Positions 1 to 47,042 of a DNA stretch of 47,042 bases are shown here, one piece after another. Positions within the stretch are counted from its first letter, which is position 1, and each line of letters begins with the position of its first letter. A program made the position numbers and the translations under genes. The notes beneath the pieces are model-generated. The model ran no database searches. It saw nothing but the letters and a program-made list of their open reading frames with translations, and was not told the origin of the DNA. Source of the stretch: a virus; the IMG/VR virus record IMGVR_UViG_3300046692_000583, positions 1-47,042 of that record. One strand, given 5' to 3'.

Positions 1-186
1 TTATGGGTCTGACGGAGCTCGAGAAATGAGCTTGGCCTGAATCGACTCCCACTCCCCCATTGCAATAAACACCGCAGTCCTACGTTGCCCCTCGATGAAA
101 ATCGGTTTGCGAGTCGTGATCACCATGTCGAGCAACTCGTCGAAATGGATTAATGCCCGAGCAACCGAGCATCGTTCATCTTTCAC
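1..186 (-). CDS. Phd/YefM-like antitoxin-type small protein
   Basis: This 61-residue leftward ORF starts at a GTG (184-186) and stops at 1-3. A central stretch (DELLDMVITTRKPIFI, then AVFIAMGEWESI) resembles the short strand-helix DNA-binding core of Phd/YefM antitoxins, in which a protein-binding segment follows. No toxin gene is visible; it would have to lie beyond the left edge. It is the last gene of the leftward cluster that starts near 2324. The GTG start and the small size leave real doubt, so the family call is tentative. Confidence 0.4.
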   Translation of the reverse strand: MKDERCSVARALIHFDELLDMVITTRKPIFIEGQRRTAVFIAMGEWESIQAKLISRAPSDP

Positions 187-232
187 ATGCCAAACCCTGT
201 CATTTGATCAAAGGATGGTTTCCATACGTCGA

Positions 233-589
233 TTAGAAACTATCGGCGGACTCAAGAAACTTGAGAAAACTCGCTCGACCAAGGCCTCGCTTGAAGCTAG
301 CGATGACGTAATTACCACCTTGAGTTTCGAGCAGCCAACACCGCCCCTCTTTTCTCGCGAACTGAATTTTACCTGTGCGAAGAATAGAACCATCTGCTCG
401 GTGATACGCATCGTCACGCTCAGAGTGATCGAATGACACTCCCAAGCATGTGTCCTCAACGATGATCGCATCGCTGATAAACGCGGTGATGGGTACGCTG
501 TATTTTCGAAGACTAGCTCGCACCAAGCGACTCATTTGAAAGTCGCTCACATCCTTACTATGAAACTCCACTTCGATTACTTCAGTCAT
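233..589 (-). CDS. Hypothetical protein of element 1
   Basis: A 118-residue protein starting at ATG 587-589, with no strong ribosome binding site. I do not recognise a family. Its composition is that of a soluble mixed alpha/beta protein: an acidic N-terminal part, a middle with several aromatic and basic residues, and a basic C-terminus ending in Phe. There is no signal peptide or membrane segment. It lies in the same leftward cluster as the DUF6957 protein and the phosphoesterase. Overlapping ORFs in other frames at 95-436 and 208-471 look like shadows because they have less protein-like composition. Confidence 0.5.
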   Translation of the reverse strand: MTEVIEVEFHSKDVSDFQMSRLVRASLRKYSVPITAFISDAIIVEDTCLGVSFDHSERDDAYHRADGSILRTGKIQFARKEGRCWLLETQGGNYVIASFKRGLGRASFLKFLESADSF

Positions 590-638
590 CCGGCCAACGC
601 TCCAATACGACTCTGTATAAATTGCCGGCGAGCATCGC

Positions 639-1043
639 TCACCCTGCTTTCATCGAAAAAGCAGCACCAATGCTAGCCTCTTTTCTCTGTCCTGCCCCTA
701 GCAATAGGTAGACCGTACTGTTGGTTTCAAACATGCAGCCTTCTGCGAAGGATTTTCCGAAATTACTGCGTACCCACATGCCCGCCTGAAATCGATTTCG
801 ACTATCAAAAACAACTTCATGCGCGAACAGAGTCGCGGGCAGTAGGCCGAGCCCGGTGAGCTTTTCTTTTTCATCAGGGTTAACCGTAAGGTCGATCAAA
901 TTCCATTGCCGAACAACGCAGAATGCTTTGCCTGGGAATGACTTTGCAGCTAAATAGATCAGGTCTTCCTCAGACCCCACCCAGCCAGCCATCTCCGCGC
1001 CTGCGCCGTAAAGTAGCTGCGAGATTTCTTCTAAAGTAACCAT
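639..1043 (-). CDS. DUF6957 family protein
   Basis: A 134-residue protein. The C-terminal half carries a pattern I associate with the Pseudomonas DUF6957 family: a segment ending in GCMFETNSTVYLLLGAG with a short basic tail, preceded by a hydrophobic/aromatic strand pattern. Function is unknown in the family as far as I know. There is no signal peptide or transmembrane segment. It follows the metallophosphoesterase in a leftward cluster with a gap of 67 bases. The family call rests on memory of the C-terminal pattern and not on a search. Confidence 0.7.
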   Translation of the reverse strand: MVTLEEISQLLYGAGAEMAGWVGSEEDLIYLAAKSFPGKAFCVVRQWNLIDLTVNPDEKEKLTGLGLLPATLFAHEVVFDSRNRFQAGMWVRSNFGKSFAEGCMFETNSTVYLLLGAGQRKEASIGAAFSMKAG

Positions 1044-1110
1044 GTAATTTTCTCAAATTCGTACGCAGCGAAATTCAGTTCGCTAAGGTTCATAACTGAG
1101 AGACGGCTCA

Positions 1111-1839
1111 TCAAATCTCGATCAGTAAATCCGGATTGAAACCGGTTTGTTGATTCGGATAGCCGCGCGGATTGGAAACCACACGACACCCATACTTGAG
1201 GAAATCCGCTGAGACGTGGGTATGCCCGTAAACCCAAAGATCGGCCTTACCTACGAGTTCCTTCCAGTCATTGGCATAAGCAGCCACCAGGTGTATGGGA
1301 AGCTCATCACCAACGTAATCCAGTACCGGTGCATGGTGCGTAACTACAACTGTTTCGCCATCGAACGGTTTGTCCAGTTCCTGTGTGAGCCAGGCATAAG
1401 CTGCTTTAGATTTAGCGATCAAATCATCGGGACGAAGGCGTCGGTAACTTTCATCTGTTCGGATGGCAGTGAAGTCGTTCATCCGTTCCCAAGCGACGCG
1501 TTTCGCCGCGACGGCGTCGCCGGTCGACGAGTAGTCTGTCCACGCTGTCGTGACCAAAAATCGGGTTTGATCAAGAATCAGCGTTTCGTTCTCGAGTACG
1601 TGCACGTGTGGCGCTGCCGCCTCTTTCATTTTGCGGAGCGTGTTATCGATGTGTCCGCCGTAGTACTCATGATTTCCGCAGACGTAGATCACCGGGCACT
1701 GGAAGGTGTCGTTCGCCCATGAGACTCCACGCGATTTGATATCAATGTCGCCGGCGAGAATGACTACGTCCGCGTCTCGCGGGGCGGGATCGAACCGATC
1801 AAATTCAAGGTGCAAATCTGAGTAGATTTGAAGCTTCAT
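1111..1839 (-). CDS. Calcineurin-like metallophosphoesterase
   Basis: A 242-residue protein with the full set of metallophosphoesterase metal-binding motifs in order: DLH near the N-terminus (SDLHLEF), GDID at about residue 30, GNHE at about 55, HHAP at about 167 and GHTH at about 205. Such enzymes bind two metal ions and cleave phosphomono- or diesters. The substrate cannot be told from sequence. The length fits the compact single-domain cytoplasmic forms often found on prophages and islands. It is flanked by two small unknown genes in the same direction, with 17 bases to the upstream one, so co-transcription is likely. Confidence 0.88.
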   Translation of the reverse strand: MKLQIYSDLHLEFDRFDPAPRDADVVILAGDIDIKSRGVSWANDTFQCPVIYVCGNHEYYGGHIDNTLRKMKEAAAPHVHVLENETLILDQTRFLVTTAWTDYSSTGDAVAAKRVAWERMNDFTAIRTDESYRRLRPDDLIAKSKAAYAWLTQELDKPFDGETVVVTHHAPVLDYVGDELPIHLVAAYANDWKELVGKADLWVYGHTHVSADFLKYGCRVVSNPRGYPNQQTGFNPDLLIEI

Positions 1840-1856
1840 TGGAGTCGCCGTTTAGG

Positions 1857-2324
1857 TCAGTGGTCAGCAAATTCCAGAACTGCTGAATGTGCAGTCTTGG
1901 AATCTTCGTAGATCGTCTGAATACGGGTAAGTGAGTCGGCGTCGAGGCTCTCTCGAGCATTGCTATAAACGGCGCCACCCGCCACCTTATGAAGCAACAC
2001 GCACTCGCCTTTCTGGTCGTAACCGATGACCAGGCTGATTAGCTTCTCCATACGCTCTGAGAGGCCTCCATTGACCCACGGAGAGGTTATGACCTGAACC
2101 TCTTCAACAAGGCAAGTTGGGCCCTCCAGCTCCAGTAGGTTGGACAATAAAGAGGCGTCCGTTGGCATAAACCTCTTGGTGAATTGTCTGGCTCCCTCTG
2201 TGAACCGAAGGATGACGTGATACCAAGGATCCATTGATTCCCGTTCGATCATTCGCCATGCGGTTCGTCCTGGCCCCGGGAAGCCGGGTCGCCCTTCCCT
2301 ATAAGATTCATGTGTAATAAACAT
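1857..2324 (-). CDS. Hypothetical protein, first gene of leftward cluster
   Basis: A 155-residue protein starting at ATG 2322-2324. I recognise no family. The N-terminal 25 residues are rich in Gly/Pro/Arg, and the rest reads as a soluble alpha/beta protein with a helical C-terminus. The spacing to the phosphoesterase (17 bases) suggests one transcript beginning upstream of 2324. The sequence at 2325-2676 between this gene and the divergent HTH regulator would hold both promoters, and the regulator may control the cluster (inference from divergence only). Confidence 0.55.
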   Translation of the reverse strand: MFITHESYREGRPGFPGPGRTAWRMIERESMDPWYHVILRFTEGARQFTKRFMPTDASLLSNLLELEGPTCLVEEVQVITSPWVNGGLSERMEKLISLVIGYDQKGECVLLHKVAGGAVYSNARESLDADSLTRIQTIYEDSKTAHSAVLEFADH

Positions 2325-2676
2325 TTCGAGTTTTCCTTACCGTCCGGATCAGTGATCAACCTCAAGTCGTCCCACTAACGATCTTTCATATCCTGGCTTT
2401 CCATAGATCCATCGAGGCGTCTGTGATGCTTGGACGCACCCTGCTGGTCACCGGCATCTCTTTGAGATCCGATCAAAAAGCGTCTGACAATACATGTGAT
2501 ATGTTTGGTGTTCAGGTCGCTAAAACTGCCTGATGCCCATACCCAAAAGACTCTGAAACCTATGATTGTGCGGCTTAGCTTTGAAAAGGCATCACCGCAC
2601 ATTTCCGATACTACCACCAAACGTGGTTTATCGGAAGATAGGCGTTATGGCTCCATCCTCGCTTTTGGGGCAGACC
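2325..2676. other. Divergent intergenic region
   Basis: About 350 bases separate the leftward cluster from the rightward HTH regulator. I see short overlapping reading frames on both strands but none with convincing composition or start signals. It is the natural place for the promoters of both units. I could not identify a clear -35/-10 pair. Confidence 0.4.
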
Positions 2677-3144
2677 ATGTCGCTTAAGAATGAGATTGCT
2701 GGAGCACTCAGGGCAATCAGGACAATCCGAGGCTTTGACTACGGTGATTTGGCAGACGTCAGTGCAAAAGCAAACATAGGTAAGCTGGAGCAAGGTAAGA
2801 GCAATATCACGGTTGCGAAATTGATCGATCTAGCAGAGGCCCTCCAATTCGATCCTATTGCTCTTATGACCCTCTGCGTCGCCATCCAGAAGGATGAACC
2901 TACCGATACCACTCTAGAGCGGGCACGTGCAGAACTCGACTCATTCAAAGAAAAAGGTGGAGAGGAGCTTGTCCGGAGTCAGTTTGTGGGCAAAGAGCTG
3001 AAAAAGAGGCCTTCGGGTAAGCCTGGCAATACCAAGAATGCCGATGCCGTGAGAGAGCTGAAGGCTTTAGGATTGAGTCAGGCGGAGGTGGCGCAGAGGC
3101 TTGGGTTGGCGAGTTCAACGGTGTTTCGGTACTGGCAGACTTGA
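2677..3144 (+). CDS. HTH (XRE-like) transcriptional regulator
   Basis: A 155-residue protein beginning MSLKNEIAGALRAIRTI. Residues 1-65 form an XRE-type helix-turn-helix in which the recognition part reads DLADVSAKANIGKLEQGKSN. The C-terminal 35 residues contain a second helix-turn-helix of resolvase/sigma-like type (LGLSQAEVAQRLGLASSTVFRYW). Two DNA-binding segments in one small protein suggest a regulator of its own or the neighbouring divergent genes. An in-frame ATG at 2647 would add ten residues; I prefer 2677 because it aligns the N-terminus with XRE domains and has GGGGCAG just upstream. Confidence 0.8.
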   Translation: MSLKNEIAGALRAIRTIRGFDYGDLADVSAKANIGKLEQGKSNITVAKLIDLAEALQFDPIALMTLCVAIQKDEPTDTTLERARAELDSFKEKGGEELVRSQFVGKELKKRPSGKPGNTKNADAVRELKALGLSQAEVAQRLGLASSTVFRYWQT

Positions 3145-5040
3145 CGGTTTCACTACGACAATACCGCGAAGATGTGGGGTTTGATGCAACTCCCAATTAC
3201 CCTAGACAGCTGCCATTTTGGCTGCAAGCCCCCCTCTCACTTTGAAAATTGAATTTTCCATTGCTTCGTAAACATCCAAGGAACACACCGCCCGAACTCC
3301 AGTACTAAAGGTGATGGTGTCGGCGTTTAAGCGAACGCGATAACACTTATGGCCTTTTGATGAGGGCTGATTTCATGCAGCCCGATCTCATTGCCATTCG
3401 GAATGTCTTGTACCCTCTGGTTTACCGGCGGCCACGGGCAATCAGGCCCTGTAGTATCGTACTTTTCACCCGCTATCATCTCCAGCCCATCACGACCTGG
3501 ATGACATGGTGCGGTTTGCCCAAGGTGATGATTTCAGACACCGCGAACCGACGCCAGATCTTCGGAGTGATCCACTTCAGCTCAACTTGCAGCAACAACA
3601 AATCAGATGCGGATTAAAGTAACTGGAGAATTTTGATGGCGCAGCGCCATCATTCCAGCAAGCTACGGTCATTGCGCAATGAAGCTCAGGCGTGATCGAG
3701 AGATGATCGGGTGGCATTAGCCAGAGATTTCCCTTCGAGTGACGGTTTCAAAATGATACAAGGCCCGGGCGGCTAGCCGCTTTCAGGTCAGCTATCAATG
3801 AGCCACAAACGACGCAAACCCTAGATTTTTCAGCACTCACGCAATGTCAAGCATTATATATTTTCGGGTACCCCCTTGAATTCGTTTTTTTAAAACGGAG
3901 TATATAGTTATTGAATTCAAAAACAGCTTTCTCCAAACCCTCTCAATCAATACTCACCTTTTCAAGCAAAACTCAACTGACCTTTGCCCAACGCTTCTGA
4001 CATTCAACTTGCTTGCTGGCCAATTGGTAGCTTGATAAGAAAATTCATCAATGTTACCGAAAGCCTAAGGAAGCCACTTTGCTTATAGAAGTCGTTTATC
4101 CGGCCGCAGGACGGCTAGCTTGTCTTTTGAGTCCAAACCAAGCGGCTAAATTTTTTGGGATAACTACGTCCAAAATTTGAGAATCGCCATGTCGTCAAAA
4201 TAAAAGGCGAACTCACTCCCTTTAGGCGGGACAGCCAACTGGAACGTTAACCAGGAAGCCGCTGGCGATACGATGGACGGCTTTTGCCTCTCCCGGGAGA
4301 AAAAGCAGCGTTGCCACTGACCGATACACCCTTATTGCTCCCTGCACATTTCAAACGACCGCCTCTGGATCGAAGTCGTCATGCACCAGTAACATCTCAC
4401 CTGTGAAAATCTGTTAGCCAATATCCTGGTAAGACCGTGCCAGCTATAGACCGGCATATCGGCGAAATCCTCCAGACTCAGATCATTGTCGCCACCTTTG
4501 GCGCCAACAGCTCTCTTCTTCGCCGCCCCCCTGATGGAATGGACTACCGACAGGCTTGTTTTACACATAGGGAGCTCGATTTTCTCGGAGGAGCATCGCA
4601 GATTCAGAGATCAGGCAATCTGCGCAACGGTATCCCCAAGGCGCATCACTGCGATTCCCGATATTAGTCTTAATGACCGGCGATCTGCGCACCCGATGCA
4701 GTGAGATCGACGAAAACGACGCGACAAGGATTTCAAATTCACAATCCGAAGCCAGCACTCCGCCCCAGTGGATGGGAGGGGGCACGGAGACTAGGGCATG
4801 GAGTCCGCACTCATATTTCGCGATTTCAGGCGAACTGTCGTTGTCGCCTACCTCTCATTACGTCTTTTTCAGTGCTAACAGTATGCCTTTCCTATACTCT
4901 CTAACCCTGACAGCTTATGGATTGTCAATATGAAAGTTGAGTTTTTTTATTGACAGTAGATTCCTTAACATTCACTATAAATTGACATCGAGGCCGGAGA
5001 GCCCCTCGATGCAAGCTACTGACTTGAAAAGGAAATTTAG
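3145..5040. other. Long stretch without convincing genes
   Basis: About 1.9 kb contains only short, overlapping, low-quality reading frames (for example 3357-3617 plus, 4332-4568 minus, 4673-4933 plus), none with family resemblance. An AT-rich block spans about 3830-3990. Near 4923-4957 there is an inverted repeat TGTCAAT/ATTGACA, followed at 4986-5010 by a hairpin CATCGAGG...CCTCGATG, which probably belong to the control region of the short gene at 5041. The stretch looks like decayed island DNA. Confidence 0.5.
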
Positions 5041-5190
5041 ATGCGTATGCCTGCAACCGGCGACTTGATGTCGGCAAAAGAGACCGCCGAGATCCTGGCG
5101 CCTCGGTCGAGGCCCTTCAATTTTGGGGTATACCAGGAAGCACCGAGAGACTCTTACGCCTTACGCACACATCAGCCTGCGAGTTTTTAA
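5041..5190 (+). pseudogene. Short or truncated regulator-like ORF
   Basis: A 49-residue ORF begins at ATG 5041 after a good ribosome binding site (AAAAGGAAATT). The first 20 residues (GDLMSAKETAEIL) resemble the beginning of a DNA-binding helix-turn-helix such as those in small excisionase or AlpA-type proteins. The remainder has no domain-like character and stops at 5188-5190. I read it as either a truncated regulator or the start of a gene broken by frameshift. No downstream frame clearly restores it. Confidence 0.35.
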
Positions 5191-5444
5191 AGGCGTGATG
5201 AGATTTTGAGCTTTTCGGATTCAAGCATGATTGCCATCGCCTGATCGGCCTGCACAACCTGCACTTGCAAAGCCTTAGTACATGACGGAACCGGCATTTG
5301 AAGCATTCGGCGCCACGACCAAGAGGGTACGCGCGCTGATGGATCACGAGCTATCCAATGTCTGCAGAAGACAACGTTTCACCCGCTTCAGCTACCCCTT
5401 CCCATGACTGTAACGGAAGCGGTCTCAGAAATTTGAGAAGTAAG

Positions 5445-5657
5445 ATGGCAGACGAGATCAACTGCTACACGGCGGAAGATATCAGCGAACTGGCTAAGGT
5501 GAAGCTAGAAACTTTAGCGTACTGGCGGAAACATGGCAAAGGGCCCAAACCCATACGATGGGGAGACGCCTACCTTTATCCTAAGATCTCAGTAATGGAA
5601 TTTATTAACGGATTAATAAACACTGGGCAAGACGAATTCACCAGGAAGTGCATATAA
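5445..5657 (+). CDS. Small HTH protein, probable excisionase of element 1
   Basis: A 70-residue protein from ATG 5445, preceded by GAGAAGTAAG. The core (YTAEDISELAKVKLETLAYWRKHGKG then a basic/aromatic wing ending YLYPKISVMEFI) matches the MerR/AlpA-like winged helix-turn-helix of phage excisionases. The frame is open back to ATG 5358, which would give 99 residues, but the extra 29 residues are low-complexity and poorly conserved in type. It faces the integrase gene tail to tail across a terminator. Excisionases of this kind bend DNA at the attachment site and set integrase direction; that role is inferred from family and position. Confidence 0.72.
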   Translation: MADEINCYTAEDISELAKVKLETLAYWRKHGKGPKPIRWGDAYLYPKISVMEFINGLINTGQDEFTRKCI

Positions 5658-5662
5658 GAGAG

Positions 5663-5694
5663 AAAGGGGCCGCTGACCCCTTTTTTTGTTTTTT
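5663..5694 (+). terminator. Intrinsic terminator between excisionase and integrase 1
   Basis: The stem AAAGGGG (5663-5669) pairs with CCCCTTT (5677-5683) around a 7-base loop, followed by a T-rich tail to 5694. It lies between the convergent stop codons of the excisionase-like gene and integrase 1. The A-run on the left arm could let it also serve the leftward transcript. Confidence 0.8.
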
Positions 5695-6823
5695 AAGCCT
5701 GAGCCCCTCTCAGCTCCCCCATCTGCTCTACAAGCCAAGCGAGTTGCTCATTAACATTCTTGGCGTCCTGCTGCTTAATGTTCAAGGAGTTATAAGCAGC
5801 ATGAACATCAGAGGCCTTGATGTGAGTGTATCGTTTCAGTGTTTGCCAGTCCCGGTGTCCGCTCATCAAAGCTACCTGGGGAACGCTCAATCCAATTCCA
5901 AAGAAGTCCGTGATTGCCTTGTGTCGCAAGTCATGAAATCTCACTGGGCGGGCCACTCCTGCTTCCGCCCGAGCACGCGAAAAAGCAACTGACACAGACT
6001 TTGGGTTGTAGGGGAATATTGGCCCCGATGTACGATTCCCGATGAAACTTTCAACAACCTCCCAGGCCGATGGCAGCAAGGGTACCGTTTCGTCGTTACC
6101 CATTTTTTCATCCGGGTGCTTTCTGTCACGAATAATTACAGTCTTGTTTTCATAGCTCAGATCTTCAATGCGGATTCTGCATATCTCTGATTGTCGCATC
6201 GAAGTATACAACCCGAACCTGATCACCTTGGGCATATCTATTTGCTGGCGTTTCTTCGTCCCGAACACGCCGATGATTGCGTCAATCTCCGATTGTGTTG
6301 GAACGCATTCGACCTCCCGGCTTTTGATCCTCAGCTTGTGACTAGTCTTCAAGCTTTTGCGAGCCTTATCTGACATATCCGGATCAACGTCCAAGTGCTT
6401 TACGTCGTAGCAGTACCGCAGAACCGTCGATAGAAGAGAGAGATCGCCTGCAATGGTCTGGCCCTGTACGCCTTCTTTCTTCCTGGTCTCGATGAAAGCA
6501 TCCAGATGGCTTTTGGATAGACGCTCGATCCCGATTTTCCCGAAGCGATCCTTTAGGGCCTTGTAGATGAAGAGAGCACTCCGCTGAAGCGTTCGTCCGG
6601 GCTGTATGTAATCCAGATAGTCGTCTATATAATGACCAAGAGTCGAGCCCTTAGGAGCTGCCGTTCTGCCAGTGGCTTTGATCTCTTCAAGCTGACGCCC
6701 CTTCTCCTTCGCGAAAGCCTTTGCCAGCTTCTCGGATGAAAACGTAGAGCTGATCGTTTTGTGGCCTTTGGCTCGGATCAAGACACGCCAGTTGCCGCTG
6801 GGGAGCTGTTGAAAAGAAGCCAT
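5693..6823 (-). CDS. int: Tyrosine-type site-specific integrase of element 1
   Basis: About 376 residues, the usual length for phage integrases. The N-terminal part is an arm-binding/AP2-like domain (LPSGNWRVLIRAKGH), then a SAM-like core-binding domain. The catalytic domain shows Arg in TSMRQSEIC (about residue 210), Lys near the KMGNDETVPL segment, HDLRH (about 302), GHRDW (about 326) and the nucleophile Tyr in RYTHI (about 334). I chose ATG 6823; an in-frame GTG at 6835 would add four residues. It reads away from the attachment site 180 bases upstream, as usual for dusA-specific integrases. Repeats of GTGTACC at 6880-6905 upstream may be its arm sites. Confidence 0.93.
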   Translation of the reverse strand: MASFQQLPSGNWRVLIRAKGHKTISSTFSSEKLAKAFAKEKGRQLEEIKATGRTAAPKGSTLGHYIDDYLDYIQPGRTLQRSALFIYKALKDRFGKIGIERLSKSHLDAFIETRKKEGVQGQTIAGDLSLLSTVLRYCYDVKHLDVDPDMSDKARKSLKTSHKLRIKSREVECVPTQSEIDAIIGVFGTKKRQQIDMPKVIRFGLYTSMRQSEICRIRIEDLSYENKTVIIRDRKHPDEKMGNDETVPLLPSAWEVVESFIGNRTSGPIFPYNPKSVSVAFSRARAEAGVARPVRFHDLRHKAITDFFGIGLSVPQVALMSGHRDWQTLKRYTHIKASDVHAAYNSLNIKQQDAKNVNEQLAWLVEQMGELRGAQA

Positions 6824-6879
6824 GCTCGTGTTCACTCATTGTTCATTTATCAATACCCGAGGCATACCTTTTATGCACA

Positions 6880-6940
6880 CGGCGTGTACCCCAGGTGTAC
6901 CGAAACCGTCATTTCGGCCCCTGAAATGTACACGAAGAAT
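6880..6940. promoter_or_regulatory. Putative arm-type repeats of integrase 1
   Basis: Two direct copies of GTGTACC and one inverted TGTACAC occur in about 50 bases between integrase 1 and the attachment core. Clusters of short repeats in this position usually bind the N-terminal domain of the integrase, or the excisionase. The motif differs from the TGGTACA repeats at element 2's ends, consistent with two different integrases. Confidence 0.45.
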
Positions 6941-6980
6941 AGCATAAAACTACGCTACAGGCCTTTAAAATCAAGGTTTT

Positions 6981-7049
6981 ATGAATCGTAAATTTTCTGT
7001 TGCACCAATGATGGATTGGACTTACTTACCGGCCCACGCCATAAAATAA
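6981..7049 (+). pseudogene. dusA: Orphan dusA N-terminus carried by element 1
   Basis: From ATG 6981, after AAGG, a 22-codon frame reads [22 protein letters not shown]. The segment [10 protein letters not shown] is the same as the start of DusA at 46698-46727, then the frame runs into element 2 and stops at 7047-7049. I read it as the substitute dusA start brought by element 1, disconnected when element 2 inserted into the same site. It probably makes a meaningless short peptide. Confidence 0.75.
7000..7021 (+). repeat. Attachment site between element 1 and element 2
   Basis: The core ATGATGGATTGGAC (7008-7021) is identical to 46713-46726. The eight bases before it match at six positions (TTGCACCA versus TTGCGCCC). 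It is both the right end of element 1 and the left end of element 2. The exact crossover point inside the match cannot be set from one sequence. Confidence 0.85.
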
Positions 7050-7077
7050 AGGCCGAGATGGCGGTCAAAAAACATCC

Positions 7078-7094
7078 GTACCAATTTCGTACCA
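7078..7094. promoter_or_regulatory. Putative arm-type integrase sites at left end of element 2
   Basis: GTACCAA (7078-7084) and GTACCA (7089-7094) are close copies of the inverted form of TGGTACA, which occurs four times beside integrase 2 (46547-46597). Finding the same motif at both ends of element 2 fits arm-type integrase binding sites on both sides of the phage attachment core. Confidence 0.5.
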
Positions 7095-7530
7095 GCAACA
7101 TTCGCGCTCCATCAAATCCTGCTTCCTCTCTCACCCTCTGTAGCAAATTTTAAGCAACCGTTTTCGGCTCCAATCTTGAGCACTGTCGCTGCTATGCTTG
7201 AACTCTTCGAAAGCAGTCGGTTGCTGGGACAAGCGAATACTCATTACTCAATGGGCTGTGTGGCAAAAAAACAAAACTCATTTCAAGAAGAAAAACATCG
7301 CCACTCAGGGGATTTTAAGTCCAGGTTAATTTACTTTAAAATCAATTACTTAGAATTAAAATCGCTACGCAACTCAAAGTTAGCACTCTCTTCTGAAACC
7401 CTTATCCTTCAACCCTCTGGCGTTGGTTGCGGAGCAAACAATCCGATTTCTGTTGAGCTTTAATCATCATGTGATCCCTGAAAACACGATACGCAGCTGT
7501 AGAAACACAAACCAAGTAAAGGCCAAGGCA
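7095..7530. other. Left end of element 2 without a convincing gene
   Basis: The only long frame (7176-7463 plus) has unconvincing composition, no ribosome binding site and no recognisable motif. The region is AT-rich in its middle (7300-7400). Confidence 0.4.
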
Positions 7531-7809
7531 CTACCGTTGAACAGCATCATCAGCACCAAACGCCGGAGCGGTCGCATGTTGTCTTTCCAGAAGGCAATGA
7601 TTTCTGCGAACGCCAACGCTGCTGTCATCGTTGAAGAGATAGACCAAACCTTCAGCTTCTGAGGCCATGTTCACTTGATTGTGATTAGGCAAATTGTGCG
7701 TAATGCTGACCGGAGATCTGAACCATTCGATTACAAAGTCTCCTACCTTCGCTTCGTCTTCCACCTCAACGTCACAGTACCTCAGGTGGCTGAGCATCAA
7801 TTTACGCAT
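7531..7809 (-). CDS. Possible hypothetical protein or decayed gene at left prophage end
   Basis: A 92-residue leftward frame from ATG 7807-7809. The first 60 residues look protein-like (acidic, soluble). The last 30 overlap, in another frame, a more protein-like membrane segment: ATG at about 7636 reading left gives a 53-residue frame with one strong transmembrane stretch (RRLVLMMLFNGSALAFTWF) ending near 7471. The two could be one gene broken by a frameshift, since the switch occurs near 7637. I recognise no family. Confidence 0.3.
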   Translation of the reverse strand: MRKLMLSHLRYCDVEVEDEAKVGDFVIEWFRSPVSITHNLPNHNQVNMASEAEGLVYLFNDDSSVGVRRNHCLLERQHATAPAFGADDAVQR

Positions 7810-7937
7810 CTGCGGTCTGTTGCCCTCGAATGCATAGCTTGGACCGAATACCTCCAGTGAGGTGCCGGCGCGGTCTCGCTGTCGAGACAGGCATAGATAG
7901 GTTGAAGTTCGGTTGGAAGTTATTGAGGAAAAAATTC

Positions 7938-8678
7938 ATGCTGACACCACAGAAGTACTGGCGAGTGCCTTGCAGCTTTGACTCAGAGCCCCCCAAGCCA
8001 CCGACCGAATTCATCTTGCCGGAGGATCTGGCTAGCCATTCCGCCCCTCCCAGAGTTAGCCATGGAATCACGGTTGCAGCCTACGATGAAGGCGAGCAGA
8101 CGGGACTGCTCAGATGGCTTGGCCTGGTTACCGGTATAACTGGGGCTGCACTAACCGTCGAGTGGAAGCCCTCCAATGCTCAAATTTGGGTAGACACGGG
8201 GTTTGGCCGAAACAAGTGGAAGGTGGGAGCCTTTAGATTCGCAGACTCCAAGATTGCAAACTATGGCTTGCACGAGCTTTGGAGTGAGGCTTTTGACGGG
8301 ATGGAGCTTCGTGATCACGCACCAGTTGTCACGAAACCTACTGCCCCGAGGTCAACAAAAAACATAGCCATTCCTCCGGAGCGACTCAACCCCATTGAAG
8401 TTATTGGAGAGCCTACGGCCGGCCCTAAAGCTGGAGTTGTCTATGTCCTTAAGTCTGCCTACGGTTACAAGGTGGGCAGAACCCGAAATGTGCCCGCTCG
8501 TATGAGAGCCTTTGGGATTCATCTACCCTTCACCTATACCATTACCTTGTGCGCATGGTTTGAAGACTGCCATGTAGCGGAGCGACGCTACCACGACATG
8601 TTTGTCACTAAGCGGATCAATGGCGAATGGTTTGACCTCACAGACCACGACGTGGAAAAAATCAGAATGAGGGCCTAA
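7938..8678 (+). CDS. T5orf172/GIY-YIG nuclease-domain protein
   Basis: A 246-residue protein. I set the start at ATG 7938 because GAGGA lies 8 bases before it; the frame is open to 7830. The C-terminal ~85 residues fit the T5orf172 branch of the GIY-YIG fold: GVVYVLKSAYGYKVGRTRN, a central AERRYHDMF helix and GEWFDLT near the end. Such domains cut DNA or occur in phage and immunity proteins. The N-terminal ~120 residues (starting YWRVPCSF) look like a separate domain, possibly a PUA/EVE-type reader of modified bases, but this is only a resemblance in pattern. It lies in the cargo region between the attachment site and cos. Confidence 0.75.
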   Translation: MLTPQKYWRVPCSFDSEPPKPPTEFILPEDLASHSAPPRVSHGITVAAYDEGEQTGLLRWLGLVTGITGAALTVEWKPSNAQIWVDTGFGRNKWKVGAFRFADSKIANYGLHELWSEAFDGMELRDHAPVVTKPTAPRSTKNIAIPPERLNPIEVIGEPTAGPKAGVVYVLKSAYGYKVGRTRNVPARMRAFGIHLPFTYTITLCAWFEDCHVAERRYHDMFVTKRINGEWFDLTDHDVEKIRMRA

Positions 8679-8807
8679 TAGGCCTCGTAATGCACTTACC
8701 TGCAAGTGGGCGGGCGTCAGAGCGCGACCACTCACGTAGATAGGGGCATCGCTGGTAATGCTCGATCTGGTCGTCTAGGTAACCAATACTGACTCCCATG
8801 CTGAACT

Positions 8808-9596
8808 ATGATCTTCCACTGGATCAGCCCACTGGGTATTGGTATGGACATCACCGAAGACAGTATTTCCTCGATCAAACAGCAGGTGTTGCAGCTCTGT
8901 GAGGAGCTCGACATTGCTGGAATTGAAGCGCATTACGTCAACCAAGAAGCGTCACCAAGTCTACTCCTGGCAAGAGAGCCTTTTTTAGCGGCAATAAAGG
9001 CGGAGAGGCCGCGTGCTATCTATTGGTTCGAGTTCAAATTCGATCTCGTCGGGTTCATCAAGACAGAGATGGGCTCCAAGGGATGGGAAGAGGAGTTCGA
9101 TGAGGACGAGACCAACACTCGCTTCCCTACGGTTGAGGAGATGAGGGAAAGGCTTCAGCTCGAGGAATCCACAGTAGCGGCGCAAACGGGAAAGGCCTAT
9201 TACCTGTGCGCCATGTTCCCTGGAGCGGGTGCCAACCGGGTAGCAAAATTCCAGACCTTGTGGTCAAGCGACCTTGAGGATGAAATTGGGGATCTGATTG
9301 ATGAACATAGAGAGGAACGTTCCAACATTAGGCAACGTGCGTTACTCGGAAACACCAACGGGTTGGAGAAGCTGGCCATCGAAATTGCTGCACATCCTGA
9401 GTTTCTTGCTACCAGGGGGCTGCCAAAGCGATATGCACTGGTGGCGAGACTCTTCAAGGGAAGAATCCCCCCACACCCTACCGGGCGCTGGTCGCGAGCC
9501 GTTGAACACGTCCCCGACGCAGACCTTAACCTGGAGCTGGTCGTGAAGATGGCTCAGGACATCGCGAGAGAGCAGGCGCAGTCAACTCAGTCTTGA
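8808..9596 (+). CDS. Hypothetical cargo protein
   Basis: A 262-residue soluble, acidic, largely helical protein; I recognise no family. An aromatic strand (AIYWFEFKFDLVGF) lies near residue 70. A central helix-rich part (DLEDEIGDLIDEHREERSNIRQRAL) may form a coiled coil. The C-terminus is charged. An alternative start is ATG 8844; neither has a strong ribosome binding site. It lies 129 bases after the GIY-YIG gene in the same direction and could be co-transcribed. Position in a moron region suggests a role useful to the lysogen, but nothing in the sequence names it. Confidence 0.6.
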   Translation: MIFHWISPLGIGMDITEDSISSIKQQVLQLCEELDIAGIEAHYVNQEASPSLLLAREPFLAAIKAERPRAIYWFEFKFDLVGFIKTEMGSKGWEEEFDEDETNTRFPTVEEMRERLQLEESTVAAQTGKAYYLCAMFPGAGANRVAKFQTLWSSDLEDEIGDLIDEHREERSNIRQRALLGNTNGLEKLAIEIAAHPEFLATRGLPKRYALVARLFKGRIPPHPTGRWSRAVEHVPDADLNLELVVKMAQDIAREQAQSTQS

Positions 9597-9752
9597 TGCG
9601 ATTGTGGGCAGCTACGCGACACGTTTTGCGAACGCTGAAAACGTGTCGCGACATTGCCAGGACGAACTACCCGGTTCTTCGGTAGTTTCAGGCCAGGCGC
9701 CGGAATTGTCTGGCAACGGAGAATCGGCTAACTCATCAAGAGTTTCAGCCCA

Positions 9753-10670
9753 TTAGGTATCAAGTGACTCGTCCCACTCAGAACCGAGCACCCAACTGAG
9801 TGCAGACATCCTCCCACTCAGCAGTCCCCATCCAAAATCGTCCCAACCAAGATTGTCCCTGCCGAATTTTGTTTCGATTCGCAACGCCTCTATCTTAGCT
9901 GTTGCTAAGACTTCCTCTTGTTCTGGCTTGAGCGCTTCCTGTCCGTTTGCAAGTCTGTGCAACCAATTCTGATGGCGATTCCACCAAACTTTATCCCACA
10001 GGTCGTTGTACTCGCTCAGAATTGACGCATCGTTACGACGGAGAACCAAGGCCCAGAAACCGTCGTCATCCTCGGATGGTATCCACTCTACTTTGTCGCC
10101 GTCATCGTTGTAGCCAATTTTGTGACCATTAGGTCCAGTTTCACCCGGTTTGACCGGATCAACCATTTGTGATGCATCCCTCTGGATACCTCTTACCGGG
10201 TGCAACGCAGCGAACTCTTGATTCAGCTCGCGTAGGCGAAGTACAAGATCAGGATCGAAGCGGGTGATTTCCACGCCAGCGTCTTGTAGCCGAAGCTCAC
10301 CAAGTCCCCGGATTGCCTGGTTAGGGTCCAGCGTGCCGATGACAACTCGCTTCAGCTTCCTTTCAATTACTCTGTCAGTACACGAGATTTTTGGATGATT
10401 TCTGTGAGTACACGGCTCGAGAGTCGAATAGAGCGTAGCGCCCTCTAGGTCCACACCCTTTAATTTGCGCTCGAGCAGTGTGTACTCCGCATGCTCGCCC
10501 GCTTTAAGTTCGCCTCGATACGCGGAAGCTAGAATCACACCGTCCCGGACAACGACCGCAGCAACCTTCGGTGATACCTTCCCTTCCTCGCTCATACAGT
10601 TAGAAGCAAGTTCGAGGGCAAGCTGCATTAACTCCCGATTGTCCCCGGTGTTCTGAATGTTTTCCGTCAT
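9753..10670 (-). CDS. CDA-fold deaminase fused to an unknown C-terminal domain
   Basis: A 305-residue protein. The N-terminal ~150 residues form a zinc-dependent deaminase: GEHAEYTLL (His-Ala-Glu, about residue 62) and TLEPCTHRNHPKISC (two zinc cysteines, about 87-98), closest in layout to the RibD-type deaminases. Residues about 165-305 form a second acidic, Trp-rich domain containing NDLWDKVWW and ending LSWVLGSEWDESLDT, which I have the impression recurs as a stand-alone domain but cannot name. RibD's reductase domain is absent, so riboflavin synthesis is unlikely. The substrate may be a nucleotide or modified base. It points away from the two preceding cargo genes. Confidence 0.78.
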   Translation of the reverse strand: MTENIQNTGDNRELMQLALELASNCMSEEGKVSPKVAAVVVRDGVILASAYRGELKAGEHAEYTLLERKLKGVDLEGATLYSTLEPCTHRNHPKISCTDRVIERKLKRVVIGTLDPNQAIRGLGELRLQDAGVEITRFDPDLVLRLRELNQEFAALHPVRGIQRDASQMVDPVKPGETGPNGHKIGYNDDGDKVEWIPSEDDDGFWALVLRRNDASILSEYNDLWDKVWWNRHQNWLHRLANGQEALKPEQEEVLATAKIEALRIETKFGRDNLGWDDFGWGLLSGRMSALSWVLGSEWDESLDT

Positions 10671-11194
10671 GCGCCGCCCACCGCTTCGTTATTTCCCATA
10701 CTGCCGACCTTTCGATTCAAACGAACGTTCATGGAGCGAGAATGTAGCGCCTAAGGAGGAGAAATTGAACGATTTTATGAGCAAGAAATGCCCAAGGCTT
10801 TAAGCTTTTCATCATCCCCTACGCTTCCAGCCTGGCGAGTAGAGGGCGATGTGAACTGGCCTAATGATTTTGGACACTTCAATCGGGCGCTATGATCGCG
10901 CCGAAATCTGTGGTGTTTGGATATGCGTAAATCTTGTTCGAGTGAGTTCAAGCTCAAGGCTTCCAGCGGTGCAGAAACCTGACTGCTCGAGACTGGTGAC
11001 AGTTTTGGAGACAGTTTGTCTGTTGGTGCGTTTGAGCATAAAGCTCACAAAGGCACACCGAGCCTGCAGTTTTTGGGAAAGCTCTCGGAAACCAGTAATT
11101 TTGGTAAGCCCCTTCCCTCTTCTACGTCAAAGCCCCGATTTCATTGGCTTTCGAAGATGTGCAGCAAAGTAATTTTTAAGTAATGTAGAAGTAA

Positions 11195-11366
11195 GGTAAT
11201 TACCTATTCATAAGGTAATCTTCCCCTTAATAGACCCCTTATAAATCAATCACTTAAATATGCATTACCTTTCTTATTACCCCAGATTACCTTTAGACGT
11301 AATCCAGAAAAGTCAATGAATGCGGGGCTTTCAAAGGTTTCGCCGCCCTGGTTTTTGAGCATTACC
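11195..11366. repeat. Cluster of GGTAAT/ATTACC hexamers
   Basis: GGTAAT occurs at 11195 and 11214, and ATTACC at 11199 (overlapping to form GGTAATTACC), 11264, 11276, 11286 and 11361. Seven copies within 170 bases, in mixed orientation, are far more than chance. Location 200-380 bases from the cos-like site suggests sites for a DNA-binding protein of packaging or regulation (inference). Confidence 0.5.
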
Positions 11367-11575
11367 TTTTTCCGATAGCACTCCTGAAAATCGGTGCTCT
11401 CCTGACAGACATGCACAGGGCACGCCCTGGACTGCGGCAGCGATCGCGTGCTTTTACCAATCCGATGCAGGGATTCGCAGGTTTTTAACCTTACCCGAAC
11501 ATCATGGCACCGCCCTGCTTTGGTCATGTTCAGATTGGTGCAGCAGTGCAGCAAAGAAGACCCATTTAGCCCGCA

Positions 11576-11594
11576 GGCGAGGTGGGGGGAGGAC
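11576..11594 (+). other. cos: Putative cos site
   Basis: GGCGAGGTGGGGGGAGGAC matches the 19-base cohesive end of P2 as I remember it (GGCGAGGCGGGGAAAGCAC) at 15 of 19 positions, and is followed by a GC-alternating run as in P2. It lies to the left of the portal gene Q, the place expected for cos in this phage group. The exact nick positions cannot be known from sequence. Confidence 0.7.
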
Positions 11595-12123
11595 GGCGCG
11601 CGCCAAGTTACGGGCGGATAAAACAATTCAATCCGCACTACTTTGGTGCGGCGCATAAAATCGCGGTGCGACCGAGTTTTCCCCGCATCCCAAGCCGAAA
11701 CGTGCAAAACGATTGCGGCTAAATACTGGCCAGTTCGTTGCAGCCCGCGATAATTAACGCCGCTTGCTGAGGCTTTTGCCTCGAGTACGCCGTAAGACAG
11801 CGGTTCGGAAAGGTGTAGCGCGTCAGATTAAAGCCTGATCAACGATCTTCAGTGCACCCGAAACCACTGTGATACGCGCGCCCCAGCAGGAAGAGATCAC
11901 AGTGCTTCAGCAAGGCAGGGGCTGAGTTGCGGAAAATCAGTGCCTTACAGAGCTTGCATTGCCCCCATACAGAGCTGCAAAAAAAGCGATCAACCTATCC
12001 CGCAGGCGGTTGGAGCCCCTCGAATTGAGCGTACATCCGCAGTTAACGCAGGATTTCGCTTTTATTTTGCAAAAAATGCCTTCCACTGATAAATTGAATT
12101 TTTACTAATTTGAAAAAATTAAA

Positions 12124-13437
12124 ATGCTCATAGAATTCAGGGTCCAAAATTTCAGGTCGTTCAACACCGAACAAACGCTAAGTTTATCAACTTCTAGTTC
12201 CACAAAAGAAAACTACAACGAAGAAAACACAATAGAACTGAATAAATTTGGCATCAATAAGCTTGTTAAAAGCGCCGCTATTTTTGGAGCTAACGCTTCC
12301 GGAAAGACTAATTTGGCGACGGCCTTGGACACGCTTAAATATATCGTTCTATTTTCATTAAAAAGCATCGATATTGATAACATTCCACACGCGCTCCCTT
12401 TTTTCATCAAGGACAACTTTTACGACATTCCTACGGAATTCGAATTAAGTTTCATAAGTGATGGAAAAATGTATCGCTATGGACTATCAATCAAGAACAA
12501 ACTGATTTCAGAAGAGTGGCTTTACCAAACAATAACCTCTAGAGAAACCATGCTTTTCCACAGAACTCAGCAGAAAATTGAGTTCAACAAACGCTCATTT
12601 TCTGAGGCGGAAAATTTCGTAAGCAAATCGGAAAATGGATATTCTATTGAGCAAACAAAAAACAACATTCCTTTTATTTCAGTAATTTCACAATTCAAAG
12701 GAAAAGTGTCATCTGAAATTACTGGCTGGTTCAAAAAACTTAATATTGCCTCTGGCATAACAGATGACGGCGTTAAAAGCTTTACCATTGACTTATTTCA
12801 ACAAGATAAAAAATTCAAAGCTTGGGCTCTCAACATTCTTAAATCTCTTCAAATAGAAGACATTCTGATCGTAGAAGAAGATGAGACACCACCCAATACT
12901 CCAAAGAACAAACAATTTGCGTTAGAAATAGCCACCAAGGTAGGTGCCTTTTTAAAGACCAATCCCTCGAAGAACAAAAAAATAAAGGTTGCAAAAGAAC
13001 TGAACGGGAAAAACTTTTTGTTCCCTATTGACCTGGAGTCGGAAGGCACAAGAAAAATAATTTATATACTGGGTCCGCTTTACGACACCATCAAGAAAAA
13101 CAAAGTTCTCTTCATTGATGAATTCGATAGCAAGTTACACTCTCTTCTTAGCGAATTCATAATCAAGCTATTCCATAAAGAGAGCAGTGAAAAAAGCCAA
13201 TTAATCATTACCTGTCATGACACAAATCTACTAAATAAAAGCATTTTCCGCAGAGATCAAATTTGGTTTATTCAGAAAAACCAAAATCACGAAAGCGAAC
13301 TTTTCTCACTAGTTGAATACAAAGAATATTACACAAGAAAGGACAACAACTACAGCAAGGATTATCTCGAAGGGAAGTATGGAGCAATACCTTTATTCTC
13401 CTCGTTGGAAAACTTTAACGAGGTGTGCAATGGTTAG
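12124..13437 (+). CDS. AAA ATPase (AAA_15/21, RloA/AbiL-like), candidate phage-defence protein
   Basis: A 437-residue protein opening with the strand-helix of SMC/OLD-like ATPases (IEFRVQNFRSFN). Walker A is GANASGKT (55-62), an ABC-signature-like SEGTRK lies at about 306-311, Walker B is VLFIDEFD (328-335), and a His switch occurs in TCHDTN (about 363). No nuclease (Toprim) domain follows, unlike OLD proteins, so an effector must be separate. The gene is markedly AT-rich compared with phage genes around it. It overlaps the next gene by 8 bases. It sits between cos and the portal gene, the same slot that carries the ctx cytotoxin in phiCTX. Defence function is inference from family and place. 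Confidence 0.85.
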   Translation: MLIEFRVQNFRSFNTEQTLSLSTSSSTKENYNEENTIELNKFGINKLVKSAAIFGANASGKTNLATALDTLKYIVLFSLKSIDIDNIPHALPFFIKDNFYDIPTEFELSFISDGKMYRYGLSIKNKLISEEWLYQTITSRETMLFHRTQQKIEFNKRSFSEAENFVSKSENGYSIEQTKNNIPFISVISQFKGKVSSEITGWFKKLNIASGITDDGVKSFTIDLFQQDKKFKAWALNILKSLQIEDILIVEEDETPPNTPKNKQFALEIATKVGAFLKTNPSKNKKIKVAKELNGKNFLFPIDLESEGTRKIIYILGPLYDTIKKNKVLFIDEFDSKLHSLLSEFIIKLFHKESSEKSQLIITCHDTNLLNKSIFRRDQIWFIQKNQNHESELFSLVEYKEYYTRKDNNYSKDYLEGKYGAIPLFSSLENFNEVCNG

Positions 13438-13879
13438 GGACAGAAGTAAGACCTCCGGATATGCAAGAAAGGAAGCAACTAGAGAGGAAGTACCTACTAA
13501 AGAGAAGGGAACATTGCTGACTTTCAGCTTCAAAAACTTAGACGAAAGACAACCCAAAGCGAATCCCGAATCGTTAACGAATTGGCATGACGAAAATTTA
13601 CTGGCCAGTTTGGTATCAAGGCTGAAAGACCTATCGCAACTTGGAAGATCCGAGGCTACACAGCAACAGCAAATTAAAATTTATGGCGATTTCCCACCTA
13701 AAGATAAAACCAATTTCTTTCACCCCGAGCACGTCGAAAAAAACGTCTCCTGGGGTGTAATTAAATCTATCAAAGGACAAGTTGGAACTGTCGCAGGGTA
13801 TATAGTAGAAGATACTTTTCACGTCGTATTTTTGGATAAAAACCATAAATTTTGGATAAGTGAAAAGAAGCACACATAA
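13430..13879 (+). CDS. Partner protein of the AAA ATPase, unknown family
   Basis: A 149-residue protein from ATG 13430, with GAGG six bases upstream, overlapping the ATPase stop. The N-terminus is strongly basic and polar (RDRSKTSGYARKEATREE). The C-terminal 45 residues are conserved-looking: WGVIKSIKGQ, then GTVAGYIVEDTFHVVFLDKNH, ending EKKHT. The tail loosely recalls the last strands of RelE-type toxins, but the catalytic residues of that fold are not evident. It lacks the Toprim/nuclease features of RloB/AbiLii and is not DUF4435. The tight overlap indicates obligate co-translation with the ATPase, so it is probably the effector or its regulator. Confidence 0.75.
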   Translation: MVRDRSKTSGYARKEATREEVPTKEKGTLLTFSFKNLDERQPKANPESLTNWHDENLLASLVSRLKDLSQLGRSEATQQQQIKIYGDFPPKDKTNFFHPEHVEKNVSWGVIKSIKGQVGTVAGYIVEDTFHVVFLDKNHKFWISEKKHT

Positions 13880-13913
13880 GCCAACCGACCAATGGACTTT
13901 CAGCACTAAACAA

Positions 13914-13976
13914 ATCACAGATCACAGATCACAGATAAAGAACCAAAGAACCAAAGAACCAAAGAACCAAAGAACC
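13914..13976 (+). repeat. Short tandem repeats (ATCACAG x3, AAAGAACC x5)
   Basis: Three perfect copies of ATCACAG (13914-13934) are followed after two bases by five perfect copies of AAAGAACC (13937-13976). They lie just after the ATPase/partner operon and before its terminator. Perfect 8-base repeats can change in number by slippage. Being downstream of the genes they would affect the transcript end rather than the reading frame. Confidence 0.95.
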
Positions 13977-13993
13977 AACATACTAGCACCTCC

Positions 13994-14027
13994 AGCTCTT
14001 AGGACTATTAGCCCTAAGAGCTTTTTA
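13994..14027 (+). terminator. Intrinsic terminator of the ATPase operon
   Basis: A perfect 10-base stem, AGCTCTTAGG (13994-14003) and CCTAAGAGCT (14013-14022), closes a 9-base loop and is followed by TTTTTA. It separates the rightward cargo operon from the convergent portal gene. Confidence 0.88.
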
Positions 14028-15035
14028 CTATGATTTAAATCGGACCACCTCTTCCCCTATCCAGCAGTTAATCTGCGATATTCTTGATTGAATTGGCTCT
14101 AACTCATTCATGACCCAAACTTCCGTAGCCTCCCGAATCGAGCCAAATCCTCCCGCATTTTGAGGGACGATCCCCATCAACTGAGGCGGTATGCGCAAGC
14201 TGGCCAGCACATCATCACGGGTCTGATTTTTGATAGAGTTGAATTCGTCCTTCGCCGCGACCTCGCTAACTGGAATCAACTGGATGCCGTCCTTCTTGCC
14301 GGTCGGAGAATAGACGAACAGATTGCGAAAATTCCCTGGCCCCTTTGACTCCTTGAGCGCCTTGCGCAGAGCATCGATATCGGCCTCCGTCTGCGCGGCG
14401 TCGGTCATGTACAGAATGAAGCCGGCATGACTGCCGTTCTCGTAGTACTTGCGCCGGAACAGTGTCGCCGACTCGTTGAGCAACGCCGACTGCAAGGCGC
14501 TAACCCACTCTGGAAGTCCATAAATCTCCTGGTGCAAATCCGCCTCTCGCAGGTGGAAAATAGTGCCTGGCTCAAAAGCATGTTCATCTTTCCAGCCGCG
14601 TACTTGGAAATACCGCCCGTCCGGACCGGCGCGCATGTATTTGGCCAGCGGCGGCGCCAGTTGCCAGGTGTTTCCCAACACCGACCGCTGCGCTTCCAAG
14701 TAGCCATTGCCCAGACACAGAAAGTCCAGGGCGAACTGTTCGAAAGCCGTACGGGTAAACAGCGGATGGGGGATAAAGGTCTTACTCAACAGGTTGCGTT
14801 TGAACATCAGCCCCGAGTGCAAATGCACACTAGCCCCTACCGATCGGGCCAGGCCATCAAGCGATAGTGGTGGCTCGTACCAACGCCCGTTGAACCAGCA
14901 CTCCAAGTAGTCGAATACCTCCCTACCGCCCAATACCGGCGACGGTTCGCCAAAGCTGAATACCTGAGTTCCGGTCCCGGCGTCGGGTTTGATCGCGGGC
15001 AACGGTGCCTGGCTGGTGAGCTGTTCAGTCATCAA
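14028..15035 (-). CDS. Q: P2 gpQ-like portal protein
   Basis: A 335-residue protein of the length of P2 gpQ. Family features are the N-terminal FSFGEPSPVL segment, the EYLECWFNGRWYEPP-type region, RRKYYENGSHAGFILY, and the C-terminal GGFGSIREA(T)EVW motif typical of phage portal proteins in this branch. The dodecameric portal sits at the capsid vertex and is the channel for DNA packaging. The gene overlaps the stop of P by four bases (ATGA) and both are transcribed leftward towards cos, as in P2. Confidence 0.95.
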   Translation of the reverse strand: MMTEQLTSQAPLPAIKPDAGTGTQVFSFGEPSPVLGGREVFDYLECWFNGRWYEPPLSLDGLARSVGASVHLHSGLMFKRNLLSKTFIPHPLFTRTAFEQFALDFLCLGNGYLEAQRSVLGNTWQLAPPLAKYMRAGPDGRYFQVRGWKDEHAFEPGTIFHLREADLHQEIYGLPEWVSALQSALLNESATLFRRKYYENGSHAGFILYMTDAAQTEADIDALRKALKESKGPGNFRNLFVYSPTGKKDGIQLIPVSEVAAKDEFNSIKNQTRDDVLASLRIPPQLMGIVPQNAGGFGSIREATEVWVMNELEPIQSRISQINCWIGEEVVRFKS

Positions 15036-16789
15036 TAGATCTCCATCCGCCCGGTATTGGCAGCCGTCTGCCCCTCAAGCGGTTCGTTGTGCAAAGCATG
15101 AAAAAGTGCCCACGCCAGATCGGCATGACCGGTGTTGTCATTGCGCCCAGCGGTGTAGGTGTACTGGCGCCCGCCAGCGGTGACGGTCTTGCGAATAGCC
15201 ATCAGCGACTGCGCCATGTCAGTCCAGCCGGCATCGAACTCCAGCCGCCCCTTGTGGATAACGTCATAGGCCTTGAGCACGAGGCGCGTTTTGACCTCGG
15301 GCGAATAGCTGAAGGCGGTGACGGCCGGGAAGAACTGACGCACTAGCTGGGCCACGCCGCAGCCCAGACCGGTGACGTCGATGCCGATATAGGTCACCCA
15401 ATAGCGGTCGCACACGCTCTTGATAAACGCGGCCTGCGCAGCGAAGTCCATGCCGCGAAACTGGTGCCGCTCAAGGACGCGAAACTTCCCGCCCGGCACC
15501 AACGGCGGCGCAACCACCACCAGCCCCGAACAATCGCCCGTCTCAGCAGGGTCATACCCCACCCATACCTGACGATCGCCAAACGGGCGCATGGCAAACG
15601 GCTTGTAGTCCTCGGCCCATTCAACCCAACTATCGACCATGCACGACTGCAACAATGTCAGCGGGAAGATGCTCGCCCCATCGTCGATAAACTCGCACAT
15701 CAGCAGATTGGCGAACGCCTCGGCGCTGTACTCCCGACGCAGTTCCTCAAGGTTAAATTTGTCGCAGCCGCCCTGCCGCGCATCCAGAATCGTGACGATG
15801 TGCCGCCACAGCTGGTCCTCACAAAACCGCCCCTGCTGGAGCGCGCCGTGGGACACATCCACCTTCGTATGCTGCGCGGCCGGCAGGCCCTTGTTAAAGC
15901 GTTCGCCGGTCCAGAAGCTGTAAGCCTCGTGGGCCATGCTGGAAGGCGTCGAGAAGTAGGTCTTGCGCCACTTACTGTGCATCGCCATGCCCGACGCGAC
16001 GTTGTTCAGTTCCTCGAACTTGAACGTCCAGAAGAACTCATCGAAGTAGAAATTACCGTGGTACCCCTGGGCGGTACGGGCATTGGTTCCGAGGAAAAAC
16101 AACTCGGCACCATTGGGCAAGACGATGGGATCGCCCGTCAGATCAACCCCGATCACCTCACGGGCAAACGCCAGAATGTAGCCGCGAAACAGATAGGCCT
16201 GGTTCTTCGACGCCGAGAGAAAAATCTGATTGCGCCCGGTCTCCAGGGCATCAATCAACGCCTCACGGGCGAAGTAGAACGTCGCGCCGATCTGCCGGCT
16301 CTTGAGGATGACGCGGGTGCGCTGATTACCGGCCCGATACCAATCTTTCTGGTAGTCATAACAGCCATCGATAAACGCTTCGCGAAGCAGCTCGACCTGG
16401 TCTTCACTGATGTCGTTCTTCGGTTTTTTCTTCTTCGGCCCTTCGTTGCGTTTGGCCAGATTCGGGTTGAGGTCGGTTTCGGTACCGCCGCCCTGAAAGC
16501 GCTGGATACGCGCCTGCCGCTCCAATTGCCGATGCAGCAGATCAATTTCCTTGAAGTCCCCGCTGGTCTTGCCCTCCTTGAGGATCAACTGCACCAACCG
16601 CGCTTCCAACGCACCACCGATGCGCTCGACGTTATCCGCCCGATCCCACTCGTCTCGGGCCTTCCAACTGTGTAGCGTTTTCTCCTTCTCGCCCGTCGCC
16701 TCGGCGATCTCGCAGACACGCCAGCCCATCCAGTACAGGAACTTGGATTGGCGGCGGGGATCGATGGGCAAGAGCGCGGTCGTAGTCAT
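15032..16789 (-). CDS. P: P2 gpP-like terminase large subunit (ATPase)
   Basis: A 585-residue protein, the usual length for gpP. The N-terminal 60 residues contain a helix-turn-helix-like segment (CEIAEATGEKEKTLHSWK). The motor domain follows, with the modified Walker A KSRQIGAT (about residue 165) and YFDEFFW as Walker B. The C-terminal nuclease-like part includes WVGYDPAETGD. It powers packaging together with gpM and cuts at cos. It is divergent from O; the shared 138-base gap holds an Ogr-type dyad at 16836-16856. Confidence 0.96.
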   Translation of the reverse strand: MTTTALLPIDPRRQSKFLYWMGWRVCEIAEATGEKEKTLHSWKARDEWDRADNVERIGGALEARLVQLILKEGKTSGDFKEIDLLHRQLERQARIQRFQGGGTETDLNPNLAKRNEGPKKKKPKNDISEDQVELLREAFIDGCYDYQKDWYRAGNQRTRVILKSRQIGATFYFAREALIDALETGRNQIFLSASKNQAYLFRGYILAFAREVIGVDLTGDPIVLPNGAELFFLGTNARTAQGYHGNFYFDEFFWTFKFEELNNVASGMAMHSKWRKTYFSTPSSMAHEAYSFWTGERFNKGLPAAQHTKVDVSHGALQQGRFCEDQLWRHIVTILDARQGGCDKFNLEELRREYSAEAFANLLMCEFIDDGASIFPLTLLQSCMVDSWVEWAEDYKPFAMRPFGDRQVWVGYDPAETGDCSGLVVVAPPLVPGGKFRVLERHQFRGMDFAAQAAFIKSVCDRYWVTYIGIDVTGLGCGVAQLVRQFFPAVTAFSYSPEVKTRLVLKAYDVIHKGRLEFDAGWTDMAQSLMAIRKTVTAGGRQYTYTAGRNDNTGHADLAWALFHALHNEPLEGQTAANTGRMEIY

Positions 16790-16835
16790 GGCTGCGATGC
16801 TGCCGCCCAGATCCGCGACTCAATAGCGCCGCCCC

Positions 16836-16856
16836 TTGTGCCCTCCCCGTCTACAG
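16836..16856 (+). promoter_or_regulatory. Ogr-type activator dyad upstream of O (and P)
   Basis: TTGTG-N11-TACAG matches the dyads at 23603-23623 and 28193-28213 in spacing and arms (common form TGT(G/A)-N11-TACA). In P2, Ogr binds such a dyad around -55 of each late promoter. Here it lies 82 bases (centre to start codon) before O, inside the P/O divergent gap. Confidence 0.65.
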
Positions 16857-16927
16857 TCCTGCCTCGTTGCCGCCGCCCGCGCGCGTCCCGAACATGCCCT
16901 CATTGCAACGCACAGAGCATTCCCGGC

Positions 16928-17758
16928 ATGAAGAAATTTCGCAGCAACTGGTTCCGCGTCGCCGTCGAAGGCGCGACCTCGGACAAACGCACCATCAAAC
17001 GCGACTGGCTGGAACAGGCCGCGAAGAACTTCAACCCCTCCACCTACGGCGCCCGCATCTGGCTGGAGCATTTCCGCAGCCTGCTGCCGGATAGCCCGTT
17101 CAAGGCCTACGGCGACGTCCTCGCGGTCAAGACCGAAGAAATCGACATCAACGGCCAAAAGAAACTGGCCCTGTTCGCCCAGGTCGAGCCCACCGCCGAC
17201 CTGATCGCCATGAACAAGGCCAAGCAGAAGATCTACACATCAATCGAAATCGACGACAGCTTTGCCGACACCGGAGAGGCCTACATCGTCGGTCTGGCCG
17301 TTACGGACTCCCCCGCCAGCCTTGGCACCGACGTACTCGCCTTCTCAGCGCAAAAGCCCGACGTCAGCCCCTTCAAAGACCGGCACTACTCCGCAACCTC
17401 GATGTTCACCGAGGCCGTCGAAGCCGAACTGACATTCGAAGAGTTTGAAGAAAAGCCCAGCCTCGGCGCCCAGCTCTTCAGCAAGGTGCAAACACTGCTC
17501 AAAGGCAAACAGGCCAAGGATGACAGCGAGTTCGTCCAGATCGGCCAAGCCGTCGAAACCATCGCCGAACACGTCAAAGACCTGCCCGATCAACTGGCCG
17601 CGGAGAAACAGTTTTCCGCAGAACTGAAAACGCAGCTCGACCGGTTGGCCAAGGACTTCACCGAACTGAAAACCAAGCTCTCGACCACCCAGGACCACAA
17701 CCAAAAGACACGCCCTCCCGTCACTGGCGGCGGAAACCACGTCATGACCGACTGCTGA
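16928..17758 (+). CDS. O: P2 gpO-like capsid scaffold and maturation protease
   Basis: A 276-residue protein from ATG 16928; the frame is open upstream but the family begins KKFRSNWFRVAVEGATSD. The N-terminal ~160 residues are the serine protease half (AKQKIYTSIEIDDSFADTGEAY, GLAVTDSPASLGTD). The C-terminal half is an acidic/Lys-rich scaffold with a coiled coil (about 225-260) and a low-complexity tail. It assembles the procapsid and processes gpN, gpQ and itself. Next is N after 17 bases. Confidence 0.95.
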   Translation: MKKFRSNWFRVAVEGATSDKRTIKRDWLEQAAKNFNPSTYGARIWLEHFRSLLPDSPFKAYGDVLAVKTEEIDINGQKKLALFAQVEPTADLIAMNKAKQKIYTSIEIDDSFADTGEAYIVGLAVTDSPASLGTDVLAFSAQKPDVSPFKDRHYSATSMFTEAVEAELTFEEFEEKPSLGAQLFSKVQTLLKGKQAKDDSEFVQIGQAVETIAEHVKDLPDQLAAEKQFSAELKTQLDRLAKDFTELKTKLSTTQDHNQKTRPPVTGGGNHVMTDC

Positions 17759-17775
17759 CACCAAGGACGACTTCC

Positions 17776-18786
17776 ATGCGCAACGACACCCGCAACCTCT
17801 TCAACGCCTACCTCGGCCAATTGACCAAACTGCACGGCGTCCCCGACGTCACCACCAAATTCGCCACCGCCCCCAGCGTCACCCAGACACTGGAAACCCG
17901 CATGCAGGAATCCAGTCAGTTCCTCAGCGCGATCAACATCTATGGCGTCACCGAGCAGATGGGCGAAAAGATCGGCATGGGCATCGGCGGGCCGAACGCC
18001 GGCACTACCGACACCACCCAGAAAGACCGCGAAACCACCGACATCACAACCCTCGATGACCGCGGCTACTTCTGCTCACAGACCAACTTCGACACTCATC
18101 TGCGCTACAGCAAGCTGGATGCCTGGGCCAAGTTCCCCGACTTCCAGGCGCGCATCCGTGACGCGATCCTGAAACGCCAGGCGCTGGACCGCATCCTGAT
18201 CGGCTGGAACGGCACCAGCCGCGCCGCCACCTCAAACCCGGCGACCAACCCACTGCGCCAGGACGTCAACATCGGTTGGCTGCAAAAGATGCGCACCGAA
18301 AACGCCGCGCGGGTGATGAAGGAAATCGCTGAAGGCTCAGCAAAAATCGCCATCGGCATCGGCAAAGACTTCACCAACCTCGATGCCCTGGTGTTCAGCA
18401 TGGTCGAAGAGTTCATCGCGCCCTGGTACCAGGAAGATCCGGATCTGGTGGTGATCTGCGGCCGCCAGCTGCTGGCCGATAAATACTTCCCGATCATCAA
18501 CAAGGACAACGCCCCAAGCGAGATGCTGGCCGCCGACATCGTCACCAGCCAGAAACGCCTGGGCAACTTGCCGGCGGTGCGCGTGCCGTACTTCCCGGCA
18601 CGCGGACTGCTGGTGACCAAGCTCGAAAACCTGTCGATCTACTGGCAGGAAGGCAGCCGCCGCCGCACCGTCCTCGACAACGCCAAGCGCGACCGCATCG
18701 AAAACTATGAGTCAGTCAACGACGCCTACGTGATCGAGGACCTGGAATGCGCAGCCCTCGCTGAAAACATCGAAATCGCATCGTAG
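17776..18786 (+). CDS. N: P2 gpN-like major capsid protein
   Basis: A 336-residue protein of P2 capsid length. Recognisable parts are the N-terminal NLFNAYLGQLTKLHG with the cleavable region that follows, DRGYFCSQTNFDTHLRYSKLDAWAKF, RQALDRILIGWNG, and the C-terminal NYESVNDAYVIEDL. The HK97-fold shell protein is cleaved by gpO during maturation. Codon use is strongly GC-biased like the other late genes. Confidence 0.97.
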   Translation: MRNDTRNLFNAYLGQLTKLHGVPDVTTKFATAPSVTQTLETRMQESSQFLSAINIYGVTEQMGEKIGMGIGGPNAGTTDTTQKDRETTDITTLDDRGYFCSQTNFDTHLRYSKLDAWAKFPDFQARIRDAILKRQALDRILIGWNGTSRAATSNPATNPLRQDVNIGWLQKMRTENAARVMKEIAEGSAKIAIGIGKDFTNLDALVFSMVEEFIAPWYQEDPDLVVICGRQLLADKYFPIINKDNAPSEMLAADIVTSQKRLGNLPAVRVPYFPARGLLVTKLENLSIYWQEGSRRRTVLDNAKRDRIENYESVNDAYVIEDLECAALAENIEIAS

Positions 18787-18796
18787 GCAGACGACC

Positions 18797-19495
18797 ATGA
18801 CCAACCCCTGCCGTCATCACTTCCTGCGCGTCACGGCCGCCATTGAAGCCGCCGCGGTCGAACCCAACCAGACCATGGCCGGCGCGACCGCCTACGAACA
18901 TCAACTCAACCAAATGCTGCAAGATCGCTTGCGCCTGAAACAGATCCAGTCCAATCAGGGCAAGGCCGAACTCAAACGCCAGCTGCTCCCTGAATACGTG
19001 CCCTACGTGCAAGGTGTGCTGGAAGCCGGGCTCGGTGCGCAAGATGAAGTGCTAACCACCATCATGGTCTGGCGCTTCGATGCCGGCGACTTCAGCGGTG
19101 GCCTCGACATTGCCGAGTACGTGCTGAAACACAAAATGGTCATGCCGGATCGCTTCGCCCGCACGTTGGGCTGCCTGGTCGCCGAAGACATTGCCACGGC
19201 GGCGTTGAGTGCCCAGAAGATCAACGAACCGTTCGACCTGGCCACCCTGCATCGCGCTGCCGAACTGACCGACACCGAAGACATGCCCGACCAGGCCCGC
19301 GCCAAGCTGTTCCTCGCCATAGGCCGCGCCACCCTGGAAGGCATCACCGAAGAACTACCCGGCCCACCCGGTCAAGTTCAGGCCGGCATCGACTTGCTGA
19401 AAAAAGCCATCGAGCTGCACGACGCCTGCGGTGGCAAAAAAGATCTGGAGCGGGCCGAACGCCTGCTCAACAAACTCGCCGCCATCAGCGGCTAA
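18797..19495 (+). CDS. M: P2 gpM-like terminase small subunit (endonuclease)
   Basis: A 232-residue protein matching gpM in length and in place between N and L. Typical are a central MVWRFDAGDFSGGLDIAEYVLKH segment and a C-terminal helical stretch (AIELHDACGGKKDLERAERLLNKL). With gpP it forms the cos-cutting terminase. Start ATG 18797 is 10 bases after the N stop. Confidence 0.95.
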   Translation: MTNPCRHHFLRVTAAIEAAAVEPNQTMAGATAYEHQLNQMLQDRLRLKQIQSNQGKAELKRQLLPEYVPYVQGVLEAGLGAQDEVLTTIMVWRFDAGDFSGGLDIAEYVLKHKMVMPDRFARTLGCLVAEDIATAALSAQKINEPFDLATLHRAAELTDTEDMPDQARAKLFLAIGRATLEGITEELPGPPGQVQAGIDLLKKAIELHDACGGKKDLERAERLLNKLAAISG

Positions 19496-19598
19496 CCGAG
19501 CGTCCCCACGCACCCCGCCGGCTCGGGGCGGATCGGTCAGGCCACGTACCTGAACGTGAAGTCCCGACCACCGGCGACCTATTGCAGAGTGCAGATCC

Positions 19599-20060
19599 AT
19601 GAGCGGATTCATAGCGGGCGGAAAGGTCCCCACCGGCCACATCAACACCGACCCTTTTTGGCCATCGATCGAACTGGACGACGTGCGCGGCACGTTGAGA
19701 ATCGATTCCAGCGTCACCGCCATCCGACTGGAAACCGCGACCATCGCCGCCGCGATCAGCGTCAACCGCGAGTTGGCCGAGTGGCGCCGTACCAAACAGG
19801 TCGAGGGCTACACCACCCTCACCGACGTCCCCGCCAATCGGGTCAAAAACATATCGCAGTACGCCCACCTGTACCAACGGGCGATCTATGCCGCAACCGG
19901 TGCCGAAATCTGCGAGCGCTATCGCTCCTACGACAGCACCAACAGCGGCAACCACAACGCCGACGACCTGACCCCGAGCATCGATGAGCTACGACGTGAT
20001 CAGCGCTGGGCCGTGCGCGACTTCCTCGGCCTCGGCCGCACCACTGTGGAGTTGATCTGA
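19599..20060 (+). CDS. L: P2 gpL-like head completion/stabilisation protein
   Basis: A 153-residue protein. The P2 gpL pattern is visible: an acidic N-terminal part (NTDPFWPSIELDDVRG), then a helix with VRLETA-like residues, and the C-terminal IDELRRDQRWAVRDFLG(R) segment typical of this family. It joins the portal region to the tail after packaging. The stop overlaps the start of X by one base. Confidence 0.94.
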   Translation: MSGFIAGGKVPTGHINTDPFWPSIELDDVRGTLRIDSSVTAIRLETATIAAAISVNRELAEWRRTKQVEGYTTLTDVPANRVKNISQYAHLYQRAIYAATGAEICERYRSYDSTNSGNHNADDLTPSIDELRRDQRWAVRDFLGLGRTTVELI

Positions 20061-20272
20061 TGGCCGTCACCGTTCGCGCCCAGCAAAACGACACCGTGGA
20101 TGCCCTCTGCTGGCGGCATTACGGCCGGACCGCTGGCGTGACCGAAGCCGTACTTGAAGCCAATCCCGGACTGGCGGACCACGGGCCGACATTGCCCCAA
20201 GGCCTGGCCATGCACATGCCCGAAACACAAGTCGCAGCCCCTCAACGGCAGAGTGTGAACCTATGGGACTGA
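20060..20272 (+). CDS. X: P2 gpX-like tail protein
   Basis: A 70-residue LysM-like protein beginning AVTVRAQQNDTVDALCWRHYGRT, which is the usual form of gpX. These small proteins act in tail assembly, probably at the baseplate. It is the last recognisable gene before the region where the lysis cassette would be expected. Confidence 0.93.
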   Translation: MAVTVRAQQNDTVDALCWRHYGRTAGVTEAVLEANPGLADHGPTLPQGLAMHMPETQVAAPQRQSVNLWD

Positions 20273-20358
20273 ATACACGGCAACTAAAGTCGCCAGCGAC
20301 AGCCCAGGCCGAGCTTCAATTACTGATACTTCGACGTTACTTCGCTCTTTTAACCCTA
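20263..20358 (+). pseudogene. Truncated ORF overlapping the end of X
   Basis: ATG 20263 overlaps the X stop (ATGGGACTGA), the arrangement expected for a coupled next gene. The frame runs only 31 codons with no membrane or enzyme character and stops at 20356-20358. I interpret it as the front of a lost lysis-region gene or as a chance frame. Confidence 0.35.
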
Positions 20359-20362
20359 TAAA

Positions 20363-20692
20363 TCAATCCAACTCATCCAGCCCAGACATATACTGCTTTA
20401 AAAATAAACTTTTCAAATGATTGTAGCCAATCTGGTTAACCTCATATTGGTAAGTTACTGCATTAGGCCCCACTGTCATTGGATCTGTAGCATAGAAAAT
20501 AACACCATTAGACGGATCACTATAACTTAACACATCCCACTGACCCAAATACTTAACAGCAGTAACCTTTATAGTATTTGTTTGAAAATAGAGCGTCGCA
20601 TGATCCTTAGTCCTTGCAGGAACGGGATCAAGCACCACCTCATCATAACCATCCTTAACAGTCACAGAAAAAAACATTGACTTCTTCGCCAT
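20363..20692 (-). CDS. Hypothetical protein replacing lysis region (second gene)
   Basis: A 109-residue protein with a good ribosome binding site (GGAG six bases before ATG 20690-20692). Composition suggests a beta-rich soluble protein: many Tyr, Val, Thr and Asp residues, and no cysteine, signal peptide or transmembrane helix. I recognise no family. The gene is AT-rich and lies opposite to the late genes, so it should be expressed in the lysogen. It follows the gene at 20760-21020 by 67 bases, probably on one transcript. Confidence 0.72.
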   Translation of the reverse strand: MAKKSMFFSVTVKDGYDEVVLDPVPARTKDHATLYFQTNTIKVTAVKYLGQWDVLSYSDPSNGVIFYATDPMTVGPNAVTYQYEVNQIGYNHLKSLFLKQYMSGLDELD

Positions 20693-20759
20693 TACTTACT
20701 CCAACAAAATCAAAATCGCCTACTTATCTCACAGTAGCCCAATAACTCTAGGGAGCAAA

Positions 20760-21020
20760 TCACTCTCTGATTTCAACGATGCTTTTAATATCTAAATAAT
20801 CAATAAGCAATCGAGGTCCATCGCCTACTGCCACTTCACATACTCCATAGTATTCCCAGCCACCTTGTCCAGCGTTGTTACCAACCCGGTGACCACAGAT
20901 TAAGCCTTCGATTATTTTCTCATTATGCAGAATGATCTGAACACGGCCAAATATTGGGATATCACGATTAATCTGAGCAAACTGTTTCTGCTCATTATAA
21001 GATGAGGTCCATCGTGCCAT
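20760..21020 (-). CDS. Hypothetical protein replacing lysis region (first gene)
   Basis: An 86-residue protein preceded by an excellent ribosome binding site (AAGGAG, eight bases before ATG). The pattern FGRVQIILHNEKIIEGLICGHRVGN followed by a Trp/Tyr pair and DIKSIVEI suggests a small beta-barrel (Sm/SH3-like) fold, but this is only a visual impression. I know no homologue with a function. It is AT-rich and leftward, at the place of holin/endolysin genes in P2-like phages. Confidence 0.75.
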   Translation of the reverse strand: MARWTSSYNEQKQFAQINRDIPIFGRVQIILHNEKIIEGLICGHRVGNNAGQGGWEYYGVCEVAVGDGPRLLIDYLDIKSIVEIRE

Positions 21021-21482
21021 TTTATACTCCTTTCTTAACCCCGATTTTTTAAAAGATCAGAATTACACTTAAAGTTGTTTGATAGAGAAAACCGAGGCAA
21101 CGCTACTATTTTGGCATCATGCTGTCTAGCCCCCATCCTCAAAGAGTAGGAATAATCTCCCCTCCTGCGCGTCTGCCTGCTGAATCAGCGATCGTTTGTA
21201 GCCATTCCAGCTACAGATCTACGCAACGGAAAAAAGAAGCGCTTAACACCATTATCATCGCCATCAACAATCACCCGCCGACTAGCCTTTTCTGGCTGCT
21301 GGTGGGCCGCAGTAAGCCGCTGCCAGCTAATCTCGATACGCATCGAGTGCTTTCCGGTCGTGATGTTCTCTGCCAAGCGGAGCCGTTTCCATCATCGATG
21401 TATAACCAGCGGACCTACTAGATCCGCTTCATAGCCATCTGAGCAAAATGATCACTAAAGCCGAACATTCGAAGCTTCCTAC
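21021..21482. other. Gap between lysis-region replacement genes and R
   Basis: About 460 bases hold the promoter of the leftward pair at the left edge. A 100-codon rightward frame (21119-21421) has no lysis-protein features (no signal peptide, no lipobox, no catalytic motif), and its composition is not convincing. I looked for remnants of spanin genes before R and saw none I could defend. Confidence 0.5.
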
Positions 21483-21959
21483 ATGAATAAACCCGAAAGT
21501 CTCCGCACACACTTACTCGCTACAATCCCCGAACTCAAGCACAACCCTGACCGGTTACTAATGTTCATCGACAACGGCAAAGTTCGCTGCACTGCTGCGG
21601 CGAGCCTGTCGTTCGAGTACAGCTTCCACCTGCAGATCATCCTCACCGACTTCGCCGGCCATCCCGATAGCGTCATGCTGCCCGTGCTCGGTTGGCTGAG
21701 CGTGCATCAGTCCGAGTTGCTGGAGAACCTGAACAAATCCGCCGACGGTATCCAGTTCGAGGCCGACATCCTCGACAATAGCAAGGTCGATTTAAGCCTG
21801 AGCCTACCCCTAACCGAACGGGTGGTGGTGGGCAAGGACGACCAAGGCAACACCACCATTCGCCATCCAGGTGAACCACAGCAAGTTGCCGCGTTTCTCG
21901 ATCCACACTGGGTGCCGGGTGCCCAGCGCACCGGCAGTGAATGGGTAGTGCCGCAATGA
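21483..21959 (+). CDS. R: P2 gpR-like tail completion protein
   Basis: A 158-residue protein. The start (MNKPESLRTHL) and the segment FEYSFHLQIILTDFAGHPD...LPVLGWLSVHQSELL are typical of gpR. It completes the tail for head joining. The stop overlaps the start of S by 19 bases. Confidence 0.93.
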   Translation: MNKPESLRTHLLATIPELKHNPDRLLMFIDNGKVRCTAAASLSFEYSFHLQIILTDFAGHPDSVMLPVLGWLSVHQSELLENLNKSADGIQFEADILDNSKVDLSLSLPLTERVVVGKDDQGNTTIRHPGEPQQVAAFLDPHWVPGAQRTGSEWVVPQ

Positions 21960-22414
21960 CCAACCGGTTGGAAGCGCTGGAGGAATGGGCAGCAGGACTG
22001 CTCGGGCAACTTGAACCGGTATCGCGCAACAAGCTTGCCCGCAGCCTCGGCCAAGCATTGCGACGGAGTCAGCAGCAACGAATCATCGTCCAACGAAATC
22101 CTGACGGCAGCAAATACGCGCCACGTAAACAACGCAACCTTCGCGGTAAGCAGAGACGGGTTAAGCGAAGGGTCCAGATGTTTCAGAAACTGCGCACGGT
22201 CAGATTCTTGAAGGTTCAAGGTGATGGCAATACGATCAGCGTCGGATTCACCGGGCGCATTGCTCGCATTGCGCGGGTGCATCAGTATGGGCTAAAGGAT
22301 CGTGCTGAGCGTGGCACTCTAGACGTTACGTACGATAAACGGGAGTTATTAGGATTTACCGAAGCGGATCTTGATCTTATCCGCAACGGCTTACTGCTGC
22401 ACTTAACGAGCTAA
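21941..22414 (+). CDS. S: P2 gpS-like tail completion / virion morphogenesis protein
   Basis: A 157-residue basic protein of the phage virion morphogenesis family. Typical elements are the N-terminal LEEWAAGLLGQL, the RNPDGSKYAPRK motif, and the C-terminal ARVHQYGLKDR and LGFTEADLDLI. It acts with gpR in tail completion. The start at 21941 (MGSAAMTNRLEAL) could also be ATG 21956. Confidence 0.93.
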   Translation: MGSAAMTNRLEALEEWAAGLLGQLEPVSRNKLARSLGQALRRSQQQRIIVQRNPDGSKYAPRKQRNLRGKQRRVKRRVQMFQKLRTVRFLKVQGDGNTISVGFTGRIARIARVHQYGLKDRAERGTLDVTYDKRELLGFTEADLDLIRNGLLLHLTS

Positions 22415-22479
22415 AAGCTCTTAATTCACATTTTCGCCAATACTGCATCCCGTCCATGGATATCGTGATGAAGATAGGC

Positions 22480-23475
22480 TTAAACGGAATTTTTCTTGAT
22501 GGCTCGCAGTTCCACCATAAGCTTCTCACCCTCGGCGGTTAGCCCCCATAGAGGGTCAACCATATCGCCAACAACATTCGAAAGACCAATAGTTACTACA
22601 CCGAGAGCCTGTAGCTGAATGGCAACGGTTTGAAAGTCTTGATCTTGCAGTTCAGACATAATAGTGGGATAGCCCAATTGAGAGCAAACCGCTTCTAGCA
22701 ATACCCCCTTAACCGAGGATTCCTTCTGATGACTCATCAAATAAGGCGATATATAATAAAAAATCTTCCCCCATGTACACTTTGCGGCCCATCCAAAAGT
22801 TCGATTCCCATCCCAATGGCTCCCATTCAATGTAAACACATCATCAAAACCTGCCAAATCTGGCACATCGTAAATTGCCTTCTTTAACACCTTGACTTGA
22901 GCCAACTCTAAACCCAACTTGTCATTTTCTTTACGAAGTTCATTTATTTCTTTAAGGAGCTCTTCGCTAGATCCCTCGCTTGCGCGTATCCAACCCACAG
23001 CTGGAAAGGCCTTCATAGTTTTAACAAGGCTCAATGAAACCAAACCTGGTAGATCGCTAGGAGATGTCCAGTACTTAACGAGCCGCCCTTTCGAAACTTT
23101 ATCTCTAAAAGCTTGAAGTTTTTCTCTTGCCTCTTCGGAAATTTCTGACTTCTCAAGAGTCAGTTTATCCGGGCTACCGTGTAGCAAGGCCACTACCTTT
23201 ATACCCTTCTCTACTGCGTAATCGAACTCCATTTCTGTATAACTTAGCCCCTCAGCACCTACAGTGCCATACCTTCCGCCGACAATCAGAAGATAATAAT
23301 CGCAATCATCAATTATTTTCTTAATGAAGGCCCATTGCTCCTCATCAGTAGCAGGAAATAGCTCCATACCTGCGGGAATGCAATCCATCTCCATTAATAT
23401 TTGAGTTACATTCTTCCTTTCATCCATTAAATCTGTATATGTCGAACTTACGAAAACCTGATAGCGCTTATCCAT
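22480..23475 (-). CDS. DUF4062 (TIR-like fold) protein, candidate immunity moron
   Basis: A 331-residue protein. The first ~95 residues are a DUF4062 domain: [43 protein letters not shown] and [13 protein letters not shown]4062 is related in fold to TIR/SEFIR domains and is frequent at the N-terminus of NLR-type and other immune proteins. A coiled coil follows (about 185-215), then a ~110-residue C-terminal region with no recognised family. I chose ATG 23475, after a G-rich ribosome binding site; the frame opens at 23502. It lies opposite to the late genes between S and V, which is the orf30 cargo locus of P2-like prophages. Confidence 0.82.
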
Positions 23476-23602
23476 TCCCCACCCCATGCTGCCATGCGTC
23501 AAAATTTAATTGATATTCGGTGACATACCATCGTTCTGCATTGATTAACTGCAGCCTAACTTTGTACACGCTCTGGCGGGCGTCCGCACAGCCAAATTAT
23601 GA

Positions 23603-23623
23603 TTGTGTAGTCAGGCTATACAA
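23603..23623 (+). promoter_or_regulatory. Ogr-type activator dyad upstream of V
   Basis: TTGTG-N11-TACAA, the best of three such dyads; the inner arms also pair (GTAG/CTAT). It lies 58 bases (centre) before the V start, suitable for a late promoter driving V W J I H G. An inverted repeat TGTGCG/CGCACA encloses GAGGAG in the leader (23633-23659). Confidence 0.68.
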
Positions 23624-23670
23624 GCCTGGCGCTGTGCGTTACTGCGCGAGGAGCGCACATTATCTGCACC

Positions 23671-24243
23671 ATGAACGACTTATCCACCCTCGCCCGTCTG
23701 ATCGAAAACCTCATCCGCTTCGGCACCATCGCCGCAGTCCAGATGGCCCCACCACGCGTCCAGGTTAAATCCGGATCGCTGACCACCGCTTGGCTGCCAT
23801 GGATCGCCCCCCGTGCCGGAGCCGACCGCGAGTGGAATCCGCCAACCGTTGACGAACAGGTCATCCTATTCAGCCCATCCGGCCAACTCGGCAATGGCAT
23901 CGTCCTCACCGGTCTGTTTAGCGATCACATCCCCGCCAACGGCGACCGCGAAGGACTGCACCGCCGCACCTACCGTGACGGCGCCGTCATCGAATACGAC
24001 AGCGTCACCCACCACCTGAACGCCACCCTGCCCGAGAAAGGCACCACCAATCTGGTCAGTACCGGTGGCATCAACATCGTCGGCCCGATCACCCATAACG
24101 GCGACTACACCCAAACCGGCAACCAAACCATCACCGGCAAAATCACCGCATCCGTGGATGTGGTCGCGGCCAACATCAGCCTGGTCAAACACCCCCACGG
24201 CGGCGTCATGCCAGGCGGCGGCATCACAGGACTGCCACAGTGA
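23671..24243 (+). CDS. V: P2 gpV-like baseplate spike protein
   Basis: A 190-residue protein. The N-terminal OB-fold part contains MAPPRVQVKSGSLTTAWLPW and WNPPTVDEQVILFSPSGQL, characteristic of gpV. The C-terminal part has repetitive beta-helix spacing (TNLVSTGGINIVGP, GKITASVDVV) and ends HPHGGVMPGGG, where His residues can bind the tip metal. It is the membrane-piercing spike under the tail tube. Confidence 0.95.
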   Translation: MNDLSTLARLIENLIRFGTIAAVQMAPPRVQVKSGSLTTAWLPWIAPRAGADREWNPPTVDEQVILFSPSGQLGNGIVLTGLFSDHIPANGDREGLHRRTYRDGAVIEYDSVTHHLNATLPEKGTTNLVSTGGINIVGPITHNGDYTQTGNQTITGKITASVDVVAANISLVKHPHGGVMPGGGITGLPQ

Positions 24244-24584
24244 ACCGAGAAACCGGCGCCACCCTCGACCTAGTCGAACACATCACCCAGTCCGTCACCG
24301 ACATCCTGACCACCCGCCTCGGCACCCGCATCATGCGCCGCGAGTACGGCAGCTTGCTGCCCGAGCTGGTGGACCAACCGTTCAACGACTTCATCCGCTT
24401 GCAGGCGTACGCCGCCACCGTCATGGCGCTAATGCGCTGGGAGCCACGCATCAGCCTCAGTCGCCTGCAATTACTCGGTGCCACGTTGGCAGGCCAATCA
24501 ACGCTGGATCTTGAGGGCAGCATTGTTGATACCAATGAGCCGCTGAGCCTCAGCGTTCCCTTGCGACTGGGGGGTAGCGCATGA
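24240..24584 (+). CDS. W: P2 gpW-like baseplate protein (gp25 family)
   Basis: A 114-residue protein. The pattern HITQSVTDILTTRLGTRIMRREYGS is the gp25/gpW baseplate core, with the conserved EYGS(L) turn. It nucleates the sheath at the baseplate wedge. The start overlaps the V stop by four bases and the stop overlaps J. Confidence 0.95.
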   Translation: MNRETGATLDLVEHITQSVTDILTTRLGTRIMRREYGSLLPELVDQPFNDFIRLQAYAATVMALMRWEPRISLSRLQLLGATLAGQSTLDLEGSIVDTNEPLSLSVPLRLGGSA

Positions 24585-25498
24585 ACACCTTCGTCGCCAT
24601 CGACCTCAGCCAGCTCCCAGCACCACAGGTCGTCGAACAGATCGATTACGAGCAGATCCTTGCCGAGCGCAAAGCCTATGCCATCAGCCTCTGGCCAACC
24701 GAGGAACAGGCCGAAATCGCAGCACGCCTGAACATGGAATCGGAACCGCTGACCAAACTGCTCGAGGAAAACGCCTACCGCGAAATGATCTGGCGGCAGC
24801 GGGTCAATGAGGCATCAGCGGCGAACATGCTCGCCCTGGCCAAGGGCGCCGACCTGGAGAACCTCGCCGCCAACTACAACGTGAAGCGCTTGGTCATTCA
24901 GGTCGCCAACCCTTCAGCCGTGCCACCCATTCCCAAGCTGATGGAAAGCGACGACAGCCTGCGCGAACGTGCGCAAATGGCTTGGGAAGGGCTCAGTACA
25001 GCAGGCCCACGCAACAGCTACATCTTCCACGCACGTTCCGCCGACGGCCGCGTGGCCGACGCCACCGCAGAAAGTCCTAAACCCTCAGAAGCAGTCATCA
25101 CCGTGCAATCAGCACTGGGCGACGGCAGCGCCTCGGCGGATCTGCTGGCCGTGGTTAAAGCCTACCTAAGCGACGATGACCGCCGCCCATTAGGCGACCG
25201 CCTGAAGGTTCAAGGCGCACAGATCATCTATTACGAAATCAGCGCTGAACTTTACCTCTTAACATCGGGGCCAGAGTCAGAGCTGATCCTGAAAGCGGCC
25301 GAAGAACGGCTGCTGAAATTTGTGCATCAACGCCGTCGGCTGGGGCTGGAGATATCCGAATCCATCCTCCACGCCTCGCTGCACGTCGAGGGTGTACGCA
25401 AGGTGGTGCTGAACGAGTGGGAAGACATTGTCGCCACTCCTTACCAAGCCCCCTACTGCACCGACATCGACCTGTCACTGGGGCTTGATGATGACTGA
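24581..25498 (+). CDS. J: P2 gpJ-like baseplate assembly protein
   Basis: A 305-residue protein. The family begins with a Leu/Pro-rich segment followed by QIDYEQILAERKA, then YREMIWRQRVNEAS, ARSADGRVADA and a C-terminal beta-sheet part. It forms the baseplate wedge with gpW and gpI. It overlaps both neighbours by a few bases, showing a tightly coupled operon. Confidence 0.95.
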   Translation: MNTFVAIDLSQLPAPQVVEQIDYEQILAERKAYAISLWPTEEQAEIAARLNMESEPLTKLLEENAYREMIWRQRVNEASAANMLALAKGADLENLAANYNVKRLVIQVANPSAVPPIPKLMESDDSLRERAQMAWEGLSTAGPRNSYIFHARSADGRVADATAESPKPSEAVITVQSALGDGSASADLLAVVKAYLSDDDRRPLGDRLKVQGAQIIYYEISAELYLLTSGPESELILKAAEERLLKFVHQRRRLGLEISESILHASLHVEGVRKVVLNEWEDIVATPYQAPYCTDIDLSLGLDDD

Positions 25499-26114
25499 CC
25501 TGTCACTGCTCCCGCGCAACGCCACACCACTGGAACATCTAGCCGCTAATGCCCTGGCTCAGATCCAACGGGTCCCCATCCCGCTACGCCAGCTCTACAA
25601 CCCAGACCTCTGCCCCCTGCCCTTACTGCCCTATCTGGCCTGGGCTTTCTCGGTAGACCGCTGGGACAGCCAATGGCCCGAATTAGCCAAACGCTCAGCC
25701 ATCCGCTCCGCGTACTACATCCACTCGCGCAAAGGCACCCTCGGCTCCCTGCGCCGCGTCGTCGAGCCGCTGGGATTTGTGATTGAAGTCGTGGAATGGT
25801 GGCAGACCATTCCCCTCGGCCCACGCGCCACGTTTGCCCTGAACATCAGCGTCTCCGAATCCGGCATCACCGAAGAGATGTACCAGGAGCTGACCTGGCT
25901 CATCGACGATGCCAAGCCCCTCACCCGCCACCTGATCAGCCTCGACATCATTCTGGAAACCCGCGTCGATACCTATGCCGCAGTGGCCATCGATGACGGC
26001 GACGAAATCGATGTTTATCCGTGGGTGAACCCGGACATCGATGTATTCATTCAGGGCTATGGCGGCGCCAGCATTTACACCCTCGACGAATTGGACGTGT
26101 ACCTCCATGGTTGA
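25491..26114 (+). CDS. I: P2 gpI-like tail protein
   Basis: A 207-residue protein from ATG 25491 (an ATG directly before it at 25488 is in frame). The pattern LLPRNATPLEHLAAN, LPYLAWAFSVDRWDSQWPE, AYYIHSRKGTLGSLRRVVEPLGF is typical of gpI. It joins the wedge to the tail fibre. The last codons overlap the start of the fibre gene. Confidence 0.94.
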   Translation: MTDLSLLPRNATPLEHLAANALAQIQRVPIPLRQLYNPDLCPLPLLPYLAWAFSVDRWDSQWPELAKRSAIRSAYYIHSRKGTLGSLRRVVEPLGFVIEVVEWWQTIPLGPRATFALNISVSESGITEEMYQELTWLIDDAKPLTRHLISLDIILETRVDTYAAVAIDDGDEIDVYPWVNPDIDVFIQGYGGASIYTLDELDVYLHG

Positions 26115-27612
26115 TAAGAACACCCTTTTCGGCGGCATGCTCACCACCCTCGGAGCCGCCAAGAAAACCAACTGCGACGCCCTCGGTATTCCCTGGGAGC
26201 CGAGCTACATGCTGATCGGTGATGCCAACGGCACCGACCCGGTGCCAGACCCGGCGCAGATCCAACTGGTGAACCAGGTCTACCGTGCCCAGCTTAATCA
26301 GCTTTATGTGTCACCCACCGACAGCAAGGTATTGATCGCCGAGCTGGTGCTGCCACCTGACGTGGGCGGCTGGTGGATTCGCGAAGTGGCGCTCGAGGAT
26401 AAGGACGGTGTGTTTTCTGCAATTGCCAACATCGCCCCGAGCTATAAACCTCGGTTGGCACAAAACTCAGGGCGCAATCAGGTGGTGCGGATGCACATCA
26501 TCACCAACGGCACCGCCAACATTCAGCTCAAGATTGATCCGTCCGTTGTTCTGGCTACTCGCGACTATGTGGATCGGTCCGTCAATGCCGGCACAGCGTT
26601 CACCAATGTGTCGTCATCCAGAGCGCTAAAACCCAAAGAAATGGGCTTCGTGCTGATCGATGCAAGCGCTGGCGCGCTGAACGTTCAACTGCCAGCGGCC
26701 GACACCACAGTGGGCAAGCGTGACGTGATTGTTCACCGCAAAGACAACAGCATCAATCGCCTGGTCATCAAAGCCAAAGGCAAGGACACCCTGAAATTTC
26801 ATACTCACTTGAATCCATCGGGCTATCCCTTTCTGGTGCTGATGGGCGCGGGCGATTGGTGGCACTTGCGCAGCGACGGTGCCGGGAGTTGGTGGCCGAT
26901 TGGGCGCTTCGATAGCACAACGCTGGGTCGCCCAGTCTTCGAAACCACCACTGTGTTCAGCCCCGGTGGTTACGGTGCCATGAATGGGCAACTGCTTAAG
27001 CGGGATGAATGGCCATGGCTGTGGGACCACGCCCAACAATCGCTAATGCTTTACCCGGAAAAGCAGAAGTACCTGGAGGGTGCATGGACCTTCGGTGACT
27101 ACAAAACGACATTTCGAGTGCCCGAAGCACGAGGTGAATTTTTCAGGGTGCTCGACGATGACCGGCTCGTCGACAAATCGACCCTGAAGGGCGTCACGAA
27201 AGCCGGTAGCCCGGTCATTACCCAACTCAACGGGCGTGGGCGCGTAAAGATTGGTATGACGCTAGAGGGTGGCGACTTTCCGAACGGTACAACCGTTATT
27301 TCGGTCGGTGAATCGGACGTTACAGCTTCCACCGCATCACAAACGGATGGTCCTGGGGAGTGGCGAGTTGTCGGACGGATAGCTGGTTCGTGGACACCCG
27401 ACAATCTGGAGCGTCACACCCATCCCGTCTCTTTCGGATCAGGTAAGGGCGACCGGGTAGCCCTTATTCCCGCCTCCTCACTGGCTAGTGGTAACGCTCA
27501 TCTGGACCACGTAGTAGCCAGAAACACTTCACCCCCCTTCATCGGTCGCGTCGGTGACGAAGAAACCCGCCCCCGCAACATCGCCTATCCCGGCCGTATC
27601 AAAATGATTTGA
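26107..27612 (+). CDS. H: P2 gpH-like tail fibre protein
   Basis: A 501-residue protein from ATG 26107, eight bases inside gene I. The N-terminal ~160 residues are the baseplate-attaching fibre domain (FGGMLTTLGAAKKTN, YRAQLNQLY, GGWWIREVALED). A middle part follows with a beta-roll-like segment, and the C-terminal ~170 residues have a tail-collar fold ending ETRPRNIAYPGRIKMI. A stretch in the C-terminal third (about residues 355-440, GSPVITQLNGRGRVKIG) is a variable insertion type. It determines host adsorption with the next gene. Confidence 0.93.
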   Translation: MVDKNTLFGGMLTTLGAAKKTNCDALGIPWEPSYMLIGDANGTDPVPDPAQIQLVNQVYRAQLNQLYVSPTDSKVLIAELVLPPDVGGWWIREVALEDKDGVFSAIANIAPSYKPRLAQNSGRNQVVRMHIITNGTANIQLKIDPSVVLATRDYVDRSVNAGTAFTNVSSSRALKPKEMGFVLIDASAGALNVQLPAADTTVGKRDVIVHRKDNSINRLVIKAKGKDTLKFHTHLNPSGYPFLVLMGAGDWWHLRSDGAGSWWPIGRFDSTTLGRPVFETTTVFSPGGYGAMNGQLLKRDEWPWLWDHAQQSLMLYPEKQKYLEGAWTFGDYKTTFRVPEARGEFFRVLDDDRLVDKSTLKGVTKAGSPVITQLNGRGRVKIGMTLEGGDFPNGTTVISVGESDVTASTASQTDGPGEWRVVGRIAGSWTPDNLERHTHPVSFGSGKGDRVALIPASSLASGNAHLDHVVARNTSPPFIGRVGDEETRPRNIAYPGRIKMI

Positions 27613-27619
27613 GGTTCTG

Positions 27620-28183
27620 ATGATTACCTATTTGATTGACGAAGCAGGCGCGCTGTCTGGCCCAGTCACATTCCCGGCCATACCGGGGTTCGGCCCGCAA
27701 CTACCCGGCAATGCAGTGCAAGTTCCGAAAGTGCTTGCCCCACCAGAGACAGGCAAAACATGGGCGCTGCTCGATGGAGCAACCCAACAGATTTCCGACC
27801 ATCGAGGCACGGTGTTCCGCACGGCTGACGGCATGGAACAATCATGGCAACAGTTAGGCGAACTGCCCGAAGAACTGACAACACAGCCATGTCCCGGCGA
27901 ACACTTCAACTGGATCAATGAGCAATGGACACTCGACGAGTCCGCCCAACGCGCTGCGCAAAGCGCTCAAGTCTTGGATCATCGCGATAACCTGCAACGT
28001 GAAGCGCAACTGCGCATTGCCCCCCTTCAATACGCAGAGAAACTGGGCACCGCCACACCAGAGGAACAGGCTTGTCTCGTGGATTGGATGCACTACAGCG
28101 TGGAGCTCAATCGCATCGAGCAACAAGCCCATTTCCCCAACGCCATTGAGTGGCCTATTCAACCCCAACAGCAGCACTGCTAA
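27620..28183 (+). CDS. Tail fibre assembly protein (gpG-like)
   Basis: A 187-residue chaperone-like protein of the Caudovirales tail assembly family. It has TWALLDGATQQISDHRGTVF, then FNWINEQWTLD, a helical region rich in Gln/Ala/Glu, and WMHYSVELNRIE near the C-terminus. It is normally needed to fold the receptor-binding tip of the preceding fibre. It starts 7 bases after the fibre stop. Confidence 0.9.
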   Translation: MITYLIDEAGALSGPVTFPAIPGFGPQLPGNAVQVPKVLAPPETGKTWALLDGATQQISDHRGTVFRTADGMEQSWQQLGELPEELTTQPCPGEHFNWINEQWTLDESAQRAAQSAQVLDHRDNLQREAQLRIAPLQYAEKLGTATPEEQACLVDWMHYSVELNRIEQQAHFPNAIEWPIQPQQQHC

Positions 28184-28192
28184 ACCCGCTTG

Positions 28193-28213
28193 CTGTAGGC
28201 ATACCCTCTACAA
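28193..28213 (+). promoter_or_regulatory. Ogr-type activator dyad upstream of FI
   Basis: CTGTA-N11-TACAA has the same spacing as the dyads before O and V. It lies 87 bases (centre) before the FI start, right after the tail-fibre assembly gene, the place of the P2 late promoter for the F operon. Confidence 0.62.
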
Positions 28214-28245
28214 CCCACACCGCGCGACGAATTGACGTACGCGCG

Positions 28246-28285
28246 GCAGCCTGTGCACGGGCTCAACAATTACTGCACAGGCTGC
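28246..28285 (+). promoter_or_regulatory. Leader hairpin before FI
   Basis: GCAGCCTGTGCA (28246-28257) and TGCACAGGCTGC (28274-28285) form a perfect 12-base stem with a 16-base loop that ends five bases before the FI start. The right arm contains the only purine stretch near the start (CAGG), so the fold may mask the ribosome binding site or protect the 5' end of the late messenger. There is no T-run, so it is not a simple terminator. Confidence 0.7.
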
Positions 28286-28289
28286 TTCC

Positions 28290-29459
28290 ATGTCCGATTA
28301 TCTTCACGGCGTGCGCGTCATCGAACTCAACGATGGCTCACGCCCCATCCGCACCATCCCCACTGCCGTGATCGGCATGGTGTGCACCGCCGACGATGCC
28401 GACCCGACGGTATTCCCGTTTGACACCCCAGTCCTGATCACCAGCGTCCAGACCGCCATCGGCAAAGCCGGCGTAAAAGGCACCCTCGCCGTCAGCCTGC
28501 AAGCCATCGCCGACCAGACCAAACCCTACGTCATCGTTGTACGTGTCAAGGAAGGTCAGGACGAAGCCGAGACCACCAGCGCCCTGATCGGCACCACCAC
28601 CGAAACCGGCAAGTACACCGGGATGAAAGCCCTGCTCGCCGCCAAATCGCGGCTCGGCCTGGTGCCGCGCATTCTGGGTGTCCCAGGCTTGGACACCCTA
28701 CCCGTTGCCACCGCACTCGTGTCCATCGCCCAGCAACTACGAGCGTTCAGCTATGTCAGCGCTTGGGGCTGCAACACCAAGGAGGAAGCGGTCGCCTATC
28801 GCAAGAATTTCGGCGCCCGTGAAGTCATGGTCATCTGGCCGGACTTCCTGAGCTGGGACACCGTCACCAACAAGACCGTCAACGCCACAGCCGTCGCTCG
28901 CGCTCTCGGCCTGCGCGCCAAGATCGATCAGCAAACCGGTTGGCACAAAACCCTTTCCAACATCGCCGTCAACGGTGTCACCGGCATCAATGCCGACGTG
29001 TTCTGGGACCTGCAAAACCCCGCCACCGATGCCAACTACCTCAACAGTCACGAGGTCACCACGCTGATCAATGAGGGCGGCTTGCGCTTCTGGGGAAGTC
29101 GCACCTGCAGCGACGATCCGTTGTTTGCTTTCGAGAGCTACACCCGAACCGCTCAGGTATTGGCGGACACCATGGCTGGCACGCAGATGTGGGCCATGGA
29201 CAAGCCGCTGCATGCCTCCTTGGTGCGCGACATGATCGAAGGCGTCAACGCTGAGTTCCGCAGCAAGGTGTCCGCTGGTTACCTGATCGGCGGAAGCTGC
29301 TGGTACCCCGAAGACATCAACACCAAGGACACCCTCAAGGCCGGCAAGCTCTGGCTCGATTACGACTACACACCGGTCCCGCCGCTGGAAGACCTCACCC
29401 TGCGCCAGCGCATCACCGACCGCTACCTCATCAACTTCGCCAGCCAGATCAATCGCTAA
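28290..29459 (+). CDS. FI: P2 gpFI-like tail sheath protein
   Basis: A 389-residue protein of the P2 sheath size. Family signs include HGVRVIELNDGSRPIRTIPTAVIGMV at the N-terminus (here split by the reader limit as RVIELNDGSRPI and TAVIGMV), AWGCNTKEEAVAYR, GFWGSRTCSDDPLFAF-like GLRFWGSRTCSDDP, and a C-terminal PLEDLTLRQRITDRYL. It is the contractile outer sheath. The large antisense frame over this gene and FII is a shadow. Confidence 0.97.
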   Translation: MSDYLHGVRVIELNDGSRPIRTIPTAVIGMVCTADDADPTVFPFDTPVLITSVQTAIGKAGVKGTLAVSLQAIADQTKPYVIVVRVKEGQDEAETTSALIGTTTETGKYTGMKALLAAKSRLGLVPRILGVPGLDTLPVATALVSIAQQLRAFSYVSAWGCNTKEEAVAYRKNFGAREVMVIWPDFLSWDTVTNKTVNATAVARALGLRAKIDQQTGWHKTLSNIAVNGVTGINADVFWDLQNPATDANYLNSHEVTTLINEGGLRFWGSRTCSDDPLFAFESYTRTAQVLADTMAGTQMWAMDKPLHASLVRDMIEGVNAEFRSKVSAGYLIGGSCWYPEDINTKDTLKAGKLWLDYDYTPVPPLEDLTLRQRITDRYLINFASQINR

Positions 29460-29474
29460 CCGGAGAGCAGCGCC

Positions 29475-29990
29475 ATGGCCATGCCGCGCAAACTCAAAAA
29501 CCTCAACCTGTTCAACGATGCCAACAGCTACGTCGGCGTCGTGAAGTCGGTCACCTTGCCGCCCCTGGGACGCAAGATGGAAGCCTATCGCGGCGGTGGC
29601 ATGAATGGTCCCGTGAAGGCCGACTTGGGCTTCTCCGACGATGGCATCCAGTTCGAATGGAAAACCGGCGGCCTCGATCTGATTTCCCTGCGCCAGTTCG
29701 GCGCCGTCAATGCCGCGGGCATCGCTCTGCGCTTTGCCGGCTCGTTTCAGCAGGACGATACCGGTGACGTCAGCGCCGTGGAGGTCGTCCTGCGCGGCCG
29801 CCACGAAACCATCGAAATGGGTGACCACGAACCCGGGGAAGACACCGAACACAGCATCACCACCACCTGTTCCTACTACAAGCTGATCGTCGACAACGAA
29901 GACATCATCGAGATCGACTTGCTCAACTTCATCGAGAAGGTCAACGGCGTCGATCTGCTGGAAAAGCAGCGCGCCGCTATTGGCCTTTAA
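29475..29990 (+). CDS. FII: P2 gpFII-like tail tube protein
   Basis: A 171-residue protein. The start PRKLKNLNLFNDANSYVG and the segments VTLPPLGRKMEAYRGGGM and YYKLIVDNEDIIEIDLLNF are the standard gpFII pattern. It forms the inner tail tube. It lies 15 bases after FI. Confidence 0.97.
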   Translation: MAMPRKLKNLNLFNDANSYVGVVKSVTLPPLGRKMEAYRGGGMNGPVKADLGFSDDGIQFEWKTGGLDLISLRQFGAVNAAGIALRFAGSFQQDDTGDVSAVEVVLRGRHETIEMGDHEPGEDTEHSITTTCSYYKLIVDNEDIIEIDLLNFIEKVNGVDLLEKQRAAIGL

Positions 29991-30017
29991 CCCTCCCGCA
30001 GCTATCTGGAAAACCTT

Positions 30018-30338
30018 ATGCAGACCGTCGAAATTCAACCACTCGCAGAAGACAACACCGTCACCCTCGACACGCCGATCGCTCGCGGTAAGACCACCAT
30101 CGACACGCTCACCTTACGTAAACCGCAGTCCGGCGAACTGCGCGGCGTGCAGTTGGTAGAGTTGTTGAACATGGACGTGGCCACCCTGATCAAGATCCTG
30201 CCGCGCCTCACCAGCCCCGGCATCACCGCACCGGAAGCCGCCGGTATGGACCCGGCCGACCTGCTCGCGTGTGGCAGCAAGATTTCCGGTTTTTTGTTGC
30301 AGAAGTCGGTGAAGACGGACGCCTCCCTCGTTGCGTAG
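30018..30338 (+). CDS. E: P2 gpE-like tail assembly chaperone (short product)
   Basis: A 106-residue protein. Segment IDTLTLRKPQSGELRGV near residue 30 is typical of gpE, followed by a helical MDVATLIKILPRLTSPG. It acts as a chaperone on the tape measure protein. The C-terminal part carries the slippery heptamer where a share of ribosomes shifts to -1 and makes the longer E+E' product. Confidence 0.94.
   Translation: MQTVEIQPLAEDNTVTLDTPIARGKTTIDTLTLRKPQSGELRGVQLVELLNMDVATLIKILPRLTSPGITAPEAAGMDPADLLACGSKISGFLLQKSVKTDASLVA
30290..30296 (+). other. Programmed -1 frameshift site of E/E'
   Basis: In the E frame the sequence reads GG T TTT TTG, that is the heptamer T TTT TTG with the correct phasing. 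After a -1 slip the frame stays open to the E' stop at 30464-30466. The same heptamer is used in P2 E/E' (established for P2). Confidence 0.9.
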
Positions 30339-30346
30339 AGGACGCC

Positions 30347-30466
30347 ATGGCTGACCTGGCCGTGGTCTTTCATTGGGCGCCGGCTGATATGGATCATCTG
30401 GGCCTGCAAGAACTGATGCAATGGCGCGAACGCGCCAGGGTGCGGAGCGTCGCCGATGGCGAATGA
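30347..30466 (+). CDS. E': P2 gpE'-like extension (GpE family)
   Basis: A 39-residue frame from ATG 30347 (ADLAVVFHWAPADMDHLGLQELMQWRERA) is the typical GpE/E' tail. It lies in the -1 frame relative to E and is open upstream as far as the slippery site. It is therefore mainly made as an E+E' fusion (30018-30466 with a shift near 30296), in analogy with P2. It overlaps the start of the tape measure gene by 11 bases. Confidence 0.9.
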   Translation: MADLAVVFHWAPADMDHLGLQELMQWRERARVRSVADGE

Positions 30467-33212
30467 TTTAAAACTTCGAGTGCTGCTGAACGCCATCGAC
30501 AAGGCCACGCGGCCGCTGAGGGCGATCAACAACGAGAGCATCGGCGCCGCTCGCGCACTCAAGGACGCCCGCGACCGGCTCAAGGCCCTCAACGCTCAAC
30601 AGAAAGATGTCAGCGCCTGGCGTACGCAGCGCGCTGCGGCGCAGCAGACCGAGCAGGCACTGAACGCCGCCCGCGAGAAAGTCAAAACACTCAGTCAACA
30701 GATTGCCGCGACCGGCGCGCCGACCAAGGCCATGAGCAAGGACTTTCGCGCCGCCGTGCGTGAAGCGCAGAAACTCAAACAGCAGCATCAGCAACAGAGC
30801 GAACAGCTCCAAGGCTTACGCACCCGCTTGCAGGCCGCCGGGCTCAGCACCCAAAACCTCGGCCACCATGAGCGGCAGTTGCGCGAGCAAGTCCGCGCTA
30901 CCAACTACAGCATCACCGAACAAACCAGACGTCTGGCCGCGCTGGCCGCTCAACAGAGACGCTTGGCCGCAGCGCGCGCAACCTTTGATAAATCCAGACA
31001 CCTCGCCAGCGACATGGCCGGCAAAGGCGCCACCGCCGTAGCCGGCGGGGGCGCGACGCTGTATGCAGGGGCCAAGCTGATGGCGCCGGGCATCGACTTC
31101 GACGCCAGCATGAGTAAAACGCAGGCTATCTCCCGACTGGAGAAAGACTCAGAAGCGCTCGCGGCGTTGCGCAAGCAAGCGCGGGAACTGGGCGGCTCAA
31201 CGCAATTCACCGCCGGCCAGGCCGCCGATGCTCAAGGCTTTCTCGGCATGGCCGGCTTTGATCCGGCGGCCATCAAAGCCGCGATGCCGGGGATGCTCGA
31301 CCTCGCCACAGCCGGTGGTGCCGAGCTGGCACAGACCGCCGATATTGCCTCCAACATCCTCTCCGGACTCGGCATGCAGGCCGATCAGATGGGCAAACTG
31401 GGCGATGTGTTGGTAGGTACCTTCACCCGCTCCAACACCAACCTGCAGATGCTCGGCGAAACGATGAAATACGCCGCCCCCATGGCCAAGACCTACGGCG
31501 TCGAACTGGAGGTCGCCGCAGCAATGGCGGGTAAATTGGGCGATGCCGGTTTGCAAGGCAGCATGGGCGGCACCGCACTCAGCACCATCATGAACCGCCT
31601 GGCCACCCCGCCCAAGGCCGCGGAAAAAGCCTTGGCCAAACTCAAGGTCACCACCGCCGATGCCCATGGCAACCTGCGCCCCTTGCCGGACATCCTCAAA
31701 GAGATCCACGACAAAACCAAAGACCTGGGCACTGCCGACAAAGGCGGATTACTCAAAGCCATTTCCGGCGAGGAAGCGGTTAAAGGCATGGCGCAACTGG
31801 TCGAGGAGGCCGGCACCGGGGAGCTACAAAAACTCATCGCGAGCCTGCGCCACAGTCAGGGCGAAACAGCGCAAACGGCCTCAGTGATGGCCGACAACCT
31901 CAAGGGCGATCTGACGACCTTGAGCAGTGCCTGGCAGGACCTGGGCATCGAGCTGCAAGAGCAACAGGATGGGCCGTTGCGCGGGCTGATTCAGTCAGTC
32001 ACCGAGGTCATCCGCGGGGTCAAAAGTTGGGCCAGCGAAAACCCGAACCTCGCCGCTGGGCTCGTCAAAACCGTCGCCGTCATCGCCGCGCTGTCCATCG
32101 CCCTGGGCGGGTTGCTCATCACGGTGGCCAGCGTACTACTGCCATTTGTAGCGCTGCGGTTAATGTTCGCGCAATTGGGTATTCGGCTGCCCGGTTTGAT
32201 CAGCCTGTTATGGAGCCTCGGCAGGTCAGTGCTGCCGTTTGTGGGTCAAGCGCTGCTCATGGTCGGCCGTGCGCTGATGCTCAACCCCATCGGCCTGGCG
32301 ATCACGGCCATCGCCGGCGGCGCCTACCTGATCTACAAAAACTGGGATGCGGTGAAGTCATATTTCACCGGCGCCTGGCGCGAAATCAAAGCCGGGTTCA
32401 ATGACGGAATCGGTGGAATTCTTAAAGTCCTGATCGACTTCAGCCCCCTTGGACTGATCTACCAGGCGTTTGCGGCGGTCATGAATTACTTGGGCATCGA
32501 CCTGCCCGGCCGCTTTACCGAGTTCGGCGGCATGCTCATCGACGGCTTGGTGAACGGGCTGAAAGCCAGCTTCGGCAAGCTCAAGAACGTCATGGGTGAT
32601 ATCAGCGACGCAACCATTGGCTGGTTCAAGGAAAAGCTTGGCATTCACAGTCCGTCGCGGGTGTTTGCTGAACTGGGCGGTTTCACCATGGCCGGCCTGG
32701 CGCAAGGTCTGGAAGATGGGGAGAAAAGCCCGCTTCAGGCCATCAACCAGATCAGCAAGCAAATCACCAAGGCCGGCGCGTTTGCGCTCGCCGCCCCGGC
32801 AGTTCCACCGCCTACGTTAGATGCAACAGTGTTCGCTGCGCCTACTGCGTCTATCGAACAGGCCAAGGATGCCCACGTAGCCGCACAGGGACCTCTGTTC
32901 GAACAGCGTCCGATTGCGGGGGACGTAGGTGGTGGGTTGCTGCCGACCATCATCAACTTCGGCAAGCAGTTGGCTACGGGAGCATTGGCTTTCGGCTCGA
33001 TGTCCATGCCGTCCTTCGCCATTGATGACCGCGCGCCCCTCAACCCTACCTCGGCGCCGGCCTATGACAGCCACGACACCTACGAAATCCACATCTCTGC
33101 AACGCCTGGCCTGGACGCACAAGCCATCGCCCGCGCCGTACGCGTCGAACTGACGCGCATTGAACGCGAGAAAGGCGCTCGCCAACGCAGCCGACTCGCC
33201 GACCTGGAGTAA
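30456..33212 (+). CDS. T: P2 gpT-like tail tape measure protein
   Basis: A 918-residue protein. The N-terminal ~200 residues are a long coiled coil rich in Arg/Ala/Gln. A TP901-type tape-measure core follows (EKDSEALAALRKQARELGGSTQFTAGQ region, GLGMQADQMGKLGDV, GLQGSMGGTALSTIM). Hydrophobic membrane-type segments lie at about 540-590 and 600-625 (VKTVAVIAALSIALGGLLI and following). A Ala/Pro-rich C-terminus ends the protein. It sets tail length and probably inserts into the cell envelope at ejection. Confidence 0.95.
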   Translation: MANDLKLRVLLNAIDKATRPLRAINNESIGAARALKDARDRLKALNAQQKDVSAWRTQRAAAQQTEQALNAAREKVKTLSQQIAATGAPTKAMSKDFRAAVREAQKLKQQHQQQSEQLQGLRTRLQAAGLSTQNLGHHERQLREQVRATNYSITEQTRRLAALAAQQRRLAAARATFDKSRHLASDMAGKGATAVAGGGATLYAGAKLMAPGIDFDASMSKTQAISRLEKDSEALAALRKQARELGGSTQFTAGQAADAQGFLGMAGFDPAAIKAAMPGMLDLATAGGAELAQTADIASNILSGLGMQADQMGKLGDVLVGTFTRSNTNLQMLGETMKYAAPMAKTYGVELEVAAAMAGKLGDAGLQGSMGGTALSTIMNRLATPPKAAEKALAKLKVTTADAHGNLRPLPDILKEIHDKTKDLGTADKGGLLKAISGEEAVKGMAQLVEEAGTGELQKLIASLRHSQGETAQTASVMADNLKGDLTTLSSAWQDLGIELQEQQDGPLRGLIQSVTEVIRGVKSWASENPNLAAGLVKTVAVIAALSIALGGLLITVASVLLPFVALRLMFAQLGIRLPGLISLLWSLGRSVLPFVGQALLMVGRALMLNPIGLAITAIAGGAYLIYKNWDAVKSYFTGAWREIKAGFNDGIGGILKVLIDFSPLGLIYQAFAAVMNYLGIDLPGRFTEFGGMLIDGLVNGLKASFGKLKNVMGDISDATIGWFKEKLGIHSPSRVFAELGGFTMAGLAQGLEDGEKSPLQAINQISKQITKAGAFALAAPAVPPPTLDATVFAAPTASIEQAKDAHVAAQGPLFEQRPIAGDVGGGLLPTIINFGKQLATGALAFGSMSMPSFAIDDRAPLNPTSAPAYDSHDTYEIHISATPGLDAQAIARAVRVELTRIEREKGARQRSRLADLE

Positions 33213-33217
33213 TCCCC

Positions 33218-33658
33218 GTGATGCTTGCCCTGGGCATGTTCGTCTTCAGCCTCTCCACCGCCGCCTACCAGGAACTGCAACGCCAGACCGATTGGCGACA
33301 CGCTAGCAATAGCCGAATCGGCGCGGCACCCGCGCGGCAATTCGTCGGCCGCGGTGAAGACGCGATCACCCTCCCCGGCGTCATCCTGCCGGAACTGGCC
33401 GGCAGCCCCCTCAGCCTTGACGCGCTGCGCCTGATGGCCAACACCGGCAAGGCCTGGCCCGTGGTTGAGGGCAGCGGTCGAATTTACGGCTTATGGGTCA
33501 TCGAAAGCCTGAGCGAGACCAAGACGTTTTTCTTCCGCGACGGCACGCCGCGCCGCATCGAATTCACCCTCAGCCTCAAACGCATCGATGACGACCGGAT
33601 TGACCTGATCGGCGCCGGCACTCGCGCAGGCGTTAGCATCATGAGGTCGTTGCTGTGA
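33218..33658 (+). CDS. U: P2 gpU-like tail protein
   Basis: A 146-residue protein. Family parts: MLALGMFVFSLSTAAYQELQRQT, RQFVGRGEDAITLPGVILPELAG and the C-terminal EFTLSLKRIDDD. It lies between T and D in all P2-like phages and has a baseplate/tail-end role. The second Met of the initial MM could be the start. The stop overlaps D by four bases. Confidence 0.95.
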   Translation: MMLALGMFVFSLSTAAYQELQRQTDWRHASNSRIGAAPARQFVGRGEDAITLPGVILPELAGSPLSLDALRLMANTGKAWPVVEGSGRIYGLWVIESLSETKTFFFRDGTPRRIEFTLSLKRIDDDRIDLIGAGTRAGVSIMRSLL

Positions 33659-34923
33659 TCGATACTGCCCTTTCCCGCGTCACCGGTTTTCTGGATGACG
33701 CCGTCGAACGCTACCGCCGCGAAGCCGGCTACCCGGTGCCAGCGTTCCGCATCACGGTCGATGGCAACGACATCGCCAAACTGATCAGCCCGCGGCTGAT
33801 GAGCCTGGAGCTGACCGATAACCGCGGCATCGAGGCCGATCAGCTGAGCCTTACCCTCAGCGACCACGATGGCCTGCTGGCCATCCCCCCCACAGGCGCG
33901 GTCATTAGGCTTTGGCTCGGCTGGAGCGATACCGGCCTGGTGGACAAGGGCACCTACACCGTCGATGAAACCGAACACAGCGGCGCGCCCGACATCCTGA
34001 GCATCCGCGCCCGATCGGCTGACCTGCGCAAAGGCCTGAAGACCAAACGCGAACGCAGCTGGAGCAACACCACCCTCGGCGACGTACTGGGCGACATCGC
34101 CCTGAGCCACGGTCTGACTGCGACCATTGCCGGTGTCCTCGATGGCTTGCCCATCCTGCAGCTCGACCAGACCAACGAGTCCGACGCCAATCTGATCTGC
34201 CGCATCGGCGAAGAATTCGACGCGGTGGTTACCATCAAGGCCGGCTGCCTGCTCTGCCTCCCAGCGGGCGGCGGCAAGACCGCCAGCGGCACCGAACTGC
34301 CGCATATCACCCTCACCCGCGCCGACGGTGACCAACACCGCTACCTGCAAGCCGACCGCGACAGCTACGACGGCGTGCGTGCCTACTTCTACGACGTGAA
34401 CAGCGCCAAGAAACAGGAAGCCATTGCTGGCGGCGGCGACAACCTCAAGGACCTGCGCCACACCTACAGTGATCGGCAATCAGCCTTGCGTGCTGCCCGG
34501 GCCGAGTTCAATCGCCTGCAACGAGGCAGCGCCACGCTCAGTTACACCCTGGCACTGGGACGGCCGGACCTGATTCCCGAACTGACTTACACGCTCCAGG
34601 GCGTGAAGGACGAGATCGCCGCAATCATCTGGTACGGCGGGAACGTGCAGCATTCTCTCAGCGCGGACAGCGGCTACACCGTCAGCCTGGAGCTGGAGAG
34701 CAAGCTGCCGGAGGACACCGTCGAGGATCTGGCCGAAGAGAACAAGGGTGACTTCACCGGCATCGTTGCCCACTACCGCGATAAGAAATCCGGGAAAGAG
34801 AAGACCGTGACGATTGGGGATCAGAGCAAGCCGAAGCGGTTGCGATGGTTGTTCGCCACTGAGAAAGCGGCAAAGCGAGCGATGGATCGAGAGTGGAAAC
34901 GGATGCAGGCAGAAAAAACATGA
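33655..34923 (+). CDS. D: P2 gpD-like late control / baseplate hub protein
   Basis: A 422-residue protein. The family pattern is clear: DNRGIEADQLSLTLSDHDG, AVIRLWLGW, GTYTVDETEHSGAPD, and the C-terminal region with YSDRQSALRAARAEFNRLQRG. It forms the hub that connects tube and spike, as T4 gp27 does. It is the last gene of the F-T-U-D late operon. The downstream Com gene begins 42 bases later. Confidence 0.96.
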   Translation: MIDTALSRVTGFLDDAVERYRREAGYPVPAFRITVDGNDIAKLISPRLMSLELTDNRGIEADQLSLTLSDHDGLLAIPPTGAVIRLWLGWSDTGLVDKGTYTVDETEHSGAPDILSIRARSADLRKGLKTKRERSWSNTTLGDVLGDIALSHGLTATIAGVLDGLPILQLDQTNESDANLICRIGEEFDAVVTIKAGCLLCLPAGGGKTASGTELPHITLTRADGDQHRYLQADRDSYDGVRAYFYDVNSAKKQEAIAGGGDNLKDLRHTYSDRQSALRAARAEFNRLQRGSATLSYTLALGRPDLIPELTYTLQGVKDEIAAIIWYGGNVQHSLSADSGYTVSLELESKLPEDTVEDLAEENKGDFTGIVAHYRDKKSGKEKTVTIGDQSKPKRLRWLFATEKAAKRAMDREWKRMQAEKT

Positions 34924-34965
34924 ACCTGATTAACGACTGACTGATTCCCCATCAAGGACGATTTC

Positions 34966-35166
34966 ATGCAAGACATACGTTGCGGCCAATGCAGCCGCAA
35001 ACTCGCCGCCGCCAGCGGCTTCCTTGAAATACAAATCAAGTGCCCGCGTTGCCGGACACTGAACCACTTGAAGGCCCAGAGCCTCCCCCCAGCGTGCCGT
35101 GAGCATCCAGAACAACGAGTTCATGAATGCAGCAGCCCACCATTGGCAGCCTGTTCGCAGGCATAG
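34966..35166 (+). CDS. com: Mu Com-like zinc-finger translational regulator
   Basis: A 66-residue protein with a well-placed AAGGACG ribosome binding site. It has two Cys-x2-Cys pairs (CGQC at 6-9 and CPRC at 26-29) in the Com pattern IRCGQCSRKLA...IKCPRCRTLNHL. In phage Mu, Com binds the mom messenger and opens it for translation. Here the last 40 bases overlap the start of a cytosine methyltransferase, in the same order as com-mom. So it probably controls translation of that enzyme (inference). Confidence 0.9.
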   Translation: MQDIRCGQCSRKLAAASGFLEIQIKCPRCRTLNHLKAQSLPPACREHPEQRVHECSSPPLAACSQA

Positions 35167-35978
35167 GAGGTTTTGATGTCGGATTTGAAAACGCCGGTTA
35201 CCGCAGCGCCTGGCAAGTTGAAATCAACCCGGTCAACCGGGCTGTGCTTGCCGATCGATTTCCCCACGCACGCCAATTTGAAGACGTGCGCCAGTGCGGC
35301 GCCCATAACCTCTCCCCCGTCGACGTCATCACCGCCGGCTTCCCCTGCCAAGACATCAGCGTTGCCGGTGCCAGACCCAGCAACCAAGCCACCCGTGGAT
35401 TACGCGGCGAACGCAGCGGCCTGTTTTGGGAAGTCATACGAATCCTCAAAGAAATTCAACCTCGCTGGGTGGTCCTTGAGAACGTCGTTAACCTGCTCGC
35501 TATCAACGATAGCCAAGACTTTGAAACAGTCATCCGGGCCCTTGCGGACTGCGGGTATGTGGGATTTTGGCGAGTGCTTAATGCTCAATATTTCGGAGTC
35601 CCCCAGCAGCGTCGCCGAGTATTCCTGGTCGCAGGTTATCGACGAATGCCCCCCTTCGAGTTCCTGGCTGACGCCGCGCCAGTGGACGCAATACCTCCAG
35701 CGTCTCGATCGATCCAGTGGCCACGCCCCGCGGATGCCTGGGCTGCCAATACTTTATTGGCCAGCAAAGCCGGCTCCCAAATCTCTTTGGGCTGTACCAC
35801 TTTCGTCGCTCACGCGAACGGATGGGATCAGATGGCTGAGCGGCAGCGAGCGTCTGAGGATGATGGGTTTTGCCTCGGACTGGATGCGGCCAACCTTGCG
35901 GAGGCTTTTGGTGCCGGAAACGCCGTTGTTACGCAGGTCGCGGAGTGGATTGGACGGGGGTTGATGAAATCGGGGTAA
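35127..35978 (+). CDS. C5-cytosine DNA methyltransferase
   Basis: A 283-residue enzyme with the C5-MTase motifs in order: SLFAGIGGFDVGFENAGY (I, SAM binding), GFPCQDIS with the catalytic Cys74 (IV), LENV (VI, 117-120), QQRRRVF (VIII) and AFGAGNAV (X). The target-recognition region between VIII and X is short (about 90 residues). No restriction endonuclease is adjacent, so it is an orphan methylase, probably protecting phage DNA. The start has no strong ribosome binding site of its own, in line with coupling to Com. Confidence 0.94.
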   Translation: MQQPTIGSLFAGIGGFDVGFENAGYRSAWQVEINPVNRAVLADRFPHARQFEDVRQCGAHNLSPVDVITAGFPCQDISVAGARPSNQATRGLRGERSGLFWEVIRILKEIQPRWVVLENVVNLLAINDSQDFETVIRALADCGYVGFWRVLNAQYFGVPQQRRRVFLVAGYRRMPPFEFLADAAPVDAIPPASRSIQWPRPADAWAANTLLASKAGSQISLGCTTFVAHANGWDQMAERQRASEDDGFCLGLDAANLAEAFGAGNAVVTQVAEWIGRGLMKSG

Positions 35979-36207
35979 TTATTGGCTCAGGGGAGAATCC
36001 GCTTCTGCCGAAGCTCGAGCGGTGTGATCTTGGACAGCTAGGTCGGCTGAACAAAAATGGCACAGTTTCTAGTTGCGATTATTCGGCCTAGAAGGCTTAG
36101 CAAACCAAAACCTCCTCTTTTTGTGTTCAGCTTCAATCTAGTGATGGCGATATGCCTCTAAAAGGTGTATCTAGGGAATGTTACCCACTTAATTTGGAGT
36201 TTTTAAA

Positions 36208-36453
36208 ATGGATGATGACTCGAAAGCCGTTGCTGCGACGAGCGTTGGGGCTGCTACCGGTGCAGCAGGTGCTGTGGGTGCAGTGTCGACACTTGGTGTT
36301 GCTGGCCTTGGTGCGACGGGTATAACTTCTGGACTGGCAGCTGTGGGTGGTGTTGTCGGTGGCGGCATGGCAGCTGGGTTAGCTGTAACTGCGGCAGCGC
36401 CGATTGCAGTCGGCGCTATTGCGTATGGCCTGTACAAGTGGCTAAAAGACTAA
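36208..36453 (+). CDS. Glycine-zipper small membrane protein
   Basis: An 81-residue protein with GGAG nine bases before the start. Apart from a polar N-terminus (DDDSKA) and a Lys/Tyr/Trp end, it is almost wholly Gly/Ala/Val with GxxxG-type spacing in two hydrophobic stretches (about 22-42 and 46-75), as in pore-forming or glycine-zipper membrane proteins. It has its own terminator (36493-36548), so it is probably a stand-alone gene. It could in principle serve as a holin, but no endolysin is near, and I cannot assign a function. Confidence 0.72.
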   Translation: MDDDSKAVAATSVGAATGAAGAVGAVSTLGVAGLGATGITSGLAAVGGVVGGGMAAGLAVTAAAPIAVGAIAYGLYKWLKD

Positions 36454-36492
36454 TGAAGTAGCATCGGTACCTCATCGTATCCACAGAACTTC

Positions 36493-36548
36493 AGGAATCT
36501 CATTCTCTAGGCTCAAAGTCTAAGAATGAGGTTCCTACACCCTTTTTG
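36493..36548 (+). terminator. Intrinsic terminator after the glycine-zipper gene
   Basis: Fourteen-base arms AGGAATCTCATTCT (36493-36506) and AGAATGAGGTTCCT (36523-36536) pair with one G-U, and a T-run follows at 36544-36548. The gap before the T-run (seven bases) is a little long. Confidence 0.65.
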
Positions 36549-36582
36549 TTCCACCTACTTTCGTTTCCGCGCCCGAATCCCC

Positions 36583-36879
36583 CTACTCAAGCCGACACCA
36601 CCAAGATTGCGCGTAGGCGCGTCCCTCGATGTACTCAATACCGCTTAGAACAAATCCAGTGACTGCCATTCCTGCCAGTGTTGCGTCAAGCAGCTGCGGC
36701 AATGGGTCTGGCTCTAGTGGCATGCCCACTTCAACTCGGGCGATGTTGGTGGCCCGCCCCAAATCCTGACTGACCGCTGAATTCACCATCACATTTCCCC
36801 GAATGGCCGGATAGCATCGTCGCGCCTTGGCATCGAGGGCGACTCCGCGCAACCGCATAGGGGTAACGAGTAAATGCAT
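36583..36879 (-). CDS. Hypothetical prophage protein (second of a pair)
   Basis: A 98-residue protein beginning MHLLVTPMRLRGVALDAKARRCYPAIRG. I recall such short proteins from other Pseudomonas prophages but know no function. It has a weakly hydrophobic stretch near residue 70 (LAGMAVTGFVLSGIEYI), perhaps a buried helix rather than a membrane span. It starts 12 bases after its partner, so the two form an operon that reads leftward from the palindrome at 37161-37190. Confidence 0.7.
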   Translation of the reverse strand: MHLLVTPMRLRGVALDAKARRCYPAIRGNVMVNSAVSQDLGRATNIARVEVGMPLEPDPLPQLLDATLAGMAVTGFVLSGIEYIEGRAYAQSWWCRLE

Positions 36880-36891
36880 GAGCCCCCCTAT

Positions 36892-37143
36892 TTATTCGTT
36901 GCTTTCAATGTCGAGCATGGACTCCACGGCATAAGCCAACGCCCCATCGGCCAGTTCCAGGAGATCACTGAGATGGTCACGATCAATCACTTGGGATTCG
37001 TGCAGGACGTGGGCTAGTTTTAGCAGGGCTTTATGGTGGGCCCCTGAACGCGCAAGTAATGCAGCTTCGTCCCGCAACATGAGGTGCCATTGCGATAGAG
37101 CATTGCTCTCGCTGGCCGCAATCCCTCCGTCTACGTCACTCAT
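36892..37143 (-). CDS. Hypothetical prophage protein (first of a pair)
   Basis: An 83-residue acidic, mostly helical protein (LSQWHLMLRDEAALLARSG, HKALLKLAHVLHES, LSDLLELADGALAYAVESML). No family recognised. The upstream region carries a perfect palindrome with a LexA-like half pattern, so the pair may be induced by DNA damage together with the prophage. It could be a small regulator or a host-takeover protein; nothing decides. Confidence 0.7.
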   Translation of the reverse strand: MSDVDGGIAASESNALSQWHLMLRDEAALLARSGAHHKALLKLAHVLHESQVIDRDHLSDLLELADGALAYAVESMLDIESNE

Positions 37144-37160
37144 AGCCTAATATCCATGAC

Positions 37161-37190
37161 CAATATACTGTATGAACAACCAGTATATTG
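37161..37190 (-). promoter_or_regulatory. Palindrome with LexA-like box
   Basis: CAATATACTG (37161-37170) and CAGTATATTG (37181-37190) are perfect inverted arms separated by 10 bases. Inside, CTGT-N8-CCAG (37168-37183) differs from the LexA pattern CTGT-N8-ACAG at one base. It lies 18 bases upstream of the leftward gene pair. It may be a LexA site or the operator of another dimeric repressor. Confidence 0.5.
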
Positions 37191-37293
37191 CAGAGACGCT
37201 GCACCGATGCGCTCCCTCCGACGAAATGCCGAACGCCGATCACCGGGGCTACGGTGACGAGATTTGTTTTGTCTCGGTTACTGGAATTTTGGA

Positions 37294-37520
37294 TGACTCT
37301 CGCCAAGGTTGTAGGCAAAATCCGAGAGTTGCGTAAGAGGGTACGCTTGCTGGGCTTTGGGGCAGGTTACCTCCTTGTTGGTCATATCTACGTCGGGATA
37401 CTCTCCAGACGTCGCTGCACATTCAGCGACCGGGCGAGTGCGTCAATTTTCACTAGATTTGAAGCCATCGAAGCGCCTGACCAGATGAGATTGAGCGCTT
37501 CCCAGCGGCGAAAGCCGTAA
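37294..37520 (+). CDS. Small membrane-type ORF in repeat copy 1 (possibly frameshifted)
   Basis: ATG 37294 opens a 75-codon frame whose first part, VVGKIRELRKRVR, is shared with repeat copy 2 and is followed by a hydrophobic stretch (LLGFGAGYLLVGHIY). After the variable middle, this copy is one base longer than copy 2, so the two copies are read in different frames over the next conserved block. One copy is thus probably broken; the composition of this one deteriorates after residue 30 or so. Function is unknown. Confidence 0.35.
37308..37436 (+). repeat. Direct repeat copy 1 (about 129 bp)
   Basis: Matches 39950-40077. A 30-base block at the left end and a 38-base block at the right end are identical. 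The middle ~46 bases have diverged in sequence but still encode a hydrophobic stretch. The two copies bracket the TacA/TacT module, the small gene at 38951 and the decayed hicB. Confidence 0.88.
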
Positions 37521-37570
37521 CCGCGCAAGGCGGTTCGTAAGTGGTGTCTGGATCTGCTTTACCGAATACG

Positions 37571-37595
37571 AAAAGACGCTTATGGCGTCTTTTTT
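37571..37595 (+). terminator. Intrinsic terminator
   Basis: AAAAGACGC (37571-37579) and GCGTCTTTT (37585-37593) form a nine-base stem with a five-base loop and a T-rich end. It ends the transcript coming from repeat copy 1. Confidence 0.85.
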
Positions 37596-37747
37596 CGTTT
37601 CTGCCCTTAGTGCCTACCATCGGCATCCCAGCTAACTGGCGGGAAATTAAGGCCTGTGCCAAGGCTATCCATCAGTCGGCTCCCTCCCCTGCAAGACAAG
37701 ACAAAACCTCTCTCATACGCACGTTGCTGGCCTGCCCCACACAAAAC

Positions 37748-37805
37748 GTACGGATGAGAGCCGTACGCTATTGACTGTAGCCACGCGTACGGCTATTATC
37801 CGTAC
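37748..37805 (+). promoter_or_regulatory. Promoter with twin operators upstream of the TacA/TacT module
   Basis: Two identical-arm palindromes GTACGG-N7-CCGTAC lie at 37748-37766 and 37787-37805, 39 bases apart. Between and over them is a near-consensus promoter: TTGACT (37771-37776), 17 bases, TATTAT (37794-37799). The second palindrome covers the -10 box. Toxin-antitoxin operons of the DUF1778/GNAT type are autoregulated by the antitoxin, so these are probably its operators (inference). Confidence 0.75.
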
Positions 37806-37809
37806 CGCA

Positions 37810-37974
37810 ATGACAAAAAACCTTATGAAATCAACCCAGACGAACCTAAATCTAGCCCAACTGAATCTAAACTCACTAAAACTAAATACTGAATCTAATC
37901 AACCTACTAGGAAAGTCACCATCGCTATGAAAACCCCAATCCGATTTAAAGTGCGCAAGCGCTACCAAGATTAA
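37810..37974 (+). CDS. Possible leader ORF of the TacA/TacT transcript
   Basis: ATG 37810 lies about 4 bases after the predicted transcription start, so it would be read from a nearly leaderless messenger. The 54-residue product has a Leu/Asn-rich repeat-like middle (NLNLAQLNLNSLKLN) and a basic tail (RFKVRKRYQD). Composition is unusual for a real protein but the frame is open and ends 46 bases before the TacA start. It may be a leader peptide or non-coding leader RNA. Confidence 0.35.
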   Translation: MTKNLMKSTQTNLNLAQLNLNSLKLNTESNQPTRKVTIAMKTPIRFKVRKRYQD

Positions 37975-38020
37975 CTCACAGAAGGAAACGCACAGACCAT
38001 TTAAAAAGCAGGTGACCAGA

Positions 38021-38332
38021 ATGTCTATTTTAGAAGAAACAATTAAAGCGACCAAAAATGCCAGGCTCGAAATAAAAACCACTGACTTCGCTAAAGAATA
38101 CATCAAGAAAGCGGCCCTGATTTCAGGGCTGGACATGACCTCTTTCATCATGGCATCGGCCTTCGAAAAAGCTGAAGCCGTTATGGAGAACTACCGGAAA
38201 ATTGAAGTCTCTGAGAGGGCTTTTTCCCGGTTACAAGAAATCCTCAATGAGGATGAAACTGCAACACCAACTAATGCACTACTCAACTTGATGAGGGGGA
38301 ACCATGAAAACCGAAGAGACTCCAACATGTGA
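38021..38332 (+). CDS. DUF1778 (TacA-like) antitoxin
   Basis: A 103-residue protein from ATG 38021, after AGGTGA (the frame opens at GTG 38012). The N-terminal ~60 residues are a ribbon-helix-helix of the DUF1778 type (ARLEIKTTDFAKEYIKKAALISGLDMTSFIMASA). The C-terminal half should wrap the toxin. DUF1778 proteins neutralise GNAT toxins and repress their own operon. It overlaps the toxin gene by 29 bases. The region is AT-richer than the phage genes, a sign of separate acquisition. Confidence 0.88.
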   Translation: MSILEETIKATKNARLEIKTTDFAKEYIKKAALISGLDMTSFIMASAFEKAEAVMENYRKIEVSERAFSRLQEILNEDETATPTNALLNLMRGNHENRRDSNM

Positions 38333-38858
38333 CATTGACGGCAATTTGCTTGCCAATTTCGCAAATTATAATTACCCCAAGGATTTTGATTGTGGGCTGG
38401 AGGTAATTAATTCGTATTTTAAAGGCAACCTCAAACGTGCCCTTAAAAGCGAGAACGTCAGTGGGATTGGAGCAATCTCTTCAGCTGGCGATGTCATGGG
38501 CTTCTGTACCTTGACCTTCTGTGACATTGAGAAAGCCAAGGTACGAGGCGCAATTCCTGACACGAATCTACCAGCCAACGTTGCAGTAATGCGTCTTGTG
38601 ATGCTGGGGGTTGATACAAAATTTCAAGGTCTGGGCATAGGCCAGGAACTCTTGAAGAACGCCTTCATACAGGCTGCCAAGGTACACAAACAGGTCCCGA
38701 TTAAAGGCCTGTATCTGGACGCAGCACCCAATGCGGTGACGTTTTACGAATCTCTTGGATTCAAAAAACTCTGCGAGCCTGACGAACACGGCAGTACTCA
38801 GATGATTCTGGGAATTAATGTCATCACGCAAGCCGTGGCAGCGATGTCAGTCCCGTAA
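38304..38858 (+). CDS. GNAT acetyltransferase toxin (TacT-like)
   Basis: A 184-residue protein with the acetyl-CoA binding motif QGLGIGQELL (about residue 113) preceded by MRLVMLGVDTKF, and the C-terminal YLDAAPNAVTFYESLGF including the usual Tyr. TacT-type toxins acetylate the amino group on aminoacyl-tRNA and stop translation (family knowledge). With the upstream DUF1778 gene it forms a type II toxin-antitoxin pair that may stabilise the prophage or act in defence. Confidence 0.88.
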   Translation: MKTEETPTCDIDGNLLANFANYNYPKDFDCGLEVINSYFKGNLKRALKSENVSGIGAISSAGDVMGFCTLTFCDIEKAKVRGAIPDTNLPANVAVMRLVMLGVDTKFQGLGIGQELLKNAFIQAAKVHKQVPIKGLYLDAAPNAVTFYESLGFKKLCEPDEHGSTQMILGINVITQAVAAMSVP

Positions 38859-38950
38859 CGTTTGAACACCGCTTTTCTCCCTATGTCGTTATCAATGCGA
38901 TTTTGTTGGCCAGAACCTCATTGATAACGAATGCCGTATATCGCAGATGC

Positions 38951-39175
38951 TCAACGCTTGAGCGAGACTCGGGTTATCTCTACGGCCTCCTCTATCAACT
39001 GCGTCAACTTGATAACTTTGGATGCTGAAAACCCAGTGCCACCGAGCAACTCGGTCTTCGCAGCGGCCTCGTTTTCTTTCAAATCCTGTAGATTTTTACT
39101 GTTCTTGATCTTGTCTATTACGGCTTGTTGACGCATTTCGTTTAGAGCTTCGATTCTAGGGTCATCACTTCGCAT
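38951..39175 (-). CDS. Small hypothetical charged protein
   Basis: A 74-residue protein with an AGGAG ribosome binding site eight bases before ATG 39173-39175. It is highly charged and helical (EALNEMRQQAVIDKIKNSKNL), possibly a coiled coil, with a Gly-rich turn in the middle (LLGGTG). No family recognised. It is leftward, convergent with the toxin gene. Confidence 0.6.
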   Translation of the reverse strand: MRSDDPRIEALNEMRQQAVIDKIKNSKNLQDLKENEAAAKTELLGGTGFSASKVIKLTQLIEEAVEITRVSLKR

Positions 39176-39543
39176 GGCGAGCTCCTGATAAAAGCCCGCG
39201 AGAGTGGGCTTGGATGCTGTGATCTATTTAACGAATGTCCCGATACTCGTAACGCACAGCTCAGTCACTTGCGCTACTCCAGACCTGCCATCCACCGGTC
39301 AGCCTTCGCAAGCAGTACAGCGCTCGACCAATGCCGACACTCTGATCCGGAACCAACCCCGGTCGAGTCAGGCCCGGGGAATCTTGTTGCGCCGAGTAGA
39401 AATAATCGGCCGGGCGGGCAAAGGTCAAGCCTTTGAACGGCCCATCGATCATCGGACGTTGCACGAATAAGCAAAGCTTAATATTATGCGCCCACGCTAG
39501 TGTTGTCCGTGAGCTGCACCAAGTCTCAGCCGCAAGCTGAGGC
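39176..39543. other. Stretch without a convincing gene
   Basis: Two overlapping frames (39204-39470 plus and 39261-39464 minus) lack ribosome binding sites and recognisable motifs; the minus frame looks slightly more protein-like and could be a gene fragment. A small hairpin CTCAGC...GCTGAG lies near 39527-39541. Confidence 0.4.
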
Positions 39544-39552
39544 TTACAAAAG

Positions 39553-39580
39553 AACCGCCCCGTAAAGGCGGTTTTTTTTG
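39553..39580 (+). terminator. Intrinsic terminator
   Basis: AACCGCC (39553-39559) pairs with GGCGGTT (39567-39573), loop CCGTAAA, followed by a run of T to 39579. It lies at the downstream end of the decayed hicB but points rightward. Confidence 0.82.
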
Positions 39581-39599
39581 CCTGTCGTTTGGGTCTTGA

Positions 39600-39900
39600 T
39601 CATGCGCGTTGTGCTTCGGACACTGCTCCACATCGCGGCGCGGTGGGTGGACGAGGGTTTGATTCGTAGGCTGTCGGCGCTGTCTTTCTTTATGTTCCAG
39701 TCATGGGGTGCGCCCGACTTTGGCGCATGTCTCCAGGTAATCCGCGACCGCCTCAGCAAACGCGTCTTGCAACGCATCGACTGACTCGCCCTGGAAACCA
39801 ACGATGTCATTGATGTCCGCGGTGTGTCCGATGAGAGCCCATCTTCTTCGCTGTACTCGATTTGCGCGGTGTAACCGCCGGCTTTCATCTCGTTCACTTT
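39600..39900 (-). pseudogene. hicB: Decayed hicB antitoxin gene
   Basis: Leftward frames carry successive pieces of a HicB antitoxin. From 39897, MKAGGYTAQIEYSEEDG is the typical HicB start. The frame then shifts, and IGHTADINDIVGFQGESVDALQDAF with the following VADYLETCAKVGRTP (ending near 39701) is the typical HicB core. A third frame continues with SLRIKPSSTHRAA, the beginning of the C-terminal DNA-binding segment. At least two frameshifts break the gene. No hicA toxin is found upstream (to the right), where repeat copy 2 begins instead. Confidence 0.85.
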
Positions 39901-39910
39901 TCCACTCCTG

Positions 39911-40150
39911 ATGTGTTCTTTTCAGAATATTGGGTGGCTTCATGTCGAAGTTGTAGGCAAAATCCGAGAGTTGCGTAAGGGGGTACGTTTAGTGCTCTTT
40001 TGCCTTGCTACCGCCTTGTTGCTCCTATATTTGTCGGGATACTCTCCAGACGTCGCTGCACATTCAGCGATCGGGCGTGAGACCCCGGGGACAATCAAGG
40101 CGCAAAGCGCCACAGAACCTATTGCGGCGTTTTTTTTCGTCAGCGATTAG
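39911..40150 (+). CDS. Small membrane-type ORF in repeat copy 2
   Basis: A 79-codon frame from ATG 39911 without a clear ribosome binding site. It contains VVGKIRELRKGVR followed by one strong transmembrane stretch (LVLFCLATALLLLYLSGY) and a polar tail that reads through the terminator at 40104-40137. The hydrophobic middle is kept in character in both repeat copies although the bases differ, which argues for coding. It may be a short membrane or leader peptide. Function is unknown. Confidence 0.45.
   Translation: MCSFQNIGWLHVEVVGKIRELRKGVRLVLFCLATALLLLYLSGYSPDVAAHSAIGRETPGTIKAQSATEPIAAFFFVSD
39950..40077 (+). repeat. Direct repeat copy 2 (about 128 bp)
   Basis: Partner of 37308-37436; identical blocks of 30 and 38 bases at its two ends. 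It leads directly into the structured leader (40077-40231) before the DUF3077 gene; copy 1 lacks that leader and diverges after CGGGCG. Confidence 0.88.
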
Positions 40151-40231
40151 GTTTTATGGCGGCTGTGCGTGGGAGGCTTTCGGGCCTACCGGTTACCTTG
40201 ATTGCCGGGTCTCACACCACGCACGGCTGCC
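40077..40231 (+). ncRNA. Structured leader with two interleaved long stems
   Basis: Segment 40077-40100 (GTGAGACCC...CAATCAAGG) pairs with 40196-40215 (CCTTGATTG..GGGTCTCAC). Segment 40158-40172 (GGCGGCTGTGCGTGG) pairs with 40217-40231 (CCACGCACGGCTGCC) with two G-U pairs. The order A5', B5', A3', B3' means the stems either form a pseudoknot or exclude each other. An intrinsic terminator (40104-40137) lies inside. The DUF3077 gene starts 156 bases further on. It looks like a cis-acting RNA or attenuator; I know no named family for it. Confidence 0.5.
40104..40137 (+). terminator. Terminator inside the leader upstream of the DUF3077 gene
   Basis: AAAGCGCC (40104-40111) pairs with GGCGTTTT (40126-40133) including one G-U, with eight T in a row from 40130. 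Upstream bases 40099-40111 can instead form GGCGC-AAA-GCGCC, a competing hairpin. The arrangement fits an attenuator. Confidence 0.65.
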
Positions 40232-40386
40232 ACCCACGCTTTTGAGACAGCAAAGTGGCAGTTCCTCAAATCAAGGGAACTGATAATGAACAAACTAAAT
40301 CCGTCCGAAATACGTCCTCTCACCCACCTGCCTTCTGTGCGGTGCTGTTCGTCACCTATTCACCTTTGCATCTATGGAGGTGATCA

Positions 40387-40680
40387 ATGACCGAACCAAC
40401 AGAAGCAAAAACCATCGGCCTCACCCCCTTCATCTATTGCGCAGACAAACCGTTGTTCCGCGTCAGCGGGGGCGTTCCTGTCGAAGCAGCTTTGGCGATG
40501 GCATCCGATCTGCTGTTCCTGGCTAAAGCGCTTTCAAAAGACGCGGCTTATGACAGAGAAACCGACCGTTTTTCATGGGCTGCGCACTATTTGACGTCGA
40601 TGGGAAAGGCGGTGATTGACGATGTGGTCAAATCTGTAACACCGCCCCCCGTTAGACCGAGTATGAAAGTCGCCAAATAG
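40387..40680 (+). CDS. DUF3077-type small protein
   Basis: A 97-residue protein with a near-perfect ribosome binding site (GGAGGTGA). The pattern PLFRVSGGVPVEAALAMASDLLFLAKAL followed by a helical FSWAAHYLTSMGKAVIDDV is that of the DUF3077 group, common in several copies in Pseudomonas genomes and of unknown function. It ends with its own terminator. Its long structured leader suggests post-transcriptional control. Confidence 0.8.
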   Translation: MTEPTEAKTIGLTPFIYCADKPLFRVSGGVPVEAALAMASDLLFLAKALSKDAAYDRETDRFSWAAHYLTSMGKAVIDDVVKSVTPPPVRPSMKVAK

Positions 40681-40701
40681 TATTCAATGAGCAGCGCACA
40701 A

Positions 40702-40729
40702 GAAACCCGGCGGATAGCCGGGTTCTTTT
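40702..40729 (+). terminator. Intrinsic terminator after the DUF3077 gene
   Basis: AACCCGGC (40704-40711) pairs with GCCGGGTT (40717-40724), loop GGATA, followed by CTTTT. It lies 21 bases after the stop codon. Confidence 0.85.
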
Positions 40730-40787
40730 AAGAGTATGCGGAGCAGTCAACAATTGTTTAATTGGCCTCCCTATTGCTCCATGGCGA

Positions 40788-40961
40788 TCAAATTGATCCC
40801 GCCAGTGCCTGCGCAACAAGCCGAATGTAATCCCGATCTATGTCAGACACTTCTCTGTACCATGTAAGAAGATTCAACTCATCTTGTGTAAGCTCAGAAT
40901 TTTCGCTGTTGGTTTTATCCCCGCGAAAATGCTCGTTTTCATCCTGATCCAATATGCCCAT
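40788..40961 (-). CDS. 57-residue ORF downstream of the repressor
   Basis: A leftward frame from ATG 40959-40961 to a stop at 40788-40790 encodes an acidic peptide. Its second half (TQDELNLLTWYREVSDIDRDYIRLVAQALAG) resembles the C-terminal tail of many phage and XRE repressors, including this prophage's own (EERLIQQFRTLSDYDQKAVHRIVGAM). It lies 76 bases after the repressor stop in the same direction. It could be a second small immunity-region protein, or the remnant tail of a former repressor. Confidence 0.55.
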   Translation of the reverse strand: MGILDQDENEHFRGDKTNSENSELTQDELNLLTWYREVSDIDRDYIRLVAQALAGSI

Positions 40962-41036
40962 TCCATTAAGTGTATTGCGGACGCAACGTTACTTAGGAGT
41001 GCGGAAAATCAAAACTGAAATCCATCGTAACGAATG

Positions 41037-41426
41037 TTAAATATCGACGAGTTGTTTCTTGGCGCTTGTAAGACTGGTGACTTCGGACATCGCACCAACA
41101 ATGCGATGCACAGCTTTTTGGTCATAATCAGACAGCGTTCTGAATTGCTGGATCAGCCGTTCTTCGGCCTCGTCCAGTCCTTCAACAGCGCGCAGCAAAC
41201 GCCCGCCCGTCAAGACGTACAGGACGTCTACACCGGCCTTGGCCACGGCTGAGAGGTAGACAGAGTCAGCGTTTCGCTCGCCCTTTTCGTAGCTGCCCTG
41301 GGTATTGCGGGTGATGCCTCCCAGTTGCGCAAAGGCTTCTTGATTAAGCCCCAGCCGCGTCCTTTCTTCACGCAAGCGCTCGCCCACGGCAACGTCCAAG
41401 TCTTCATTAGATGCACAACTTTTCAA
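41037..41426 (-). CDS. XRE-family phage repressor
   Basis: A 129-residue protein starting at TTG 41424-41426, preceded by a strong ribosome binding site (AAGGGTGG); no internal Met precedes the domain. Residues 12-68 are a classic HTH: VGERLREERTRLGLNQEAF, then ITRNTQGSYEKGERNADSVYLSAV. The C-terminal helical tail probably mediates dimer contacts; there is no LexA-type self-cleavage domain, so induction must work otherwise (for example by an antirepressor). It is divergent from the Cro/Ner-like gene with a 67-base gap. Confidence 0.88.
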   Translation of the reverse strand: MKSCASNEDLDVAVGERLREERTRLGLNQEAFAQLGGITRNTQGSYEKGERNADSVYLSAVAKAGVDVLYVLTGGRLLRAVEGLDEAEERLIQQFRTLSDYDQKAVHRIVGAMSEVTSLTSAKKQLVDI

Positions 41427-41493
41427 GCTTCCACCCTTTACAGGCCAAAATGTTTGGGCATAATGGCGAAAAATTCAACCCGGATGCCCACGA
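41427..41493. promoter_or_regulatory. Lysis-lysogeny switch region
   Basis: The 67-base gap between divergent repressor and Cro/Ner-like genes must hold both promoters. A small palindrome CCAAA-ATG-TTTGG (41445-41457) is the best operator candidate. I could not define -35/-10 boxes with confidence. Confidence 0.5.
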
Positions 41494-41700
41494 ATGGACA
41501 CTATGCCCGCCCCTCTAACAACGGAGCAAGCCCGAGCAGCACTTGATAGAAGAGGAATCAGCCTCGCCGAGTTCTCTCGCCAGCACGCACTAAACAGCAA
41601 CTTGGTCAGCGATTTGTTGAATGGACGAAAGAAGGGACGCCGTGGCCAGGCTCATCGTGCCGCCGTGTTGCTGGGCATCAAGGAAGGCACAATCGATTGA
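41494..41700 (+). CDS. Cro/Ner-like DNA-binding protein
   Basis: A 68-residue protein. The pattern QARAALDRRGISLAEFSRQHALNSNLVSDLLNGRKKGRRGQAHRAA is a Ner/Cro-like helix-turn-helix frequent in Pseudomonas phages, with the recognition helix around NLVSDLLNG. ATG 41494 has CGGAT upstream; ATG 41503 is the alternative. It is the first gene of the rightward early operon (with Ogr-like, hypothetical and primase genes) and probably turns down the repressor promoter. Confidence 0.85.
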   Translation: MDTMPAPLTTEQARAALDRRGISLAEFSRQHALNSNLVSDLLNGRKKGRRGQAHRAAVLLGIKEGTID

Positions 41701-41748
41701 TGGGCACACGCTCAACCACGTTGTTAGCACAGCGCAAGGATGCACTTA

Positions 41749-42039
41749 GTGAGCACTTACAAACTGGTCTGCCCTCACTGCCAATCCCGAATGCGGATAC
41801 GCACCAGCGAAGGGACCCACATTTTTCTACGCGTTGCTTATCTGCAATGCACCAATGAAGGCTGCGGCTGGTCGGTACGCGCTGAATTCGAAATGACCCA
41901 TGAGATGAGCCCCAGCGGAATGGCCAACCCCACCGTCAAGCTCCCGCTGGCTGATACAGCGTTGCGTCGTGAAGCCATGAAACAAGCCAGCGATCAGCTG
42001 GAACTACTGCCGAACCAAGGACTGGAGACAGCGCCATGA
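41749..42039 (+). CDS. ogr: Ogr/Delta-like zinc-finger late activator
   Basis: A 96-residue protein. The finger is Cys-x2-Cys-x22-Cys-x4-Cys exactly (CPHC to CTNEGC), the Ogr/Delta signature, embedded in STYKLVCPHCQSRMRIRTS. I chose GTG 41749 because AAGGA lies eight bases upstream and the family starts STYKL; ATG 41740 would overlap that site. In P2, Ogr activates the late promoters by binding a dyad near -55. Three matching dyads occur in this prophage, at 16836, 23603 and 28193. The gene overlaps the next one by four bases. In P2 ogr follows D, so the early-operon position here is different. Confidence 0.92.
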   Translation: MSTYKLVCPHCQSRMRIRTSEGTHIFLRVAYLQCTNEGCGWSVRAEFEMTHEMSPSGMANPTVKLPLADTALRREAMKQASDQLELLPNQGLETAP

Positions 42040-42299
42040 CACCCTCCCACAACTCTCATGACTACCGCGCCTGCATGCAGGAAGCCGCTCGGGCCTATCT
42101 GCTGCGACATCGGGCAGAGCACCTGGCTGACTCCGAGCATTTATTCGAAAACGGCGTACGTCACTTGATCGTTGCTCTTGAAGTGCCGGCCAGCCTCGCG
42201 ACGAAGCTGGTGCATTTGGCGTGGAGTGAACTTCAAGGTGACGAGCATCAGCCGCCCTCGCTCGACGCAATCGATTTCGACTTAGCCCGAACGCTGTAA
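42036..42299 (+). CDS. Hypothetical early-operon protein
   Basis: An 87-residue soluble, mostly helical protein beginning MTPSHNSHDYRACMQEAARAYL and rich in His, Leu and Glu. No motif recognised. It is translationally coupled to the Ogr-like gene (ATGA overlap) and followed after 87 bases by the primase gene. Small genes in this position are common in Pseudomonas P2-like phages and have no known function that I can name. Confidence 0.75.
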   Translation: MTPSHNSHDYRACMQEAARAYLLRHRAEHLADSEHLFENGVRHLIVALEVPASLATKLVHLAWSELQGDEHQPPSLDAIDFDLARTL

Positions 42300-42386
42300 C
42301 CCCCGTCCAACACACCTCAACCCCATGCCGCGATGGGTATGGGTGAGGTGCGCTCAAAATTCGAGGTCTCTGAGGGTTTAGTGACA

Positions 42387-45107
42387 ATGGAGCTATCTAA
42401 CGCGCTTCGCGCTGATGTGTTGCAACGGCTTACGGCCGATTACGGATTGAAGCGGCGCCTCAGCACCGATTACATGCGCGGCGGCAAATGCCCCGCCTGC
42501 GGCAAAAAAGAGCTGTACACCCGCCACTCCAATCCTTGGCTGATCATTTGTGGCCGCGAGAGTAAGTGTGGGCAGCGTTGGCACCTGAAGGAGATTTATG
42601 AGGACCTGTTCGACGACTGGAGCAAGCGTGCGCCCTCCTCCGATCAGTTCCCCGCCGCGACTGCCCGCGCCTACCTGGAGTTTGCTCGGGGCTTTCGCTT
42701 TGAGTTAATCCAAGGTTGGTTCACCCAGGAGACGTACTACTCAGGTGAATTGAATGCCGCCAGCGCGACGGTACGTTTTGCGCTGGATCAGGGCGGGTAT
42801 TGGGAGCGGCTGATCGACCGACCGCACCGCTTTGGCAAAATGAAAGCCCGGTTCCAACCGGGTGAAAGTTACCGAGGGACCTGGTGGTGCCCGCCCTGCG
42901 TTGGGTTGCTTGAGGTGAAAGAGCTGTGGATTGTCGAGGGTATCTTCGATGCGATCGCTCTAGCCCATCATGGCATCGCAGCGGTGTCAGCCATGTCCTC
43001 CAATGTATTCCCCGAGACATCACTCAAAGAACTCTCTCGCCACCGCGGAGGAAAGCTCCCCAAACTGGTTTGGGCGCTGGATAACGAACCCGGCGCTCAT
43101 CGCTACACCAAGCGCTGGGTCCGCGAAGCCAGAGCCTTGGGCTACACCTGCGACGCGGCGCAGATCCCGCAACCTGACAACCGCAAGATCGATTGGAACG
43201 ACCTGCACCAGCGCTGGCAGTTCATCGAAGACAGCGGGCAACGCACCGAGCAAGTCGAACAAGACCTCCGGACCGCACGCCACCACGGCGCGCTACTGAT
43301 CGCCGAAAGTGCCGCCGAGAAAGGCGTATTGATGTACGAATGGCGTGAAAGCCATGAGTTTCACTTCGGGTACGAGAACCGTCTTTACTGGTTCAAGATG
43401 GACTTGGATAAATTCAACAAGGCCATGCAGGCGCTGGACACCTCCGAGCGCCATGAGGATCAGCAGCTCACCGACAAGCAGCGCCGGGCCAAAGCATTGC
43501 GGCAGTGCGGTGGCGTTGTGGAAATTGCGAACTGCTATCCCCAGGCCTTGTACTTCCAGCGCAACGACGTCACGGATGAGTCCTGGTACTACTACCGCAT
43601 CGATTTCCCGCATGACGGAGGCAGTGTCAAAAACACCTTCACCGGTGGCCAGGTTGCAGCGGCCAGCGAGTTCAAAAAACGCCTGTTGAGCATGGCTGCC
43701 GGCGCTGTCTTCACGGGAAGCGGCAAACAGCTCGACAAGATCCTTAAGGATCAGCTGTACGGCCTGAAGACTGTCGAGACGATTGATTTCGTGGGCTACA
43801 GCAAGGAATACGGCGCTTATGTGTTTGGTGACGTGGCCATGCGCAATGGGCTGGTTTGCGAAGTGAACAAGGAGGACTTCTTCGAGTTTGGAAAACTGCG
43901 ACTGAAGACGCTGCAGAAGTCGATCAAGATGCAAATTCAGCGGGATCACAAGCAGTACCGGACTGACTGGCTGCCAATGCTTTGGCTGTGTTTTGGCGCC
44001 AAGGGAATCGTCGCCCTGGCGTTCTGGTTCGGCTCACTGTTCGCCGAGCAGATTCGGGCCAAGTACAAATCCTTTCCGTTCTTGGAAGTCACGGGCGAAG
44101 CCGGCGCGGGCAAAACCACGCTGCTTACCTTTCTCTGGAAACTGCTGGGCCGGGAACACGAAGGGTTTGACCCGTCGAAATCGACCCGCGCTGGCCGGCA
44201 GCGAGCCATGGGCCAAGTGTCGAACATGCCGGTGGTGCTGATCGAGGGCGACCGCAACGAGCCGGACAAAGCACACGCCAAAAGCTTCGACTGGGATGAG
44301 CTCAAAGATTTCTTCGGCGGCGGCACACTTGGCACCAAGGGTATGAAAACCAGCGGTAACGAAACATATGAACCGCCGTTTCGCGGCGTCATTGCCATCA
44401 GCCAGAACGCTGATGTCAGCGCGTCGGAAGCGATCCTGACCCGGATTATCAAGTCGCACTTCGCACGACCAGAAGTGACCACCGAAAGTCGCGCGGCCGC
44501 TGACAATCTCAACGTGATCCCGGTTGAACAGCTCAGCCACTTTCTGGTGCTGGCGGTTCGTGCAGAACCACAAGTCATGGCGAAATTCGATGAGCGCGTG
44601 CTGGTGCACGAACAGCGCCTACGCAAGCTCAAGGAAATCCGTGTTGAGCGGATCATCAAAAACCACAGCCAGATGATGGCCCTGGTCGATTGCCTATGCC
44701 TGATCTGCCCACTGGATGAGAACCAGGTGGTGACGACTCACCAGCAACTTACCGCCATGGCTCTGGAGCGGCAATCCGCGATCAGCGCTGACCACCCTCT
44801 GGTTGCCGAGTTTTGGGAGGTCTACGAATACCTCGAAAGCCTGGGCGAAGGTCCGCAGGTCAATCACAGCGCCGACCCGAAACTTATCGCTATCAATCTG
44901 AACGAGTTCGCAGAGAAAGCGGGTGAGCATCGACAGAGCCTTACCGACCTCAAGACGTTGCGCGCGTTGCTGGTCGATAGCCGCAGCCACAAGTTACTGG
45001 AAATCAATAAAGCCATTTACAGCGCCGTTCGCGCTTCCCAAGCGGCGAACAACCCGATGATGAAGAAACCAACCACCGTGCGCTGCTGGGTATTCCAGAA
45101 CGCGTAA
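42387..45107 (+). CDS. Primase-helicase replication protein (Toprim + P-loop ATPase)
   Basis: A protein of about 906 residues with three parts. At the N-terminus is a zinc ribbon (CPAC at 35-38, then a Cys pair near 53-59). A Toprim-type primase core follows, with IVEGIFDAIALAHHG (about 182) and WALDNEPGA (about 229). In the C-terminal half is a P-loop helicase with GEAGAGKTT (570-578) and VVLIEGDRNE as Walker B. This primase-helicase fusion is analogous to P4 alpha and differs from the rolling-circle gpA of P2, so replication of this phage is probably not P2-like. I set the start at ATG 42387 after GAGGG; the frame opens at 42333. Confidence 0.9.
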   Translation: MELSNALRADVLQRLTADYGLKRRLSTDYMRGGKCPACGKKELYTRHSNPWLIICGRESKCGQRWHLKEIYEDLFDDWSKRAPSSDQFPAATARAYLEFARGFRFELIQGWFTQETYYSGELNAASATVRFALDQGGYWERLIDRPHRFGKMKARFQPGESYRGTWWCPPCVGLLEVKELWIVEGIFDAIALAHHGIAAVSAMSSNVFPETSLKELSRHRGGKLPKLVWALDNEPGAHRYTKRWVREARALGYTCDAAQIPQPDNRKIDWNDLHQRWQFIEDSGQRTEQVEQDLRTARHHGALLIAESAAEKGVLMYEWRESHEFHFGYENRLYWFKMDLDKFNKAMQALDTSERHEDQQLTDKQRRAKALRQCGGVVEIANCYPQALYFQRNDVTDESWYYYRIDFPHDGGSVKNTFTGGQVAAASEFKKRLLSMAAGAVFTGSGKQLDKILKDQLYGLKTVETIDFVGYSKEYGAYVFGDVAMRNGLVCEVNKEDFFEFGKLRLKTLQKSIKMQIQRDHKQYRTDWLPMLWLCFGAKGIVALAFWFGSLFAEQIRAKYKSFPFLEVTGEAGAGKTTLLTFLWKLLGREHEGFDPSKSTRAGRQRAMGQVSNMPVVLIEGDRNEPDKAHAKSFDWDELKDFFGGGTLGTKGMKTSGNETYEPPFRGVIAISQNADVSASEAILTRIIKSHFARPEVTTESRAAADNLNVIPVEQLSHFLVLAVRAEPQVMAKFDERVLVHEQRLRKLKEIRVERIIKNHSQMMALVDCLCLICPLDENQVVTTHQQLTAMALERQSAISADHPLVAEFWEVYEYLESLGEGPQVNHSADPKLIAINLNEFAEKAGEHRQSLTDLKTLRALLVDSRSHKLLEINKAIYSAVRASQAANNPMMKKPTTVRCWVFQNA

Positions 45108-45137
45108 CGGCTCAATTCAGTTGAAGGAACAACCGCA

Positions 45138-45413
45138 ATGAAAACTCTGTTCGTCCTGATGGCTCAATACAACGGCCAAGTGGTCATCCCCCTGGACCGG
45201 GTCTGCAAGGACTACTTCACCCACCTCACCACTGACATGTTTCAGCGCAAGGTGATGGCAGGACAAATCAAAATTCCGATCACACGAATGGAGGCGAGCC
45301 AGAAGAGTGCCAAAGGCGTCCACATCACCGATCTTGCGGAGTATCTAGATGTGCAGCGCGCCGCTGCGATTAAAGAGTGCAATCAACTGACCAGCGCGCT
45401 TAGGAGGGGCTGA
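45138..45413 (+). CDS. prtN: PrtN-family regulator
   Basis: A 91-residue protein beginning MKTLFVLMAQYNGQVVIPLDRVCKDYF and ending in a helical AAIKECNQL segment. It is the pattern of pyocin activator PrtN, a small winged-helix DNA-binding family. In P. aeruginosa PrtN activates pyocin genes. In prophages the family often stands beside an integrase and may act as excisionase (inference). It converges on integrase 2 with one base between stop codons. Confidence 0.88.
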   Translation: MKTLFVLMAQYNGQVVIPLDRVCKDYFTHLTTDMFQRKVMAGQIKIPITRMEASQKSAKGVHITDLAEYLDVQRAAAIKECNQLTSALRRG

Positions 45414-45414
45414 G

Positions 45415-46539
45415 CTATTTCAACACTCTGGCGCCAAGTGCCACCGGCGCCAGCAAGATTTTATCCTTCCATTCCCACTTCACATAGGGATCACCTCGGC
45501 CACGCAAATGGGTGTAGCGGCGCATTGAGTTCCAGTCTCGATGCCCTGAAACACTTGCCACCCGAGGGATGTCCCAGTCCATTTCGAACAGTCGGCTTAC
45601 GCCTTCGTGCCGCAGGTCATGAAAGTTCAGGTCTTCTATTTCAAGAAACTGGCAGGCCCTTGTCCAGGATGCAGAGATTGACCCGGCATCATAAGGAAAG
45701 ATCTCGAGTCGCTCTTTGGGCATAGTTTGAAGAATGGCCCAGGCTTCTGGCGGCAAATGGCACCAGACGTCATTGCCAATCTTCTGCCCGGGGTTTTTCA
45801 TATCACGAACCAGTACCCGATAGCCGACCTCATCCAGATCGGCCCATAGAATCCGTGTGATTTCCTCTTGGCGACGAGTGGAAAACAACGCGAACCCGGC
45901 GACTTTAAGCATATTGATAGCTGTCGGACGTCGTGTCTGGATACCCTGAAAGTGCGTCAGCAGCCGATCCAGTTCATCCAACGTAGGACGACGGTCGCGT
46001 TCGCGACTGCGCATGTTGTAGCCAAGTTTCTTCAGTACCTTTCGGGCATCACCCATCGCCTGCGAATCAACTTCATATCCCCAGGCAGGGCGAGCCACTG
46101 AAAGCACCGCGCCCAAGTGGGATAGATCGTTACCGGCCGTCTGCGGTTTGACGTCTCCGCCCTCATCACTCATCCGCCACAGCGCATACTCCACCAACTT
46201 CTGACTGTTGATGTCTTTGTCGTGCAGCTCGCCAAGATAGGACTCGCCGATGGCATTGAGCGTGGCGAGCTTGGTTTTGCCCAGCGGCCGCACTTTCTTC
46301 ATTTCGTCTAAGTAGCGCTCGATCATCTCCTTGACCGTCGCACCCGTGCGGCTTGCTCGCTCGATAGCGCCTGGTTGGTCCAGCTCGGTCTCGCGATTTC
46401 GAACCCAGGCCTTGGCGGCCTCTTTTCGGGCGAAGGTCTGGCTCTCTTGGTAAACTTGGGCACCGTTGCGAACCAGGCGTATTTGCGCCGTGTAGCTGAC
46501 GCTCCCGTCGGTGCGTTTCCTTGCTCTGATCGTGGCCAT
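45415..46539 (-). CDS. int: Tyrosine-type site-specific integrase of element 2
   Basis: A 374-residue protein from ATG 46539 (MATIRARKRTDGSVSYTAQIRL); the frame opens at 46662 but the extra residues cross the arm repeats and are not family-like. The N-terminal arm-binding domain is followed by a SAM-like domain. The catalytic part has Arg in STRRQEEI (about 217), the KIGNDVW segment, HDLRHE (about 312), GHRDW (about 335) and Tyr in RYTHL (about 344). The gene starts 170 bases from the core site in dusA and reads away from it, as integrase 1 does. Confidence 0.95.
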   Translation of the reverse strand: MATIRARKRTDGSVSYTAQIRLVRNGAQVYQESQTFARKEAAKAWVRNRETELDQPGAIERASRTGATVKEMIERYLDEMKKVRPLGKTKLATLNAIGESYLGELHDKDINSQKLVEYALWRMSDEGGDVKPQTAGNDLSHLGAVLSVARPAWGYEVDSQAMGDARKVLKKLGYNMRSRERDRRPTLDELDRLLTHFQGIQTRRPTAINMLKVAGFALFSTRRQEEITRILWADLDEVGYRVLVRDMKNPGQKIGNDVWCHLPPEAWAILQTMPKERLEIFPYDAGSISASWTRACQFLEIEDLNFHDLRHEGVSRLFEMDWDIPRVASVSGHRDWNSMRRYTHLRGRGDPYVKWEWKDKILLAPVALGARVLK

Positions 46540-46546
46540 GGTCACC

Positions 46547-46597
46547 TGGTACAATTGCAAAATGGACTGGTACATTGTACCAACCACTGGTACAAAA
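46547..46597. promoter_or_regulatory. Four TGGTACA arm-type repeats between integrase 2 and dusA
   Basis: TGGTACA occurs at 46547, 46568, 46576 (inverted, forming TGGTACA-T-TGTACCA) and 46588. GTACCA copies at 7078 and 7089 mark the other end of the element. They are probably arm sites for integrase 2 or sites for PrtN acting as excisionase. The int and dusA promoters would overlap them. Confidence 0.7.
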
Positions 46598-46640
46598 CGC
46601 CGATTTACCCCCGAAAACAGCCTCAAAAACGTAGAGCAAA

Positions 46641-47042
46641 ATGATACAGAATCTTGCTGCAACCCCCGTAAATACTAGCTCTGCGCTGTCTAGGCGGTTT
46701 AGCGTTGCGCCCATGATGGATTGGACCGATCGCCACTGCCGTTTCTTCCTGCGCCTGCTCTCCAAACACGCCCTCCTCTACACCGAAATGGTCACCACCG
46801 GCGCGCTCCTAAACGGCGATCACGACCGCTTCCTGCGTCACAACGAAGCCGAACACCCGCTTGCCCTGCAACTCGGCGGCAGTGTCCCGCTGGACCTGGC
46901 GATGTGCGCGCGCATGGCGCAGGAGCACGGTTACGACGAGGTGAATTTGAATGTCGGCTGCCCGAGTGATCGGGTGCAGAACAATATGATTGGTGCGTGC
47001 CTGATGGGGCATCCGCAGTTGGTGGCCGATTGTGTGAAGGCG
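46641..47042 (+). CDS. dusA: tRNA-dihydrouridine synthase A (partial, with element-derived N-terminus)
   Basis: The frame from ATG 46641 reads [20 protein letters not shown], then [18 protein letters not shown], and continues to the window edge (134 codons seen). PMMDWTD and [11 protein letters not shown] are DusA signatures; [12 protein letters not shown] is the FMN-site motif of the family. DusA reduces uridines at positions 20/20a of the tRNA D-loop. The first ~20 residues and the promoter come from element 2, since they lie left of the attachment core. Function should be preserved. Confidence 0.92.
46705..46726 (+). repeat. Attachment site at the right end of element 2 (within dusA)
   Basis: The core ATGATGGATTGGAC (46713-46726) encodes MMDW(T) of DusA and repeats 7008-7021. 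Integration here keeps the dusA frame intact and adds an element-derived N-terminus. Confidence 0.9.

What the first reader, a model, noticed from the sequence alone, without database searches (positions are those of the whole stretch)
20273..21482. Lysis cassette missing; two AT-rich leftward genes in its place
P2-like phages have holin, endolysin and spanin genes between X and R. Here that interval holds two leftward genes with strong ribosome binding sites and no lysis features, and I find no endolysin elsewhere in the prophage. Either lysis depends on an unknown protein, on another prophage in the cell, or the element has been tamed. The two genes may be immunity morons that replaced the cassette.
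Basis: partly seen in the sequence, partly recalled or inferred. Interest (0 to 1): 0.75.

Follow-up and report, generated by a model that had tools for sequence, protein, structure and literature searches.

The report
Intact phage whose lysis genes were replaced
A Pseudomonas P2-like prophage with an otherwise complete gene set has lost the genes that burst the host cell and carries two unknown foreign genes in exactly that place; close relatives lost theirs at least twice more, so these phages may rely on someone else's lysis genes, most likely the host's phage-tail bacteriocin cluster.

Summary
Between X (stop 20272) and R (start 21483) lie only two leftward AT-rich genes, here called P1 (109 aa) and P2 (86 aa). 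Read-through profile scans of the non-structural stretches find no lysis gene. The closest relative (G001, ~92-99% identical) has holin plus muramidase there, and its homology to the window stops exactly at the end of X and resumes at R, so this is a clean cassette replacement. P1/P2 are real genes (dN/dS 0.06 and 0.18) but orphans: one other contig has them. P2 may have an Sm/Hfq-like fold (weak model).

The loss recurs: of 72 relatives with X and R on the contig, 22 lack the endolysin, 15 of them with X and R only 13-28 bp apart. A tree puts losses in at least three places. The endolysin-less clades keep complete late-gene sets under purifying selection like the others, and share no candidate replacement lysis gene.

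Best reading: own lysis is dispensable here because a resident SOS-induced lysis module, probably the R-tailocin cluster, lyses the cell. One whole genome with such a prophage has that module (GH19 lysozyme plus Rz) intact. Not shown: induction, release, dependence, or P1/P2 function. Domestication remains possible; an unknown lysis protein is less likely.

The parts
20060..20272 (+). gene X (baseplate hub/tail protein X); left boundary of the replacement
   Evidence: Pfam PF05489 8e-27, PHROG 46; homology to G001 ends at 20272
20273..21482 (.). X-R interval: lysis cassette slot occupied by a foreign AT-rich segment (GC 0.43)
   Evidence: no similarity to the holin/muramidase of G001, homology resumes at 21482
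20363..20692 (-). P1, 109-aa orphan protein, second gene of a leftward pair
   Evidence: 97% identical homologue in L045/G016 only; dN/dS 0.065; no family
20760..21020 (-). P2, 86-aa orphan protein, first gene of the leftward pair; tentative Sm/Hfq-like fold
   Evidence: 88% homologue in L045/G016; dN/dS 0.18; AF2 pLDDT 53.5, Foldseek top hits nearly all Hfq at E about 0.14
21483..21959 (+). gene R (tail completion); right boundary of the replacement
   Evidence: Pfam PF06891 4e-50
21941..22414 (+). gene S (tail completion)
   Evidence: Pfam PF05069 2e-34
22480..23502 (-). DUF4062 gene in the S-V cargo slot
   Evidence: Pfam PF13271 1e-28; slot holds different cargo genes in relatives
14028..20272 (.). 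intact head/packaging genes Q P O N M L X
23671..34923 (+). intact tail genes V W J I H tfa FI FII E T U D
34966..35978 (+). Com-like zinc ribbon (34966-35166) and Dcm-type cytosine methyltransferase (35127-35978); lineage marker shared by endolysin-less and two-gene-cassette relatives
   Evidence: PF10122 8e-18; methyltransferase PHROGs; 14/14 versus 0/22
36208..36453 (+). 81-aa hydrophobic Gly/Ala-rich protein, no family; only in this window; the one unplaced small membrane-like candidate
41037..41426 (-). HTH repressor
   Evidence: PHROG 8/2328, HTH_3 6e-7
41740..42039 (+). Ogr/Delta late activator
   Evidence: PF04606 7e-17
42333..45107 (+). replication protein A
   Evidence: 98% homologue in G001
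45138..46662 (.). excisionase (45138-45413 +) and integrase (45415-46662 -)
   Evidence: PHROG 1300 2e-32; integrase 70% identical to that of endolysin-less G037

Best explanation
The holin-endolysin cassette of an ancestor like G001 was swapped, precisely between X and R, for a leftward cargo pair (P2-P1). The rest of the phage (packaging, head, tail, Ogr, A, repressor, xis, int) stayed intact. The loss is tolerated because release does not need the phage's own endolysin: in these Pseudomonas hosts DNA damage also switches on a resident lysis module, most likely the holin/GH19 lysozyme/Rz set of the R-tailocin cluster by cinA-recA, or that of a co-resident prophage, which lyses the cell in trans. 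P2-P1 is then carried as ordinary prophage cargo, probably expressed in the lysogen and selected for a lysogen function such as interference with other phages. Shown: the absence, the exact replacement, the reality of P1/P2, the recurrence, and maintenance of late genes without endolysin. Inferred: trans-lysis, its source, and the function of P1/P2.
For: Exact junctions with G001. No lysis family in the element; the GH19 negative is meaningful because the same model does find the lysozymes of Pseudomonas genomes. 22 of 72 relatives lack the endolysin, 15 with X and R 13-28 bp apart and 4 with a holin alone. Tree: a clade of 9, a clade of 4 and the window, the last nested among holin+lysin relatives. 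Endolysin-less clades keep complete late genes, mostly with median dN/dS 0.02-0.2 as in endolysin-bearing clades, and use several integrase types. No gene common to the endolysin-less group resembles a lysis gene. 69 accessory proteins from endolysin-less records gave one holin and many defence-type families but no endolysin among the listed Pfam hits. Whole genome G320, with an endolysin-less prophage, has GH19 lysozyme and an Rz protein beside tail genes and cinA. Precedents: P. protegens CHA0 with its tailocin lysis enzymes but no particles lyses after mitomycin C (PMC7815802); Listeria prophage and monocin hol-lys modules are redundant (PMC6872733).
Against: No induction or virion data. 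The window's own host genome is not held, so its tailocin could not be checked. Tailocin lysis modules are near-universal in such hosts, so their presence is permissive rather than discriminating. No isolated phage close to this lineage is in the phage collection, which also fits non-productive elements. The window's own loss is recent, so its intact genes alone prove little; recombination with endolysin-bearing relatives could also keep late genes intact.
Confidence: 0.5

Rival explanations
1. The element is tamed: with its lysis genes gone it no longer makes a productive cycle and persists as a carrier of defence-type cargo for the host.
For: Lysis genes replaced by cargo; accessory genes in endolysin-less relatives are largely defence-type. 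No closely related isolated phage in the collection. The CHA0 myovirus prophage was not seen after mitomycin C and was called cryptic (PMC7815802).
Against: A clade of nine diverged endolysin-less prophages keeps complete packaging, head, tail and replication genes, with low dN/dS measured within the clade, i.e. after the inferred loss. Several integrase types among endolysin-less elements suggest continued movement.
Confidence: 0.3
2. The phage lyses with an unrecognised protein of its own, for example the 81-aa hydrophobic product at 36208-36453 acting as a single-gene lysis protein, or P1/P2 themselves.
For: 36208-36453 is small and hydrophobic and lies just downstream of the late operon. 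Six-frame profile scans cannot see unknown families.
Against: The 81-aa gene occurs in no relative examined, including other endolysin-less ones. P1/P2 occur in one other contig and run against the late operon. Genes common to all endolysin-less records are Com, Dcm and regulators, none lysis-like, and the same genes occur in records that have an endolysin.
Confidence: 0.12
3. P2-P1 is a toxin-antitoxin or plasmid-addiction-like pair whose benefit is retention of the prophage, and its insertion rather than cassette dispensability explains the loss.
For: Two small adjacent co-directional genes, AT-rich, under purifying selection.
Against: No similarity to any toxin or antitoxin family. Most other endolysin-less relatives have nothing in the slot (15 of 22), so an addiction insert is not needed to explain the loss.
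Confidence: 0.08

Closest known systems
P2-like Pseudomonas phages (Peduoviridae, Citexvirus; Dobby, Sirocco, D14A)
   Same: Gene order Q-P-O-N-M-L-X ... R-S-V-W-J-I-H-FI-FII-E-T-U-D with the same families; about 70-74% nucleotide identity in the stretches that align.
   Different: Dobby carries membrane protein, holin, muramidase and LysB between X and R, and the other listed ones have an endolysin there too; the window carries P1/P2. Whether they have the Com-Dcm pair was not checked.
IMG/VR record G001 (UViG_2784132072) and G009
   Same: 92-99% identical over most late genes, A, Com, Dcm.
   Different: Have Phage_holin_3_1 and a PF11860 muramidase in the X-R slot, and other cargo in the S-V slot.
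IMG/VR record G016 (UViG_3300014497_000028, 24 kb fragment)
   Same: Same P1/P2 pair in the same slot, Q to FI syntenic, 85-87% nucleotide identity.
   Different: Different cargo in the S-V slot and left of Q; ends in FI, so its early region is unknown.
G036 (UViG_2818991317)
   Same: Also two leftward genes in the X-R slot and no endolysin found.
   Different: Unrelated genes: an M48-type peptidase with a signal-like N terminus (315 aa) and a 286-aa protein.
Redundant lysis of prophage and tailocin (Listeria phi10403S/monocin; P. protegens CHA0)
   Same: A tail-like element's lysis genes can lyse the SOS-induced cell (PMC6872733, PMC7815802).
   Different: There the cohabiting phage keeps its own lysis genes (Listeria), or the prophage without tailocin did not lyse and gave no particles (CHA0); loss of the phage's own cassette was not reported in the passages read.

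Membership tests
P2-like temperate phage (Peduoviridae) | P2-type packaging, head and tail genes in P2 order | tested here: met
P2-like temperate phage (Peduoviridae) | A-type replication protein, Ogr, repressor, integrase/excisionase | tested here: met
P2-like temperate phage (Peduoviridae) | Holin-endolysin(-spanin) cassette between X and R | tested here: not met
   so it is a P2-like prophage lacking its own known lysis cassette
Relocated lysis cassette | Known endolysin elsewhere in the element | tested here: not met
Single-gene lysis | A product that lyses on its own | not testable with these tools
   needs expression assays; no family match for 36208-36453
Phage using lysis in trans | Resident lysis module in the host | tested here: inconclusive
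   Present in G320 and (GH19 plus a sub-threshold Rz hit) G055; window host not held
Phage using lysis in trans | Virions made and released only when that module is present | not testable with these tools
   experiment
Anti-phage defence system (P1/P2) | Match to a known defence family, or protection in an assay | tested here: not met
   No PADLOC, Pfam or PHROG match; protection itself not testable here
Sm/Hfq-like protein (P2) | Sm fold | tested here: inconclusive
   pLDDT 53.5; Foldseek prob about 1 but E 0.14, TM about 0.46; no sequence match

The most novel reading that the evidence does not exclude
There are lineages of full-size, still-mobile P2-like phages that have permanently given up their own lysis genes and exploit the host's R-tailocin (or another prophage's) lysis module, freeing the slot for cargo such as a new two-gene system with an Sm/Hfq-like member. 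They are autonomous for replication and particle assembly but dependent for release.
Probability: 0.35. Interest if true: 0.8.

Novelty: new variant of a known kind. Interest (0 to 1): 0.6.

Why it matters
Own lysis genes are treated as a near-universal requirement for tailed phages and are often used to call a prophage intact. About a third of the close relatives sampled here lack an endolysin in its usual place, with whole clades keeping conserved late genes. If they still release particles, lysis is a public good in polylysogenic or tailocin-bearing cells that phages can stop paying for, and calls of prophage activity based on lysis genes need revising. If they do not, they are a clear case of repeated domestication with long-term selection on late genes. 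Either answer can be had from one induction experiment. P1/P2 are in addition an uncharacterised cargo pair.

Tried and rejected
Relocated endolysin: four families across 18-19 prophage records plus Dobby, six-frame PHROG scans of the window, and Pfam on 69 accessory proteins of relatives; none found (four of 29 family names were not displayed). Lysis-gene remnant in the 21119-21421 rightward ORF: no family hit, and the frame is broken in the homologue. P1/P2 homologues in phages, plasmids, 399 Pseudomonas genomes and viral contigs: one contig only; three weak P2 hits (E about 0.008) judged chance. Structure of P1: model too poor to search (pLDDT 49.6). Promoters and terminators of the pair: sites found at about chance level. 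A lysis gene specific to the endolysin-less lineage: only com, dcm, a 57-aa ORF and regulators are lineage-specific. The com-dcm association (14/14 versus 0/22) is confounded by descent and is reported as a marker only. Papers: eight searches found no report of a recurrent lysis-cassette loss in P2-like Pseudomonas prophages; the library is not complete.

Full report
Setting. The window is a 47,042-base virus record holding a P2-like prophage: Q and P leftward (14028-16789), O to X rightward (to 20272), R, S, then V to D (to 34923), a Com-like gene and a Dcm methyltransferase, an early region with repressor (41037-41426 -), Ogr (41740-42039), A (42333-45107), excisionase (45138-45413) and integrase (45415-46662 -). 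Its relatives are Pseudomonas prophages.

The observation. Between the stop of X and the start of R there are 1,210 bases at 43% GC, against 60% for the genes to the left, with two leftward ORFs, P2 (20760-21020) and P1 (20363-20692), in that order of transcription, both with good ribosome sites. No lysis family matches them, and read-through PHROG scans of the non-structural stretches hit nothing of the lysis category. PF11860, PF00959, PF00182 and PF01510 are absent from the record. The GH19 search rang in no control when first run, but the same model later found lysozymes in 11 of 12 Pseudomonas genomes, so that negative is informative.

What happened. Against G001, the closest complete relative, nucleotide identity is 92% up to base 20272, nothing matches in the interval, and it resumes at 21482. 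G001 has Phage_holin_3_1 and a PF11860 muramidase there. The replacement is therefore exact at gene boundaries. P1/P2 occur in one other record, G016, at the same place, 97% and 88% identical, with P1 11 synonymous to 3 nonsynonymous and P2 13 to 10 changes: real, selected genes. They are otherwise orphans. The AlphaFold model of P2 is weak (pLDDT 53.5), but nearly all of its listed Foldseek matches are Hfq chains (E about 0.14, TM about 0.46), in line with an Sm-like reading of its sequence; this is a lead, not a result.

It is recurrent. Of 80 viral-contig relatives found by R, 72 have X and R on the contig: 50 have the muramidase between them, 15 have X and R 13-28 bp apart, 4 have only a holin, and one each has P1/P2, a LysB remnant, or another pair of leftward genes. 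Whole-record searches did not find the endolysin elsewhere in those that lack it. A tree of eight concatenated late proteins places endolysin-less records in a clade of nine, a clade of four (one member with a holin only), and at the window, which sits among holin+lysin relatives: at least three losses. One of the nine comes from a whole genome, G320.

They are not obviously decaying. Complete endolysin-less records have the full late-gene set and A. Median dN/dS within the two endolysin-less clades is mostly 0.02-0.2 per gene, similar to an endolysin-bearing clade; for the clade of nine, with the loss inferred at its base, this is selection after the loss, unless recombination with endolysin-bearing relatives contributed. 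Different integrase types are used.

No substitute lysis gene. Comparing 14 records that carry com-dcm with 22 that do not, the lineage-specific genes are Com, Dcm, a 57-aa ORF and regulators. Representative accessory proteins from the endolysin-less records match AbiV, FRG, Abi_2, ApeA, RnlA/B, KAP, kinase, reverse transcriptase and similar families, one holin, and no endolysin among the families listed. The window's 81-aa hydrophobic gene has no relative there.

Mechanism. The best-supported account is that the phage's own lysis genes are dispensable because the host supplies lysis under the same SOS stimulus. G320 and G055 carry a tail-like cluster next to cinA (and recA in G055) with a GH19 lysozyme and an Rz-type protein, the latter just below Pfam's cut-off in G055. 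In P. protegens CHA0, cells left with only the tailocin lysis enzymes lysed after mitomycin C, while a strain with only the myovirus prophage did not lyse (PMC7815802). In Listeria, prophage and monocin hol-lys modules are equally potent and redundant (PMC6872733). Against this, CHA0's myovirus gave no particles, so taming is a serious rival, and no isolated phage is close to this lineage.

Judgement. The absence and replacement are certain for practical purposes; trans-lysis is about even odds; taming about 0.3; an unknown own lysis protein about 0.1. The interest lies in the recurrence with preserved late genes, more than in this one prophage.

Noticed in passing
34966-35978: A Mu Com-like zinc ribbon followed by a Dcm-type cytosine methyltransferase after gene D, found in all 14 complete records with no endolysin or a two-gene lysis cassette and in none of 22 with the full cassette; descent confounds the association.
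   Followed up: partly
22415-23670: The S-V interval is a cargo hotspot: DUF4062 here, and FRG, AbiV-like, a multi-pass membrane protein, peptidases and nucleases in relatives.
   Followed up: partly
L080:4800-7005 (G036): A different leftward pair (M48-type peptidase with signal-like N terminus; 286-aa protein) occupies the same X-R slot in another endolysin-less prophage.
   Followed up: partly
36208-36453: 81-aa very hydrophobic Gly/Ala-rich protein with a good ribosome site, no family and no relative in the records examined.
   Followed up: partly
12124-13437: AT-rich AAA_21 ATPase (PADLOC AbiLi model, 8e-85) left of Q, where relatives carry other cargo genes.
   Followed up: no
38012-38858: Small antitoxin-like gene and GNAT acetyltransferase pair (TacA/TacT-like by arrangement), with a homologous pair in G027.
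   Followed up: no
5693-6835: A second tyrosine integrase, 33% identical to the prophage integrase, left of the prophage: probably another integrated element.
   Followed up: no
37188-37520 and 39911-40150: Two ORFs share the peptide VVGKIRELRK.VRL, suggesting a duplicated fragment in a gene-poor stretch of the early region.
   Followed up: no
L004, L005, L006, L017, L018, L028, L031, L034, L041 (X-R interval about 1.2 kb): The two-gene cassettes have holin and muramidase but no detectable LysB/Rz spanin, unlike the full cassettes of other relatives.
   Followed up: partly

Follow-up and report, generated by a model that had tools for sequence, protein, structure and literature searches.

Genomic setting

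The window analysed is the whole of IMG/VR virus record IMGVR_UViG_3300046692_000583, a 47-kb contig of 47,042 nucleotides. Its head and tail genes stand in a P2-like order, a phage primase and an Ogr/Delta-like regulator are also encoded, and the element is read as a P2-like Pseudomonas prophage. Two phage integrase genes are present (5693-6835 and 45415-46662, both on the minus strand), perhaps reflecting two elements, or flanking host DNA plus a second element. Several accessory genes are scattered along the record. A 305-aa protein with a cytidine/deoxycytidylate-type deaminase domain is encoded at 9753-10670 on the minus strand, and an AAA_21 ATPase at 12124-13434 is matched in PADLOC by the defence model for AbiLi (E 8e-85), the end of its gene being overlapped by a 188-aa ORF without a Pfam match. 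A DUF4062 protein (22480-23499, minus strand) runs antiparallel to the surrounding tail gene block. Directly upstream of the immunity region, a TacA-like antitoxin and a GNAT acetyltransferase (38012-38858) form a probable type II toxin-antitoxin pair.

Leader architecture

The region of interest is a structured leader followed by two overlapping reading frames. Its features, from 5' to 3', are as follows.

40016-40021 and 40038-40043, plus strand: putative promoter-like site, TTGTTG and GATACT separated by 16 nt, read from the sequence
40039-40091, plus strand: c4-a1b1 target motif (Rfam RF03163, 46.3 bits, gathering cut-off 46.7), with hairpin I at 40052-40070 and hairpin II at 40072-40087
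40077-40085, plus strand: target a1 in the loop of hairpin II, partner a' at 40207-40215 (9 bp), from sequence and covariation
40092-40100, plus strand: target b1, partner b' at 40196-40204 (9 bp), sharing 2 nt with the antiterminator left arm, from sequence
40099-40111, plus strand: competing hairpin GGCGC-AAA-GCGCC, candidate antiterminator, from sequence and folding
40104-40137, plus strand: intrinsic terminator, arms 40104-40111/40126-40133 and eight T at 40130-40137, from folding; contained in the isrK model
40152-40237, plus strand: C4 antisense RNA (Rfam RF01695, fold, and covariation), P1 40157-40172/40217-40232, P2 40174-40187, P3 40189-40208
40196-40204, plus strand: antisense loop b', the loop of P3, from word matching and folding
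40207-40215, plus strand: antisense segment a', from word matching and covariation
40227-40261, plus strand: alternative helix 40227-40233/40255-40261, which takes the C4 3' arm and has a2 in its loop, from covariation
40243-40248, plus strand: target a2, from covariation
40260-40281, plus strand: hairpin 40260-40265/40276-40281 holding b2 (40269-40276) and a Shine-Dalgarno sequence at about 40274-40278, from folding
40286-40390, plus strand: leader ORF of 34 aa, its stop overlapping the DUF3077 start (ATGA); icd-like by position
40387-40680, plus strand: DUF3077 protein, 97 aa, predicted helical hairpin (PF11275, E 5e-31)

Folding of the 327-nt leader gives -121.4 kcal/mol, compared with -101.6 +/- 5.3 for dinucleotide shuffles (z -3.7). 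A consensus promoter scan called no promoter at the leader; the GATACT-like block is conserved among relatives (alignment A2). The sequence-only reading had taken DUF3077 for the sole downstream gene. The DUF3077 gene is indeed there, but the leader ORF that precedes it had been overlooked.

Identity of the C4 element

C4 is an RNA of about 77 nt that is freed by RNase P, and it is a textbook phage immunity RNA of which few systems are known. The Rfam search suggested in the sequence-only reading returned C4 as the single family above threshold across the whole record, at 68 bits against a cut-off of 45. The match is full length (model positions 1-87) and adopts the three-stem fold, with a fold energy of -45.6 kcal/mol. 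P1 carries a GG at its 5' end (40158), which would be compatible with release by RNase P. The a2 and b2 sites, complementary to a' and b', lie beside a Shine-Dalgarno sequence in the same operon, as is expected of a C4 member. They constitute a second target downstream of C4, over the Shine-Dalgarno of the leader ORF.

Two related families score just below or below their thresholds at this locus. The c4-a1b1 match scores 46.3 bits against a cut-off of 46.7, which the relatives L108, L116, L117, and L123 exceed. The isrK match (RF01394, 40052-40137) reaches 38.1 bits, below the cut-off of 50, and L108, L116, and L117 pass that cut-off. C4 and c4-a1b1 have been catalogued in Proteobacteria and phages (Weinberg et al. 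2010, PMC2864571). The earlier proposal of an undescribed riboregulator stands as regards the riboregulator, for which the covariation reported below is very strong, and is not supported as regards its novelty, the Rfam match being well above the cut-off. The leader is a known RNA family, C4, in a variant setting characterized by attenuator geometry, new cargo, and orthogonal multi-copy modules.

Pairing of C4 with two target sites

A set of 199 distinct elements was assembled from DUF3077 loci, C4 searches of Pseudomonas genomes, and a few phages. Within each element the antisense words were matched to their own targets and to shuffled partners. The mean match was 7.28 nt against 5.38 for a'-a1, 7.00 against 4.90 for a'-a2, 6.74 against 5.49 for b'-b1, and 7.49 against 5.07 for b'-b2 (n=199), and for all four pairings the observed mean was reached by 0 of 2000 shuffles. 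The a-word comes in about 30 variants; in almost all elements it is shared by a1 and a2, and a' is its complement. The b2 match is found in 150 of 191 elements.

A column test on 62 diverse elements gave 97.6% pairing for both a1:a' and a':a2, with 102 and 103 double changes, respectively, against about 25 in shuffles; in slid controls, pairing dropped to 26-63%. At the central a1:a' pair, CG is present in 29 of these elements, AU in 13, UA in 13, and GC in 5. The closing stem of C4 covaries as well, and the alternative helix downstream of it is 86% paired, with 23 double changes against 7.6 when shuffled. These shuffle controls ignore the shared descent of the elements; shared ancestry is nevertheless unlikely to explain the covariation, because alignment A2 contains many distinct words. 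The two-part target TGAGAC..ATCAAGG has just two plus-strand occurrences in the 47-kb record, at 40078 and 40243. Sites complementary to C4 are therefore located both upstream and downstream of it, the layout of the P4 CI type.

These results give a new meaning to the two stems recognized in the sequence-only reading. Both are present, and they interleave: stem A comprises 40077-40085/40207-40215 and 40092-40100/40196-40204, each of 9 bp, and stem B comprises 40158-40172/40217-40231, of 15 bp. Stem B closes the C4 antisense RNA. Stem A is better read as the pairing of the C4 loops a' and b' with the upstream target a1/b1, and not as a structural stem, because a' pairs just as well with another site beyond C4, something that a fixed pseudoknot would not lead one to expect. 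The interleaving had led to the proposal of a cis pseudoknot or a REP-like repeat, and a riboswitch or repeat of this kind without antisense function could account for the two crossing stems. It would not account for the equal covariation of a' with the downstream site, for the match to the C4 family, or for the fixed position ahead of small genes, and is considered highly improbable. Copies are numerous, yet they stand before particular small genes, carry matched targets, and score as C4. The similar spacing to the start codon in most elements and the particular families found downstream also argue against REP-like spread.

Terminator and candidate antiterminator

The sequence-only reading had placed a terminator with eight T inside stem A, together with a competing hairpin overlapping its left arm, and both were recovered at 40104-40111/40126-40133 (T run 40130-40137) and 40099-40111. 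Across the 199 elements, a terminator precedes C4 in 97, compared with 10% of shuffles, and a terminator with an overlapping upstream hairpin is found in 73, compared with 1.7%. Target b1 was mapped in 55 of these 73, where its overlap with the left arm of the hairpin is 2 nt long in 36 elements and 3 nt long in 9.

The consequence of C4 binding was modelled by blocking a1/b1. At predicted equilibrium, the mean probability of the hairpin fell from 0.43 to 0.05 and that of the terminator rose from 0.49 to 0.84; for the leader of the 47-kb record, the corresponding changes were from 0.22 to 0.00 and from 0.74 to 0.95. The Vienna energies used here ignore kissing interactions and polymerase kinetics. 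The competing hairpin thus acts in these models as an antiterminator would, and because 2-3 nt of its left arm belong to b1, binding of C4 should free the terminator. Since the terminator is favoured in this leader at equilibrium even without C4 (0.74), the switch would depend on co-transcriptional order. Attenuation is not universal, as a recognisable terminator is present in only about half of the elements.

Occurrence, downstream genes, and orthogonality

Similar leaders had been suspected before such genes in Pseudomonas, and C4 does lie within 500 nt upstream at 83 of 101 DUF3077 loci. At about ten others, a1b1 is kept and C4 has been lost. In these loci (L058, L071, L072, L074, L075, L082, L084, L087, L088, L089, and L098) the a1b1 hairpins run straight into the leader ORF, and a C4 from elsewhere may control them in trans. 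In three genomes with C4-less copies, a search for an L092-type C4 pattern gave a single match with two mismatches (G004), which is unconvincing.

C4 was found in at least 110 of 119 Pseudomonas genomes sampled across the genus, with a median of at least 13 matches and at least 73 genomes carrying ten or more; these are lower bounds, up to 33 candidates per genome having been scored. Deeper searches of six genomes, chosen for carrying DUF3077, yielded 18 to 52 C4 elements. In a Gammaproteobacteria sample, C4 was found in at least 18 of 274 genomes, mostly one each (15 candidates scored), so the contrast with Pseudomonas can be taken as indicative. Several of the copies in P. protegens FD6 adjoin ordinary chromosomal genes, as judged by eye. 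One 1.5-Mb gammaproteobacterial genome (G383, contig C9, 1700-3092) has four successive C4 matches in 1.4 kb. The phage records phiAH14b and vB_Pae_U10 carry C4 at 3957-4043 (L115) and 2273-2360 (L117), respectively, and contain integrase, AlpA/excisionase-like, and primase genes in a P4-satellite-like layout.

Of the 115 elements found via C4 rather than via DUF3077, 103 have a downstream ORF. DUF6124 is matched by 50 of these, DUF3077 by 24, and Bro-N, the domain of phage antirepressors, by 9; in some proteins the matches to the two DUFs overlap. The first start codon with a Shine-Dalgarno sequence lies about 130-145 nt after the C4 start in most elements. Antirepressor-like Bro-N genes of 172-175 aa follow C4 with DUF3077-like spacing in Pseudomonas (L103, L107, L141, L143-L145, L148, and L151), and phage PAShipCat1 has the same layout ahead of an annotated Ant, with the start codon 138 nt after the C4 start (134 here). 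Within one genome, both words match the element's own downstream target in 72-75% of cases and that of another copy in 1-2%.

The DUF3077 protein itself is modelled with confidence by AlphaFold2 as a two-helix hairpin (mean pLDDT 87.5). A Foldseek comparison of the model with the PDB and viral models gave nothing significant, and a fold search returned only helical-hairpin look-alikes, with Z up to 6.8, within the background for helical models. No solved structure related by sequence was found, and the protein had no match in the phage collection. The neighbouring repressor gene (41037-41426) and the presence of Bro-N in the same slot elsewhere prompt the guess that DUF3077 is a small antirepressor. 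The proteins downstream of C4 matched no NCBIfam family, no toxin, and no credible defence family. The last two results bear on an addiction module, in which DUF3077 and DUF6124 would be toxic small proteins and C4 a type I antitoxin. An antisense RNA accompanying a small gene, in many mutually orthogonal copies, would fit such a module; the predicted product, however, is a soluble helical hairpin and not a hydrophobic toxin-like peptide, and some loci keep the gene without C4. This reading is accordingly rated improbable.

Proposed mechanism

The family assignment, both target sites, their covariation, and the overlap geometry can be read from the DNA itself. The transcription, processing, and direction of regulation set out here are what they suggest: the locus is probably a C4-type antisense immunity module that silences the leader ORF and DUF3077 through early termination plus a translation block. 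A single transcript starting at about 40050 would contain a1b1, the terminator, C4, a2b2, the leader ORF, and DUF3077. C4 would be excised from it, by analogy with P1/P7 probably through RNase P cleavage at the GG with which P1 opens, and the free RNA would then have two points of action in trans on newly made transcripts. At the first, a' and b' would pair with a1 and b1, opening the antiterminator hairpin and freeing its right arm, so that the terminator forms and transcription stops early. At the second, pairing with a2 and b2 on read-through transcripts would cover the Shine-Dalgarno and block the leader ORF, and DUF3077 would be blocked by coupling.

Two other readings assign a different role to the upstream target. 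In one, C4 would act only on translation, at a2/b2 as in P1, while the upstream target would serve for titration or autoregulation and the terminator would be an ordinary one. The equal covariation of a1/b1 and a2/b2 and the lack of a terminator in about half of the elements fit this, but it leaves unexplained the constant 2-3 nt overlap of b1 with the antiterminator arm and the occurrence of terminator plus hairpin about 20-fold above chance; it is regarded as unlikely. In the other, a short terminated RNA (about 40050-40137, with a1/b1) would act in trans as a C4 sponge or as an opener of downstream structure, so that termination feeds activation. Gifsy-1 IsrK is a terminated a1b1 RNA that activates its own read-through mRNA (PMC4825925), and relatives L108, L116, and L117 pass the isrK cut-off. 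The match at this leader is below that cut-off (38.1 against 50), and the geometry of b1 at the antiterminator fits C4-driven termination. Such an IsrK-like activator is possible, if on the doubtful side, and is compatible with C4-driven termination rather than exclusive of it.

Considering the genus as a whole, a tentative picture, held with less than even confidence, is that the phage C4 module has turned, in Pseudomonas, into a genus-wide family of mutually orthogonal antisense switches. A genome would often contain more than ten of them, every one with its own matched target pair, and they would use attenuation and a translation block to hold the DUF3077/DUF6124 superfamily silent until a trigger, perhaps phage entry. 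The interchangeable address words of 7 nt number about 30 and the b-word combinations more than 100, and within a genome they are nearly orthogonal, which makes the C4 modules a naturally occurring collection of orthogonal RNA switches. The link to C4 is a handle on the function of two large Pseudomonas families, and the leader offers a testable attenuation mechanism for C4. As far as checked, three points are new: the link of C4 to DUF3077/DUF6124, the overlap of b1 with the antiterminator, and the presence of two matching targets per module throughout a large orthogonal set. In the open-access literature, nothing was found on DUF6124, DUF3077 is mentioned once in passing, and no report links C4 to either.

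Comparison with known systems

In plasmids pT181 and pIP501, an antisense RNA prevents an antiterminator from forming, so that the terminator forms. The likeness to the present leader is one of mechanism, antisense-driven attenuation; unlike in those plasmids, C4 lies on the same strand as its target transcript and is cut from it.

Satellite phage P4 immunity is likened by description. Its antisense RNA is also cut from the leader and has complementary sites on both sides: the pairing partners of CI RNA are seqA, which lies upstream, and seqC, which lies downstream, and termination has been proposed (PMC4825925). Antisense-dependent premature termination of the P4 CI type is what the models predict for this leader. 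In P4, however, replication genes are controlled, whereas DUF3077 and an intrinsic terminator are found here.

The Gifsy-1 region with isrK, orf45, anrP, and STnc1160 has the same order of a1b1 RNA, terminator, C4-like RNA, leader ORF, and coupled gene. It differs in that the isrK score here is below the cut-off, and the downstream protein is set apart by name. Its authors raised modulation of the IsrK terminator by STnc1160, but their own co-expression test gave no support, the C4-like STnc1160 failing to relieve IsrK growth arrest (PMC4825925). This result counts against the C4-driven silencing model.

Many C4 RNAs per genome have also been described for Acinetobacter baumannii, where the Group 1 C4 sRNAs are multi-copy, processed, and highly expressed and have variable a' loops in one genome; unlike in Pseudomonas, the sections of that report consulted describe no matched self-targets or linked small-gene family (PMC5320573).

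A further close parallel is c4-icd-ant (immI) of P1/P7, with C4 processed by RNase P and occluding the ribosome binding site (PMC5320573). Shared features are the C4 fold with its a' and b' loops, a target over the Shine-Dalgarno, an antisense RNA that forms part of the transcript under its control, and a short leader ORF overlapping the next gene, the likeness to icd being one of position. Here, in contrast, DUF3077 stands in place of ant, and the upstream target is equipped with a terminator and an overlapping antiterminator-like hairpin.
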